Shown here: positions 1 through 64,000 of the stretch, piece by piece
Position numbering within the stretch: the stretch's first letter is position 1
How the letters are laid out: each line of letters begins with the position of its first letter
Assembly: GCF_003473485.1 (NCBI RefSeq)
Contig: NC_053048.1
Location: 30,376,755-30,440,754, forward strand
Length of the DNA: 64,000 nucleotides
Direction of reading: 5' to 3'
From: Medicago truncatula
Taxonomy: Eukaryota; Streptophyta; Magnoliopsida; Fabales; Fabaceae
Position numbers and translations under genes: made by a program
Notes under the pieces: generated by a model
Database searches by the model: none
Told to the model about the DNA's origin: nothing
Seen by the model: only the letters and a program-made list of their open reading frames with translations

Positions 1-185
1 TCTATATATACACACACATTTCTTTTTTCAAAATTACTTTATTTACACAAAAAAGATGTTTTTTAAAAGTGCTTTGTATATGGAGTACTCTTTAGAGAGA
101 AGATATTGGATGAGTCAAATGATCTAGAAAATCAGTGATACTTCTCCTACGAAGAGAAAATTCTGACAACATGAGTGCCAAGAAA

Positions 186-205
186 TGACGTAAGGGATTA
201 CATAG
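186..205. promoter_or_regulatory. isolated ocs/as-1-like palindrome at left edge
   Basis: TGACGTAAGGGATTACATAG is close to the ocs consensus TGACGTAAGCGCTTACGTCA and to the elements in front of the GST genes in this window. No GST gene follows it to the right. It may belong to a gene beyond the left edge or be a leftover of the array. Confidence 0.45.
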
Positions 206-809
206 CCGTAAGCAATGAGATAGAGATTTTTCCCATAAAAAATATACATTTAGAGAATTTTTTCAGCATATAAAAATATGCACATAGATAATTTATAAAA
301 AAAAAAAAAATAACAATAATTAGTCCATTCACACACTAATTATAGATTTAGCCTCGTTCGATAAACGCTTTAATTAAGTGGTTAAAGATTTTCCCTAAAA
401 ACAAAAGTGGTTAAAGATTTATCCTACAACTATTTAATTAACTTTCATGGAAACAACTTATTTATTTTTATAACATGTTTATTTATCTTTAATTGTCATA
501 TTTTATTAAATAAATGAGTTGTTCTATTTATATTTATAGGAGTATTTTACTATGTTACTGTTATGTTTAATTTCACATAAATGGGATAAGTCACGAGAAT
601 AAGAAAAAATTGTAGAATTATGATAAAAATGTTGCATTTGTTGAAGTTGTGATGAAATTGGATTTGTAATAAGAGAGGCTTTCTTCATCGTAAAAATAGT
701 GAAAAATGAAAATGTAACATTTCATATGCGATGTCAAAGGACAAAAATTTATCACCATTATTTAAAAGGAAAATGGTTTTTTTCTATACACATCTCGTTC
801 CAAAACTAG

Positions 810-813
<4 letters not shown>

Positions 814-875
<62 letters not shown>
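814..875. repeat. (TA)n microsatellite
   Basis: About 30 uninterrupted TA units, ending just before the solo LTR. It is likely to be length-variable between individuals. Confidence 0.95.
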
Positions 876-877
<2 letters not shown>

Positions 878-906
878 AACATTAAAATACATTTATTTAT
901 GGTATA

Positions 907-3900
907 TGTTATCATGGTTTTTGGGTGCCAAGCCATTAATTGGACTTGAACCTTTTGACCGTTGATATCTCTCTTTTTTCTTGGGAAGGGTAAAAGGAGA
1001 AAAACCCTTAAAAAGTTCTAGATTCGGGGGTCGTTTTCGCTAAGGGAAGGTGTTAGGCACCCGGAGCGATTATGGTACTCCATAAGAACCGTTCTCCTAA
1101 GTTTATTTCTACGCTTCATTTTTATTGCCTACTTATTGAAAGAAAAGAAGTTTTATACTTGAGTGAAGAATGGGGGTGAGAAGAAGTAGAATTTTGATTT
1201 TATTTCGGCTTGGAGGGGTTAAAGTCCCTTGCCTACGTACCGTTTTACGGGATCAAAACCGGCGTAGTTCTTGCTAAAAAGACTTGTTGTTTTTTGTTTT
1301 GGTTGTTTGATTTTAAATTTTGAAAATGATTTTGGAGAAAGGGATTGAGAGGCTTCATGAGCATTAGAGTATGAAAAAGTGAGGGTTTGTTTAGTGATTT
1401 TGCAAAAAAGGTCTAAATGATTAGATTTAGTTGAGAATTTTATTAAGAAAATAAAAGGTGAAAAGTTGTTGGAGTTTTGACTCCATTTTTATGAAAAATA
1501 TTTGAAGCGAGTTTGTTTGCATATTTTTTGGAAAAAAGTTGGATTTTCTCTAAGTGTTTAAACCTAAGCATTCATCTAACCATGCAATCATAGCCACATA
1601 TCTACGCATACAATCCTAGGCATACATCTAGGGTGAGTGTGTGTGTGCCGGTGCGTCATAGCGTCCATAGTCCATATTACAAAAATTACCTAAATACATT
1701 CTATGGCCTCTTTGCCAAGCTACAAACCAATGATAACAAATTACATCACCGAATGAATTAAAACTTGCAAAAATAAATGCTAAGCTAAAGAAAGTGGAGG
1801 AGATAGTGAAATGCTATGAAATGTATGGCACATGAAATGAAATGGTTAGTAATCATAAAGCACAAAATAGTAGGAAATAAACAAAAAGAAATTGCATAAG
1901 GATGGCAAAAAGAAAGTAATAAAGTGGTAAAAAACCTAAAATTTTTTGATATGATACCTAAATGTGCTTGTGACTCATAATCCTCACATCATGGCAATTT
2001 TGAAAGAGATTTTGTTTCAAGCTATGACATGAAATTAATAGAGACACATGCAAGCAAAGTATCACACCAAATTCATAGAGGAATTTGACACTTTATTTCT
2101 TAAGACAAACACTTGTTGCTTGCAAAACAAGAAATTTACAAAATCATATCCAAAAACAGCAAAAAAAGCACATGACCAGAGGCATATTCATCACAAGATT
2201 GGATATCATTTATTCATGTCACATATCAAAGTGTCAAGAACAAAAACATAACCAAAATAATACCAAAAGTGTAAAAACACATGGGAATTAATTCATGCCA
2301 TTTTACCATTTTTTTTACATGCAAAACACCATAGAAAATACCGAAAATATATCAAGAAACAACTAGGATTTTTAGGAATTTTTTTGTAAAAAAAATGTGA
2401 GCAAGCAACAGGTTCAGATAGCAAGAAAAACAGTGCAAATAGCAAGAAAAAAAAACAAAAACGTAGAAAAAACAAAGAATAAAGCCCAAGCCCAAAACCA
2501 CAGGATCCGGATGCACAGGGAGCGTTGGATTGATCCAGGGGGGGAAACCCTAGATCCAACGCTCAGGATTGAAGGGATTGGACCGGTCTTGAACCGGTCC
2601 GGTTCAGTTGCCTATATAAATGCACTAGCACCGGTTTTTTCATTTTTTGCAAACCCTTTCTCTCTCTAAACTTCTCTCTTCTCTCAGACCTCTCACCTCT
2701 CTCTAAACTCACCGCCGGTGAGGATGAAGCTACGGCGGAGACCTTGAAGGTCCGCCGGAAACTTCATCTTCTCCGGCGAGCCTATGCACTTTCCGGTGAC
2801 CTAATTTTCCAGAATTCAAAGATTTTCACATCAAACGATTCGTCCTTTAACCCTAAACACGAATCCAGCAAAGATTTTCTCAAACACAGCTTGAAACGAC
2901 GTAGATCTGAAAATCTTCGTGCGGTTTTGAAACTAATTTTTTTGATCTTTTTTGAAAGAAAACGTTTAGATCTTTAAGGATCTACATCGTTTCGTCGTTT
3001 ATCACTTCTCTGGTGCTTGTTCTTGCTTTCAAAACTTGGATCCTTATGGATCTAGGTTTTGGTGTTTACGGTTATGATTTTATCTTTGTGATTCTGGAAA
3101 TTTTAGATCTGTTTGTTCGTTTTCAAGCAGGTTTAACCGTGATTATAATTTTTTTAAAGAGAAAGATGAGTTTTACCCGAGTTTTGGTTGAAACTTTTGA
3201 TAGGGAAAATCTTCGGAAAACTTGAATGTTCTTTGACGAATCTTTGATTTTCTCTGGACCGAAAATAAATCGGTTTACCGGTTCTGTTTCTTCATCTTCT
3301 CCGATTCTTTCTCTACTTCTCTCTCTGTGATTACGTGCTTGAGCTTGCTTTTTGCTTCTTAGATCTGCGTGAGAGAATCCCTGTGATCAGTGCTTGAGCT
3401 TGCTTCAATGTGAGCTCGCACTTAGAATTGCAGGAGAATCTTCAATCCAGTGATGAAGATTCACACGAATCTCTGAGGATTGATGTGAAATTCGTTGATT
3501 TCTGATGAACTTTTGAGTTTCTGGAAACGGTTAGGGTTTTGTGTTCTTGGTGTTCTTGAGGAATTCTGGGGAAATTTTCTGTTTTTGATTCAATTGCTGA
3601 GAGAGAAAAAATTGGATTTGTGTTTTTTGAGTTGGCGTGTGATTAATGGATCTCTTGTTGACTTGTACAGTAAATGCGCCTTTTATAGGCTGCCATGTGT
3701 GCTTCTAAACCAATGAGAAAATGACACCTGTCTTGGACTTAAGGACCTTGTTGCAAAAAGGAAAAATAAAAGGACTAAACTGCAATAATAATAAAAAAGG
3801 ACTGAAATGGAATTTTCAAATATTTTGGACTAAAATGCAATTTTAAAAAAAGAGTTCTGGACTGAAAAGCAATTTTGGACCTCTTTGAAGACCAAAATGC

Positions 3901-4425
3901 AAAAATAAAAATAAAATTGAAATAAAATTGGTAACCTGACAAAACGTAAAGTGAAACCTAAAATAAAATCAACAAAAGGACTAAAACGAACCAAAAACTG
4001 ACATGAGGTATTTCAAAATACCTCCCTGTCAAAATTTTGACAGGAAAAGACCAAAATGCCCCTAGGGACTAAACTGACTCAGATGCAACTTTTTTGAAAT
4101 GATTTTTAAACAAAGACTCAATAATGATTTGTACAGACAAATTGAAAAGACCCAGAGGCAAACACAGGGACTAAAATGGGTTCCACTGCAGGAAATGACC
4201 AAAATACCCTTTTTGCATGGTTTTTGAAATAAAATGCAAGAAAAGTAATGCGACGTTTCAGAAAGTTCTTAAATGACTTGTAATGCAGGAAAAGACAGAC
4301 AGAGGCAGTAAAATACGTTTAAAAGAGAGTAAAGATTCAGAGTAAAATAATAGAGAATTGACAAATATCAGTGTTAGAAAAGAAATTTGGACGAGTATTT
4401 TTAGGTCCAAAATCAGGGTATAACA
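907..4425 (-). mobile_element. Ogre/Tat-type Ty3-gypsy solo LTR (about 3.5 kb)
   Basis: The segment starts TG and ends CA and is flanked by a perfect 5-bp target duplication GTATA (902-906 and 4426-4430). Read on the minus strand it opens TGTTATACCCTGATTTTGG, like the LTRs at 47-58 kb, which open TGTCATACCCC. Both LTR types share a conserved far end with a TTCGGGGGT...AAGGGAAGGT motif (1023-1050 here). A sense TATA box CTATAAAAGG lies on the minus strand at 3679-3688, and a second TATA-like box faces it on the plus strand at 2612-2621. No internal region or second LTR is present, so this is a solo LTR left by LTR-LTR recombination. It is clearly older than the tandem element at 47 kb because the two sequences are only distantly alike. 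The small frames inside are not genes. Confidence 0.85.
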
Positions 4426-4439
4426 GTATAGACTAATGA

Positions 4440-5567
4440 CTTATATTTCGATACAACAAAATTAACCTTACAACAAATAAATGACAAAGTTCATGATGAT
4501 AGGCTTGTTTGGACGAAGGAAAACAATTGTGAGTATTCTCTTAGAAGTGCATATAAAATGTGTATGCAAGAATTACTCGATGTTAATCATTTTAAGGCAT
4601 AAGGACATTGGGATCTGATCTGGAAGCTTAAAATTCCTTCCAAGGTGAAGAACTTCATATGGCGTGTTTGTCGCAACACTTTACCAACACATTTACGCCT
4701 TAAAGACAAAGGGGTTAATTGTGACCCGACGTATGCTTTATCCAATCTGGTGGAGGAAGACAGTTTTCACCTTTTCTTTTGTTGCCCTATAGCAGCTGCA
4801 ATATTTGGAGAATGTGTGATTTCGTTAATACTGCGAATAATGTGATAAATCAAGGCCAGGATTGTGCAAGTGATATTTTCCAATTGTTGCAGGTGTTACA
4901 TGGTTATGAGGCAGCGTTGTTCTGCTGCATTCTTTGGAGTATTTGGAAGCAACAGAACAACAAGGTTTGGAATGATGTGATTGAAGCGCATGTTGCTGTT
5001 CTGGATCGTGCAAAAGTACTTTTACAAGACTGGAGAGCAGCTAAATTCTATCAGCAACAACCTTCAAGGATACAAAATAACGCTGATACTTCAAAGTGGA
5101 AGAAACCAGCTGTAGGTCGATATAAATGCAATATCGACGCCTCTTTCTCTAAGCACTTAAATAAGGTGGGTATAAGAATGTGTATAAGAGACAACACATG
5201 TACGTTTGTCTTAGCTAAAACTGAATGGTTTAGTCCGATATGTGAAGTTCATATACGAAAAGCTCTTGGTTTATTATCTGCTCTAGAATGGGTTCACGAG
5301 CTTAATCTTGGTCCTATGAATTTTGAGATGGATTCGGAAAAGGTTGTTGATAATTTCTTATCGACAGATCATGATGCAATTGAATTCAAAAATATCATTC
5401 AAAATTGTCAATCTCTTTTTAGGAATTATTATGAAAACTCTAAGGTAGAGTTTGTACGGAGACAAGCAAATGAGGCAGCTCACATTTTAGTTAAGGCGGC
5501 TACATTGTCAACTAGTTTCCAGATATTATATGTAATACCTGATTGTATTGAGCACATTCAAAAGTGA
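4440..5567 (+). mobile_element. LINE (non-LTR) 3' remnant: zf-RVT and RNase H-like domains
   Basis: The translation resembles the C-terminal part of plant L1-type LINE ORF2. A zinc-binding zf-RVT region has IWKLKIPSKVKNFIWRV and a CCP motif (about 4615-4800), followed by an RNase H-like domain (RVT_3) with CNIDASF, FEMDSEKVV and a final ANEAAH motif (about 5090-5520). The reverse transcriptase itself is missing. An in-frame TAA at 4600-4602 and a frame change near 4790-4830 show it is broken. The longest intact frame is 262 codons (4779-5567) and covers the RNase H part. The usual acidic residue between the two conserved aspartates looks altered (ICEVHIRKALG). It lies directly next to the solo LTR target duplication. 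Such frames are often annotated as 'ribonuclease H protein'; I regard it as a dead LINE piece. Confidence 0.8.
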
Positions 5568-7050
5568 CAAGTATAAAATAAGAAAGAAAAGTCAAAAGTG
5601 AGTCTTTTCGTGGAAATTAAGTCCACAAAAGCAAAACACATTCAAACTACTATGCGAAAAAAAGAAAGAATAATTCTACGATTATAATCAATATTATGAA
5701 TGAGAGTTCTATCATAAAGAAAAATTCAAATGTGAATCTGATAATTATTGTCCTATGTGTATGGAAAAGTACTTCCACGTTGTTGGAACATAATTTGGTC
5801 TTGGAAAATTGAATTGCGTGCTTTCAATTTCAAAGGATGCTCACCACCCAAACAAACACGTTAAAAGAGCGAAGACTTCTTAACTCGATTTGTTTCTTTT
5901 CCTTTCTTTCAATTCCTCAGCTGGGAAACATAAAAAAGAAAAAAAAGATAAAGATAAAATCTACAATTAATCAAATGAGTTTTGAGAAGGATTTTTTTGT
6001 TGAGTGAGATTAAAATGATTTTGGTTGAATGAGATGAAAGTTCTGAAAATTGGTAATCAGATTTTGAGAATTAGTTGGATTTTTGTTTAATGGGTTTTAT
6101 TTTGAAAAAAAATTGAGAACATTATAAAATGGAAAAAAATCTGAAAAATTAATACTTCAAACTTGAGATTTATAGAGATTTGATGTAATCTATGTCTTAC
6201 TTGATTGTAGAAATAATGGGAAGAGGGGTTGTTTCAAGAAAATGATAGAGTTTATTGAGATGATTAAGAAAATGACGATTGTTGTTAACAAATTTTTAGG
6301 TTTTTGTCATGAAGGTCATATTGTTGAAGATGATGAAGACGTTGGAGATCATCTTATTTCAATTTAGTCCATAATACCACATCACACGATCCTAAGTCAT
6401 GAACCATTATGACATCGAGCTGCACATACAGGGACCAAACTGGTTGCTTTTCCATATTATTTACTTTCAATTTGGTCTCTACGACACATCATTCATTTTG
6501 TTCAGATTTCATGACTTCAAGCCACTTCTCAGATTCAGGACTAGTATTGGTAAGTCAGAGGCTCATCTTGCTCCATAAACAATGCATCAGTTTGTTCTGA
6601 TGTAAGAAAACCATATCTCTCGGGTTCTTGACATATCATGTTTGACCTACGTGGTTCTTGTGTTATTGTTTAAATTATTACCATGACTAACTTCATGATC
6701 CTTCTAAACCATTACCCTCTTTTGGGATTTTGCCTTTTCTACCACGAAAGGCTAAAAAAATGGATAAAATAATGACAAAATGAATAAAAATGACCTTTAA
6801 TGACAAAAAAATATTTTAATACGAGATCCTTACTAAAGTTCAAAGATCAATACTTTTTTAAAAAATAAAACAAAAAGAGAAGTCAAGGGATCGATTGAGT
6901 GATCAAAGGACAAATACACACATGGATATACTTAAGAGACATTTTATATTCTAATTTTATAAAGGATTTGGATTGAGCTTTAATTGTTTTATATTATAAA
7001 ATGATGAAATAATATTCCATTGATTACATAAAAATGAGAAGAAATAAAAT
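5568..7050. other. intergenic, AT-rich
   Basis: No protein-like frame is seen. Near the right end a TATAAA at 6995-7000 lies about 50 bp before the NCR start and is its likely core promoter. Confidence 0.5.
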
Positions 7051-7242
7051 ATGGGTACAATTCACAAGTTTTTATATGCTATGATCCTATTTATTCATAT
7101 AACTCTTGTTGTAAGTGGAAACTTTTTTGAATTCTTTCACAAGTGCACTCAGGACAGTGATTGTCCATCTCTTTTATGTAGAAACAAGTCTGAATTACCA
7201 AAATGTATTGCTGGGTTCATGTGTCGTTGTCCTAATGTTTAG
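7051..7242 (+). CDS. NCR: nodule-specific cysteine-rich (NCR-type, late-nodulin) secreted peptide
   Basis: A 63-residue precursor. Residues 1-23 form a signal peptide of the late-nodulin type (KFLYAMILFIHITLVVSG). The mature part of about 40 residues has six cysteines at 32, 38, 43, 52, 58 and 60, spaced C-x5-C-x4-C-x8-C-x5-C-x1-C, with the DCP after the second cysteine and the closing CxC that are common in the family. Estimated mature net charge is about +1, so near neutral. Known NCR peptides are made in infected nodule cells, go through the secretory path to the symbiosome and push rhizobia into terminal differentiation. Most NCR genes have an intron after the signal exon; here the frame is continuous, although a GTAAGT occurs at the signal/mature junction. 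A TATA box at 6995-7000 fits the start used. It is unrelated to the nearby GST genes. Family assignment is by pattern; expression is unknown. Confidence 0.8.
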   Translation: MGTIHKFLYAMILFIHITLVVSGNFFEFFHKCTQDSDCPSLLCRNKSELPKCIAGFMCRCPNV

Positions 7243-8474
7243 TAGGTTAGTAAAGGAAATATGATTCTATAATGTTCCCTCAAAAAATGATTCTATAATG
7301 TAATCATTTATCATTTATTCTAGTTTTTTGATACAGCATATTTATCCTTTATCTATAGTCCTACATTTCGCAAGTGAACATATATTATCAAGCATTTTAA
7401 TGGTATTATCATTTTCTATTATGCATACAATTATAAGCACACAACTAATGAATCTATTAGATATTCATTTTCTTTATAATAAAAGAAATAAAATACAGCA
7501 GCTACATTCATTATCAATTGATCATGTTTATCGGACCTAAGCATCAACAAATGGACCACAACATTATTATATTTTAATAAGACCAAAACCTACGGTTGAT
7601 TGTAGCCGACAAAATAATAATAAAAAAAAATCTGACACTAAATCCGAGTCGTCCTTTGTTTTTCGCTCGCCCCAATTTATCGAATGAATTTTGCGCTTCT
7701 TTTCATTTGTTCCCCGCCAAAACTAAGTAACCATGCCTCAATGTCTCTGCAGCATCCTTCTAAAATCTTGGAGTACCTTATGACAGAATAATAGTACAGA
7801 ACAAACATTATTTGAAAAAAATATAACAAGTTTTTTTAAGCATTTTTTATTCTTTTTGGATAATCAGTGTAACAAACCAACATTATTTGGATACAACTAA
7901 GGAAGCATTTTATTAAAGTACTATTTTTCATTGTCAAAAAAAATTATGTTGAGTTTTTGGCTTTTTTTTACTCTCTTTTGCATGTTTATACTCTTACAAG
8001 GTGCACTTAGACATTATACGTGCACTTCAAGTAATTGACATAACCAAAAATTTCTTTAATTTTATTTGTTATTTTTATCCCTCTTATTTTATGAATCTTG
8101 TTCTTTTCTTGCACCAAATTACGACTCATATCTCGTTACTGTGAAGAGAATCATTGTTTTATTAATTTTCCTTTATTGTTACTTTATCCTTGGACTCATA
8201 TTCAGACTCTCACATCTCACGTTATACTTTGTTTTTGTTCTTTTGGAAAGATTAGAATATTTGTCAGTTAAATTACTCTTCTTGTATCTATAAGACACAC
8301 ATTCTATTATGATGTTAAAATATACAGATAAACGAGACTGACGCGGTCTCAATCGTAATTAAAATAAAAGTCGCGGAGACCTCTAAAACTTTTATATTTC
8401 GGGCTGATTTTTTTTTAACTATGATTCATACATTAGTTGCGAAAGTCAAGAGAGTGTTGCAAGGCTATGGTGTG
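7243..8474. other. intergenic, AT-rich, upstream of GST-A
   Basis: No protein-like frame. From about 8255 on, the sequence is duplicated upstream of the GST pseudogene (12.73-13.37 kb). I see no ocs-like palindrome here, unlike most GST promoters in the window. Confidence 0.5.
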
Positions 8475-9336
8475 ATGGCTGCATCTGAGGAAGAAGTGAA
8501 GCTTTTAGGTTCTGTGGGAAGCCCATTTGTTATTCGAGTTCAAATTGCCTTGGAATTGAAGGGTATTGAATACAAATATTCGGAAGAAAAATTGGGTAAC
8601 TTGAGTGAAACGCTTCTCAAATACAATCCAGTTTACAGGATGGTTCCTGTTTTTGTTCATAATGGAAATCCCATCTCAGAGTCTCGTGTGATTCTTGAGT
8701 ACATCGATGAGACTTGGAAACAAAATCCTATCTTGCCTTCTGATCCTTATCAAAGAGCCTTGGCTCGTTTCTGGTCTAAGTTCATTGATGACAAGGTAAG
8801 TAACTCTAGTCTCTTCATGAAATTATGTTGCTTATGAACTATAAAGCATCGACGCTTCTGATTGAAGGCATGTCTGGTGTTCGTCACATGCCAGTGTCTA
8901 TTATGACATCTGTCATATGTAAGTGTTAGTATCATGTTTTATATCTTTCTAATTATTTTCTGATGTATATTAATTTAATTTGTGAAATCAGTGTGTGGCT
9001 GCTGCATGGATGTCGGTTTTTATGCCTGATAAGAAAGAACGCGAGAAAGCTAGTGAAGAACTATTGAAGGCTCTACAGTTTCTTGAGAATGAGTTAAAGG
9101 ACAAATTCTTTGGAGGACAAGAAATCGGCTTTGTGGATATTGCCGCTCTCTTCATCCCTTTATTCCAAGAAGTAGCAGAGTTGCAGTTGTTCACAAGGGA
9201 GAAATTTCCAAAGCTATACAAATGGAGTAAAGAATTTAACAACCATCCAATAGTCAAGGAAATTATGCCTTCAAAAGATCAACAATTTGCATATTTCAAA
9301 GCTCGCGCTGAAAGCCTTGCTGCTGCATCAAAATAG
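8475..9336 (+). CDS. GSTU: tau-class glutathione S-transferase (GST-A)
   Basis: Two exons: 8475-8795 (107 codons) and 8992-9336, joined across a GT-AG phase-0 intron of 196 bp, giving 221 aa, normal for tau GSTs. The N-terminal thioredoxin-like domain has the SPFVIRV active-site motif (likely catalytic Ser16) and the glutathione-binding [11 protein letters not shown] (Glu69-Ser70). The helical C-terminal domain holds [14 protein letters not shown]. The enzyme should join glutathione to electrophilic substrates in the cytosol. I chose the ATG at 8475 because it gives the same N-terminus as the paralogues; an in-frame ATG at 8421 would add 18 unlike residues. AATAAA at 9396-9401 is a likely poly(A) signal. 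It converges on GST-B. Its Ser-after-Tyr in KYSEEKLG differs from KYVEEKLG in D, E and F. No ocs element was seen upstream. Confidence 0.93.
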
Positions 9337-9479
9337 AGTTATTAGTTGTTTGAATTTCATTTCAAATGGAATATAATCTATGATTTCTCATGTGTAATAA
9401 AGATCCTGAAGTATTATTGTCACTCACTATTTTAATCAATGAAAGACTGTTGCAAGTTTAAAAAAAAAAAAAAGGTTTT

Positions 9480-9788
9480 TGGTTTTCAGTTGAGTTCAAT
9501 GTTTCCTCGTGAAGGGGCAACTCAAATGTCGCAATTAGGCAACTAGGGACGGATTGCAATAAAGGAAGAATTTCCAACACATCCCCTCATGATTGGACCC
9601 AATAGGCCTGAAGCATGGCAATGTGGAATCCCAATGGTAGGTCTTGGATAGGCTCTGATACCATCGTAGAGTAGAAATTGTCGATGGGCCTAACACAACC
9701 TCACAAAACCGGCTTGTGAGGTGAGGATTTCCCCCACTTATAAACAGATTGTTAGACCATCTCTTATCCGTTGTGAGACTCTTTAACA
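9480..9788 (-). mobile_element. TRIM-like short LTR element fragment
   Basis: Read on the minus strand, a short LTR of about 125 bp (9788 to about 9664, opening TGTTAAAGAGTC) is followed directly by a tRNA-Met-type primer site, TGGTATCAGAGCC (9663-9651), and then a non-coding internal stretch. The second LTR was not seen, so this is a partial fossil. Size and layout fit terminal-repeat retrotransposons in miniature. It lies between the convergent GST-A and GST-B genes. Confidence 0.65.
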
Positions 9789-9884
9789 TATTTTGATTTC
9801 TGATCATAGTTAATAAGACTAAAATCAGTCACTACCTTCCATTAGTTGAAACATTCGCTTGATTATGAAGAATATAGTGGATAT

Positions 9885-10087
9885 TGTTAAAGTTAAGAAT
9901 CTTTAGATATTCCTTTGATTATACAACTTCCTAGATTGATTGTATAACTCCTAGAGTATTTAACTTCCTAGGCTAGTGCTTACTAATTAAGCATTCAATG
10001 CACTTATTGTAAAACCATTATAAATACAAGTTGTGTGATCTCATTATAGACGCACAGAGAGCTTACACGGATTTCACATATTTTACA
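9885..10087. mobile_element. Copia-like solo LTR, 203 bp
   Basis: It starts TGTTAAAG and ends TTTTACA and is flanked by a perfect 5-bp duplication GATAT (9880-9884 and 10088-10092). A TATAAATA box lies near 10019-10027. No internal region is present. Short length and base composition suggest a Copia-type LTR. Confidence 0.75.
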
Positions 10088-10406
10088 GATATAATATGTA
10101 AATCATGTAGCCTAGTTTCATACAGGGGAACAAGTTAATTTGGATTTAGGGTTAGGACAAATTTTGCATATAAAAAATCAGATTACAAAAGAATTTACAT
10201 ATCTTTGTTATCCGAAACAAAAGTTGATTACAAGCATTGCAAAATCAGAGCTATGACAACAATATCCTTAGATTTCACATGGAGAAATCTCACATTATAA
10301 AATATTATTCAGAAATGAAATCCTAACAACAAGAACTCAATAACAGATAAGAATTCATAAACATAAAATTCTGACTCTCGATATTCTATATCAGCAGTAC
10401 ATTGAT

Positions 10407-11506
10407 CTATTTTGAAGCAGCAAGAAGGCTCTCATAGCGACCTTTAAAAAAGGCGAAAAGAGGCTCTCTTGGAGGAATAGTTTCCTTCACAACAGGATGG
10501 TCAAGAAATTCTTGACTCCAATTGTAAAGCTTTGGAAACTTTTCAGCTGTGAACAATTGCAACCCTATTATGTCTTGAACTAGAGGGATCCAGAATGCTA
10601 CGAAAACAGCAGCAATATCCACAAAGTTAAACTCTTCTCCTCCAAAGTACTTACCCTTCAGCTCATTCTGAAGAAACTGAAGAGCCTCAGTTGTTTCTTC
10701 GACATTCTTCTCGCGCTCTTTCTCATCAAGTGTAAAAACGGATTTGGATGATGCGGACACAATCTGATCAATTCACAAATTGAAACATTTGATTAGTACT
10801 TATGCTAGAAAACTTAAATAACCATCACAAAATACAAACACTTACTCCCCAATGTTATATACATGTTTTAAAGCTAAGTTTTTCACAAACTAAGAAATGG
10901 TTTTGATTAATAAGAAAATTTTAAATATATTCTTACCTTCTTATCGACGTAATAACCAAAAATAGATAAAAATGAATAATTTTCTATGAACACGACAATT
11001 AAAAAGAAACAACAATAGGGAGCAACGGTTTAAATAAAGACTTGCGACAGCTATCTAGCTTGTGACATAATGGTTGCATCAGTTATATCTAACCGCGATT
11101 CTACGCAATATTAAGGATCGCAACACGAAGACAACGTGTTATAGGAAGTACATATACTAAAAAAAATACTAAAAGAAGAAGTTACCTTGTCATCGATGAA
11201 TTTCGACCAAAATCGAGCCAAGGCTCTTTGGTGTGGATCAGTTGGCAAAATGGGGTTTTGCTTCCAAACCTCATCAATGTACTCAAGAATCACAAGAGAT
11301 TCTGAAATGGGCTTATCATTGTGAACAAAAACTGGAACCTTCTTATGAACTGGATTATATTTAAGAAGAAGTTCACTCTTTGTGGCCAAATTTTCTTCAA
11401 GAAATTCATATTCAATTCCCTTCAACTTTAGAGCAATCTGTACCCTGCACACAAATGGGCTTCCAGTAGCTCCCAAAAGTTTCACATGTTCCTGATTTGT
11501 AGCCAT
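10407..11506 (-). CDS. GSTU: tau-class glutathione S-transferase (GST-B)
   Basis: Exon 1 is 11506-11186 (107 codons) and exon 2 is 10763-10407, with a 422-bp GT-AG phase-0 intron; 225 aa. It is of the minus-strand type: [12 protein letters not shown], then SPFVCRV with likely catalytic Ser16 and an extra cysteine, then [11 protein letters not shown] (Glu69-Ser70) for glutathione binding. The C-terminal domain has [27 protein letters not shown] features, and the protein ends LLAASK. The sequence looks very like the auxin- and heavy-metal-induced soybean GH2/4 - HSP26-A proteins as I remember them. A TATA box CTATAAAAGG lies at 11594-11585 and an ocs element at 11716-11735. Its closest paralogue in the window is GST-C. 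Confidence 0.93.
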
Positions 11507-11715
11507 TGCAACACTTAAATTTTCTATGACTTTGATAATTGGTATAATAATTTGTTTTGATGTTTGAGTCCTAAGGTTTTGTGGCCTTTTATAGAGTTTG
11601 GAATGTTAATTTAGTAATTTTCAATATAGATATACACATGAGGTGAGAATAATCCGTACACTAAAATAAAAGGGAAAATGATGATGCCTTCCTTATCAAG
11701 ATAATGGAGAATAAG

Positions 11716-11735
11716 TGATGTAAGAGGTTACAACA
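11716..11735 (-). promoter_or_regulatory. ocs/as-1-like element of GST-B
   Basis: TGATGTAAGAGGTTACAACA is an imperfect 20-bp palindrome matching the ocs consensus at most positions. It lies about 120 bp upstream of the GST-B TATA box (11585-11594). In known GST promoters such elements bind TGA-type bZIP factors. Confidence 0.75.
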
Positions 11736-11736
11736 G

Positions 11737-11738
<2 letters not shown>

Positions 11739-11793
<55 letters not shown>
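11739..11793. repeat. (AT)n microsatellite
   Basis: About 27 AT units, starting three bases after the GST-B ocs element. Confidence 0.95.
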
Positions 11794-11797
<4 letters not shown>

Positions 11798-12736
11798 TAA
11801 CAAAATAATAATTGAATCAAGTGGGAACACTTAGATTAGGGACGTTTCTATGAAAATGGAGGCTCGACTCTCAAATAAAATTACGATTCTAGTAAAATAA
11901 TAACACAATTTTTTTAAAAGAACAATCATCTATTTTAAATTGAAAATAAAATCCATAAACATAAAAAATATTCATCATTGTTAATAATATATAGGATTTA
12001 CGTTAGACACAAGATATTTTGGGGTGTCATAAATGAGATTTCAAAACATTATATTATAGTGATTTTGGATACCAAAATAGTTGTGATGCCAACCTCTATA
12101 ACTAACCCACGTCTCATTCATCATTTATAAAATAAATTATTAACTACTAATGTATTATGTAAAATGTTCTTTCTCTCACGTTTTGTCTACCACTCATAAA
12201 ATATCAGGAATGGTCTGATGGGCATCATTGTCTATTTATTCAATAAAAAGTTTCCCCTTCCCCAAGTTATGTAACCAATATATTGTCTTGATCTCTTTAA
12301 TGACACTGGTTTCTTGAGCAACAAACTCGCCAATTGACTTAAATCTCGGATCGCAACAAGACTGATACGATCCAATTTAAGTAGGGATCACACTCTTAGA
12401 ATTTACAGATAAAGAAGAGAATTGACTAATTTCATAGATGATTGTAATAAAGAAAGTGCAGGAATATGCAAGATTATTCTAGATATTTTAATTAATTCAT
12501 AACAAACTAATAAGTCATCAATCTTATAGAAGTAATGAGTCTCTACTTTTAATAGTAACATAGTCATCCCACTTCTTAGGTTCAATGATGGTCCTTTTGG
12601 CTAACTCATAGTCAGTAGTCTTTAATCCCGAATTATGGCAGCTTATATCTTTGTTGATGCTAGAAGATGGTTCTTTTTTCAAGACATTCAGCATTGCAAC
12701 CCAGTGGATTCACATAATAGGAAACTTGTCAGTTAA
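11794..12736. other. intergenic with a degraded hAT-end-like stretch
   Basis: No gene is seen. At 11839-11870, GGGACG...GGAGGCTCGAC resembles the inner terminal part of the hAT element at 29.38-29.85 kb, in opposite orientation. The rest is AT-rich without recognised content. Confidence 0.4.
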
Positions 12737-12745
12737 ATTACTTTT

Positions 12746-13134
12746 GGTCAAATGCATCTAAAAGTCCTTTAAGTTTTTCGTTTTTCTCAAAGTGGTCCTT
12801 TAAGTTTCAAAAGTTCAAAACAAGTCATTTTAGTTTTTGAATCGTTTCAAACAAGTCCTTTTAGAGGATGATGGTGATGATTCAGATGATAGCAACAAAG
12901 AGCATTATCCACCATCTGCCATGCCTAAAAAGATGACTAATTTGAAGTGGGTGTTAGGAGCCAGATTTGGTATCAAAGATGAGTTCAAGGAAGCAATTAC
13001 CAACTATGCTATCTACAATAGGACTTGTTTGAAACGATTCAAAAACTAAAAGGACTTGTTTGAGACTTTTGAAACTTAAAAGATCACTTTGGAAAAAACG
13101 AAAAACTTAAAAACCTTTAGATGTGCATTTGACC
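12746..13134. mobile_element. non-autonomous MULE (Mutator-like) element, 389 bp
   Basis: The ends are inverted repeats of about 110 bp, GGTCAAATGCA... and ...TGCATTTGACC. A perfect 9-bp target duplication ATTACTTTT (12737-12745 and 13135-13143) is the size expected of Mutator elements. The core (about 12863-13020, plus strand) encodes a fragment with an acidic DDGDDSDDS stretch, then FGIKDEFKEAITNYAI, which looks like the N-terminal DNA-binding part of a plant MuDR-type transposase. It is therefore an internally deleted derivative of an autonomous element. It sits in the upstream region of the GST pseudogene; the matching region of GST-A (about 8261-8290) is an empty site. Confidence 0.85.
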
Positions 13135-13373
13135 ATTACTTTTCTTGGATCTATAAAACAAAGACATTCAATTATGGTTTTAAATTGGAGTTGCACTTGG
13201 AACTTTGATATTGTGGCAAAATGCTGATAAATGCTGTTGATGCAGTCTAAATTATGTTTTAAATACGATTGCAGAGACCTCTAAAACTTTTATATTGCGG
13301 GCTATAATTTAGAACTATGATTCATATATTAGTTGTTAAAGTTAAGAAGAGAGTATTGCAAGGCTGTGGAGTG

Positions 13374-13735
13374 ATGGCTGCATCTGAGGAAGTAGTGAAG
13401 CTTTTACGTTCTGTCTGTGGGAAGCCCATTTGTCATTAGAGTTCAAATTGCTCTAAAATACAATCCAGTTTACAGGATGGTTCCTGTTTTTGTTCACAAG
13501 TGAAAGCCCGTATCGAAGTCTCGTGTGATTCTTGAGTACATTGATGAGACTTGGAAACGAAAACCTATCTTGCCGAATGATTCTTATCAAAGAGCCCTGG
13601 CTCGTTTCTGGACCAAGTTCATTGATGACAATGTAAGTAACTCTAGTTTATACATCAATATTCTTCATGAAATTATGTTGCTTATGAACTATATATGGCA
13701 TTGACGCTTCAGATTGAATGCATGTCTGGTTTTCG
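13374..13735 (+). pseudogene. tau GST pseudogene (exon 1 and part of the intron), copy of GST-A
   Basis: The flank from about 12728, exon 1 and the first roughly 100 bp of intron match GST-A; exon 2 is absent. Compared with GST-A, a 4-bp insertion near 13412 shifts the frame just before the SPF motif. About 69 bp covering the region after RVQIAL are missing (near 13455). A further small change lies near 13498, and the last exon base before the donor is T rather than G (13632). The match stops near 13735 and GST-C follows in opposite orientation. The pair pseudogene(+)/C(-) mirrors A(+)/B(-), so both were probably copied together. Confidence 0.9.
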
Positions 13736-14131
13736 ATGCTTAATGTGCTCCCTATTCAAACTAACAATGATTAATCATTTGTTATCCTTCTTGTTAACAT
13801 TACTATGTGCAAGACTAATGTGCTCCCTATAAGGCTATAACTCTTCTTTGTTAATCTTTTTATGTTTCATAATCATTAAAATTGACTCAATGTAAGGTTG
13901 TAGCTACGTATCAAGATTCATAACCATTATTTAGGATAAAAAAAACACCCTTCTCATTATTAATTGAAGTATGAAAAATGACAACAATATTCTTAGATTT
14001 CACATGGAGAAATCTCACATTACAAAAACATTATTTAGAAATGAAATCCTAACAACAAAAACTCAATGACAGATAATAATTCATAAACATAAATTCTGAC
14101 TTTCGGCACTCTATATCAGCAGTGCATTGAT
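13736..14131. other. spacer between GST pseudogene and GST-C
   Basis: No gene. The right part (about 13970 on) is the duplicated 3' flank of minus-type GST genes and matches about 10250-10400 downstream of GST-B. Confidence 0.5.
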
Positions 14132-14952
14132 CTATTTTGAAGCCGCAAGAAGGCTCTCATAACGACCTTTAAAAAAGGCGAAAAGAGGCTCTCTAGGAGG
14201 AAGAGTTTCCTTCACAACAGGATGGTCAAGAAATTCTTGACTCCAATTGTAAAGCTTTGGGAACTTTTCAGCTGTGAACAATTGCAGCTCGGTTATGTCT
14301 TGAACTAGAGGGACCCAAAATGCTACGAAAACAGCAGCAATATCGACAAAGTTAAACTCTTCTCCTCCAAAGTACTTGTCCTTCAGCTCATTCTCAAGAA
14401 AGTGAAGAGCCTCGGTTGCTTCTTCAATATTCTTCTCGCGCTCTTTCTCATCAAGCGAAAAAACGGATTTAAATGACGTGGACACAATCTGAAGAATTCA
14501 CAAATTGAAGTATTTAGTATATTATTACTCATTTTTTCGCTCTTTACATTAGTGAATTAATGTAAATGTAAAATAATTACCAAAGTATTGATATAATTGA
14601 TAAGAATAAAAAATCTTAAAGAGGAAGTTACCTTGTCATCGATGAATTTTGACCAAAATCGAGCCAAGGCTCTTTGGTGTGGATCAGAAGGCAAAATAGG
14701 GTTTTGCTTCCAAACCTCATCAATGTACTCAAGAATCACAAGGGATTCTGATATAGGTTTCTCATTGTGAACAAAAACTGGAACCTTCTTATGAACTGGA
14801 TTGTATTTGAGAAGTTGTTCACTCTTGGTGGCTAAATTTTCTTCAACAAATTCATATTCAATTCCCTTCAACTTGAGAGCAATCTGTACCCTGCACACAA
14901 ATGGGCTTCCTGTAGCTCCCAAAAGCTTCACATGTTCCTGATTTGTAGCCAT
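14132..14952 (-). CDS. GSTU: tau-class glutathione S-transferase (GST-C)
   Basis: Exon 1 is 14952-14632 and exon 2 is 14488-14132, with a 143-bp phase-0 GT-AG intron; 225 aa. N-terminus [19 protein letters not shown] (likely catalytic Ser16), glutathione-binding [11 protein letters not shown] and C-terminal [17 protein letters not shown]. It is nearly the same protein as GST-B, with changes such as EFVEENLA against EFLEENLA and TELQLF against [10 protein letters not shown] box CTATAAAAGG at 15039-15030. Its ocs element is unusually far away (15870-15889) because about 650 bp of other sequence lies between it and the TATA box. Divergent to GST-D. Confidence 0.93.
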
Positions 14953-15552
14953 TGCAACACTTAAATTTTCTATGACTTTGATAACTGGTAAAATATTTGT
15001 TTTGTTGTTTGAGTCCTAAGGTTTTATGGCCTTTTATAGAGTTTGGAATGTTAGGTTTGTAATTTTCAATCTATACGCGTTGGTGCTTGTTGACTTGGTG
15101 TATGAAAGATAAAGAAAAAGTTGCAAATATTGATTTATTAATGTGTACATAGATAGAAAAGTGCTATTTGCTATCTATTTTTAGACAATTTTCAAGATCA
15201 CATACACACACCATTATTAAATAAGAGTGGTGACCGATACATGCACATCCATAGGTAACATACACACTCAAATCTCCACATAAACATGTGACATGTGCCC
15301 TAGACCTCACAAACACTTTGTCTCTCTTCCTTTTCATCCATCTCTCTCCTCTCAAATATATGGGGGTGTATAGGTGGTATGAAAATATGAGTGGTTTATC
15401 AATCATTTTCCATTAAATAAGTTCTCTTTATCATAAAAAGAAAAAACGACATTAGATCTTACGATTAAATAGGTTTCACCATAATTAATTATTTTTTAAT
15501 TTTTTTAAATTTTTTATCCTTATCTTTCTAAATGGAAGAAACATATATGTTT

Positions 15553-15744
15553 ATAAATGAGAAATGATATTTGTACAACAATTTTGTAATAATTTTGTGA
15601 CAATTTTCTCACTCATGCTAACATTATATTCTTATTATCTCACTTTCTTTTTCTTTTTATTGTTTTTATCAATAAAAAGAGAAAAATAAAAATGTCTTAA
15701 AAATTGTTATAAAGGAATATTGTAAAAATATCAGTGCTCTTTAT
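15553..15744. mobile_element. MITE in the GST-C promoter
   Basis: About 190 bp with imperfect inverted ends (ATAAATGAGAAATGATATTT and, inverted, ATAAAGAGCACTGATATTTT). A second copy lies at 18676-18859 and a partial one near 18495-18600. The family could not be assigned. Confidence 0.6.
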
Positions 15745-15869
15745 GAATGGAGAGGATATTTACACATGTGGTGAGAATAATCCGTATTCTAAAATAAAGG
15801 AAAAAATGATGATGCCGTCCGTATCAAGATAGTGGACCATAAATGATGTAAGAATCCTTCAAAAAAAAG

Positions 15870-15889
15870 TGATGTAAGAAGTTACAACA
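15870..15889 (-). promoter_or_regulatory. ocs/as-1-like element of GST-C
   Basis: TGATGTAAGAAGTTACAACA, almost identical to the GST-B element. A second half-site, TGATGTAAGA, lies at 15844-15853. It is about 830 bp from the GST-C TATA box against about 120 bp in GST-B, so its effect on GST-C may be weakened. Confidence 0.7.
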
Positions 15890-15951
15890 GCAATATGTAG
15901 AAAACTAACTAAACAATTGAATCAAAATCAAGGGTGCTCAAACCAACAATT

Positions 15952-16035
15952 ACTCCCTCCGTCTCTATATATAAGTATTATTTGCCTTTAATAAAAAGGT
16001 GTTTAGATATAAAGAAAGAGGAGTATTAATTGTAT
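15952..16035. mobile_element. short Stowaway-like MITE remnant
   Basis: CTCCCTCCGTCTC at the left and a matching inverted AGGAGTA at the right, about 80 bp apart. The left end is the typical Stowaway terminus; the core is mostly deleted. Confidence 0.45.
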
Positions 16036-16624
16036 TCATATGTATAGGTGGGAGCACGTTAGACTATTGCCATTGGAGGCTGAGAATGGCTTTTCTTGAA
16101 TAATCTTAATATTTGGATCATGTTAACTTATGTCGTTAGGGCAAAAGTTAAAAAGCTTAAAATAGTATTAAAAAATATGTTTTATATTGAAAATATAATT
16201 TTTAAAACTTTTAAGACTTAAATGCACAATTTTTAACAAAAACTTTTACATTTGACTTAACTTATACCTCAAATACAAGTTAGCATTTCCCTTAATATTT
16301 ATACTTTTCTTTCTCTCATAAAATCTTTCTCTAAAACTATTTTAAGACAAAGGTTAACATAACATATTGCTTCTAGACTCTGCTAATAAACCAAATGTAG
16401 AGAATTATTGTATTGGAAATTTGTCTTTTCAATATAATTTTTTCCCAAGAAGAAATATGCAATTTTAATTTTTTTCAATAAGTGTTTTAAGGGAATACAT
16501 TATCGAGTACCACTCTGTTAAAGAAATTCCACATTAATCTTTTGGTATTAAAGATATTGATATTCGACTTCAAATACCGAAAAAATAAATAAATAAATAC
16601 AATGGAATACATTATCCAAGTACG
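16036..16624. other. intergenic, AT-rich
   Basis: Nothing recognisable; no protein-like frame. Confidence 0.5.
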
Positions 16625-16642
16625 AATTAATTTCTTATTAAT

Positions 16643-17913
16643 TTTTTTGATAAACCAAGAGTCCAGTGACATAAAAAAGGAATAGAAAACAGTCCAAAAG
16701 ATGGAATGTCCTATAGATTCCGATCTATGTCAGGTACTCATATATATTATTAAAAAAAAGGAAAAAATAAATACAAAAAAGAACCGGGGGGAATAAACCT
16801 AACCCAATCAATCCACACAAAGTGTATGTCAACCCAAACAGGTGATACAAAAATAAAAACAACACTAGTGGATATGTCTAACAGGCGGTGTATGGACAAA
16901 CCGTCAACACGAAATGAATCCAAGAACCAACAACTCCTTGCGACAGCAACAAGCCTAACATCTCTTTCGAGCCAAACAGTCCAACATCAAACAGACCGAT
17001 GAGGATTTTGAAACCGCATCCAAGTTATATAGAGTCAAACTTAGTGAAGGTGAGAGATTCTACCACCAACACGGATTCAGAACCACACACCTACAACCCC
17101 TATGCTGCGACGGAAAGCTTCACGACCATTTCTAGCCAAATCCAATAGAAATCAATTCAAATCCAATTGAAGCCAGATCGAGGGATGGTCATCAATGGGT
17201 CTGAGCACCACGAGCACCGCCAACACGGTAACACCCGCACCCACCATTCGCAGCAACAACGGACAACAAGTGCATGACCATTTCTAGACTAGAAGACCTG
17301 TTACGAAGAATGTCTATGATCTTGGAGGAGCAATACAACGCTGAGGGTACCAAACCACCGAAACAAACACACGACATCGACCCCAACAACGTTGAACAGA
17401 ACAGAACCTAACCACCACGACGGAGACAATGATTTTATAATACCAGACCAAGATCGAAACCAGATTTTTCAGAAACCCTTTGAATCAAGAACCACCCACT
17501 TTATGAGCAGCAGCACGCGAACACAGAGAACGCGTTTTAAAACGACACCGCCGAATCTTCGTGGAAACAGACCCGGTTTTGAAACGCAGACGTAACGACG
17601 ACGGAGAAACAACACACCCACCCCGTTATAACACCCTACGTCAGAAGCTACAACCTCTAGAAACAACCGCCGTCGGAAGAACAGAAATCGACCCAAGAAA
17701 GGAGATATGCGGCGGCTCCAACGGAACAAAGGATGGTGCGGAGCAAGAACCCGTCGCACCACCACCTACCGGAGTTACATGGTGGAGAATTTGGATGAAA
17801 GGGTTAGGGGCGGCGCGATAGAGAAAGGCAGAGAATAGAGGGTTTTCGCTGCCAAAAAGAAAATCGCTTAAGAGCATTTTTTTCTATCCAAAAATCAATT
17901 ACTTCTTTTCATC
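16643..17913 (-). mobile_element. 1.27-kb retroposon with 18-bp target duplication (LINE-derived?)
   Basis: The segment is flanked by a perfect 18-bp direct repeat AATTAATTTCTTATTAAT (16625-16642 and 17914-17931). On the minus strand it ends ...GGTTTATCAAAAAA just before the repeat, as target-primed retroposons do. It is much richer in G and C than its surroundings. The 5' part (17.8-17.0 kb, minus) reads like a GC-rich leader with a polypyrimidine start. No reverse transcriptase or other known domain was seen. Open frames up to 98 codons overlap on both strands and none is convincing. It could be a non-autonomous LINE derivative or a processed copy of an unknown transcript. Confidence 0.7.
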
Positions 17914-17958
17914 AATTAATTTCTTATTAATCAAACATACTTCTCTTAAAAAAAAAAA

Positions 17959-18453
17959 GGTTAAAATTTTTTTTGTCCCTATAAATATGTCAACTTTTTG
18001 TTTTAGTCCCTCTAAAATTTTCCTTCAATTTTAGTCCATATAAACTTTTCCATCTTCACTTCTGGTCCCTCCTTTAAAATAAACTCATATGTAGAAATTA
18101 TATTTTTGAATAAAAATTTTCAGAAAAATACATAATAATTTAAGAGTCTCTCCCAAAAAAAATTGAATATTTTAACAAAACATGAATTTAATATGAATTT
18201 TTATATTTTTGACTATTAAAAATTCATATTTAATTTGTGTTTTGGTACAAAATTCTAATATTTTTTTGGGATTTTTTTTACAATATTCTACACATTTCTG
18301 CACAACTTCATTAAAAAATACACAAATTTACTTAAAAATAGGGACCAAAAGTAGTGATTGAAAACTTTATAGCGCTTAAAAGTTGAAGGAAAATTTTAAA
18401 TGGACTAAAACGAAAATTTAGTATATTTATAAGGACTAAAAACATATTTAACC
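17959..18453. mobile_element. foldback/MULE-like MITE with long inverted repeats, about 495 bp
   Basis: The ends GGTTAAAATTTTTTTTGTCC and, inverted, GGGTTAAATATGTTTTTAGT open inverted repeats of about 100 bp that carry several GTTTTAGTCC-type blocks. Both flanks are A-runs, so the target duplication cannot be told apart. The middle is AT-rich and non-coding. Confidence 0.7.
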
Positions 18454-18675
18454 CAAAAAAAAAAATCATACCTACATCCCAATTAACATATATATATCTG
18501 AGAGATAATATTTGTACAACTTTTGTAATAACCATTTTATCATATTTACATTGTATTTTAACTTTTTTTCTCTATTATTTTAATTTTTGTGTCAATAGTT
18601 ATTTTTTTATATATAATTAATTGTTCAAATAACATTCATCTTTTCACACATAGTAATGAATCTACATAGTTATTT

Positions 18676-18859
18676 AAATAAAGAGAAATGATATTTGTAT
18701 AATCATTTTTTAACAACTTTCTCTATCATATTCATATTATCTTCTTATTCTCTCTTCCTTTTTCTTTCTTTATTATTTTTTATCAATCAAATAAGAGAAA
18801 ATCAAAATTATCATAAAAGTTATATCAAAGAGTTGTCCATATATCATTGCTGATAAATA
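18676..18859. mobile_element. MITE, second copy of the 15.55-kb family
   Basis: AAATAAAGAGAAATGATATT at the left and its imperfect inverse at the right; the internal pattern (TTATTCTCTC, then ATCAAT-AAGAGAAAA) matches the copy at 15553-15744. A partial further copy precedes it near 18495-18600. Confidence 0.55.
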
Positions 18860-18932
18860 AAAAACTATACTAATGGGAATCCTCAATAATGGGTACAACT
18901 TGATATTTTAAATCAACAATTATATTTATAGG

Positions 18933-18952
18933 TGATGTGATCTCTTACATCA
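18933..18952 (+). promoter_or_regulatory. ocs/as-1-like element of GST-D
   Basis: TGATGTGATCTCTTACATCA is an imperfect palindrome about 550 bp before the GST-D start. The TATA box CTATAAAAAG is at 19389-19398. Confidence 0.65.
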
Positions 18953-19483
18953 CTCATTGGTCATTGGGGGGACAAAGACAACTTGATAGGGAAGTCTGCA
19001 ATTATTTCCCACTTTTATATTCACATTTTTTACCTTTTTTCCCAATATCTGTATCTCATTCCTTTTTCTATCCACATCCGACAATTAAATCACATGTGCC
19101 ACCTCTGTTTTTCTTCTTCTTTCCCATCATGTCCGTCAACACGCGTAGAATATTTTTTAAAAATCAAATAATTAATTTATGAGTCACATTAACTTACATC
19201 TTTATAACACATGTTAAGCATTAATTTTATTCTTTTAATGATAAAAATTAATTATAAAAGATTAATATTAAACATTTTGGGTGATAAACTAACGCAATTT
19301 CCAACAAGTAATTTTTATAAATAAAATTCTTAACATATGCCATAAAAAATGACGAGTTAACATTTCCCTTAATTTATTATTAATTTTGCTATAAAAAGTA
19401 ATAATAAGAATACCTTAGACATAAAGATACCAACACAATTTACTTGATAAAACCAAAATTACTTGAGAAATTGAAGCACTACA

Positions 19484-21759
19484 ATGGCTGCAATTGATGA
19501 AGAAGTTCAGCTTCTGGGTTCTGTGGGAAGTCCATTTGTGATAAGAGTTCAAATTGCTCTAAAATTGAAGGGAATTGAACACAAATATGTTGAAGAAAAA
19601 TTGGGTAATTTGAGTGAAACACTTCTCAAATATAATCCAGTTTATAGGATGGTTCCTGTTCTTGTTCATAATGGGAATCCCATATCAGAATCTCGTGTGA
19701 TTATTGAGTATATTGACGAGGCTTGGAAACAGAACCCTATCTTGCCTTCTGATCCTTACAAAAGAGCTTTGGATCGGTTTTGGTCAAAGTTCATTGATGA
19801 AAAGGTAAATCTAATTTATAGATTATTAGTTATTACCCTTTATGAGATAAATATACAAGTAATTTTAATAGTTATAGTGTGGTTTTAAATTGTGGTTAGG
19901 GACTACAATTTGCAACTGAGTTAGAAAAGTCAATTGCGTGTAGTCAAGTGTCAATCATTAGAAATTTTGGTGAAATTTCATTCATGAATTATATTGGTTA
20001 TGATTAGTTATAAAACACGGACACTCCTCAGATTAGGCTGGTGCCGGACACATACACCGACACATATAATTATACTGAATTATGTGTTTTTCTTAAATTA
20101 TTATCAAGTGTTGCCGTGTCAATGTTTGTGTTGTATCCAGTGTCTCTATCAGTGTTTCATAGGTTATGAGCTTTGTTCAGTATGGCTCAAATATAAACAC
20201 ATATAAGAGGAGCAAGGGGTGGAGAAGGAGCTCGGGTAGTGTAGTGTTGCGAAGCACCCTCCACCCCCGCCCTTGCTTTTGGGCCAAATGTGTGTTAGGC
20301 CCAATTGTTGTTGAGAAGCAACTGGTTGGTTCCTGTAGTACAGTTCAAGGGTATTGTTTTAATTTGGACCGTAGTACTATATCTTGGTTGTAACAATGTA
20401 AACCCTGATTCATAACAGAAATAAACAAAACTATGACTGCTTTATAGTCGTAAGGGTAGGCACCATTGGCCGAACTGCGTGAACAAAGATCATGTCTCAT
20501 TGTCTTTCGATTTTCGTTCCTTTTATATTTCTATACCGGTTGTTGTTCTAACAAGCTTTATCTAAAATCATAGTTTTAGCCACTGATCAAATTCAGTTAT
20601 GAACCACTTTAAACTTTTGTTATGATGTTTAGATTTAGGGAATCTTGTTAAGTTTTGTAGACTTGTTCATGCTTGAATTGAACATATTTTGCAAATTTCA
20701 GATTTGAATGCACTGCATTTTGTAAATTGAGTTTGCAAAAACAACTCTTCAAGATGAGTTTCAACACAATTTTGGTTGCAATCAAACTGAAATGACTACC
20801 AAACAAGATGTATTTTAGTTATACTCTATAACGAATGTTTGGAAATTAGCAACTGAAAACCAAACATACAGTAATTTAGGAGAATATGAATCCTGTGTTT
20901 TGTATTTCATTTTTGCTTGACACACTTACACAACTTGGTTTTTAAAAGATGCATTGGATTTAAGCTTTTTCCCATTTCTATAACTCGAAATACAAAGCTT
21001 CAGAACCAAGAGAAGATCCTTGGCAGTGGAGACTGTTCGTTTTATGCTATATATTTATTTCTTACTGATGTAATGGTAAGGTTATAAGGATAGAAAAATA
21101 CACAGAAAGTCCCATAACGAACACCACGAATTAGCTATAGATAATTAGTCGCATATTAGCTAAACATTCAGTAGATGATCTATATATTATTCATTGCGTT
21201 GTTGATTAGATGATTTTTTTTAGCACTTATGTGATAGTTACAAGTATCCATGTGATTATCTATGAATTTGTTACTTCTTAGCAGTCAATATTTCAATTAC
21301 TAACATGAACCGCATAATGTGTGATCCATGCTAGAATTTATCTACCATGTCACTAAATGTGAACTTTGTCTTGAATTATTTTCTAATCTATATAACTTTA
21401 ATCTGTTCAATCAGTGTACGATTGCTGCATGGAAATCTGTTTTTATGCCTGATGAGAAAGAGCGCGAGAAGGCTCGTGAAGAATTATTCGAGGCTCTGCA
21501 GTTTCTTGAGAATGAGCTGAAGGACAAGTTCTTTGGAGGAGAAGAAATAGGCTTTGTGGATATTGCTGCTCTCTTTATCCCTTTATTCCAAGAAGTAGCA
21601 GAGAAACAATTGTTCCCTGGTGACAAATTTCCCAAGCTACAAAAATGGAGTCTAGACTTTTACAACCATCCAGTCGTCAAAGAAGTTATGCCTTCAAAAG
21701 AGCAACAATTTGGCTATTTCAAAGCTCGCGCTGCAAGCCTTGCTGCTCCATCAAAATAG
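19484..21759 (+). CDS. GSTU: tau-class glutathione S-transferase (GST-D)
   Basis: Exon 1 is 19484-19804 (107 codons, ending FIDEK) and exon 2 is 21415-21759, giving 221 aa. The phase-0 GT-AG intron is 1610 bp, by far the longest in the array (others 130-422 bp), and holds a MITE. Plus-strand type: [19 protein letters not shown] with likely catalytic Ser16, [30 protein letters not shown] for glutathione binding (Ile replaces the usual Leu). The C-terminal domain has [24 protein letters not shown] at 19389-19398, ocs at 18933-18952. First of the D-E-F tandem trio. Confidence 0.92.
20009..20163. mobile_element. MITE in GST-D intron
   Basis: The ends ATAAAACACGGACACTCCTC and, inverted, CCTATGAAACACTGATAGAG bracket about 155 bp rich in GTGTC/GACAC motifs. 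A better preserved relative is at 30489-30640, and partial relatives follow GST-D (about 22089-22170) and GST-E (about 24705-24775). Confidence 0.6.
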
Positions 21760-21965
21760 AATAATATAATAGAGTGAGACTCTTAACTTGTAATGAAATT
21801 TGTATAAGTACTTGTCTCTGTTTAGTTCTTGATTGTTTGTATTTCAGTTCAAATGGAATATACTCTGATTTCTCATGTGTCATAAAGATCCTGACAGATT
21901 GTTGTCATTTTCGATATTTCAATTTATGAAATGATTGTTGTAAGTTGCATATTTGTAATTCATAA

Positions 21966-22080
21966 GTGAGGTGTGAGCTCATTGGCAAGAGTTTAACCTT
22001 ATAACCTCAAAGGATGGAGTTCAAATCCCTTATGGGACAGTTGAAAAATGGTTGTCAGTGTACTTCATAGCTTAACAAAA
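21966..22080 (+). mobile_element. tRNA-derived SINE-like repeat after GST-D
   Basis: It has a pol III A-box-like TGAGCTCATTGGCAAG (about 21973-21988) and a B-box GAGTTCAAATCCC (22017-22029). The tail half recurs at about 24600-24695 behind GST-E (GAAGTTCAAATCC...GTACTTCATAAGTTAAC), so it was probably there before the D/E duplication. Confidence 0.6.
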
Positions 22081-23136
22081 TAGAATAATTGAATGTAAAC
22101 ACATGTGTCGGTGTCGTGTTTAACACTGGACGCGCCTTCAATCCGAAGTGTAAGTACTACATGGCATACACATACACATACTCCCATTATATTATTGACC
22201 TATGCATGGTAAGCTTATCATTCAAACACTTTCTTCTTCTTTCTGTCATGAGATTCTTTGAAGGCTGTTCTTCAATCCTTTTGGATTTGGGGTTTTTGTC
22301 GGTAACTTGTTCCTCAACTTTGCACCTGAATTTAGTTTTTGTCGGTAACTCTTCGATATCTGCTTGTGGTAAAATTGGTTCTAACTCCTCAAGCTAACCG
22401 TGAACCTATCAACAAAAGAGTATGATGTATCACTTGGATAGAGAATTTCAAATCTATGGTCTATTGGTGTTGAGAATGTAACAAATGATGGATTGAAAGA
22501 TGGGTTGTGTAGATTGTCATCAAATGAGTCAAAGGTCCAACCAGTAGGGAGTAGAAAGCTCCATTTTTCTTCCTCTTCTGTTCTCTCTTTTTCCTCTTCC
22601 CTCTTTTTGTAAACTACGAATAAAATCATCATTTTCCTATTTTTATTTATCATTTTTTTTCTATTTTTTTCTTCTAATAAAATACAGATTGTTCCAACAA
22701 TCACTATTGAAACTCACATACAACTGTGAGGTTTTGGATTTGAACCCAGGTGAAATGTCCTAGTTTTCAATATCGACACTATGGAATAATCTTTCCTTAA
22801 TTTTTTTCAAATGAAATAGTTAAATGAAGTTATTGTAGATCGAATCAAAGGAGTAATATTTTCAATCTACTAATATGGGTTGTTTGCCTTCTCAATCAAA
22901 TGAATTCACATTCACATATGTATATGGGAATGTGGAAGAATCTACACTGTTTAGGATTCCTGCTATCATATTTCCTTTACTACAAATTAAAATTTCATTC
23001 AATACTTTTGCAGAAACTGGAAATGCCGACAACAAAACTAGAATTGAATCAATTACTTTAGTCAAGAAAAGAGAAATAGAATAGAATCAATATGATTTAA
23101 TGAAACACGTTAATTTAATTCAATATATGCGTAGAT
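22081..23136. other. intergenic between GST-D and GST-E
   Basis: No gene. The right part (22790-23125) is the upstream region of GST-E and matches 24950-25500 upstream of GST-F, but lacks the SINE and the ocs element present there. Confidence 0.55.
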
Positions 23137-23138
23137 TA

Positions 23139-23284
23139 CTTCCTTTGGTCTCATTTATAAACAACTTTTTACTTTTTAGATTCAATAAAGAAACGATGTA
23201 TATGGTCTATAATTGAGACTATATACCTCATTTATTCAATGAACCTAAATATGAAAGGTTGCTTATAATTGAGACCGATGAGAG
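23139..23284. mobile_element. Stowaway-like MITE in the GST-E promoter
   Basis: 146 bp with TA on both sides (23137-23138, 23285-23286) and inverted ends CTTCCTTTGGTCTCATTTAT / (inverted) CTCATCGGTCTCAATTATAA. It ends about 70 bp before the GST-E start codon and about 28 bp before its TATA box. A decayed counterpart sits at the same place in GST-F (about 25503-25680), so it predates the E/F duplication. Confidence 0.7.
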
Positions 23285-23312
23285 TATAATAATTGTCACG
23301 CAAGATCTGTCC

Positions 23313-23322
23313 CTATTTATAA
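23313..23322 (+). promoter_or_regulatory. TATA box of GST-E
   Basis: CTATTTATAA 33 bp before the ATG, at the same distance and with the same sequence as in GST-F (25697-25706). No ocs palindrome is present upstream of GST-E. Confidence 0.6.
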
Positions 23323-23354
23323 CGTTTTACAACACTAAGAATTCAAGAACTACA

Positions 23355-24165
23355 ATGGCTGCAATTGAAGAAGAGGTTCAGCTTTTGGGTGCAGTGGGAA
23401 GTCCATTTGTGATAAGGGTTCAAATTGCTCTAAAATTGAAGGGAATTGAACACAAATATGTTGAAGAAAAACTGGGCTATTTGAGTGAAACACTTCTCAA
23501 TTACAATCCAGTTTACAAGATGGTTCCAGTTCTTGTTCATAATGGGAAGCCTATTTCAGAATCACGTGTGATTCTTGAGTATATTGATGAGGCTTGGAAA
23601 CAAAACCCTATCTTGCCCAATGATCCTTATCAAAGAGCCTTGGACCGTTTTTGGTCTAAGTTCATTGATGACAAGGTAATCCATTTCTTATATCATAACT
23701 TATACGAATTCAAGCGTTTATAATAAGCGTTAAATTAAGTTTTTTATCGGTAAACTTTGTCCGATTTTATTTTCCGATCTATCTAAAGTTAATTTGTGCA
23801 ATCAGTGTGTGGCTGCTGCATGGAAATCTGTTTTTATACCGGATGAGAAAGAGCGCGAGAAGGCTCGCGAAGAATTATTCGAGGCTCTGCAGTTTCTTGA
23901 GAATGAGCTGAAGGACAAGTTCTTTGGAGGAGAGGAGATTAGCTTTGTGGATATTGCTGCTTCCTTCATCACTTTATTTCAAGATGTAGCAGAGTTTCTG
24001 TTGTTCTCCGGTGACAAATTTCCGAAGCTACACAAATGGAGTCAAGAGTTTTACAACCATCCAGTCGTCAAAGAAATTATGCCGACAAAAGAACAACAAC
24101 ATGGATTTTTCAAAGCTCGCGCTGCAAGCATTGCTGCTGCAAACAAAGCTGCTGCATCAAAATAG
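23355..24165 (+). CDS. GSTU: tau-class glutathione S-transferase (GST-E)
   Basis: Exon 1 is 23355-23675 and exon 2 is 23806-24165, with a 130-bp phase-0 GT-AG intron; 226 aa. N-terminus [19 protein letters not shown] (likely catalytic Ser16), [11 protein letters not shown], then [20 protein letters not shown]. The C-terminus is longer than in A and D, with an alanine-rich [10 protein letters not shown] shared in form with GST-F. The frame is open further up to 23259, but those 32 codons come from the MITE and leader; the chosen ATG matches the paralogues and follows a TATA box at 23313-23322. It lacks the ocs element found in front of GST-F. Confidence 0.93.
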
Positions 24166-24966
24166 ATTAGTATAAGTACTTGACTGTTTTGAGTTATTGG
24201 TTGTTTGAATTTCAGTTCAAATGGAATAATACTATGTGATTTCTCATGTGTCACAAAGGTCCTGAAAGAATATTGTTGTCATTTTCGCTATTTCAATCAA
24301 TGAAAGAATTGTTAACAAGTTGCATGTATGTATAAGATATATGTAATTTTCGTTATTTCAATAAAATATGGTTATGGCTATGAATCCAAATTGATCTAAG
24401 TGGTTTATAAATGAAGGGAATTGCTAACAAATTAAATGCCCTTACGGAACTTGTTAAGAAATCTAAAGAGAAAGTTTTATTTTGGTGTAGTCAAATTTCA
24501 AAAACAACTTAGTCAAACCTTCTTTGAATCATAAACAAGTGTCTGTAAATGAATACACTTTAGTTTATAAGAAGAATATATGGTCGTTAATAAATATGGA
24601 TTTTTATTTCAAGGGATGAAGTTCAAATCCTTTCCAAGACAATTGAAAAATGGTTGTTAATGTACTTCATAAGTTAACAAAATAGAATAACTAATGTAAA
24701 TGCATGTGTAGGTATCGTGTCTAACACCGAATACACATTTAATCTGATGTTTGAGTACTACATATCATACATAGTGAGGCTGCCCTCACAAGTAGACATT
24801 GTAATTGACGCCTCGCTTCAAATTAGTCGATTATTGAGTCAGGCATCAAGGTTTCAAAAAAAAGAAAGTTCTTACAATCTAACAAAACTTATGTTATTAG
24901 ATAAGTTCAGATAAGGATATTCAACATATGCACTAAGATAGTGTTTAAAAGAGTAATCTTCTATTG
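24166..24966. other. intergenic between GST-E and GST-F
   Basis: Duplicated downstream sequence: SINE tail at about 24600-24695 and a MITE-like piece at 24705-24775, both matching the GST-D downstream region. No gene. Confidence 0.55.
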
Positions 24967-24977
24967 AATAATATTTT

Positions 24978-25099
24978 TTTTTTAAGAAACCCATTTGGGG
25001 TTGGCCTAGTGGTTGGCTTGGGATCTTGGAGTTTGCTCCTCCAGAGGTCTCAGGTTCGATTCTCGATTCTTGGATTGGATACCGAGTTTTCAAAAAAAA
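24978..25099 (+). mobile_element. tRNA-derived SINE in the GST-F promoter
   Basis: About 122 bp with an A-box TGGCCTAGTGG and a B-box GGTTCGATTCTC, an A-rich 3' end, and a perfect 11-bp target duplication AATAATATTTT (24967-24977 and 25100-25110). The same place upstream of GST-E (about 22783-22800) is uninterrupted, which marks this as an insertion later than the E/F duplication. It is not a tRNA gene because the acceptor stem and 3' half do not fold as one. Confidence 0.85.
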
Positions 25100-25231
25100 A
25101 ATAATATTTTCTTAAGTTTTACAAGTGAAATTGTTAAATGCAGTTATTGTAGATCGAATCGAAGAATTAAAAAAATTTCAATCTAATAATACTGGTTGTT
25201 TGCCTTCTTAATCAAGACAACTGCAAAGAGG

Positions 25232-25251
25232 TGATGTAAGACCAGACATCA
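25232..25251 (+). promoter_or_regulatory. ocs/as-1-like element of GST-F
   Basis: TGATGTAAGACCAGACATCA, 446 bp before the TATA box CTATTTATAA (25697-25706). The surrounding TTAATCAAGAC...CATCAGC block matches the ocs regions of minus-strand genes H and I in the same orientation. Confidence 0.7.
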
Positions 25252-25738
25252 GCGACATGTGTTATGGAATATGAATTAAGTGTAGTCGACATAACTGGAA
25301 CTCATTAATTGTGTTCACATTCATGTGTTATCATATTCCCTTTATTATGAAAATTTACAATTTTCCGGATTCATAACTTAGCAGAAACTGGAAATAAATC
25401 TTAACAACAAAAATAGAATAGAATCAATGACTTTACTCAAAAAAGAATTTAATCAATATAATTAAATGAAATACATTAATTTCATTCGATATAATAATTG
25501 TCCTACTCTCTTCGATTATTACTATAAGTAAAAATTCTTTTTTCAAATTTATTGAATAATTAATTCTCTCAACAACAAAAAAAATTATTGAATAACTAAG
25601 GTATATGGTCTATAATATAGATCTGATACATCAATCATTCAATGAATTTGAAAAACGAATCTTTACTGGTGACCTGAGCAAGTACTTGATTCGTCCCTAT
25701 TTATAATTTGTTACATCACTAAGAATTGAAGTGCTACA

Positions 25739-26688
25739 ATGGCAACAATTGTGAAGCTTTTGGGTTCTGTGGGAAGTCCATTTGTGATAAGAGTTCAAAT
25801 TGCTCTGAAATTGAAGGGTATTGAATACAAATATGTGGAAGAAAAATTAGGCCATTTGAGTGAAACACTTCTCAGATACAACCCTATTTACAAGATGGTT
25901 CCTGTTCTTGTTCACAATGAGAAGCCCGTTTCAGAGTCTCGTGTGATTCTTGAGTATATTGATGAGACTTGGAAACAAAACCCTATCTTGCCTTCTGATC
26001 CTTACAAAAGAGCCTTGGATCGCTTTTGGGCCAAGTTCCTAGATGAGAAGGTAAATCCTAGTTATTAACAGTTATAATCTCATTAGCACGACACTTTTGA
26101 TGATCGAAGGTGTGTTCAGTGTCTGACAAAATATTGCCGTTGTGATGCTATTCTTGTGATATATCTTAAACCTATATATTTTGATAACGATTGAAGTAAT
26201 ATTTCTACGACTAACATGAACAGCCTAATGTGTGATCCATGCTAGAATTTATTTACCATGTCACTAAATGTAAACTTTGCTTATCCGGTTTTATTTTCCT
26301 ATCTATCTAACTTTATTTGTGCAATCAGTGTATGGCTGCTGCAGTGAAATCTCTTTTTATCACTGATGAGAAAGAACGCGAGAAGAGTCGTAAAGAATTA
26401 TTCGAGGCTCTGCAGTTTCTTGAGAATAAGCTGAATGACAAGTTCTTTGGAGGAGAAGAGATTGGTTTTGTGGATATTGCTGCTCTCTTCATCCCATTAT
26501 TCCAACAAGTAGCAGAGTTGCAGTTGGTCCCTGGTGACAAATTTCCGAAGCTACACAAATGGAGTCAAGAGTTTTACAACCATCCAGTCGTCAAGGAAAT
26601 TATGCCGACAAAAGAACAACAATTTGGCTATTTCAAAGCTCGCGCTGCAAGCATTGCTGCTGCAAACAATGCTGCTGCATCAAAGTAG
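25739..26688 (+). CDS. GSTU: tau-class glutathione S-transferase (GST-F)
   Basis: Exon 1 is 25739-26050 (104 codons) and exon 2 is 26329-26688, with a 278-bp phase-0 intron; 223 aa. The N-terminus MATIVKLLG is three residues shorter than its relatives, so the likely catalytic serine in SPFVIRV is Ser13 and the glutathione-binding Glu-Ser pair is 66-67. Exon 1 ends FLDEK. The C-terminal domain has [20 protein letters not shown] and ends [10 protein letters not shown]. The first helix after the intron has AAAVKSLF where the other plus genes have tryptophan before (K/M)S. Closest relative GST-E. TATA 25697-25706, ocs 25232-25251. Confidence 0.93.
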
Positions 26689-27226
26689 ATTATTATAGCG
26701 CGAGACTCTGAACTTGTAATGAAATTTGTACAAGTACTTGTGTGTTGGTGAGTTATTGTTTGTTTGGATTAAGTTCAAATGGAATTTATTGTTTATTATA
26801 ACGCCATTCAATGTGATGAATCAAAAGCTTGTAATATGTTGCTTTAATCAATCAATTAAAGACGGATGTGTTCCCTATAACTCTTCTGCGTCAATCTTTG
26901 CATTTCTAGTGTTAAGACAGTAACTCCAATAAAATAAAGAAACCATAAGCGCAAACAATGTATTCACGATATTTGGTAACAAAGTTCGGTCAATTGTGCC
27001 TACATCTCCGACTACAGTGCGGCTGCATACCACGTGGTGCTACGTCCCCCCGGCAACACACTCAACACTAAGTCTTCCGTAATCTCCTAAATGTTTGACA
27101 ACTATAACCTTAGATGTCACATGGAGAAATCTCTGATTACAAACTATGATTTTGAAATGAAACCCCAACAGCAAAAATCCGATGACAAATAATATTAATA
27201 ACAATCACAAACATGAAATTCTAAGT
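26689..27226. other. spacer between convergent GST-F and GST-G
   Basis: No gene. From about 27110 the sequence is the shared 3' flank of the minus-type GST genes. Around 26960-27080 is a more GC-rich piece (TTCGGTCAATTGTGCCTACA...) that looks repeat-derived but could not be assigned. Confidence 0.45.
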
Positions 27227-28186
27227 CTATTTTGAATCAAAGAGACTCTCATAGTGAGCTTTGAAGTAGGCAAAGAGAGGTTCTCTAGGAGGCATATTTT
27301 CCTTAACAATTGGATGGTTGAGAAATTCTTGGCTCCACTTCGAAAGTTTGGGACACTTTTCAGCATTCAACAATTGCAACCCTGTTATTTCTTGAATCAA
27401 AGGGATCCAAAAAGCTATGTACACAGCTGCAATATCCACAATTCCAATCTCCTCACCTCCAAAGAACTTGTCCTTCAACTCATTCTCAAGAATCTGTAGA
27501 GCCTCAATTGTTCCTTCAACATTCTTCTCGCGCTCTTTCTCATCATGAACGGTATGAACAGCTTTAATCGAAGCAGCTATGATCTGACCATTTCAAAAAT
27601 TTATTAGTAATTTACATGAGAAAAGTACGCGGCTGCGATTTGGACCGTGACATCATAAATGTAATTTTAAGTGTTTTATTCACAAGTCTTGCATTAGTAA
27701 TTTGCGCTTGAAAATACTTGATTTTATCAAAAAAATTACATCATACGTGATTGATGGATTTGTAACGCGAAGACAGTTAAAGCTCCATCAATCACATATG
27801 ATGTAATTTTTTTGATCAAATCAAGTATTTCAACGCTACTGCAATTTAAAATTCAGCGTATTTACCTTGTCGTCGATGAAGTTAGACCAAAATCGAGCCA
27901 AGGCTCTTTGGTATGGATCAGAAGGCAAGATAGGATTTTGTTTCCAAGTCTCATCAATATACTCAATAATCAAAAGGGACTCTGATATAGGCTTTTCATT
28001 GTGAACAAAAACTGGTATCTTTTTATAAACTGGATTATACTTGAGAAGAAGTTCACTTTTGTTGGCCATGTTTTCTTCAAGAAATTTGTATTCAATTCCC
28101 TTCAATTTTAGAGCAATCTGTACCCTGCACACAAATGGGCTTCCTATCGCTCCCAATAGCTTCACTTCTTCCTGATTTGTAGCCAT
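27227..28186 (-). CDS. GSTU: tau-class glutathione S-transferase (GST-G)
   Basis: Exon 1 is 28186-27866 and exon 2 is 27583-27227, with a 282-bp phase-0 GT-AG intron; 225 aa. The N-terminus [22 protein letters not shown] gives likely catalytic Ser16; [11 protein letters not shown] follows for glutathione binding. Exon 2 opens [17 protein letters not shown] and holds [22 protein letters not shown]. The last residues FDSK are one residue shorter in tail than in H and I. The intron contains a long hairpin (see 27713-27829). TATA-like CTATAAAAAAG at 28276-28266 and ocs at 28371-28390. Confidence 0.92.
27713..27829. repeat. long intronic hairpin in GST-G
   Basis: Two arms of about 46 nt (27713-27758 and 27784-27829) pair with about two mismatches around a 25-nt loop. 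Arm starts are AATACTTGATTTTATCAAAA and, inverted, AATACTTGATTTGATCAAAA. Weaker pairing continues outward to about 27700 and 27838. It may be a small MITE or simply a foldback; in RNA it would form a stem long enough for Dicer-like enzymes. No other copy of this arm was noticed in the window. Confidence 0.75.
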
Positions 28187-28370
28187 TGTAGCACTTCAAT
28201 TTTCTCTGACTTTAACAAACTATCAAGAAAATTTATTTATGAGTGTGAGATTTAAGGTACTGTGGCTTTTTTATAGAGTTTGGAAGATTAATTTAGTAAT
28301 TTTCAACCTACATGTTGTTGACTAGATGTGCAAAGGTTTTGCCTTTCCTATCAAGATAATGGACAAGAAG

Positions 28371-28390
28371 TGATGTAAGGGATTACACCA
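28371..28390 (-). promoter_or_regulatory. ocs/as-1-like element of GST-G
   Basis: TGATGTAAGGGATTACACCA, about 95 bp upstream of the TATA-like box at 28266-28276. Confidence 0.7.
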
Positions 28391-28859
28391 GCAATATACA
28401 TATAAAAATACTTAAGTGTAGTCAACATGAGAATGGATATTATTATTAATTGTATGCACATGTATGTATATATACACGTGGGAACAATTTAGACTATTGG
28501 GTGCCAGAGCCCCTTTTCTATTGAATTTTTCCTGAATAATATTTTATAATTTAATTAAATAGTTTGATATTATTTAATAGGAATTAAATATATATACAAA
28601 ATTACTTTTTTAATTTTTTTTATTAAACTAATTTCATAAATAAAATTTTTTATCAAATTAATGTGTATTATTATTTGATGTGATCCAATGAACTTTTAAA
28701 ATAAGGTGGATGAATTCAATTCATCTATAGTTTTAAATCGATCTATCCTAATGAATCCATTAGCCTATTTTTTGTTTGGTGGATGGATTAGATAGATAAA
28801 TCGATGGATGGCGGATTGATGGATAAATTGTCACCCTTAATTGGCATAGACAAGCTATC
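28391..28859. repeat. AT-rich spacer with a dispersed GGATGGATT-type repeat
   Basis: 28680-28850 (GGTGGATGAATTCAATTCAT ... GTTTGGTGGATGGATTAGAT) matches 39818-39990. No gene. Confidence 0.5.
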
Positions 28860-29170
28860 TATGCTAATTCAAGAAAAGGTGCAAGTCAATGTGTGGCATC
28901 CAGGATATCCAACATTGTTCTTGTGTTTTGCAGATAATTGTCTTTTGTTTACTCAAGTCAGATTGGTAAAATAGGTGCTAGAGAGTTTCTGTCAAGCTTC
29001 TAGCATGGAAGTCCGAATTCAGAAGTCTAGAATATCCATGTCTTCTGCTAATATCTCCTGGAATAAAGTAGATAAGTTTCCATCTATTGTTTATTTTACT
29101 CAATATTCTCAACTTGGAAGATATTTGGGTTTTCGTATGCTCTATGGGATTCACACTGCTTGAGCTGTGA
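28860..29170 (+). mobile_element. LINE reverse-transcriptase fragment
   Basis: The translation shows pieces of a plant LINE reverse transcriptase: LCFADNCLLFT (the active-site FADD box with Asp changed to Asn) near 28921-28955, then an FCQASSMEV segment, KSRISMSSANISWN and LGRYLGFRMLYG (to about 29145). Several stops interrupt the frame. It is a small relic on a different part of ORF2 from the remnant at 4.4-5.6 kb. Confidence 0.75.
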
Positions 29171-29301
29171 ATATTGTGATTCTTGGTAAACATGTATGGG
29201 AAATTATGTCTTCCCAACCCACCCCCTCTCCCTGATAGCTGGACTCGCCTATGACTAATTCTTCACCTCTATCCACCCACATGTTAAGCACGTGACGTGA
29301 C

Positions 29302-30094
29302 TGTTAGAACTCAATTGACAGTCACACATAGAGAAAGGGGGAGAGAACAAATGAAGATAAACTCCGTATATTGAAATGCAGGGCCGGACTTTGGGGTGTA
29401 AGGTGCTCAATGGAACTGGGTTTTCCTAAGATATGGGCCTAACAAAAAAATTATAACCTAGTAGTACTACTGCGCTATAAACAAAAATTCCTTATTCTCT
29501 TTCTCTCTGATACCACGCGTTCCATCACCATCACTGCATCAGACTTCCTTTTCTTCTTCCCCAATTTGATTTCATTTTCCTCTTCCGTTATCTTGTTTTA
29601 GGCCTATTAGAATTGGGTCCTCTTGCATTTGGTGTTAGGTGGGTGTTTTTTTGGGAGGGTGGTTTGAGGATCCTCATGTATACGGTAGTAATTTTCATCT
29701 TTGGGTGTATCGCATATATACGGTACATTGTATTTATCTTTTAAAAAATTTAAATAGAACATTATTCTCTTAAACAAAATACGTTTTTATTTTATTACAG
29801 GTCTCTTTTCACTTACAGAGTCGAGCCTCCAAATTCGTAGGAACGGACCTGTTGAAATGGAGTCAACTTGTGTGTGATACATGAGATGTGTTATCATATT
29901 TAAACTTTATAGAGTTCCTATTTAAAAGACTAACTATACACTTGAATCTGTAGTTAACTAACTTGTAATAGCTAACTCTAGTTATAGTTATTAACTATAA
30001 CTTCTCTAACTACTTTAACAACTACCAAATAACAACCTAACTAACTCTATGTAGTTACAAATAAATATACTTAAATCTGAATTATACACCAACA
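29302..30094 (-). mobile_element. Copia-like LTR interrupted by a hAT element
   Basis: The outer ends read TGTTAG... and ...CACCAACA, and on the minus strand the LTR opens TGTTGGTGTATAATTCAG, a common form of legume Copia LTRs. Without the nested hAT element and its extra 8-bp repeat it is about 310 bp. No primer site or internal region lies next to it, so it is probably a solo LTR. The 5-bp flanks (GTGAC, GTCAT) do not clearly match, so the ends are approximate. Confidence 0.55.
29379..29851. mobile_element. non-autonomous hAT element, 473 bp, with 8-bp target duplication
   Basis: A perfect 8-bp duplication TTGAAATG (29371-29378 and 29852-29859) and inverted ends CAGGGCCGGAC...TTTGG / CAGGTCCGTTCC fit the hAT superfamily. 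No transposase frame. It is nested in the Copia-like LTR and is therefore younger than it. Confidence 0.85.
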
Positions 30095-30488
30095 GTCATA
30101 CCTGTGTTAGACATGTGACAAAAGCTTAGCTGTCCTCCCTATTCTATGTTTTTAGGAGAGGGGTATGGTGCCAAACTATTCCTGATGGTCCAAGTATCAT
30201 CTAAGACTTCTCATGTGTCATTAAGATCCTACAATCTTCTGGTCCTTTTTTGCGTTTTCAATTCATGAAAAGACTGGAATTGGAAAAATGATTTTGAATT
30301 TTAACACTTCACATAATGTGTGAGTAAAGTATTCAAGCTTGAGTACTGCATACGTAATTTTCGAAATATAATATAGGTATGCTAATATCTTTCATGACAT
30401 CAAAGATATGCTTCTCAAGGATTAGAATGTCAAGATTCTTGATACTTTGTGCAAAGGGAATCAATGTGCATATATTTTAACTTTACAT

Positions 30489-30640
30489 CTATGAAGCACG
30501 GACACTCCTCAGATAAGGTATGTCACTTTGTTAGACACGTGTCGTGTCTAAATTATGCGATTTTCTAAATTTTGTATATGTGTCGGTGTGTCAGTATCCA
30601 TGTCGTGTTCGATGTCCGTGTCCGTATCCTTACTTCATAG
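30489..30640. mobile_element. MITE (about 152 bp) of the GST-D intron family
   Basis: Inverted ends CTATGAAGCACGGACACTCC and CTATGAAGTAAGGATACGGA, with a direct TTTACA on each side (30482-30487, 30642-30647). The interior is rich in GTGTCGTGTC motifs. Superfamily not assigned. Confidence 0.65.
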
Positions 30641-31265
30641 ATTTACATAGTACTAGTTGGCAGGCGCCTTGAGCCTGTTCCGGAAGTTTGATCGAATAGA
30701 TCCCAATTTTTTTATCCTTTTTAATCTTATGGTAAAGGTGAAGATTATGTGATAAACATCTTGAAACGTGTCTGAAACAATATTAGTTTGTATGATCTTG
30801 TTGGTGGTATTTTATTAGAAGAACTGAAGTCATTAGAAGTATTTAATTATTTAATCAAGATCAAATTTCATAATCTGAAGACATAAAAATGTTTTACCAA
30901 TGCATACATAACTTATCGAATAATATAAACTATCAAGGTTACAAGTGCAGATAGTTTCACCTATGCATACATACATACTAACGTACATACAAAACTTATA
31001 GAATAATATAAACTATCATATTTAGCTACCACATCAAGAGTTCTACTCGATCACATCAAATGTACGTGCAGCTACCAACTGAGATATGTGCTTACGGGAC
31101 AAAAATCCTTTTCTTTATTGATTGAAATATGAAAAATGACAACAATATTATTGATTTCTTCCTCATGGAAAAAACTACATACCAAAACTTATTATGAAAT
31201 GAAATCCCAACAGTAAAAACACAATGACAGAAAATAAGTGCTTTCACAAACTTGAAATTCTGAAT
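30641..31265. other. intergenic before GST-H 3' end
   Basis: AT-rich, no gene. The last 150 bp is the shared 3' flank of minus-type GST genes. Confidence 0.5.
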
Positions 31266-32155
31266 CTATTTAGAAGCAGAAACAAGGGCATCATATTTAG
31301 CTTTGAAAAATGCAAAAAGAGGGTCTCTAGCAGGCACATGTTCCTTCACAGCAGGATGGTTGAGAAATTCTTGGCTCCATTTGTAAAGCTTTGGATACTT
31401 TTCAGCATTGAACAATTTCAATTCAGCTATGTCTTGAATCAAAGGGATCCAAAAAGCTATGAACACAGCAGCAATATCCACAAAGTTAATCTCTTCTCCC
31501 CCAAAGTACTTGTTCTTCAGCTCATTCTCAAGAATCTGCAGAGCCTCGGTTGATTCTTCAACATTCTTCTGGCGCTCCTTCTCATCGTTAACAGCATAAA
31601 CAGCTTTGAATGAAGAGGTCACAATCTGATCATTTATTCGTAAATTTTTATGTTAGAAAATAATCAGCACAAACGTAACGATATAGAATATTCGACTTAG
31701 GTAACATTTTTTTAAAAAATATACGTGTCTGCGATCTGGGCTGTGACATCAAAATAAAAAAATTAAAATTTTTTGTGCATATCATCGTGATATATTACAA
31801 CGCGATCACAATATAAAAGCTTTAGAAAACTTACCTTGTCATCGATGAATTTCGACCAAAATCGAGCCAATGATTTTTGGTATGGATCAGACGACAAAAT
31901 GGGATTTTGTTTCCAAACCTCATCAATGTACTCAAGAATCACAAGGGATTCTGATATCGGCTTCTCATTGTGAACAAGAACTGGAATTTTCTTATGAACC
32001 GGATTGTATTTGAGGAGAAGATCACTTTTGTTTGTCAAGTCTTCTTTAACAAATTCGTATTCAATTCCTTTGAATTTGAGTGCAATCTGTACCCTGCAAA
32101 AAAATGGGCTTCCCACAACTCCCAAAAGTTTCACATCTTCCTGATTTGTAGCCAT
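31266..32155 (-). CDS. GSTU: tau-class glutathione S-transferase (GST-H)
   Basis: Exon 1 is 32155-31835 and exon 2 is 31625-31266, with a 209-bp phase-0 GT-AG intron; 226 aa. N-terminus [22 protein letters not shown]: the residue after SPF is phenylalanine instead of valine, next to the likely catalytic Ser16. [11 protein letters not shown] follows for glutathione binding, then in exon 2 [20 protein letters not shown] and FFGG-like [20 protein letters not shown]. It ends LVSASK. An in-frame ATG at 32200 would add 15 residues not found in the paralogues. TATA CTATAAAAGG at 32256-32247 and ocs at 32299-32318. Closest to GST-I. Confidence 0.93.
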
Positions 32156-32298
32156 TGATTGCAACTCAACAATTTTCTCTCTGACTTTATCAACTATCAA
32201 GGCAATTTTGTGTTAATGTGTGAGGTATTCCTAAGGTCTTGTGTGGCCTTTTATAGGAGTACATTGTTGCTTTCTCAATCAAGACGGTTGAAAAAAAG

Positions 32299-32318
32299 TG
32301 ATGCAAGACATTACATCA
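32299..32318 (-). promoter_or_regulatory. ocs/as-1-like element of GST-H
   Basis: TGATGCAAGACATTACATCA, 43 bp upstream of the TATA box at 32247-32256. It is embedded in a block (TTTCTCAATCAAGAC...ACATCAGC) shared with GST-F. Confidence 0.75.
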
Positions 32319-33108
32319 GCTAAATGTGTATAGAAAATAAATTAAGTTCTTAACCAAAAAAATAAATGAATTAAAGTGTATTGGACCAAACAATGGAAAT
32401 CATTAAATGTGTTCACATTTTTGTCAAAAAAAAAAAATTAATTGTGTTCATATGTATATATACGTGGGAACAATCTAGACCGTTGAGAATTGCTGTCATA
32501 TTGCCTTAACAACAAAAATAGAATAGAATCTGTATAATGTAATGAATCAATATACTTTAATGAAACACATCAATGTATTTACATGGGAGCTGATTCTCTC
32601 CTGTGATCGGAGAGTCCAATGAGATCTAAGCCATTTATTTTCTACTACTCCATGTGGGCCTTCAATATTGAAGTAATTGAATGGTATATTCTCTCCATTG
32701 AAAATTTCACTGGAGGGGATTTGCACCCGTATTTACATACTCCTTTTATACAATAAATCTTGTTTGGGTAGAATGAGATTTATTCTATGTTTGGAGAAAT
32801 TAATTTTTTACCAATTTGAAAATCTTTTACACTAAAATCTCAAAATCACAAAAATATACTCCAACCACTATATGATCACCTCCGACCACCGCCGACGAGC
32901 ACTCTAATGGCACCTCCAACCATCGCGGCCACCTGATCGTCAATAACCATGTGACGAACACCACTCCAACCATCAATGATGATCATACATTTATTTACCG
33001 GAAAAACCTCAATAGATGAACATACTTTTTATTTTGACAAGAGATGAACATACTCTTTTGAAGGAATATATGAACATACTTAATACTACTAGTTTTTATA
33101 TTTATTTA
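32319..33108. other. spacer with relic of a plus-type GST promoter
   Basis: 32505-32585 (AACAACAAAAATAGAATAG ... AATGAAACACATCAATGTAT) matches the proximal promoters of GST-E and GST-F, although no plus-strand GST follows here. The rest has no gene. Confidence 0.6.
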
Positions 33109-33257
33109 TTATTTTAAAAAGTTGAACATACAAAAAGGCCCCCAACAAAGAATAAATTAGAAATGATTATAAACAGATATCCTTTTTTTTATTTGCATAA
33201 ATTAAGCACATATTAAAAACCTACACCAAGACATAATAGTCTTTCACTTTTATTATG

Positions 33258-33473
33258 AAAGAACAAATAAATGAATCAATTCTCATTAAGTGCGATCAAA
33301 GTGATAGTACAACTTATATAGGAGAGGTGAAATACTATAGGAACTATGCTACACTAACTATATACTAACAATCACTCTAATTCAGTTAGGCAAATGTAAC
33401 TAACTGATAACTTGTATATCAAGTTATCTCTATATCTAGGATTTATCATCACTAATGTCTTCACTATGCAATA
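33258..33473 (-). mobile_element. Copia-LTR-like insertion in the USP-derived copy
   Basis: About 215 bp present here and absent from the matching place in USP intron 2 (42393). On the minus strand it has CTATATAAG and an AATGAGAATTGATTCATTTA stretch, typical of short legume Copia LTRs. The ends are not sharply defined. Confidence 0.4.
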
Positions 33474-34281
33474 ACTTTCATCCATTCATCTACTATTAAA
33501 AACGTACAAATGATTAATCGTATTAATGTCTTCAACCCTATATTGATCATCATCGCTTCAACATGTCTATATTGTTTTTCGATTGCCATGTTATTGGTAC
33601 AAACTTTCCACCATTGTTTATCGATGACTATTCCTCGTCAAAGAATTTGTGAGGAACACAAGGTGGGTTTTCTCTTCTCCATCTAATTTTTTCCATACGC
33701 AAAAATCGAAGATCGAACCCCTGTCCACTTACATAAGGGATTCAAGTCTCTTACCACTAACTAATTTATTGTTGATATGATTCAACATGTCCTTAACACT
33801 CTTGGATGTGTACAAGATGTCTCTAAAAATGTCTAAGGTGTTTCGAAACAAAAAAAAAAATTGTTTTGATGAAACACTTGTCTTTTCTGAATTGTAGTAT
33901 ATGTGTCGTATATACACTTGACTTGTCTGAATTGTGTGGTATATGTGTCGTATCTTGTTCGACAAGAGACAACTTTGTATTCATACTTTTAATCCTTTTA
34001 TGAACACCAAACAAACTTTTTTTCAATCGTTGTTTTAGAGTTTTGAAAAATATGAACGGTCAAAACTTTATTGAAGTCTCATGTGGATTCGATATTTGTT
34101 TTTGATGATAAACCGACATACTTACCGTGTTTGAAGATTTTAAAACAGAAAATTGAAAAACATCAAAACGGCACCTTAACAATTTTGAAACTTATATCGG
34201 AAAGATAGTATTGTTGTATTGATGATCCTAAATAATTTGATTTGGAAATACAAGCAATGGAAATGCACTAAGGTTACCTTT

Positions 34282-34367
34282 TTTTTTTGTGGTCGGGTTT
34301 GAACCCGAACTTTGCGTATATTATGCATTGTCCTTACCAACTAAGTTAAGCTCACGATGACCACTAT
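34282..34367 (-). mobile_element. tRNA-derived SINE
   Basis: On the minus strand: A-box-like TTAACTTAGTTGGTAAGG, B-box GGTTCAAACCCG, then a poly(A) of about eight. Flanked by the 10-bp duplication GGTTACCTTT (34272-34281 and 34368-34377). The matching flank of the USP gene (about 40655-40670) is an empty site. Confidence 0.8.
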
Positions 34368-34811
34368 GGTTACCTTTAAACTTGATAAATGTGCAGCAAG
34401 ACATTCAATTTTTCTAGAAAAAGAAAAAATTGAGAACAATTTTCTAGAAAGATATGTTGATATAGATTATTATACAGGTTTTAAATAAACTATAGCTCAT
34501 ATTAAAATATATATAATTATTATAATTATTAAAGAGAAAATCAACAATGAATACCTCAACATATTTATAATTTATTCATATTTTACATGGCAGTTTACAA
34601 TTGACATTACTTTTTTTTATTAACAATAGACATCAATACTAGAAACAAACAATGTACGAGGCCAAATTAATAAAACACTCCAAATTACATTATTATTGAA
34701 TTTCCAACTCATGGAAAAGAACCACATACCAAAACATATTATGAAATGAAATCCAAACAACAAAACTAAATGACAGATAATAAGTTCTTTCACAAACTTG
34801 AAATTCTGAAT

Positions 34812-35749
34812 CTATTTTGAAGCAGAAACAGCTCTATCATATCTAGCCTTGAAATTTGCAAAAAGAGGGTCTCTAAGAGGCACATTCTCCTTCACAATTG
34901 GATGGTTGAGAAATTCTTGGCTCCATTTGTAAAGCTTTGGATACTTTTCAGCAGTGAACCATTTCAACCCTATTAAGTCTTGAAACAAAGGGATCCAAAA
35001 AGCTATGAACACAGCAGAAATATCCACAAAACCAATCTCCTCTCCCCCAAAGAACTTGTCCTTCAGCTCATTCTCGAGAATCTGCAGAGCTCCAGTTGAT
35101 TCTTCAATATTCTTCTCGCGCTCTTTCTCATCGTTAAAAGCATAAACAGCTTTCAATGTAGGAGTCGCAATCTGATCATTACAAAAATTTGAACATTTAT
35201 AATTAGTTATTTTTACGTTAGAAAAATAATCAACGAAACATTATTTAGATATTCTGCTTTCGAAGTGATTTCGATTTGGGATTCAACATCAACATAAAAA
35301 ATAAAAATATGTTCGTGCATAGAAATTGTAACGTGACTGCAATTAAAGATACAACAACCACATTTGAGTGCAAATGTCTGTGATATCAAATATTGCAATG
35401 CTCAATTTAAAAGTTTTAGGAAATTTACCTTGTCATCGATGAACTTGGACCAAAATCGAGCCAATGATTTTTGGTATGGATCGGACGGTAAAATGGGATT
35501 TTGTTTCCAAACCTCATCAATATACTGAAGAATCACAAGAGATTCTGATATAGGCTTCTCATTGTGAACAAAAACTGGAACCTTCTTATGAACTGGATTG
35601 TATATGAGGAGAAGATCGCTTTTGTTGGCCAAGTCTTCTTGAACATATTTGTATTCAATTCCTTTCCACTTAAGAGCAATCTGTACCCTGCAAGCAAATG
35701 GGCTTCCGAGAGCTCCTAGAAGTTGCACCTCTTCTTGATTTGTCGACAT
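34812..35749 (-). CDS. GSTU: tau-class glutathione S-transferase (GST-I)
   Basis: Exon 1 is 35749-35429 and exon 2 is 35171-34812, with a 257-bp phase-0 GT-AG intron; 226 aa. N-terminus [22 protein letters not shown] (likely catalytic Ser16). The glutathione-binding segment is [11 protein letters not shown], with Gln where the others have Glu after the Glu-Ser pair. Exon 2 opens [17 protein letters not shown] and holds [20 protein letters not shown]; it ends AVSASK. An in-frame ATG four codons upstream (35761) is possible; I prefer the one that matches the paralogues. TATA CTATAAAAGG at 35822-35813, ocs at 35844-35863. Rightmost GST of the array. Confidence 0.93.
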
Positions 35750-35843
35750 TGATTGCAACACTTAAATATTCTCTCCGACTTTTGTTTTGATGTTAGTTCT
35801 AAGCTCTTGTGGCCTTTTATAGGAGTACACTATTGCAAAAAAG

Positions 35844-35863
35844 TTATGTAAGACGTTACATCA
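35844..35863 (-). promoter_or_regulatory. ocs/as-1-like element of GST-I
   Basis: TTATGTAAGACGTTACATCA, only 22 bp upstream of the TATA box at 35813-35822. One half-site (ACGTTACATCA) is well preserved. Confidence 0.7.
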
Positions 35864-36640
35864 GCATTATATGTATCGAAAATGAATGAGAATCAAAATC
35901 TTTAATCAAGACCGTTGAGAATTCATGTTATCATATTTCCATTATTAATTTGCTGAAAGTGGAAATACTTGCAGAAACTGGAAATAGATTCTATTAAAAG
36001 AAGAAAAGCTGGAAATTGATCTTAACAACAAAAATAGAATAGAATCAGTATAATTTAATGAAACACATTAATTTCACTCAATGTATTTATCTACTGCGTT
36101 TACACGATAAAACATGATTGTGTAGAATGAGATTTAATTGATTTTTTTACTTGATTTGAAAACCGTTTTCACCTAAATCTCAAAACCACAAAAATATTGT
36201 TATTATTATTTGTTGGGTTTTGTTAACCAGTGTCTTAACTCGTTGGTTAAAGAATTCATTAATATTGCCAGCCATATACTCAAGTTATAGCAAATTGTCC
36301 CTTTGATCCAAAATGTCACTTGCATCTCTTCATCACATTCTGCTGCCAGTTCACCACTCCAAAACCAACCATAAACACAGATATATGCAGCAATCGGCGA
36401 ACAGACTAAACCATACCCAACCACACCTGCCATTCCAAAGTTTCTCAGAACATAAAAACCAACTTTTTTATGCAAACCTACTTATTTTAGTACTTTAATA
36501 AATGTTCCAAAGGCATTCATTAGCATTCTCCTTATTTTTTTAGCATTAACACATCATCGTAGATTTGCGTTTGCCCCTTTTTTTAGGCCTGAGAGTTACT
36601 TTTGAATCGAAGTATTAACTGTTGTATTTTGGTTTTCCAA
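35864..36640. other. spacer with relic of a plus-type GST promoter
   Basis: 35925-36110 (GTTATCATATTTCC ... AGAAACTGGAAATAG ... AGAATAGAATCAGTATAATT) matches the GST-E (22965-23135) and GST-F (25325-25500) promoters in the same orientation, with no GST following. No gene in the rest. Confidence 0.6.
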
Positions 36641-36821
36641 ATTCTATTATTTACCGAAGTTGAGTCACGACCAGGTCGCTCTCTTTAAGACGTTTCGTGG
36701 CACTGCCCAAAATTGTGCAAGACAGACTATCAACCACGCCGCCTCCAGGATAAAACAAGCTCAGCTGCAACTGTGCGGTTAACTACTGCACTGTAGAAAA
36801 CCGTTCGAGAATTACACCTTC

Positions 36822-37205
36822 AATATGGTACTAAGACCACTCTTTTAATGCTGAAACCAATATGGTACTATGACCACTCTATTATTGTGTTGAGACCACT
36901 AAATATGGTGTTACCACCATTCTAATTTTTTAACTTCTCCAAATATCAATATGGTATTTCAACCACTCAAATATGGTGTTACGACCATACTAACATCTAA
37001 CTTCTTCAAGAATTGAAGAAGAATATATATGTTTAAGATCATTCTTATTATACCGAAAAGGGACTATGATCTTAAAATATTATTTATTCTAAAAAGACAT
37101 AAATAATTGAAGGGACTATGCTCTTAAGACTATTCTTGATTCCGAAGGGACAATATATCGACAAGGGACTATATGGTCTTAAGAACACTCTTAATTCCGA
37201 AGGAA
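36822..37205. repeat. two adjoining short minisatellites
   Basis: 36822-36985 has about six variants of an AATATGGTRTTAMGACCAC motif. 37063-37205 has about four spaced variants of a GGGACTATG...CTTAAGA...ATTCCGAA unit. They may be part of an old LTR element, but no ends could be found. Confidence 0.6.
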
Positions 37206-38229
37206 CGGAAAGGAGTAGAAAAAGGAGAAGGACTTTTAACACAAAAATATATTATTGAGTATCAAAATATATCTCAGATTATGTACTAAAATATATTAGA
37301 TTGCCTACTCAAATATTCTTTTTATGTTGGGAAAACGGGGTGTTACAGCTTACTTCATTCACATAACTATGTACCTCTTAGAGGTACACCCCCATTATAT
37401 AAACACTACTAATGTGTTCCATCCAATGTGGGACTTCCACTTTTTTTCAATTCACACAACACTAGTTCTACCCAACATGGGAATTTGTGTTTAGTCTTTT
37501 AACTCAATTTTCACACATATGTTCCAACAGATGCCACTCGGATGAATGAATATAAGTTTCCTGTAAAACAAATAGTTGTCACTTAAAACTACAATCCCAT
37601 ATTTTGATTAGAATTACTAATGTTGAATTAAATAAGTTTGTTACTGAAAATGGTTAACATGTGAGTAATGACTCTTAATTATCAATCTAACTATTTTATT
37701 CTTCCTCCAAAAGAATCACTTTATCACTTCTATTTTACTTTTTTAGTCATTTTTTTGGATCGAGTTACAATTCTATTTTATTTAGGACACATTTGAAGAA
37801 GAAGCACAAGCTTGCTTGATACAAAACTATCTTAAATTAGTAGAAAGAATTTCTAATAAGAGAATTGTAACTTGTGTAAAGTAATATAAGTCTCTCTTCA
37901 TGTATTATTATCATTAGGGTTGTTTTTTATTAAATTCCATAAACCCAATTAGATAAAGAGAACACCAGCCATTGATCAGAATTTATGTTTTTCCACATTC
38001 AGGAGCGTTTAGCTGAGATGACACATGTCTCTTCTAGTTTAACCAAGGTTTTGGGTTCAAATTGGATATGCAGTAGGTTCCTGTTCATTTCTCGAAGAAT
38101 TAATATAGTTGAACGAAGGAAACACATTTACAACAAAAAAAAAATTATTTTTTTCCATTGGACAAATTGAATGAAACAATAATTCATCAGAACATAAGGA
38201 TTCAACGAAACCATGAATAAATGCAAATG
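37206..38229. other. intergenic
   Basis: No gene. 37342-37528 (TGTTACAGC ... TTCCAACA with TATATAAAC near 37397) could be a short LTR, but its 5-bp flanks do not match, so I do not call it. Confidence 0.4.
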
Positions 38230-38865
38230 CTAATCAAAAAAAGGAACATAAAGGTAGTTATCATATCTTAATACACAAAAAACATTAATTAATGGTACTA
38301 TAACAAACAAACATGAAACCAAAGAGGTTGCAGCTGCCATGAATATGAGAAAGTAGAACGCAGTGAAGAGTAAGAAGGCGCCACTGGAAACTGTAACGAC
38401 AAACAATAGCATAATGACGCGGAAGCTAGGACGGTGGTAACGGAGAGGTGTTTTGAGGAAAACGGAGATCATGTAACTGAACATGAAACAGGCGACTGAA
38501 GCGAGTGAGATCTTAGCCACAGTTTGCTGTATGGTTAATGGAGCATTTTGGAAGAAGCCGAGTAACAGAATTGGATGCGATGCCACCATGGCCATACGGA
38601 ACCCTAACTTCCTCATCTAATCTACGTTGACGTCCGCCATTGTTGGAAAACCGAACCTAAAATGAAGAAAAACCAAGAACAAATCTATAATTAACAAAAA
38701 CTATGAAATTACGATCACCTTTCACAAGAATTTAAGGCAAAACACAAACCATGGAGCAGCGGTGGATGTGACCGGAGAAGGAGGAGATGCAAGCACCAAG
38801 GAAGATGACGAAACGGTTTGGCCTGCATCGGTGGTGGCAGAAGGTGGTTGTTGCGGTGGAGACAT
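38230..38865 (-). CDS. small multi-pass membrane protein, unknown family; possibly a pseudogene
   Basis: I do not recognise this protein. The clear part is 38616-38230: 128 residues starting MRKLGFRMAMVASHPILLLG with hydrophobic segments at about 36-54, 66-90 and 92-116. Upstream, a plausible first exon 38865-38750 (MSPPQQPPSATTDAGQ..., Ser/Pro-rich) could splice at GT-AG to 38656 and continue in the same frame through MADVNVD, but a TAG at 38619-38617 interrupts directly before MRKLG. Either the gene uses the ATG at 38616, or translation restarts, or it is a young pseudogene with a single stop. It stands alone on the minus strand between the GST array and USP. Confidence 0.45.
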
Positions 38866-40651
38866 TGTGATGAAGAAAACAGGAGAGAATGGAAAAAAAT
38901 AGGGAGAGCGGGTGTGCCTGCGTGGGAGTACGTAGCTTTAAGCAGCTCTCTCTATGTATGTGGCAAAATGGATGGACGGGATGAACATAGATTTGAATCT
39001 TGGATTGATCAAAACAATCTATTAATTCATTCAAATCCATCAATCCATTAAATATAAAATTCATCTTCATCAATTAGATTATTATTTGATGAATGTCCAT
39101 CTGATCCATATTTTAAGGTGTATTATTTTTTTTTTCATAAATTAATTTAATAATTCACTACACATTAATTTAATAATTTCATCTTGTATTTATTTGGTTT
39201 TAGTATTTGATTTATTACTAAACTTTTGTTAATGAAATTAATTTAATGACTGTATTATTAATTTGATACATGTCCAAACATATTTTATGTAACAAAGTCC
39301 AATGCTAATTTTACTATTTAACCCAATGAATTTTTTATACATAAGCCCAATGAATAGTTAAAAATGTGATGTGGTGGCTGTTGGTAGTCAAAGGTCGCCG
39401 TCGGCATTGACCACAGTGGTGACCCGGCAGATTCAAGGTTGTGCATAGTAGTTTACCGTTCAATTTTTCGGTCATCCACTGCAGAGATTCGGTGGTCTGG
39501 CAACGGCTCACAATGAAGGGCCGACGAAGGTGGTGGTTAACGATGGTGGTTGCCAAGCAAACACCCTTGATTAATATATATTTATTTATTTATTAATATT
39601 AGAATTGATTTGGGCTTGGGCTAAATGTAATTTTTTTTCAAATGAACTTAATGAAAAAAAAATTGTTTTAGACCCAGTTAAGAGAAAATAATTTTATCCA
39701 TCCAAACTATTACTTTTTTCACTCCGATTAAATTTCTATAATTTTATGTTTTGTATTTTTCACAATTAATTTTAATATTTAATTTTTCATTATGACTTTT
39801 TTCAATTAAGTCATTGGATTTTAAAAATAAGTTGGATGGATTGAATCCATCCCTAAATTTAAATAGATGGATTGAATCCAATCCATTAAAAAAATTGTTT
39901 GGTGGATGGATCTGATAGATTTTGTAGTGGATTAATCGGATGATAATGGATTTAGTGGATCACTTTGTTACCCATAATTCACACGACAAATTGTAATTTT
40001 TTTTTTATTTGGCTACTTAGCATCTCCAATGGTACTCTTGTTAAGAGGTAGCTTAAGTATTCCCTCCGTGTGCACATCACATATTCATTTCATTTTTAAT
40101 TTTAATGTTTAATAAGCACTCATTCACTCCAACCCATCAATTTTTAAAAAAATCCATCCATTTGTAACATTGAATTCATGTATTAACTTTTTTATTAGAA
40201 ATATGAAAAAATAAGTTGAATAAAGAATGCAAATATTACATAAATGCACTAAGAGCATCAATATCGCATGTATATTGTCGTGGCTACACAATAACCAGTG
40301 ACTTTATGTCAGAATATCTTAGATAATTGGCATTGGAGAAGAGTAGCCAAACTTTCCATCGTTGCTTTGCACGACAATGTATACTTACATGCAATTGTCA
40401 GCCTTTTTTTACTTTTGAGTTTTTTTTTTAATTAATAGGTTCATATTTGTGCAAAGGTTGTTTTAAATTAATGTAGGATATAAATTTGTAATATATTGTG
40501 AGATCAGTGTAACCCTTTAATAAATTTTGGATGAGTGGTATGGATATTTAGAAAATATAGTTAAGTAGTTTAAAAAATTGAAAAGTGTGAAGTAATATAT
40601 TATGTGAGGTCCATTTATACCATCCAATTAAGTAGCATGGATTCGGATGTT
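38866..40651. repeat. spacer with GGATGGATT-type inverted repeat pieces
   Basis: 38970-39060 (GAATCTTGGATTGATCAAAA ... AATCCATCAATCCATT) and 39818-39990 (GTTGGATGGATTGAATCCAT ...) are inverted relatives about 0.9 kb apart, and the second also matches 28680-28850. They may be the ends of one old DNA transposon of about 1 kb. A short GC-richer stretch at 39360-39560 has no convincing gene. Confidence 0.45.
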
Positions 40652-41052
40652 CTAAGATTACTTTTAAACTTGATAAATGTGCGACATTCTATTTTTCTAG
40701 CAATTTATGTTAATATAGATTATTAGACAGGTTTTAAATAAACTTTTAGCTCATTTAAAAATATATAAAATAAAGTATTATAATTATCAAAGAGAAATCA
40801 ACAATGAATACCTCAACATGTTTATAATTTATCATGGATATTCATATAATATTAATATAATTTATTCATATTTTACATGACAGTTTACAATTATCATCAC
40901 TTTTTTTTTCTAATAACAACAGAGACATGATTACTAGAACTAAATGTACATGGCCAAAATAATATAGCACTTCAATTACATTATTCCTTCGATAAGCTAA
41001 GGACTGATATTTAGATCAGTAATAAACTCCATTACAATACCCAGAGGAGCAG

Positions 41053-43263
41053 CTAGTAGCTGCTGCTGCTGCTGCTGCTGCTTGAATAATACTTCACAAT
41101 AGTCACTGGGCATGGAGAGTGAACCATCACAAAGTTGCTAACACTTCCCAGTAGTATCCTGTATTTTTTATACATACATGTCCAAAAAGTAAATATCACA
41201 CTAAATATAGATAAACATAATTAAACATACAAAAATGGCCCTCACCCCCAACAAGGAATAATTTAGGAATGATCATATACAACTATCATTTTATGTGTGT
41301 TTACTTCAACGTTTAGAACCAATTGAACGCACGTTCAAGGTGAAGCTACCAACCGGAGCTTCATTTTTACCGCACGTTTGGTGTACACTTGACGCAGTTC
41401 CGAACACTTACTTTTTTTATTTGCATAAAATAAGCTCATATTTTTATCAAATTTAGTCACGCTACATAAGTTACCATATATAAGGTCCATACAATTTTTT
41501 TTAAGGAAGGTCCATACAATTATATCGTGGTAAAAATCAATAATAGCATTATACAATCATCAATATCATTATACTCCCTCCGATCTTATTTATAAGAAAA
41601 ATTTGATTTTTTCGATACATTGAATAATTTATGTATTTCAACTAGGACGGGAAGGAGTACAATTTAAAAAAGAGTATTTCAGAAAAAATGAGAGAAAACC
41701 TTTTTTCAAAGAAAAATAGTTGTAAATTTTTTTTTTTCAAGCGAAAAACAAGTGTAAATTATATGTTTCCCAAACATAAATAGAACCATTTGTTTTCAAA
41801 AGTTGTTCAAACCTCAAACCCCAAATACCAGTTATTCGCCCAAGTAACATCAATACCAACAAAAAATAAAATTATGAGACCATAAAAAAATATGAACCTT
41901 TTGATTGTGCTAAGGCCTCTGCTTCCCAAAACCAGAGCATCTAGCTTTAGATCTTCAATAGAGTCCATAAGTTTCTGTCTTGCATCACCCCAGTACAGTT
42001 TTGCAACAACGCTCACCTATAAAATACAATCTCACAAGGATAAAAAAAAAATATATGGGTAACCTTGAAAATTAGACTCTAGAGTAAGGTTTTGAAATAA
42101 AGATCAGAAACTGTGATCGAGGTCACAATACTATGCTTTTTTATGTCCGAGTCTATAAATTATCAACTCCGATACAAATATCGGATACGACACATCAATA
42201 TATTAATGTGATTCTGATTATATTTATTTATTATAATTAAATAAATATGAAAATTGTACCAAAAAATAATTATAAAAATTATTCGTTATAGATCTTAATT
42301 ATAAATTCACATATATATGTGCCACTAAAGTGAACAATTCGTTTCATTAGAAAAATAAAATTCAAACCAAGACATAATAGTCTTTCACTTTCATCCATTC
42401 ATCTACTATTAGAAAACTCGAAATAGTTAACCGTACTAATTTCTTCAACCTTACATTGATTATCATTGCTTCAACGCGTCTTTTTTATGTTACCATGTTT
42501 TTGGTACAAACTTTCCTCTGTTGTTTAACCGTGACTAATTCTTGTCAGAGAATTTGTGGAGCACACTAGTGGATTCTCCCCTCTCAATCTAATTTTCTAT
42601 ATACGCAAAAGTCAAATATCAAATTTATGACCATTTGCTTAAAGGGTTCAAATCTTTTGCGTCTTAAACTAATTTATTGTTGATTCTTTAACATGTCTTT
42701 AACACTCTTAGATGTGTACGAGATGTGTTTAGAAATGTCTAAGGTGTTTTGAAAAAAGAAAAATTAGTTTTAATGAAACACTTGTCTGAATTGTCAGACA
42801 CGTGTCGTATCTTGTTAGACAAGAGACACGCCTAATGTGCATAAAATGAATGTAAACATAGAAGAGAAAAGAAAGTAAAAAACCTCCTTCTGTGTTGCAA
42901 GAGTATCAAGCATATCAAGAACCTCAACATCAGTTTGCACACCATATTTGCTCATAACCTCTACCTCTTTTAACTCTTCCAAAGAAATAAGAGCTGCAAA
43001 AACATCATATAAAAACAAAAAAGTATAAGATAAATTTATAAGAACACAAATGAATTATTTACATAAATAAATAATAAAAAGGACTCACGAGAACCAGTTT
43101 TTGCAAACTGCTTGTTACGGGACTCATCAGAAGAATTGGAGTTGATGTGAATGAGGTAAAAAGTGTCACCTTTATCAGCCATATTTACAATGGCCCATTT
43201 CAGAGCATTTTTACTGTTCTTGGAAAAATCTATTGCAACACCAATTTTTCTATCCTCTACCAT
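41053..43263 (-). CDS. universal stress protein (UspA family), four exons
   Basis: Exons 43263-43089, 42993-42884, 42016-41898 and 41158-41053 join with GT-AG borders into 169 aa. The protein begins [20 protein letters not shown], with the nucleotide-binding Asp of the first strand (AIDFS). Exon 2 gives the [18 protein letters not shown] region. Exons 3-4 make the ATP-binding signature G-x2-G-x9-G-S in [15 protein letters not shown], followed by [15 protein letters not shown]. It ends with a run of nine serines before the last tyrosine, encoded by a short GCT-type microsatellite (41059-41082). Such small plant USPs are soluble ATP-binding stress proteins. Intron 2 (867 bp) and intron 3 (739 bp) are repeat-rich; parts of both were copied to 33.1-34.0 kb, and intron 3 holds a MITE. 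Confidence 0.9.
41574..41657. mobile_element. Stowaway MITE in USP intron 3
   Basis: 84 bp beginning CTCCCTCCGATC and ending ACGGGAAGGAG, with TA on each side (41572-41573, 41658-41659), the Stowaway target pattern. Confidence 0.8.
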
Positions 43264-45949
43264 TGTTTCTTCTTATTAATTATCTCTTGCTGCTTTTCAC
43301 TGTTTTCGTGATTATCTTGATGGCTTTTCTAGTATTGATGCATGTAGAAAAAAGAGTAGAGGGAGGAGATTTAAATACTGTATTTTTTTACAATAAATAT
43401 TATATATTTGTTTATCTAAAATGGTAACAAAATGACTCTTGCGTAAATAGTAAAAAATATATTTTTTAATATTATCTGAATTTTTTATTGAATGTGTCAA
43501 ATAATCACTTAATCATAATATTTAACAATTAATAGTATAACATGGTTTTTTTTTGTCTGTTTCAAAAAAAAAACATGGTTTTTTAACCAAAAATGTAGAA
43601 CGTGGTTTTAAATTACGATTGTAGTTGCACTCGATGTGTTTCCGGTCATCGAGCTTGTTGCGATGTTGACATGAAATAATTCAAAAATTTACCAAGTATA
43701 TAAAGTGGTGCAACTAAACTATTCACCCATCATAATATAGTCTTTGCTTCATGAATATTCTTGTAGGTAAGATTTTTATAGCTAATATTCAAATTTAGGG
43801 TTCAGAAATTTATTTATTTTTGGGAGAAGATTTGAACAAATATGATCGGAATCTTTTGAAGCAACCTTATACGTGATTGAAGATCATGCCGCAATTACAG
43901 TGTGAAGTCGTTGTAAAGGCTACCACAATAGCAATGTCGTAACCGCACTTGTAAACGTGGACTACAATTTGAAATTGTCTATAACATTCTTCCAAAAAGA
44001 ATGTTTAGAATGATTATTTATGCAATATTTTTTATTTTTTAAGATACACTCTCACGTGCAACTTCAAATAGCGAAGTTTTGATAGCTTGTACATTCTTAT
44101 TCGGTTCAAAATATTAGTCTTTGCAGTTGTATACATAAATACTCATTATTCAAATAGGGAATTTTTAACGACTAGTACTTATTCGGTTCAAAATATTAAT
44201 CTTTGCGCGTAGTTGTACACATAAATATTCATTATACCTAAAGAAAATAGTGAATTTTCATATTCATAAATCAAGGATTGGATTCATAAAGTTCTAATCT
44301 TGTTACCACTTTCGAAGCACACCAATTTAGTTATTCACGTAGTATTTGAGATTTAATATTTTGAGGGGTTTATGTCATCAACTTAAAAATTAATTTTCCT
44401 CTCAAAACAACAAATAAATTATTTTGTCTATTTTATTTTATTTTATTTTGTATCATCAACTTTTTTTTGAGGGGTCTACATCATCAACTTATAAATTAAT
44501 TTGTCTATTTTATTTTTTTATTTTAAACTTTATAATTAGCTTTAGAAGAGAGTTTTAACATATACTAAATAATAAGCATTTTGTACATATCTTGTAAAAA
44601 AAAGTATTAGTACATATATTCAATACTATTATTTTAAAAAATTTAAATTTATTGATTGGGCAACATTTTATGAATTATAATATCCTGAAATAGACGGATT
44701 GGGATTTTCTCCCTTAGCTTTTTTCACTGGACCGAGAGCAGTGAAAATCTCACCATCCAATTGTTCTAACATGTTCGATAGGGTCAAACGAGTGGCTGAG
44801 ATCTCACTGAACTCACCCGTCACTGTAGAGAATACATTCCCTTAAACAGATTGACATTCAACCAATTTGCATAGATAAATAAATAAAAAGAGTGCAAATA
44901 CCTAGGCGTTTTACACAAAAAAAAAAATATATATATATATATATATATTTTCTTTGCTAAACAATTTTCACAAAGCATGTTGTTTGCTTATCTCATAAGG
45001 CTATTCTAAATCCAATATATGCAATGGCCTTTTATACTTACTAATTTGCAATAATTAAGAACAAGCCAAAGGCTGCATTTCAAAATAAAATGCATCCTTT
45101 TTAGTTGAAGTAATTCAACCAATATTTGAAAGGTTATAGTTCTCCAACTAAATTACAACAAATTATTCTCATGTTCTTTCTATCATTTTCAAATCTTTAA
45201 AGATCATTTCTTCAAAAAAAAAAACAAATCTTTAAATATAAACTCTATAATAATTTTAACATAAAATACACCGTAAGTTCTTGTCAAAGAATTATTGAAT
45301 TCTCTAGTGCTTGGTTGTTTATATATATGGAGAGGCAGATTCTGTTGTCTATTATAAATATTGCATAAAATATAACTTAAATTTGGGTAAAATTAGCTAG
45401 AACAAGTAGTTTAGTTGCCATATAACTTCAATTTGGGTAAAATAGATGTTATTCGGTTTTTACTGATACAACATACTTTATTTTCTCTCATTTTCTTTTT
45501 GTTACGTAGTGAAGTGGCTAAAATATCAGCTTTAAGATAAATAAGTGGGCAATATATTTAGAGCTCGAGCTCTGATCTCTGCATATGTTATTATAAATAA
45601 GTGGTGAATCTGGAGTTCGAACGCAGATCTTTGCATGTATAACGCAATATCCATACTAAATGAGGTATGCTCATTATGACTTCTCTCGTATTATTCTCTC
45701 CATTACTAAAGTTTTTGAATATTTTGGGTATTTAAAAAAATTAAACTCATTTAATGTCACAATTTTGTATTCACATTCTTTTAAGCAAAAACAAAATTAA
45801 ATTAAAACAAATAGAGAATATAAGATAGGGGCAAAGAACATGGCCAAGTATAACCACATAATCAAACCCTAATGGACGATACATACAATGTAAACACAAA
45901 AGTGAAACAAAATAGAGAAATATCCTAAACGGATATTAAGCAAAACCCA
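43264..45949. other. intergenic upstream of USP
   Basis: No gene. It contains a direct repeat (44096-44150 and 44178-44235, CTTATTCGGTTCAAAATATT...) and a short (TA)n near 44928-44949. At 45597-45682 lies a possible decayed SINE on the minus strand (B-box-like GTTCGAACTCC). Confidence 0.5.
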
Positions 45950-46430
45950 AACAAACACTACCACATACGATCCCGCAACTAGATAATTGATCCCACCAGA
46001 CTAAACCATCAACAAAAATGTGATCATTGGCTTGTTTGTTTGCACAAGTATTCCCCTCTCTATAAATATGAGAAAATCTAGAACGAAAATTTCTAATTAT
46101 TTGAAGGCAATTCTTCCATTTGACCTTAAAACTTCAAAGGAACCAAATTCACATTAGAAAAACCTAGAATCATGAGGAGGGGGTCAAACTCAAGCCATAA
46201 ATTTGTCCAACCTCTAGCATGAGCAAATTCAAAAACATAAATTACCACAAAAGTTTCAGCATAAAGAGATGTTGTAACACCAATATTAGTTGAAAATACA
46301 CCTAAAAAAGTATCAAGGTGATCTCTAAAGATGCCACTACAAGAAAGAGACTTCCGATGATCCTCTAGATGCCCAATCAGTGTTACACTTAATCTAGTAG
46401 TGATGGGGCATAATCCAGTTGACTTGCTTA
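45950..46430 (-). mobile_element. LINE RNase H-domain remnant
   Basis: On the minus strand the sequence reads as a decayed RNase H-like (RVT_3) domain: KCNTD near 46385, then GIFRDH, GVFSTNIGV, LYAETF and an LEFDP stretch, with the frame broken several times. A later part (about 46000) has the C-terminal NKAND-like motif in another frame. It belongs to a different copy from the 4.4-kb remnant. Confidence 0.65.
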
Positions 46431-46591
46431 ATAATAGGAAGGGGAGAAGGATGACAATCTACATAAGAATGCTTAAGAATATCAAATAATTATGTGATAG
46501 ATGAAAACATGTGACCTTTGGAATGATGTGTTGCTTGATGAATGAGGGTTTTGACATCAATCAGATCATGATCAAAATTGCAAAAAATATA

Positions 46592-46840
46592 CTCCCTCCG
46601 TCCCTATATGTAAATTCCCTTTGCTTTTTTCACATTTCTTAAAAAAAGTTGTTAGTGTAGTTAATATGTCCATTTTATGTGTTAATATTACTAAATTGTC
46701 TTTTGTTTGTATGTGTATTAAATTTAACTTTTCGTATTTCAAGACAAATTAGTATGATTAATTAGTGGTATGTTTAGGAAAATAATAATAAATGCATCTA
46801 ATAATTTAAAAAGAAACTTATATTTATGGACAAATTAGGC
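46592..46840. mobile_element. Stowaway-like MITE, about 250 bp
   Basis: The left end CTCCCTCCGTCCCTATATGT follows TA. The right end carries the inverted AACTTATATTTATGGAC with its last bases changed. Confidence 0.65.
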
Positions 46841-47200
46841 CTTTACTATGATTTATGGACTCTTCTTGTGTATACTTCGTTTATACTTTATGTGGAGGCA
46901 AATATACAAGAGAATTTCTTTTCCCACCCAAAGTATTTCTCATGCGCCCCCCAAATTGCTATTTTATTTTCGTTTGGATTTTATATTTGAAGCGTATTTG
47001 ACATTTTCTTGTAGTCTAAAATCTGATCTGTGTTTACTTAATTATGATTAAATTCAACTTAATTTATTAACGTAACATAAATTAAAATGGCATAATTTAA
47101 AGTGACATAATATAATATAAATTGGTAGCGAAATTTAACAATTCAACACATATTATTAACTGAACATAAACTTTTAATACATTTATATTAACATAACGCT
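46841..47200. other. AT-rich flank of the Ogre-like element
   Basis: No gene seen. The five bases before the LTR are ACGCT. The matching target copy would lie beyond the right edge of the window. Confidence 0.5.
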
Positions 47201-49353
47201 TGTCGCGTCATTTTTCGGAGATCAAGGCTATTTGATTAGCTTTTGACTCACTAATTTATTTCACGACTGAACATTTAATTTTATTAAGAAAAGGGGAAAA
47301 AAGTTCAAACTACCCCTATTTGAAAAGATTTAGGGTTCGGGGGTTAGTTACATAAAGGGAAGGTATTAGCACCCTCTATGTCCGTAGTACTCTACGGGAA
47401 CCTCTTGGTTTTATTTAATTTAATGTGCTATAACTTGCTTGCTTTTGAAAAAGAAGTTAATGTGATGATTAAAAGAAAAAGAAAGTGAGACCTAATTTAT
47501 CTACATTTTTTATTGATTTGGAAGGACATGGTCCTCTGCCTACGTACCCGTGAGGGATCAAAACCTCGTAGTTCGGGGTAGAAAACGACGTTTGATTGGT
47601 TTTGTGTTTTTTATTAGTTTTGAAAAAGGTTTTTAAAATGAAAAGCCAAGTGGCAAAATAAGCTTGTTTGTATTTTTTAGATTAAAAGAAAAAGACTTAA
47701 AGTTGAAATTAAATTGATTGAGATTTGGTTAAAGAAATAAAAATAAAAAGAGACGATCACTTGATTTAGGATCAAGGTTTGTTTATGAAAATATTTTTTG
47801 TGATTTTTTTTGGTATTTGATGTTTTTTTGTGATTTTTGAATAATTGCTAAAAAAAATAAAACTAACGGAGCATGAAAGAATAAAAGCGCGGCTACCCTA
47901 AGTTAGAAATATAAAATCTATGACTATTACATAAAAAGCCTATTTACATTCTAAGGTCTGCAATAAAATTAAAATGCTAAGAAAAATAAATAAATACGAA
48001 AAAGAATAAAAAAAAGGGTCCAAACACATGGTGGGGTGCAGGAGTAAACGGGGGTGTGCAGAAAGCAGCAAAAAGGAATTGGGCTTAAGGAAAACGAAGC
48101 GGGTCATGGGTCGTGGGTTGACCCGGTTTGGGGAATATATAAGGGTTGTAAACCCTAAATCTCTCATTTTCTTCTCCCTCCTTCTCTCTCTTCCGTTCTC
48201 TTTCTCTCTCTAGCTCTCCTCTCTCTCTTCTTCTCCGGCGAAGGTGAGGGGCGGCCGGCGCGGCGGTGGGCCGGCCTAGGCGGCGGCGCTGCCGTGCCGG
48301 AGCTAGAAGCTCCTATTTTTTTTGCTATTTTCACTCGACTCTCTCTCCTCTATTCGTTTACGAATTTGAAATTTCCAGAATCAAAACCAACAACCCTAGA
48401 TCTAAAAGAAAGAGATACTACTACCTTTATTCGTTTGGTTCTGTGATGTTTGTTTCTGGATCGGCCGCTTTGAGTGAGGTTTGCGATCTGTTTGACGAAA
48501 CCTGTTGTGTAATAGCCCGAAACTGTGCTGCGATGCCGTGTTGCGTACGTGTGTGTGTACGTGCGTGTACGTGCGTGTACGTGTGTACGTGTGTGTTGTG
48601 CGCCTGTGCCGTGTTGCGATGCCGTGTGTGGGTGTTTGTGCGATGCCGTGTTGCGATTCCGTTTCCTCTGTTGTTCCTCGTGTTTTGCTTCGTCTCCTTC
48701 TGTTTTTTCGTCTTCTCTGCTGTGTTGCTTGCTGTTGTGTGATTCTGTGTTCTGTTGTTGTTTCGGCTTCTCCGCTGTTGTTTTCGTTCCTTGTTGTTCC
48801 TCTCCTTCTGTTGTTTTCTTTGTTGTGCAGGTCTCTATTTATAGAGTGAGGTTGAGGCTAGAGTTTGTTACTGATGAGCAAAAATTGTGCTTGGATTGGG
48901 ATCCAGGAGAAACAGAACAGAACGCGCAGTGTTCCCGGATTGGGAAAACAAACGCGTGCCATGCTGTGTTGGATTTTTGGATCAGGACCGCCTTTGGACT
49001 TATCACTTAATTAAAAAAATGAAAAAGATAGACACGCATGTACATATTTTTTGGGTTTTATCTCCTAATTAAATAATAAAAGAAAAGAAAAGAGAACTTG
49101 GATTTATTTAAAACGGGAATAAAAAGAAATTAAGTCTAAATTAAAACTATGTTAAAATAATTAATTTATAACAAAAACAGAATTAAAAGATGGAAATAAT
49201 TGATCAAAGACTGAGAGAAGAGGGCCCGATTCGGAACTTTATGAGGTATTTCAAAATACCTCTCTGCCGAATTTTTCACTGAAATGTTTAAGTCCGATCA
49301 GGGTCAAGTGACACGTGTCAGTGGGATCTTGGGTCAAAATTTGGGGTATGACA
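47201..49353 (-). repeat. LTR 1 of the Ogre-like array (3' LTR of unit 1)
   Basis: 2153 bp. Sense TATA box CTATAAATAG on the minus strand at 48844-48835. Facing it on the plus strand is AATATATAAGG (48134-48144), followed by a telo-box-like AAACCCTAA and a CT-rich leader. It also holds a (GT/ACGT)n run at 48544-48600. The overlapping cysteine-rich frames at 48.2-49.0 kb are not genes. Confidence 0.9.
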
Positions 49354-49679
49354 GATGCCCCTATTTAAGTTTCTTCGCTCAGAGATTCGAAGGTAAAATC
49401 TTTGACTCGACGAGCCGAAGAGACTTAAATACAAAAGTGCACCAATTTTGACCTAAGATGCTTATGAATGCTCATGATTTAATTATGAATGCGTGATGAC
49501 AATAACGGCTCGACCGGAATGAAAGGACATTGGGATACCCAAATTCTTCGAAGAAAGGGGTCCGACTTTAATGGGGAATCTGGTTTCACTGGGGAAAATG
49601 GTTGTCCCTCATTGTCTCGTCCTCTCGAAACAATGGTTCAGACTCCAATGTCTATTTGTGGACTTGGTTTTGAAATAGA

Positions 49680-51200
49680 AGGATACAAGCTATTTGTTGG
49701 TTGAAATTGGCCACTTGTTACAGACTGTTCGTTGGTTGGAAATGGTTGCCAGGCATAAAGATAAAAGATTGATATGAGTTGTTCGTTTGTTGGAACTAGT
49801 TGCTCGAAAGGTAAAAAACATTGGCATAGGCTGTTCGTTTGTTGGAATCGGTCGCTTGAAACATAAGTTGTTCGTTGGTTGGAACTGGTTACTTAAAATA
49901 AAGACACAAGCTGTTCGTTGGTTGGAACTTGGTCGCTTGAAATGTTTGATTGGTGACATCTCTGGAACAGCTACGTTGGGGATGACGTTTCGGAATTTGG
50001 AATTGAAATTGACATTGATTAGTGACATAATTAGCACGGCTTTACGCCGGGGATGACACTTTTGAATTTGAAATTGAAATTGACATTGATTAGTGACATA
50101 ACTAGCACGGCTTTTTCGCCGGGGATGACACTTTTGAATTTGAAGTTGAAATGGAAGACGCTCATTTGTAGAAACTTGCGGCTTGACACAATGGTAAACT
50201 AAGACTGAACCGAAGTGACATGACCGAATCGATTGATGAGTTTATGTATGAATTGATGTCGTGCGCATGTTGTGTACGCATGAACGCATGATTATCAGTA
50301 AATGCATGATTGTTATGAGTTTGTGATTGTATGAGTGCATGGAAGCATTGATGTGATGAATGCAAGATGATTTGACTCGAATGAGAAATGACAACGGATA
50401 TCCAAATTCTTTGAGAAAGGGATCCGACTCTGCTAGGGGAATATTGTAGTTCTATTGGGGGAAAAAAGTTGTCTACTATCTGTATGGTAGATGTAAGAAG
50501 ACAAGAGTTGTATTACCTTACTACCCGTATGACAGTTGTATGAAGGCAAGATGAAAGAAAACATTGTCCACTATCTGTAAGATAGCCGTATAAAGACAAA
50601 TAAATGAGATTACCTACCACTCGTAAGACAGTCGTATGAAGGTAAGACACAGAAGACATTGTCTACTATCCGTAACATAGTCGTATGAAGACAAATGACA
50701 TAGATTACCTACTACCCGTATGGTAGTCGTATGAAGGTAAGACGAAACAAGACATTGTCTACTATCCGTAAGATAGTCGTAGGAAGACAAATGACATAGA
50801 TTACCTACTACTCGTATGGTAGTCGTAAAAAGGTAAGACGAAACCAGACGTTGTCTACTATCCGTAAGATAGTCGTACGAAGACAAATGGAAAAAACAAG
50901 ATAAAAGGGTAACCTCAAGCGGTCCGTTGGTGGACTTTGATAGTTTGAAACGAGATAAAAGGGTGAACTTAAGCATCCGCTGGTGGACTTGGTGACTTGT
51001 TATAAGGTAAAGAGATAAATGCAAGCTGTTCGTTGGTTGGGACTTGCCACTTGTCATAAAGTAAAGAGATAAATGCAAGCTGTTCGTTGGTTGGGACTTG
51101 CCACTTGAAATAAGGTAAAAGGGAGATGCAAGTTGTCCGTTGGTTGGGACTTGCCACTTGAAATGTTTGATTGGTGACATCTCTGGAACAGCTACGCTGG
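49680..51200. repeat. tandem-repeat clusters in the Ogre-like 3' non-coding region (unit 1)
   Basis: Several families lie side by side. One is units of about 45-60 bp containing TGTTCGTTGGTTGGAACT at 49688-49945. About 2.5 copies of a 75-bp unit (TTGACATTGATTAGTGACAT) lie at 49960-50145. About 4.5 copies of a 95-bp unit with small hairpins (CTATCCGTAAGATAG and CTACCCGTATGGTAG) lie at 50469-50890. About three copies of a 60-bp unit with GTTCGTTGGTTGGGACTTGC lie at 50945-51165. The 3' untranslated region of Ogre-type elements is known to breed satellite-like repeats. Confidence 0.85.
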
Positions 51201-51734
51201 GGATGACACTTTTGATAAAGAAAGTAAAACAAGACGTTCATTTGTTAGAAACTTGCGGGTTCACAAAACGATAAGTTAAGACCGAACTGAAGTGACATGA
51301 CCAAAACGAAATTCTGGACGATTGATGCAATTATGTGTGAATTGATGTTGTGCATATGCTATGTACGTATAAACGTATGAATATGTGAGAAGATTGATGA
51401 ATGCGTGATTGTATGATTGTATGGATGTGTGACTACATGACTGTATAGACCGTATATGCCAGATGACTCGATGAACCGAGACAAGACAGGTAAGATGGGA
51501 GTCGGACCGACATTGCATTACAAACACTCGGCAACCTTCCTTGGAGATGATATTATTGTGAGCAAATCGAGCCGTTGATGGTGTAAGAACCTGGCACTAG
51601 GTAGCCACCGATGCCTCCTGGGGGGTGAGCCCATTGTCGATGAAAGAAGTCTGGAAGAAGTTGCCATTTGTAAACCGGCACAGAGTGTCCTTCCATTGGT
51701 ATGCTTCAGCAGTCATGCCTTTTGTTTTATTGAA

Positions 51735-52085
51735 AAATCCCTAATTTTTGCCTGGACCGCCCTTTCGGGTTTTCAGTCCACCGGGAATATTTTTTTGTTT
51801 TGCCCCTAATTTTGCCTGGACCGCCCTTTCGGGTTTTCAGTCCACCGGGACGCTCTCTGTTGCCTAAGTCGCCTTTTCAGGTTTTCAACTTAGCGAGCTT
51901 CTTTGCATTATTTTTTTGTATTTTTTGACTGTGACAGCATTTTGTTCAAAGTATAGGATCTCTCCATAGTACTTAGTCATGTTTCTTTTCCGGAGTGTAA
52001 CCGTTATCGAGGCGGATGCTGATGTATACTTCACCTACTCACGAGTTCAAAGAGAATGTGTTTGTTGTTCACACTTTTCAAGAGA

Positions 52086-52121
<36 letters not shown>

Positions 52122-52625
52122 TGTATTTTGAAATTTTTTGCTTTAAGAAGAAATTATGCAAATAGAATAAATGAGAGTTCCAAATAAATGGGCACAGGCT
52201 CAAGTTTGATGAATTGAGTGGTGACCTGCCAAGGGCATGGCTCCACGGATTTTTTTGAAAATTTTGGAAAAATGGTAAATGTAATGGGGAGGGTACATTG
52301 AACACAGTAACCATTATTCTCCCTAACAACTTTGAATGCCCCTGTTCCGAGTCTTTGATCTGCAGATGCTTCGAGTCGGAGGTCTTTTGATAGCTGGATG
52401 CCCCAAGTGGATTGTGCTTGACCGGATGTAGTTACTTTGTCTTTTTGATCCTTAACTTTTGCATAGATCGCCCTTTCGGGTTTTCAATCTATCAGGATAA
52501 TCGTTTTTGTTCATGTCTCTAAATTTTGCCCGGACCGCCCTTTTGGGTTTTCAGTCCACCGAGACGCTCATTTTTGCCTAAGCCGTACTTTTTCAGGTTT
52601 ACGACTTATCGAGCTTTTATGTTTG
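51735..52625. repeat. GGACCGCCCTTTCGGGTTTT repeats and poly(A) run (unit 1)
   Basis: About five related units carry a (C)CGCCCTTTCGGGTTTTCAG motif at 51745-51895 and 52445-52620. Each can fold as GGAC...GTCC or a variant. Between them lies an A29 run at 52089-52117. Confidence 0.8.
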
Positions 52626-53521
52626 ACAGAGTATTTCTTGACTGTACCGGCATTCATAGGAAGTGCAAGTTTGTCACCATCCATAGTTGTAAAAGTCCTT
52701 GCACATGAGCCTTCATGGTTAGGCGTCCACTTGCCCCTGGAGTCTAGTTGGAAATGTAGTACCTTTTCGGGCACAAAGTCTTCTTCTTGAAAGTCACGGG
52801 GACAAACCTTATTGTTGGAAGTTTGTTTCAACCTCTTGTGATTTTAAGTTCTTTCAAACTTGGATTTCAGCAGAACTCCTATTGTTGGGACTTCGACCTC
52901 CGCGAGAAGCACGACCTTCATGTTGTATACTTGAGCGAAGGAGGGGGGATGCCCCTGTTGAAATGTGTACTGAAGCAGGATATCTGAGCAAAGAAAATGA
53001 TAGCACCTCGAGCTAATCTTTGTAAGCGATTGCCATCCTCTGAACTATCTTCATGATTTTTGTAGCTTTGACGGCTTATGATGCCCCAGTATGCGAGAGA
53101 TCTCATCGGGAGCCTCTTCACTTTCCTCTTCTTCAGCTTCGGATACAAGGAACTCAAAGTTGGTAGAGAGTACATGGTTATTGTTTTCAACGGGTTTATT
53201 AATGCATGATTTGATTATTGATTTTGACAAGTAAGTATAAGTTATGATTATGCAGATATTTGAGAATGATTAAAGAAAGATTTTTTTGGTTTTTTGTGTT
53301 ACCATTTTCCAAGAAAAAGCACAAAATAAAAGCAAAGTCGGGATCAAAACGACCTTTTTTATAAATGATGACAATTCTTAAAGCAAAAAGCCCTACACCA
53401 GTTCACTTTCATCTCGGGCGGGACGAAAGGATGTTTTTTTGAAAAGGTAGTAAAAAAACAAACATATTACTAGAAACAAATCGAGTAGCAGAAGAAGACA
53501 TAAACATCAACCCAATTGCAG

Positions 53522-54988
53522 TTACACGCTCGGATTCAAATTCTTGAAAGGCAAAACATCATCGTCAATCAGTTTCTGGACTTCAATCTTCAAGGAGAAA
53601 CAATGCTCAACGTCATGACCTTGTGCCCCTTGATGGAAGGCACAAAAGAGGTCAGGTCTCCACCTAGCCGGTAATTTCTTAGGTATCGGCGGAGGTGGTC
53701 TGGTCTGGACAAGGTTTCTTTCAAGCAATGAAGGAAGCAGCTCCGCATATTTCATAGGAATCGGATCATACTGCGGTGTTTTCTGAGCCTGATGAGGTGG
53801 ATTTAATTGCGGATGAGCCTGTCGTCGAGGATGACCTTTCGCCATATTTACTTCTTGGTCTTTCTTTTTTGAACTGCCTGCGGGGACACTTTCATTGACC
53901 AATCGTCCTTCTCGGACCCCTTCTTCCAACTGTACACCCATACCAACCATCTCAGCAAAATTCTTGGGCGTACTTCCGACCATCTTCTTGTAGTAGAACT
54001 GATTGAGAGTTTTTAAGAAGAGCTTGGTCATCTCTTTCTCTTCTACACGCGGGATGACTTGGGCAGCGGTATCCCTCCATCGCTGGGCATACTCCTTGAA
54101 TGTTTCCTTGTCTCCCTGAGTCATTGCCTGAAGATCGCTTCGGTCTGGAGCCATATCCACATTATAACTGTATTGTTCCACAAAAGCTTCACATAGATCC
54201 CGAAAAGTTTGGATTTTTGCTTTGTCTAGATTCGTGTACCATTTTGAGGCGGGGCCAGTCAAGCTTTCTTGGAAGTAGAAAATTAGGACCTGATCGTCCC
54301 GAGCATATGCATACATCCTTCTTACATACATTTTCAGATGTTCCTCAGGGCAGGAGTTCCCTTTATACTTCTCAAAATCTGGAATCTTGAACTTGTGAGG
54401 TATCTGGACATTCGGCGCCAAACAGAAATCATAAGCGGTCTTTCCAAATTTTTCTTTCCCGAGGAGAGCCCTCACTTCTCGATGCATTTCATCATATTTT
54501 TCCCGCAAGTCATTCACTCTATCATCGGGCTCCATGTTCCCTGAATGGAAGATGGGTTCTTCATTTTGTGGGATGGAAGTCATGGCAGCTAGAGGAGCTC
54601 TCACAGGAGGCGGAGGAACACAAGCTGTATATTGATGAGTAGGCATCCGAGTTTCAGAAGCAATAGGCTGGAATACTTCACTGAGACAAATAGGGACACC
54701 CCAAGGACGACTTTCTGGCATAGAATTTGGTGGAATACTGACAGGTATCGCCCATTCAGGGGCAATAGAGACAGTTGCTTCGGCTTGAGTATTGATAGGA
54801 GGAGGAGGTGGTGGTTGATAATGTGCAGCCGTCAATGCTTTCATTAATTCAGTCATTTCATCCATCTTAGTTCGCATGGATGCCACTTCCTCACGGAGCA
54901 ATTGATTTTCTTGTTCGAGAAACTCCATCTTCTCCTCATGATTGTTCGAGTGTTGTAAATGCGAGTGGGTTTCAGACGAGGATGCCAT
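53522..54988 (-). CDS. gag: gag protein of the Ogre-like element (unit 1)
   Basis: 488 codons, open throughout. Residues about 15-50 form a glutamate-rich coiled coil (EKMEFLEQENQLLREE), then a polyproline run PPPPPP near 58-63. The retrotransposon gag core covers about 190-360 (KFKIPDFEKYKGNSCPEEHL, ASKWYTNLD, FKEYAQRWRD), and a C-terminal zinc-knuckle-like CAFHQGAQGHDVEHC lies near 450. It would form the particle shell. Its identity with the copy in unit 2, residue for residue, points to recent copying. Confidence 0.9.
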   Translation of the reverse strand: MASSSETHSHLQHSNNHEEKMEFLEQENQLLREEVASMRTKMDEMTELMKALTAAHYQPPPPPPINTQAEATVSIAPEWAIPVSIPPNSMPESRPWGVPICLSEVFQPIASETRMPTHQYTACVPPPPVRAPLAAMTSIPQNEEPIFHSGNMEPDDRVNDLREKYDEMHREVRALLGKEKFGKTAYDFCLAPNVQIPHKFKIPDFEKYKGNSCPEEHLKMYVRRMYAYARDDQVLIFYFQESLTGPASKWYTNLDKAKIQTFRDLCEAFVEQYSYNVDMAPDRSDLQAMTQGDKETFKEYAQRWRDTAAQVIPRVEEKEMTKLFLKTLNQFYYKKMVGSTPKNFAEMVGMGVQLEEGVREGRLVNESVPAGSSKKKDQEVNMAKGHPRRQAHPQLNPPHQAQKTPQYDPIPMKYAELLPSLLERNLVQTRPPPPIPKKLPARWRPDLFCAFHQGAQGHDVEHCFSLKIEVQKLIDDDVLPFKNLNPSV

Positions 54989-56055
54989 GACTCTTTTGAG
55001 ATGGATTGACCTTTAGCAGAAAAGACACAGTGTAAGACTTAGACTTGAAATTATGAATGCAAAATGATGTATGATATGCTTAGACACGTTTTTTGAAGGA
55101 CTTGTCAAAGTAATTGTAGACTTGATAAAGAACATTGTTTTTTGCAATTTGCGAAAATGTTGCAATTGGTTCCCTTTTCAAAAGTAAGAACGAAACCAAG
55201 GAAAAAAAGTTCTTAACAAAAGCTAAAGCTTAGTTAAGGTTTTTGAGTTTGTATTTCTTGGTGTTCCTTCTTACAAGATCCATATCTTTGATGTTTACAA
55301 GAACTTATCTAAGTCCTTTGATATTAATGAGAGAAAAAAAAGTTTTTATGAATGAATGCATGTATGCATGATTATGCTAAAGAACATGGAATGCATGGTG
55401 ATGTTAGGTCCATAATGATGGAGCTTAAAGGTAACAACGCCATTTGGTAAGGACTATGGTTTCATTTGTACCTGTATTTCGGGTTCTACCAAGTTCCCAA
55501 AGTCATTAACTACCTCCGAATGTTATCAGGTTACAAGACTACTCTTGATCCAATAAGATGCGTAGGAAAGTTTCATTTGAGTGTAGTATCGCGTATCAAC
55601 TAATTCAAGACTACTCTTGATTAGCCACCGCACTACGTCCTAAAAGGCTAAGATGGGTTAAGGGTAACTAAAGGTCCTCAACTTCGACGGTCACTTGAAA
55701 ATATAATGCCAACACGACTATTCATGCCAACATAAATTACTTTCAAGATCCCTCCATTGAGTGGGGTTGTACCACATGAACCTAAACACGAGACTTGACT
55801 CTCGGAAAGGCACTTTGGTTATACCACCGTCCTATCTTATGTTTCTCTCAAGCCCGGGTGTAGGGCTTTATCTCACCACTCATATTTAAGAAGAAGGGAA
55901 GAAAGAGAGAAAAGAGAAGATAAAAGATATATACAATTATTTCCATCTTTATTTTTGTTTTTTTTGTTTTAAGCAAGTTATAGCATAGAGAATTAAATAA
56001 AGTCAAGTTAGGCTCAACCCTCTTTAGGGGGTATCCCCAGTGAAGTCGCCATTTC
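54989..56055 (-). other. leader and primer-binding site of the Ogre-like element (unit 1)
   Basis: Untranslated leader of about 1 kb on the minus strand. The primer site TGGCGACTTCACTGGGGA (56051-56034) is complementary to a tRNA-Arg 3' end, as is known for Ogre elements. Four bases separate it from the LTR. Confidence 0.75.
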
Positions 56056-58214
56056 TGTCGCGTCATTTTTCGGAGATCAAGGCTATTTGATTAGCTTTTG
56101 ACTCACTAATTTATTTCACGACTGAACATTTAATTTTATTAAGAAAAGGGGAAAAAAGTTCAAACTACCCCTATTTGAAAAGATTTAGGGTTCGGGGGTT
56201 AGTTACATAAAGGGAAGGTATTAGCACCCTCTATGTCCGTAGTACTCTACGGGAACCTCTTGGTTTTATTTAATTTAATGTGCTATAACTTGCTTGCTTT
56301 TGAAAAAGAAGTTAATGTGATGATTAAAAGAAAAAGAAAGTGAGACCTAATTTATCTACATTTTTTATTGATTTGGAAGGACATGGTCCTCTGCCTACGT
56401 ACCCGTGAGGGATCAAAACCTCGTAGTTCGGGGTAGAAAACGACGTTTGATTGGTTTTGTGTTTTTTATTAGTTTTGAAAAAGGTTTTTAAAATGAAAAG
56501 CCAAGTGGCAAAATAAGCTTGTTTGTATTTTTTAGATTAAAAGAAAAAGACTTAAAGTTGAAATTAAATTGATTGAGATTTGGTTAAAGAAATAAAAATA
56601 AAAAGAGACGATCACTTGATTTAGGATCAAGGTTTGTTTATGAAAATATTTTTTGTGATTTTTTTTGGTATTTGATGTTTTTTTGTGATTTTTGAATAAT
56701 TGCTAAAAAAAATAAAACTAACGGAGCATGAAAGAATAAAAGCGCGGCTACCCTAAGTTAGAAATATAAAATCTATGACTATTACATAAAAAGCCTATTT
56801 ACATTCTAAGGTCTGCAATAAAATTAAAATGCTAAGAAAAATAAATAAATACGAAAAAGAATAAAAAAAGGGTCCAAACACATGGTGGGGTGCAGTAGTA
56901 AACGGGGGTGTGCAGAAAGCAGCAAAAAGGAATTGGGCTTAAGGAAAACGAAGCGGGTCATGGGTCATGGGTCGTGGGTTGACCCGGTTTGGGGAATATA
57001 TAAGGGTTGTAAACCCTAAATCTCTCATTTTCTTCTCCCTCCTTCTCTCTCTTCCGTTCTCTTTCTCTCTCTAGCTCTCCTCTCTCTCTTCTTCTCCGGC
57101 GAAGGTGAGGGGCGGCCGGCGCGGCGGTGGGCCGGCCTAGGCGGCGGCGCTGCCGTGCCGGAGCTAGAAGCTCCTATTTTTTTTGCTATTTTCACTCGAC
57201 TCTCTCTCCTCTATTCGTTTACGAATTTGAAATTTCCAGAATCAAAACCAACAACCCTAGATCTAAAAGAAAGAGATACTACTACCTTTATTCGTTTGGT
57301 TCTGTGATGTTTGTTTCTGGATCGGCCGCTTTGAGTGAGGTTTGCGATCTGTTTGACGAAACCTGTTGTGTAATAGCCCGAAACTGTGCTGCGATGCCGT
57401 GTTGCGTACGTGTGTGTGTACGTGCGTGTACGTGCGTGTACGTGTGTACGTGTGTGTTGTGCGCCTGTGCCGTGTTGCGATGCCGTGTGTGGGTGTTTGT
57501 GCGATGCCGTGTTGCGATTCCGTTTCCTCTGTTGTTCCTCGTGTTTTGCTTCGTCTCCTTCTGTTTTTTCGTCTTCTCTGCTGTGTTGCTTGCTGTTGTG
57601 TGATTCTGTGTTCTGTTGTTGTTTCGGCTTCTCCGCTGTTGTTTTCGTTCCTTGTTGTTCCTCTCCTTCTGTTGTTTTCTTTGTTGTGCAGGTCTCTATT
57701 TATAGAGTGAGGTTGAGGCTAGAGTTTGTTACTGATGAGCAAAAATTGTGCTTGGATTGGGATCCAGGAGAAACAGAACAGAACGCGCAGTGTTCCCGGA
57801 TTGGGAAAACAAACGCGTGCCATGCTGTGTTGGATTTTTGGATCAGGACCGCCTTTGGACTTATCACTTAATTAAAAAAATGAAAAAGATAGACACGCAT
57901 GTACATATTTTTTGGGTTTTATCTCCTAATTAAATAATAAAAGAAAAGAAAAGAGAACTTGGATTTATTTAAAACGGGAATAAAAAGAAATTAAGTCTAA
58001 ATTAAAACTATGTTAAAATAATTAATTTATAACAAAAACAGAATTAAAAGATGGAAATAATTGATCAAAGACTGAGAGAAGAGGGCCCGATTCGGAACTT
58101 TATGAGGTATTTCAAAATACCTCTCTGCCGAATTTTTCACTGAAATGTTTAAGTCCGATCAGGGTCAAGTGACACGTGTCAGTGGGATCTTGGGTCAAAA
58201 TTTGGGGTATGACA
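56056..58214 (-). repeat. LTR 2, shared by both units of the array
   Basis: 2159 bp, 5' LTR of unit 1 and 3' LTR of unit 2. It differs from LTR 1 at about three places, one being an extra copy of a GGGTCAT-type 7-mer. Sense TATA CTATAAATAG at 57705-57696; plus-strand AATATATAAGG near 56995-57005. Confidence 0.9.
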
Positions 58215-58540
58215 GATGCCCCTATTTAAGTTTCTTCGCTCAGAGATTCGAAGGTAAAATCTTTGACTCGACGAGCCGAAGAGACTTAAATACAAAAGTG
58301 CACCAATTTTGACCTAAGATGCTTATGAATGCTCATGATTTAATTATGAATGCGTGATGACAATAACGGCTCGACCGGAATGAAAGGACATTGGGATACC
58401 CAAATTCTTCGAAGAAAGGGGTCCGACTTTAATGGGGAATCTGGTTTCACTGGGGAAAATGGTTGTCCCTCATTGTCTCGTCCTCTCGAAACAATGGTTC
58501 AGACTCCAATGTCTATTTGTGGACTTGGTTTTGAAATAGA

Positions 58541-60061
58541 AGGATACAAGCTATTTGTTGGTTGAAATTGGCCACTTGTTACAGACTGTTCGTTGGTTGG
58601 AAATGGTTGCCAGGCATAAAGATAAAAGATTGATATGAGTTGTTCGTTTGTTGGAACTAGTTGCTCGAAAGGTAAAAAACATTGGCATAGGCTGTTCGTT
58701 TGTTGGAATCGGTCGCTTGAAACATAAGTTGTTCGTTGGTTGGAACTGGTTACTTAAAATAAAGACACAAGCTGTTCGTTGGTTGGAACTTGGTCGCTTG
58801 AAATGTTTGATTGGTGACATCTCTGGAACAGCTACGTTGGGGATGACGTTTCGGAATTTGGAATTGAAATTGACATTGATTAGTGACATAATTAGCACGG
58901 CTTTACGCCGGGGATGACACTTTTGAATTTGAAATTGAAATTGACATTGATTAGTGACATAACTAGCACGGCTTTTTCGCCGGGGATGACACTTTTGAAT
59001 TTGAAGTTGAAATGGAAGACGCTCATTTGTAGAAACTTGCGGCTTGACACAATGGTAAACTAAGACTGAACCGAAGTGACATGACCGAATCGATTGATGA
59101 GTTTATGTATGAATTGATGTCGTGCGCATGTTGTGTACGCATGAACGCATGATTATCAGTAAATGCATGATTGTTATGAGTTTGTGATTGTATGAGTGCA
59201 TGGAAGCATTGATGTGATGAATGCAAGATGATTTGACTCGAATGAGAAATGACAACGGATATCCAAATTCTTTGAGAAAGGGATCCGACTCTGCTAGGGG
59301 AATATTGTAGTTCTATTGGGGGAAAAAAGTTGTCTACTATCTGTATGGTAGATGTAAGAAGACAAGAGTTGTATTACCTTACTACCCGTATGACAGTTGT
59401 ATGAAGGCAAGATGAAAGAAAACATTGTCCACTATCTGTAAGATAGCCGTATAAAGACAAATAAATGAGATTACCTACCACTCGTAAGACAGTCGTATGA
59501 AGGTAAGACACAGAAGACATTGTCTACTATCCGTAACATAGTCGTATGAAGACAAATGACATAGATTACCTACTACCCGTATGGTAGTCGTATGAAGGTA
59601 AGACGAAACAAGACATTGTCTACTATCCGTAAGATAGTCGTAGGAAGACAAATGACATAGATTACCTACTACTCGTATGGTAGTCGTAAAAAGGTAAGAC
59701 GAAACCAGACGTTGTCTACTATCCGTAAGATAGTCGTACGAAGACAAATGGAAAAAACAAGATAAAAGGGTAACCTCAAGCGGTCCGTTGGTGGACTTTG
59801 ATAGTTTGAAACGAGATAAAAGGGTGAACTTAAGCATCCGCTGGTGGACTTGGTGACTTGTTATAAGGTAAAGAGATAAATGCAAGCTGTTCGTTGGTTG
59901 GGACTTGCCACTTGTCATAAAGTAAAGAGATAAATGCAAGCTGTTCGTTGGTTGGGACTTGCCACTTGAAATAAGGTAAAAGGGAGATGCAAGTTGTCCG
60001 TTGGTTGGGACTTGCCACTTGAAATGTTTGATTGGTGACATCTCTGGAACAGCTACGCTGG
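58541..60061. repeat. tandem-repeat clusters in the Ogre-like 3' non-coding region (unit 2)
   Basis: Same families, unit numbers and order as at 49680-51200. Equal copy numbers in both units argue that the whole 8.86-kb block was duplicated recently. Confidence 0.85.
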
Positions 60062-60946
60062 GGATGACACTTTTGATAAAGAAAGTAAAACAAGACGTTC
60101 ATTTGTTAGAAACTTGCGGGTTCACAAAACGATAAGTTAAGACCGAACTGAAGTGACATGACCAAAACGAAATTCTGGACGATTGATGCAATTATGTGTG
60201 AATTGATGTTGTGCATATGCTATGTACGTATAAACGTATGAATATGTGAGAAGATTGATGAATGCGTGATTGTATGATTGTATGGATGTGTGACTACATG
60301 ACTGTATAGACCGTATATGCCAGATGACTCGATGAACCGAGACAAGACAGGTAAGATGGGAGTCGGACCGACATTGCATTACAAACACTCGGCAACCTTC
60401 CTTGGAGATGATATTATTGTGAGCAAATCGAGCCGTTGATGGTGTAAGAACCTGGCACTAGGTAGCCACCGATGCCTCCTGGGGGGTGAGCCCATTGTCG
60501 ATGAAAGAAGTCTGGAAGAAGTTGCCATTTGTAAACCGGCACAGAGTGTCCTTCCATTGGTATGCTTCAGCAGTCATGCCTTTTGTTTTATTGAAAAATC
60601 CCTAATTTTTGCCTGGACCGCCCTTTCGGGTTTTCAGTCCACCGGGAATATTTTTTTGTTTTGCCCCTAATTTTGCCTGGACCGCCCTTTCGGGTTTTCA
60701 GTCCACCGGGACGCTCTCTGTTGCCTAAGTCGCCTTTTCAGGTTTTCAACTTAGCGAGCTTCTTTGCATTATTTTTTTGTATTTTTTGACTGTGACAGCA
60801 TTTTGTTCAAAGTATAGGATCTCTCCATAGTACTTAGTCATGTTTCTTTTCCGGAGTGTAACCGTTATCGAGGCGGATGCTGATGTATACTTCACCTACT
60901 CACGAGTTCAAAGAGAATGTGTTTGTTGTTCACACTTTTCAAGAGA

Positions 60947-60981
<35 letters not shown>

Positions 60982-62382
60982 TGTATTTTGAAATTTTTTG
61001 CTTTAAGAAGAAATTATGCAAATAGAATAAATGAGAGTTCCAAATAAATGGGCACAGGCTCAAGTTTGATGAATTGAGTGGTGACCTGCCAAGGGCATGG
61101 CTCCACGGATTTTTTTGAAAATTTTGGAAAAATGGTAAATGTAATGGGGAGGGTACATTGAACACAGTAACCATTATTCTCCCTAACAACTTTGAATGCC
61201 CCTGTTCCGAGTCTTTGATCTGCAGATGCTTCGAGTCGGAGGTCTTTTGATAGCTGGATGCCCCAAGTGGATTGTGCTTGACCGGATGTAGTTACTTTGT
61301 CTTTTTGATCCTTAACTTTTGCATAGATCGCCCTTTCGGGTTTTCAATCTATCAGGATAATCGTTTTTGTTCATGTCTCTAAATTTTGCCCGGACCGCCC
61401 TTTTGGGTTTTCAGTCCACCGAGACGCTCATTTTTGCCTAAGCCGTACTTTTTCAGGTTTACGACTTATCGAGCTTTTATGTTTGACAGAGTATTTCTTG
61501 ACTGTACCGGCATTCATAGGAAGTGCAAGTTTGTCACCATCCATAGTTGTAAAAGTCCTTGCACATGAGCCTTCATGGTTAGGCGTCCACTTGCCCCTGG
61601 AGTCTAGTTGGAAATGTAGTACCTTTTCGGGCACAAAGTCTTCTTCTTGAAAGTCACGGGGACAAACCTTATTGTTGGAAGTTTGTTTCAACCTCTTGTG
61701 ATTTTAAGTTCTTTCAAACTTGGATTTCAGCAGAACTCCTATTGTTGGGACTTCGACCTCCGCGAGAAGCACGACCTTCATGTTGTATACTTGAGCGAAG
61801 GAGGGGGGATGCCCCTGTTGAAATGTGTACTGAAGCAGGATATCTGAGCAAAGAAAATGATAGCACCTCGAGCTAATCTTTGTAAGCGATTGCCATCCTC
61901 TGAACTATCTTCATGATTTTTGTAGCTTTGACGGCTTATGATGCCCCAGTATGCGAGAGATCTCATCGGGAGCCTCTTCACTTTCCTCTTCTTCAGCTTC
62001 GGATACAAGGAACTCAAAGTTGGTAGAGAGTACATGGTTATTGTTTTCAACGGGTTTATTAATGCATGATTTGATTATTGATTTTGACAAGTAAGTATAA
62101 GTTATGATTATGCAGATATTTGAGAATGATTAAAGAAAGATTTTTTTGGTTTTTTGTGTTACCATTTTCCAAGAAAAAGCACAAAATAAAAGCAAAGTCG
62201 GGATCAAAACGACCTTTTTTATAAATGATGACAATTCTTAAAGCAAAAAGCCCTACACCAGTTCACTTTCATCTCGGGCGGGACGAAAGGATGTTTTTTT
62301 GAAAAGGTAGTAAAAAAAACAAACATATTACTAGAAACAAATCGAGTAGCAGAAGAAGACATAAACATCAACCCAATTGCAG

Positions 62383-63849
62383 TTACACGCTCGGATTCAA
62401 ATTCTTGAAAGGCAAAACATCATCGTCAATCAGTTTCTGGACTTCAATCTTCAAGGAGAAACAATGCTCAACGTCATGACCTTGTGCCCCTTGATGGAAG
62501 GCACAAAAGAGGTCAGGTCTCCACCTAGCCGGTAATTTCTTAGGTATCGGCGGAGGTGGTCTGGTCTGGACAAGGTTTCTTTCAAGCAATGAAGGAAGCA
62601 GCTCCGCATATTTCATAGGAATCGGATCATACTGCGGTGTTTTCTGAGCCTGATGAGGTGGATTTAATTGCGGATGAGCCTGTCGTCGAGGATGACCTTT
62701 CGCCATATTTACTTCTTGGTCTTTCTTTTTTGAACTGCCTGCGGGGACACTTTCATTGACCAATCGTCCTTCTCGGACCCCTTCTTCCAACTGTACACCC
62801 ATACCAACCATCTCAGCAAAATTCTTGGGCGTACTTCCGACCATCTTCTTGTAGTAGAACTGATTGAGAGTTTTTAAGAAGAGCTTGGTCATCTCTTTCT
62901 CTTCTACACGCGGGATGACTTGGGCAGCGGTATCCCTCCATCGCTGGGCATACTCCTTGAATGTTTCCTTGTCTCCCTGAGTCATTGCCTGAAGATCGCT
63001 TCGGTCTGGAGCCATATCCACATTATAACTGTATTGTTCCACAAAAGCTTCACATAGATCCCGAAAAGTTTGGATTTTTGCTTTGTCTAGATTCGTGTAC
63101 CATTTTGAGGCGGGGCCAGTCAAGCTTTCTTGGAAGTAGAAAATTAGGACCTGATCGTCCCGAGCATATGCATACATCCTTCTTACATACATTTTCAGAT
63201 GTTCCTCAGGGCAGGAGTTCCCTTTATACTTCTCAAAATCTGGAATCTTGAACTTGTGAGGTATCTGGACATTCGGCGCCAAACAGAAATCATAAGCGGT
63301 CTTTCCAAATTTTTCTTTCCCGAGGAGAGCCCTCACTTCTCGATGCATTTCATCATATTTTTCCCGCAAGTCATTCACTCTATCATCGGGCTCCATGTTC
63401 CCTGAATGGAAGATGGGTTCTTCATTTTGTGGGATGGAAGTCATGGCAGCTAGAGGAGCTCTCACAGGAGGCGGAGGAACACAAGCTGTATATTGATGAG
63501 TAGGCATCCGAGTTTCAGAAGCAATAGGCTGGAATACTTCACTGAGACAAATAGGGACACCCCAAGGACGACTTTCTGGCATAGAATTTGGTGGAATACT
63601 GACAGGTATCGCCCATTCAGGGGCAATAGAGACAGTTGCTTCGGCTTGAGTATTGATAGGAGGAGGAGGTGGTGGTTGATAATGTGCAGCCGTCAATGCT
63701 TTCATTAATTCAGTCATTTCATCCATCTTAGTTCGCATGGATGCCACTTCCTCACGGAGCAATTGATTTTCTTGTTCGAGAAACTCCATCTTCTCCTCAT
63801 GATTGTTCGAGTGTTGTAAATGCGAGTGGGTTTCAGACGAGGATGCCAT
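62383..63849 (-). CDS. gag: gag protein of the Ogre-like element (unit 2)
   Basis: 488 codons, open, with the same residues as the unit 1 gag. Coiled coil, polyproline run, gag core and C-terminal zinc-knuckle-like motif are all as there. The reading frame starts 151 bp from the right edge of the window. Confidence 0.9.
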   Translation of the reverse strand: MASSSETHSHLQHSNNHEEKMEFLEQENQLLREEVASMRTKMDEMTELMKALTAAHYQPPPPPPINTQAEATVSIAPEWAIPVSIPPNSMPESRPWGVPICLSEVFQPIASETRMPTHQYTACVPPPPVRAPLAAMTSIPQNEEPIFHSGNMEPDDRVNDLREKYDEMHREVRALLGKEKFGKTAYDFCLAPNVQIPHKFKIPDFEKYKGNSCPEEHLKMYVRRMYAYARDDQVLIFYFQESLTGPASKWYTNLDKAKIQTFRDLCEAFVEQYSYNVDMAPDRSDLQAMTQGDKETFKEYAQRWRDTAAQVIPRVEEKEMTKLFLKTLNQFYYKKMVGSTPKNFAEMVGMGVQLEEGVREGRLVNESVPAGSSKKKDQEVNMAKGHPRRQAHPQLNPPHQAQKTPQYDPIPMKYAELLPSLLERNLVQTRPPPPIPKKLPARWRPDLFCAFHQGAQGHDVEHCFSLKIEVQKLIDDDVLPFKNLNPSV

Positions 63850-64000
63850 GACTCTTTTGAGATGGATTGACCTTTAGCAGAAAAGACACAGTGTAAGACT
63901 TAGACTTGAAATTATGAATGCAAAATGATGTATGATATGCTTAGACACGTTTTTTGAAGGACTTGTCAAAGTAATTGTAGACTTGATAAAGAACATTGTT

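Follow-up and report, generated by a model that had tools for sequence, protein, structure and literature searches.

Within a tandem array of GST genes in Medicago truncatula, two plus-strand genes (E and F) and two minus-strand genes (H and I) have in common an upstream block that lies in the same genomic orientation at all four places and is centred on an ocs element, itself absent from E. We consider it rather probable that this pattern arose by a late event inside the array, in which the ancestor of E and F captured the promoter of an H/I-type minus-strand gene, with the ocs read from behind. Feature coordinates are counted from the start of the window, the whole stretch of 64,000 nt that was analysed (assembly GCF_003473485.1, NC_053048.1 30,376,755-30,440,754), and the main ones are collected in the table.

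Gene order in the array is nearly alternating (A+ B- R13+ C- D+ E+ F+ G-, R13 being a broken GST gene). GST_N matches above the cut-off were found at 16 places on C7 and in exon 1 of both E (1.2e-17) and H (6e-22), and all 15 array genes that were parsed have a single intron after about 107 codons, which may point to the tau class (GSTU). The coding tree of 15 genes, which omits T2 (exon 2 border unparsed) as well as the broken R13 and of which 12 members enter the Ks tables, placed A, D, E and F in one clade and B, C, G, H and I in another, with support of 100 each. The two exons disagree, exon 1 pairing D with E (84) and exon 2 pairing E with F (97), so exchange may have obscured the order of these three genes.

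Table. Genes, ocs elements, shared upstream sequence, core promoters and repeats in the window
Feature	Position	Strand	Basis or remark
GST D	19484-21759	+	nearest E/F relative by coding sequence; ocs direction ordinary
GST E	23355-24165	+	exon 1 23355-23675, exon 2 23806-24165; both exons open; 226 aa
GST F	25739-26688	+	exon 1 25739-26050, exon 2 26329-26688; both exons open; 223 aa
GST H	31266-32155	-	GST_N on exon 1, 6e-22
GST I	34812-35749	-	gene model
D ocs	18933-18952	-	ordinary gene-relative direction, D being a plus gene
F ocs-like element, TGATGTAAGACCAGACATCA	25232-25251	+	motif score higher in gene sense
G ocs	28371-28390		within G upstream region; flank comparison
H ocs	32299-32318	H on minus strand	motif scan
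I ocs	35844-35863	I on minus strand	motif and flanks
E upstream block, F-like, ocs absent	22785-23128	+	BLASTN to F and I
F upstream block, ocs and both flanks	25196-25493	+	BLASTN to H and I; reversed relative to gene compared with other ocs genes
G upstream region, ocs flank and about 120 bp rightward in common with F and H	28335-28494	+	BLASTN
H upstream block	32264-32581	+ (H minus)	BLASTN, motif scan
I upstream block	35830-36088	+ (I minus)	BLASTN, flank comparison
MITE-like palindromic repeat of E, between block and TATA box	23138-23287	+	palindrome, genome copies
TATA-like box of E, TATTTATAA	23314-23322	+	sequence; about 40 bp from ATG
TATA-like box of F, TATTTATAA	25698-25706	+	sequence; motif identical to that of E
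Insertion in H upstream region	32585-32738	.	TATTTACAT copies at 32576-32584 and 32730-32738
Dispersed repeat directly right of I block, common to H	36109-36197	+	8 genome places outside the array

Same-strand BLASTN within the window aligned the ocs portion of the F block with H (25200-25281 to 32267-32347, 78%, E-value 3e-12; 25271-25321 to 32366-32419, 83%) and with I (25222-25276 to 35834-35887, 76%, E-value 4e-4), bearing out a preliminary description in which the ocs block of plus-strand F was said to match those of minus-strand H and I in the same genomic orientation. Proximal-promoter sequence of E and F had also been reported to the right of the ocs in H and I, and it was recovered there in each case: E 22939-23128 aligned with I 35904-36086 (71%, E-value 4e-16), F 25376-25493 with I 35967-36085 (76%, E-value 2e-13), F 25400-25480 with H 32505-32574 (73%), and E 23074-23119 with H 32516-32561 (80%). 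Some details need correction: the block is common to E, F, H and I, but without the ocs in E; the TTAATCAAGAC string is present in I, but to the right of the ocs rather than to the left; and GTGTTCACATT is present in F and H but absent from I. The upstream region of G, which was not among the places first listed, also carries the ocs flank. Genome searches with the F, E and I blocks (430 Mb, E-value up to 10, very common words being skipped) returned only the places of E, F, H and I, all on the plus strand; within that sensitivity no copies were found at the non-GST loci where the preliminary description had considered that a dispersed repeat might occur.

Between themselves, E and F align on both sides of the missing element (E 22785-22899 with F 25100-25215, 84%; E 22961 onward with F 25326 onward), the ocs being absent from E at about 22899/22900, where F is longer by about 95 bp. 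Both have the same left-hand order of plus-gene 3′ flank, block and gene, and with one left junction common to the two a single event suffices, so the several copies with independent one-sided loss that were first proposed are not needed. The right half of the block (from AATAGAATAG... onward) was found in E, F, H and I only, so that its origin, as minus-gene upstream DNA or as plus-gene proximal promoter, is not fixed by an outgroup. A TTTTCAATCTA string left of E and F resembles minus genes too weakly to be of use (31-46 of 1000 shuffles for E-C, F-C and E-G; 193-383 of 1000 for E-B, F-B and F-G).

For ocs direction, the 17 array promoters were scored out of 20 against a 20-bp ocs consensus, 19 or more being taken as strong. 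Eleven of the 17, F, H and I included, have such a site, whereas the same scan found none in E, A, R13, T1, T4 or T6; a strict ocs pattern search of the window gave 0 matches. The promoters of A and R13 are of a different type, neither having a strong ocs closer than 1.5 kb, and because A is the first-branching plus gene, D and the T genes served to reconstruct the ancestral plus promoter. Judged by motif score or homology of the flanks, the element points the usual way relative to the gene in 10 of the 11 ocs promoters, including that of plus-strand D; in nine the score is higher against the gene, and in I it is tied, the direction there being set by the flanks. F alone among the array ocs sites scores higher in the gene sense, and the reversed state is confined to F and a faint remnant in E. 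A flank profile built from B, C, G, H and I (C and I flanks trimmed) and run on the 12 other promoters matched 6 at E<0.01: F at 1.5e-10, with the hit on the other strand from the gene; D at 1.7e-8, in the ordinary direction; and the outgroup minus genes T3, T2, T7 and T5, whose ocs is likewise in the ordinary gene-relative direction. At other GST loci, 3 of 24 upstream regions (22 distinct by place; one only 98 bp long) score at least 19, and two of these, belonging to chr1 GSTs, are slightly higher in the gene sense (19 versus 18).

The ocs-flank tree joins the F block to H (85% ultrafast bootstrap) and recovers a T clade (97), the remaining nodes standing at 24-54%. Pairwise pieces gave a K of 0.18-0.20 between E/F and H/I blocks (CIs within 0.11-0.29), a measure that is biased low (0.19 for G-H against a Ks of 0.56), while coding Ks between the same genes was 0.79-0.83 (CIs within 0.58-1.21). 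Pairwise pieces were chosen because the multiple alignment of the block, with K of 0.44-0.66 for E/F versus H/I, yielded 0.62 for H-I too; that alignment varies with MAFFT mode (p-distance 0.21-0.44) because of an internal duplication in the I block, and the site patterns of a four-block tree, with 0-4 sites for each topology in each mode, do not settle its topology. Judged by these sequence distances, the shared block is probably younger than the split between plus and minus genes, and its low K beside the high coding Ks suggests that it joined E/F late from an H/I-type gene rather than founding the array.

Nearer the genes, D and E are alike from -15 on only, and BLASTN of the E/F upstream regions against D gave no match beyond that position. 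In the 90 bp upstream of -45 (MITE left out, 2000 shuffles), the E and F cores match each other (0/2000) and have no match to D, B, C, G, H or I (849-1932/2000); the D core weakly resembles B, C, H and I (56-134/2000), not G (817), and reaches a weak E-value of 0.71 against the minus-gene profile. The MITE-like repeat of E has at least 71 matches in the genome (40 of 1086 first-look candidates scored), with a degenerate relative in F (about 25503-25681) at the same or a neighbouring site. The insertion upstream of H splits sequence common to H and I, and the dispersed repeat beside the I block sits where any former plus partner would have started.

Under late capture, the common ancestor of E and F would have been a D-like plus-strand GST whose own upstream region was lost from within the 5′ leader and replaced by a copied upstream region of an H/I-type minus-strand GST. 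The captured span would start a few bases outside the donor TATA box, include the ocs and end about 300 bp upstream, and with its genomic orientation unchanged it would point backwards as seen from E and F. The new promoter may have been completed by a TATA-like box some 40 bp before the ATG, with the MITE just upstream of it, and the ocs so acquired, an element type bound by TGA bZIP factors, would act from behind as an orientation-tolerant enhancer. Later tandem duplication would have split the recipient gene into E and F, the ocs disappearing from E, and the donor gene into H and I. We see about an even chance that the history was, in outline, that of a tandem copy with its promoter cut in the 5′ leader, revived by the back of a neighbour's ocs promoter, one descendant (E) afterwards losing the ocs.

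A short-lived local divergent pair is a possible, though in our view less likely, source of the same pattern. Here the ancestor of E and F would have stood head to head with a minus gene of H/I type, the two sharing one ocs; the pair would then have been copied, one copy without the minus gene leading to E/F and the other without the plus gene leading to H/I. The limits of the shared piece fit this, as it starts 7 bp outside the TATA string of H (25196/32264 versus 32249-32256) and stops short of the E/F TATA region, like an inter-TATA region. The near-alternating order would become complete if a minus gene had once stood between D and E, the E-F and H-I Ks values are equal (0.29 and 0.28), and the dispersed repeat that adjoins the I block on its right lies where a plus gene could have been excised. 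However, two additional gene losses are required, and no minus-gene body was recognised left of E or F, whose left neighbours are plus GSTs. Right of the H and I blocks there is no plus-strand GST, as had been reported at the outset, nor any core or coding relic, so the ancestral-pair idea retains its one ocs-centred block upstream of genes on both strands but lacks a recognisable lost partner. In favour of the pair, divergent GST junctions do occur in the array at T7/A, B/R13 and C/D, and at B/R13 the only ocs found is that of B; but the start codons are 9454, 1868 and 4532 bp apart, C and D have an ocs each, and the ocs of B is about 1.6 kb from the broken R13. No intact head-to-head GST pair less than about 1 kb apart was found in the array, and outside it none of the divergent GSTs among the 56 GST_N matches listed are closer than about 39 kb.

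Growth of the whole array from a founding pair, in which one minus gene, a two-way ocs and one plus gene were copied several times, as the preliminary description supposed, appears very improbable. The same-strand block upstream of both plus and minus genes is what such a layout would leave, but the ocs direction is ordinary in D, T2, T3, T5 and T7, the block is probably much younger than the plus/minus split, A and R13 are of another promoter type, and the F block groups with H instead of standing apart from the minus promoters; to rescue the idea, an older common promoter must have been replaced in D, A and all T genes. Still less credible is that a short stretch upstream of E/F was inverted in place, with no transfer from H/I: this would yield a reversed ocs with the gene unmoved, but the local score of the F block is 73 against H and 24 against D read in the same direction, and upstream likeness to D ends at -15. 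Least probable of all, and refuted within the search sensitivity, is a dispersed repeat or chance likeness of AT-rich promoters: the adjoining MITE and the sequence to the right of H/I are indeed repeats, but the 430 Mb genome yielded the blocks at no places other than E, F, H and I, and E-values within the window go down to 4e-16.

Divergent use of such elements is known from the mannopine synthase 1′/2′ dual promoter of the Agrobacterium T-DNA, where an ocs-type element lies between two opposed genes; unlike that system, the Medicago array has no intact close divergent pair today. The plant ocs/as-1 promoters of Arabidopsis GSTF8, GSTU7 and GSTU19 and soybean GH2/4 likewise have a near-palindromic 20-bp element upstream; here, in contrast, the E copy is lost and the F copy points in the opposite direction, since its entire region corresponds to that upstream of opposite-strand genes. 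As-1/ocs elements are described in many GST genes as essential for salicylate induction (PMC10799724). Arabidopsis At4g35985/At4g35987 are reported as head-to-head genes with one intergenic bidirectional promoter (PMC3834115), an intact pair, whereas here only promoter pieces are seen, one in each of four unpaired genes. In Drosophila yakuba, expression is reported to change where tandem duplication shuffles regulatory elements (PMC5460883); that work has expression data, whereas ours considers sequence alone, and the array here is older and its donor region runs backwards with respect to the gene. Among the matches listed in the open-licence PMC literature, none describes a legume GST array in which an ocs promoter is shared or reversed.

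If late capture is correct, the array would hold a natural test series in which the ocs is ordinary (D, G, H, I), reversed (F) or missing from the same reversed promoter (E), and D, E and F offer a ready comparison of ordinary, lost and reversed ocs in otherwise similar genes. Tandem GST arrays are a source of stress and detoxification genes, and how the expression of their copies diverges is a general question; a whole promoter apparently swapped between opposite-strand copies would show promoter reshuffling within a tandem array.

The window, part of C7 in a 430-Mb genome of 42 contigs, and about 39 kb to its left contain a GST array that runs from seven minus-strand genes (T1-T7, our outgroup genes) through A+ B- R13+ C- D+ E+ F+ G- H- I-, where signs give the strand and R13 is broken. 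E (226 aa) and F (223 aa) keep uninterrupted reading frames in both exons. BLASTN confirmed, in presence and position, the sharing reported in the preliminary description, in which upstream regions of plus-strand E and F match those of minus-strand H and I on the same strand; when this ocs-centred block was checked as a dispersed repeat at non-GST loci, three genome-wide searches (E ≤ 10) recovered only the E, F, H and I places. A genome search with the left part common to E and F alone found no further match, and the ocs flank, together with some 120 bp on its right side, is common to F, G and H.

Positions of features in the window
Feature	Position	Strand	Remark
Left end of F/H agreement	25196 (F), 32264 (H)		
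H TATA string	32249-32256	-	
Right end of block match	near 23128 (E), near 36088 (I)		
SINE-type insertion	24990-25098		tRNA-like, A-tail; directly left of F block; by eye
A promoter type	8270-8474 (A), 13135-13373 (R13)		
R13	13135-13693	+	broken GST relic, nearest to A
Insertion upstream of C	15073-15758		~685 bp; separates TATA region from ocs
Piece similar to C insertion	18664-18851		upstream of D
Open frame, 279 aa	4728-5564		reverse-transcriptase-like (RVT_3) domain, 3e-13
Direct copies	47201-55139, 56056-64000		99.86% identical over 7.9 kb; second cut by window end
Spacers searched with plus-gene units	32575-34780, 36080-38300		no coding relic found
Spacers searched with minus-gene units	21870-22945, 24230-25225		no coding relic found

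One published account describes ocs elements as bound by TGA factors and required for salicylate induction in several GSTs (PMC10799724). Scanning 17 array promoters to 1.5 kb, with sites scored out of 20, we found an ocs-like site at 19 or 20 in 11; none scoring so high was found over that distance in T1, T4, T6, A or R13, nor in E, where the scan found no ocs element. The score was higher against the gene strand, the ordinary direction, in T2, T3, T5, T7, B, C, D, G and H (H by one point) and equal on both strands in I, whose flanks align with those of H in the same genomic direction; F was the only array promoter scoring higher on the gene strand. A profile of the ocs region built from minus genes B, C, G, H and I (C and I trimmed) and run on the other 12 promoters matched F at 1.5e-10 on the wrong strand for that gene, gave ordinary-strand matches in D, T3, T2, T7 and T5 (1.7e-8 to 0.0055), and picked up a faint reversed remnant in E (0.092). 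Scan and profile together thus place the ordinary direction in outgroup genes as well as in D, a plus gene, and confine the reversed direction to E and F. At other GST loci such a site occurred in 3 of 24 upstream regions (22 distinct), and because two of the three also score higher in gene sense (19 versus 18), the E/F reversal rests on the flanks and not on the motif alone.

On the left, the agreement of F with H stops 7 bp short of the TATA string of H, and the score of the left stretch against H was reached by 0 of 1000 shuffles for F and 1 of 1000 for E. Right of the block, both E and F contain a MITE-like repeat (of 1086 first-look candidates genome-wide, 40 were scored) and then a TATA-like box some 40 bp short of the ATG; the likeness of D to E starts only at -15. 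Comparing core promoters (90 bp upstream of -45, MITE excluded, gene sense), we found that the E and F cores are alike (their score was reached in 0 of 2000 shuffles) and that neither resembles D, B, C, G, H or I (849 to 1932 of 2000). The core of D is weakly similar to those of B, C, H and I (56-134 of 2000), with no likeness to G (817 of 2000). No counterpart of the E/F core was found right of H or I (121-311 of 1000 shuffles), nor in a second test whose H stretch began further left than intended (709-1832 of 2000); the equivalent place in I is occupied by a dispersed repeat that also lies at 8 places beyond the array. A third type of plus-gene promoter is common to A and R13 and matches neither D nor E/F upstream, so the plus-gene promoters of the array changed more than once.

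In a tree of the coding sequences of 15 genes, with T2 and R13 excluded, A, D, E and F were separated from B, C, G, H and I, each clade with support 100; exon 1 paired D and E (84), exon 2 paired E and F (97), a discord that is possibly a sign of exchange. The ocs-flank tree joined F and H at 85 and the T clade at 97, with all remaining nodes at 24-54%. Coding Ks was 0.79-0.83 between E/F and H/I, and 0.29 (E-F) and 0.28 (H-I) within pairs. Block distances across pairs (E-I 0.20, F-I 0.20, F-H 0.18, E-H 0.19) were near those within pairs (E-F 0.16, H-I 0.16), all being taken from alignable pieces only and biased low (G-H 0.19 versus Ks 0.56). A multiple alignment gave higher values (0.44-0.66) and put H-I itself at 0.62; a second, in three modes, gave p of 0.21-0.29, 0.27-0.44 and 0.29-0.43. 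The age argument is one of contrast between block distances and gene Ks, not of absolute age.

The simplest history of the block is one late acquisition followed by duplications on both sides: the E/F ancestor would have gained an H/I-type upstream region once, late and reversed relative to itself, and tandem duplications would have followed on the E/F side and on the H/I side. The D-to-E and E-to-F spacers are homologous, both ordered plus-gene 3′ flank, block, gene (with repeats inserted in the former), so the left junction is older than the E/F duplication. An intact head-to-head pair may have been present for a time, as the nearly alternating gene order, the inter-TATA extent of the block and the finding of just one ocs between B and R13 would suggest, but it requires additional losses and no relic of it was recognised: protein matches in the spacer searches were at E 0.2 or worse, the best DNA matches (to 6e-10) joined 3′ flank to 3′ flank in gene direction, and leftover 16-28-bp matches (E 0.004-0.03) were taken as chance. 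Growth of the whole array from a divergent pair around one two-way ocs promoter, as originally proposed, is unsupported.

B and R13 are divergent with 1868 bp between them, where B's ocs is the only one found, and A-B with R13 suggests a duplicated plus/minus unit. At the right of the window, the 7.9-kb copies, each with a 495-aa minus-strand frame matching Retrotrans_gag, arose by recent tandem duplication of a Ty3-type element or of the DNA around one.

Since ocs elements generally tolerate both orientations, F would be driven from behind by an ocs at roughly -500 relative to its ATG, and this input would have been lost from E.
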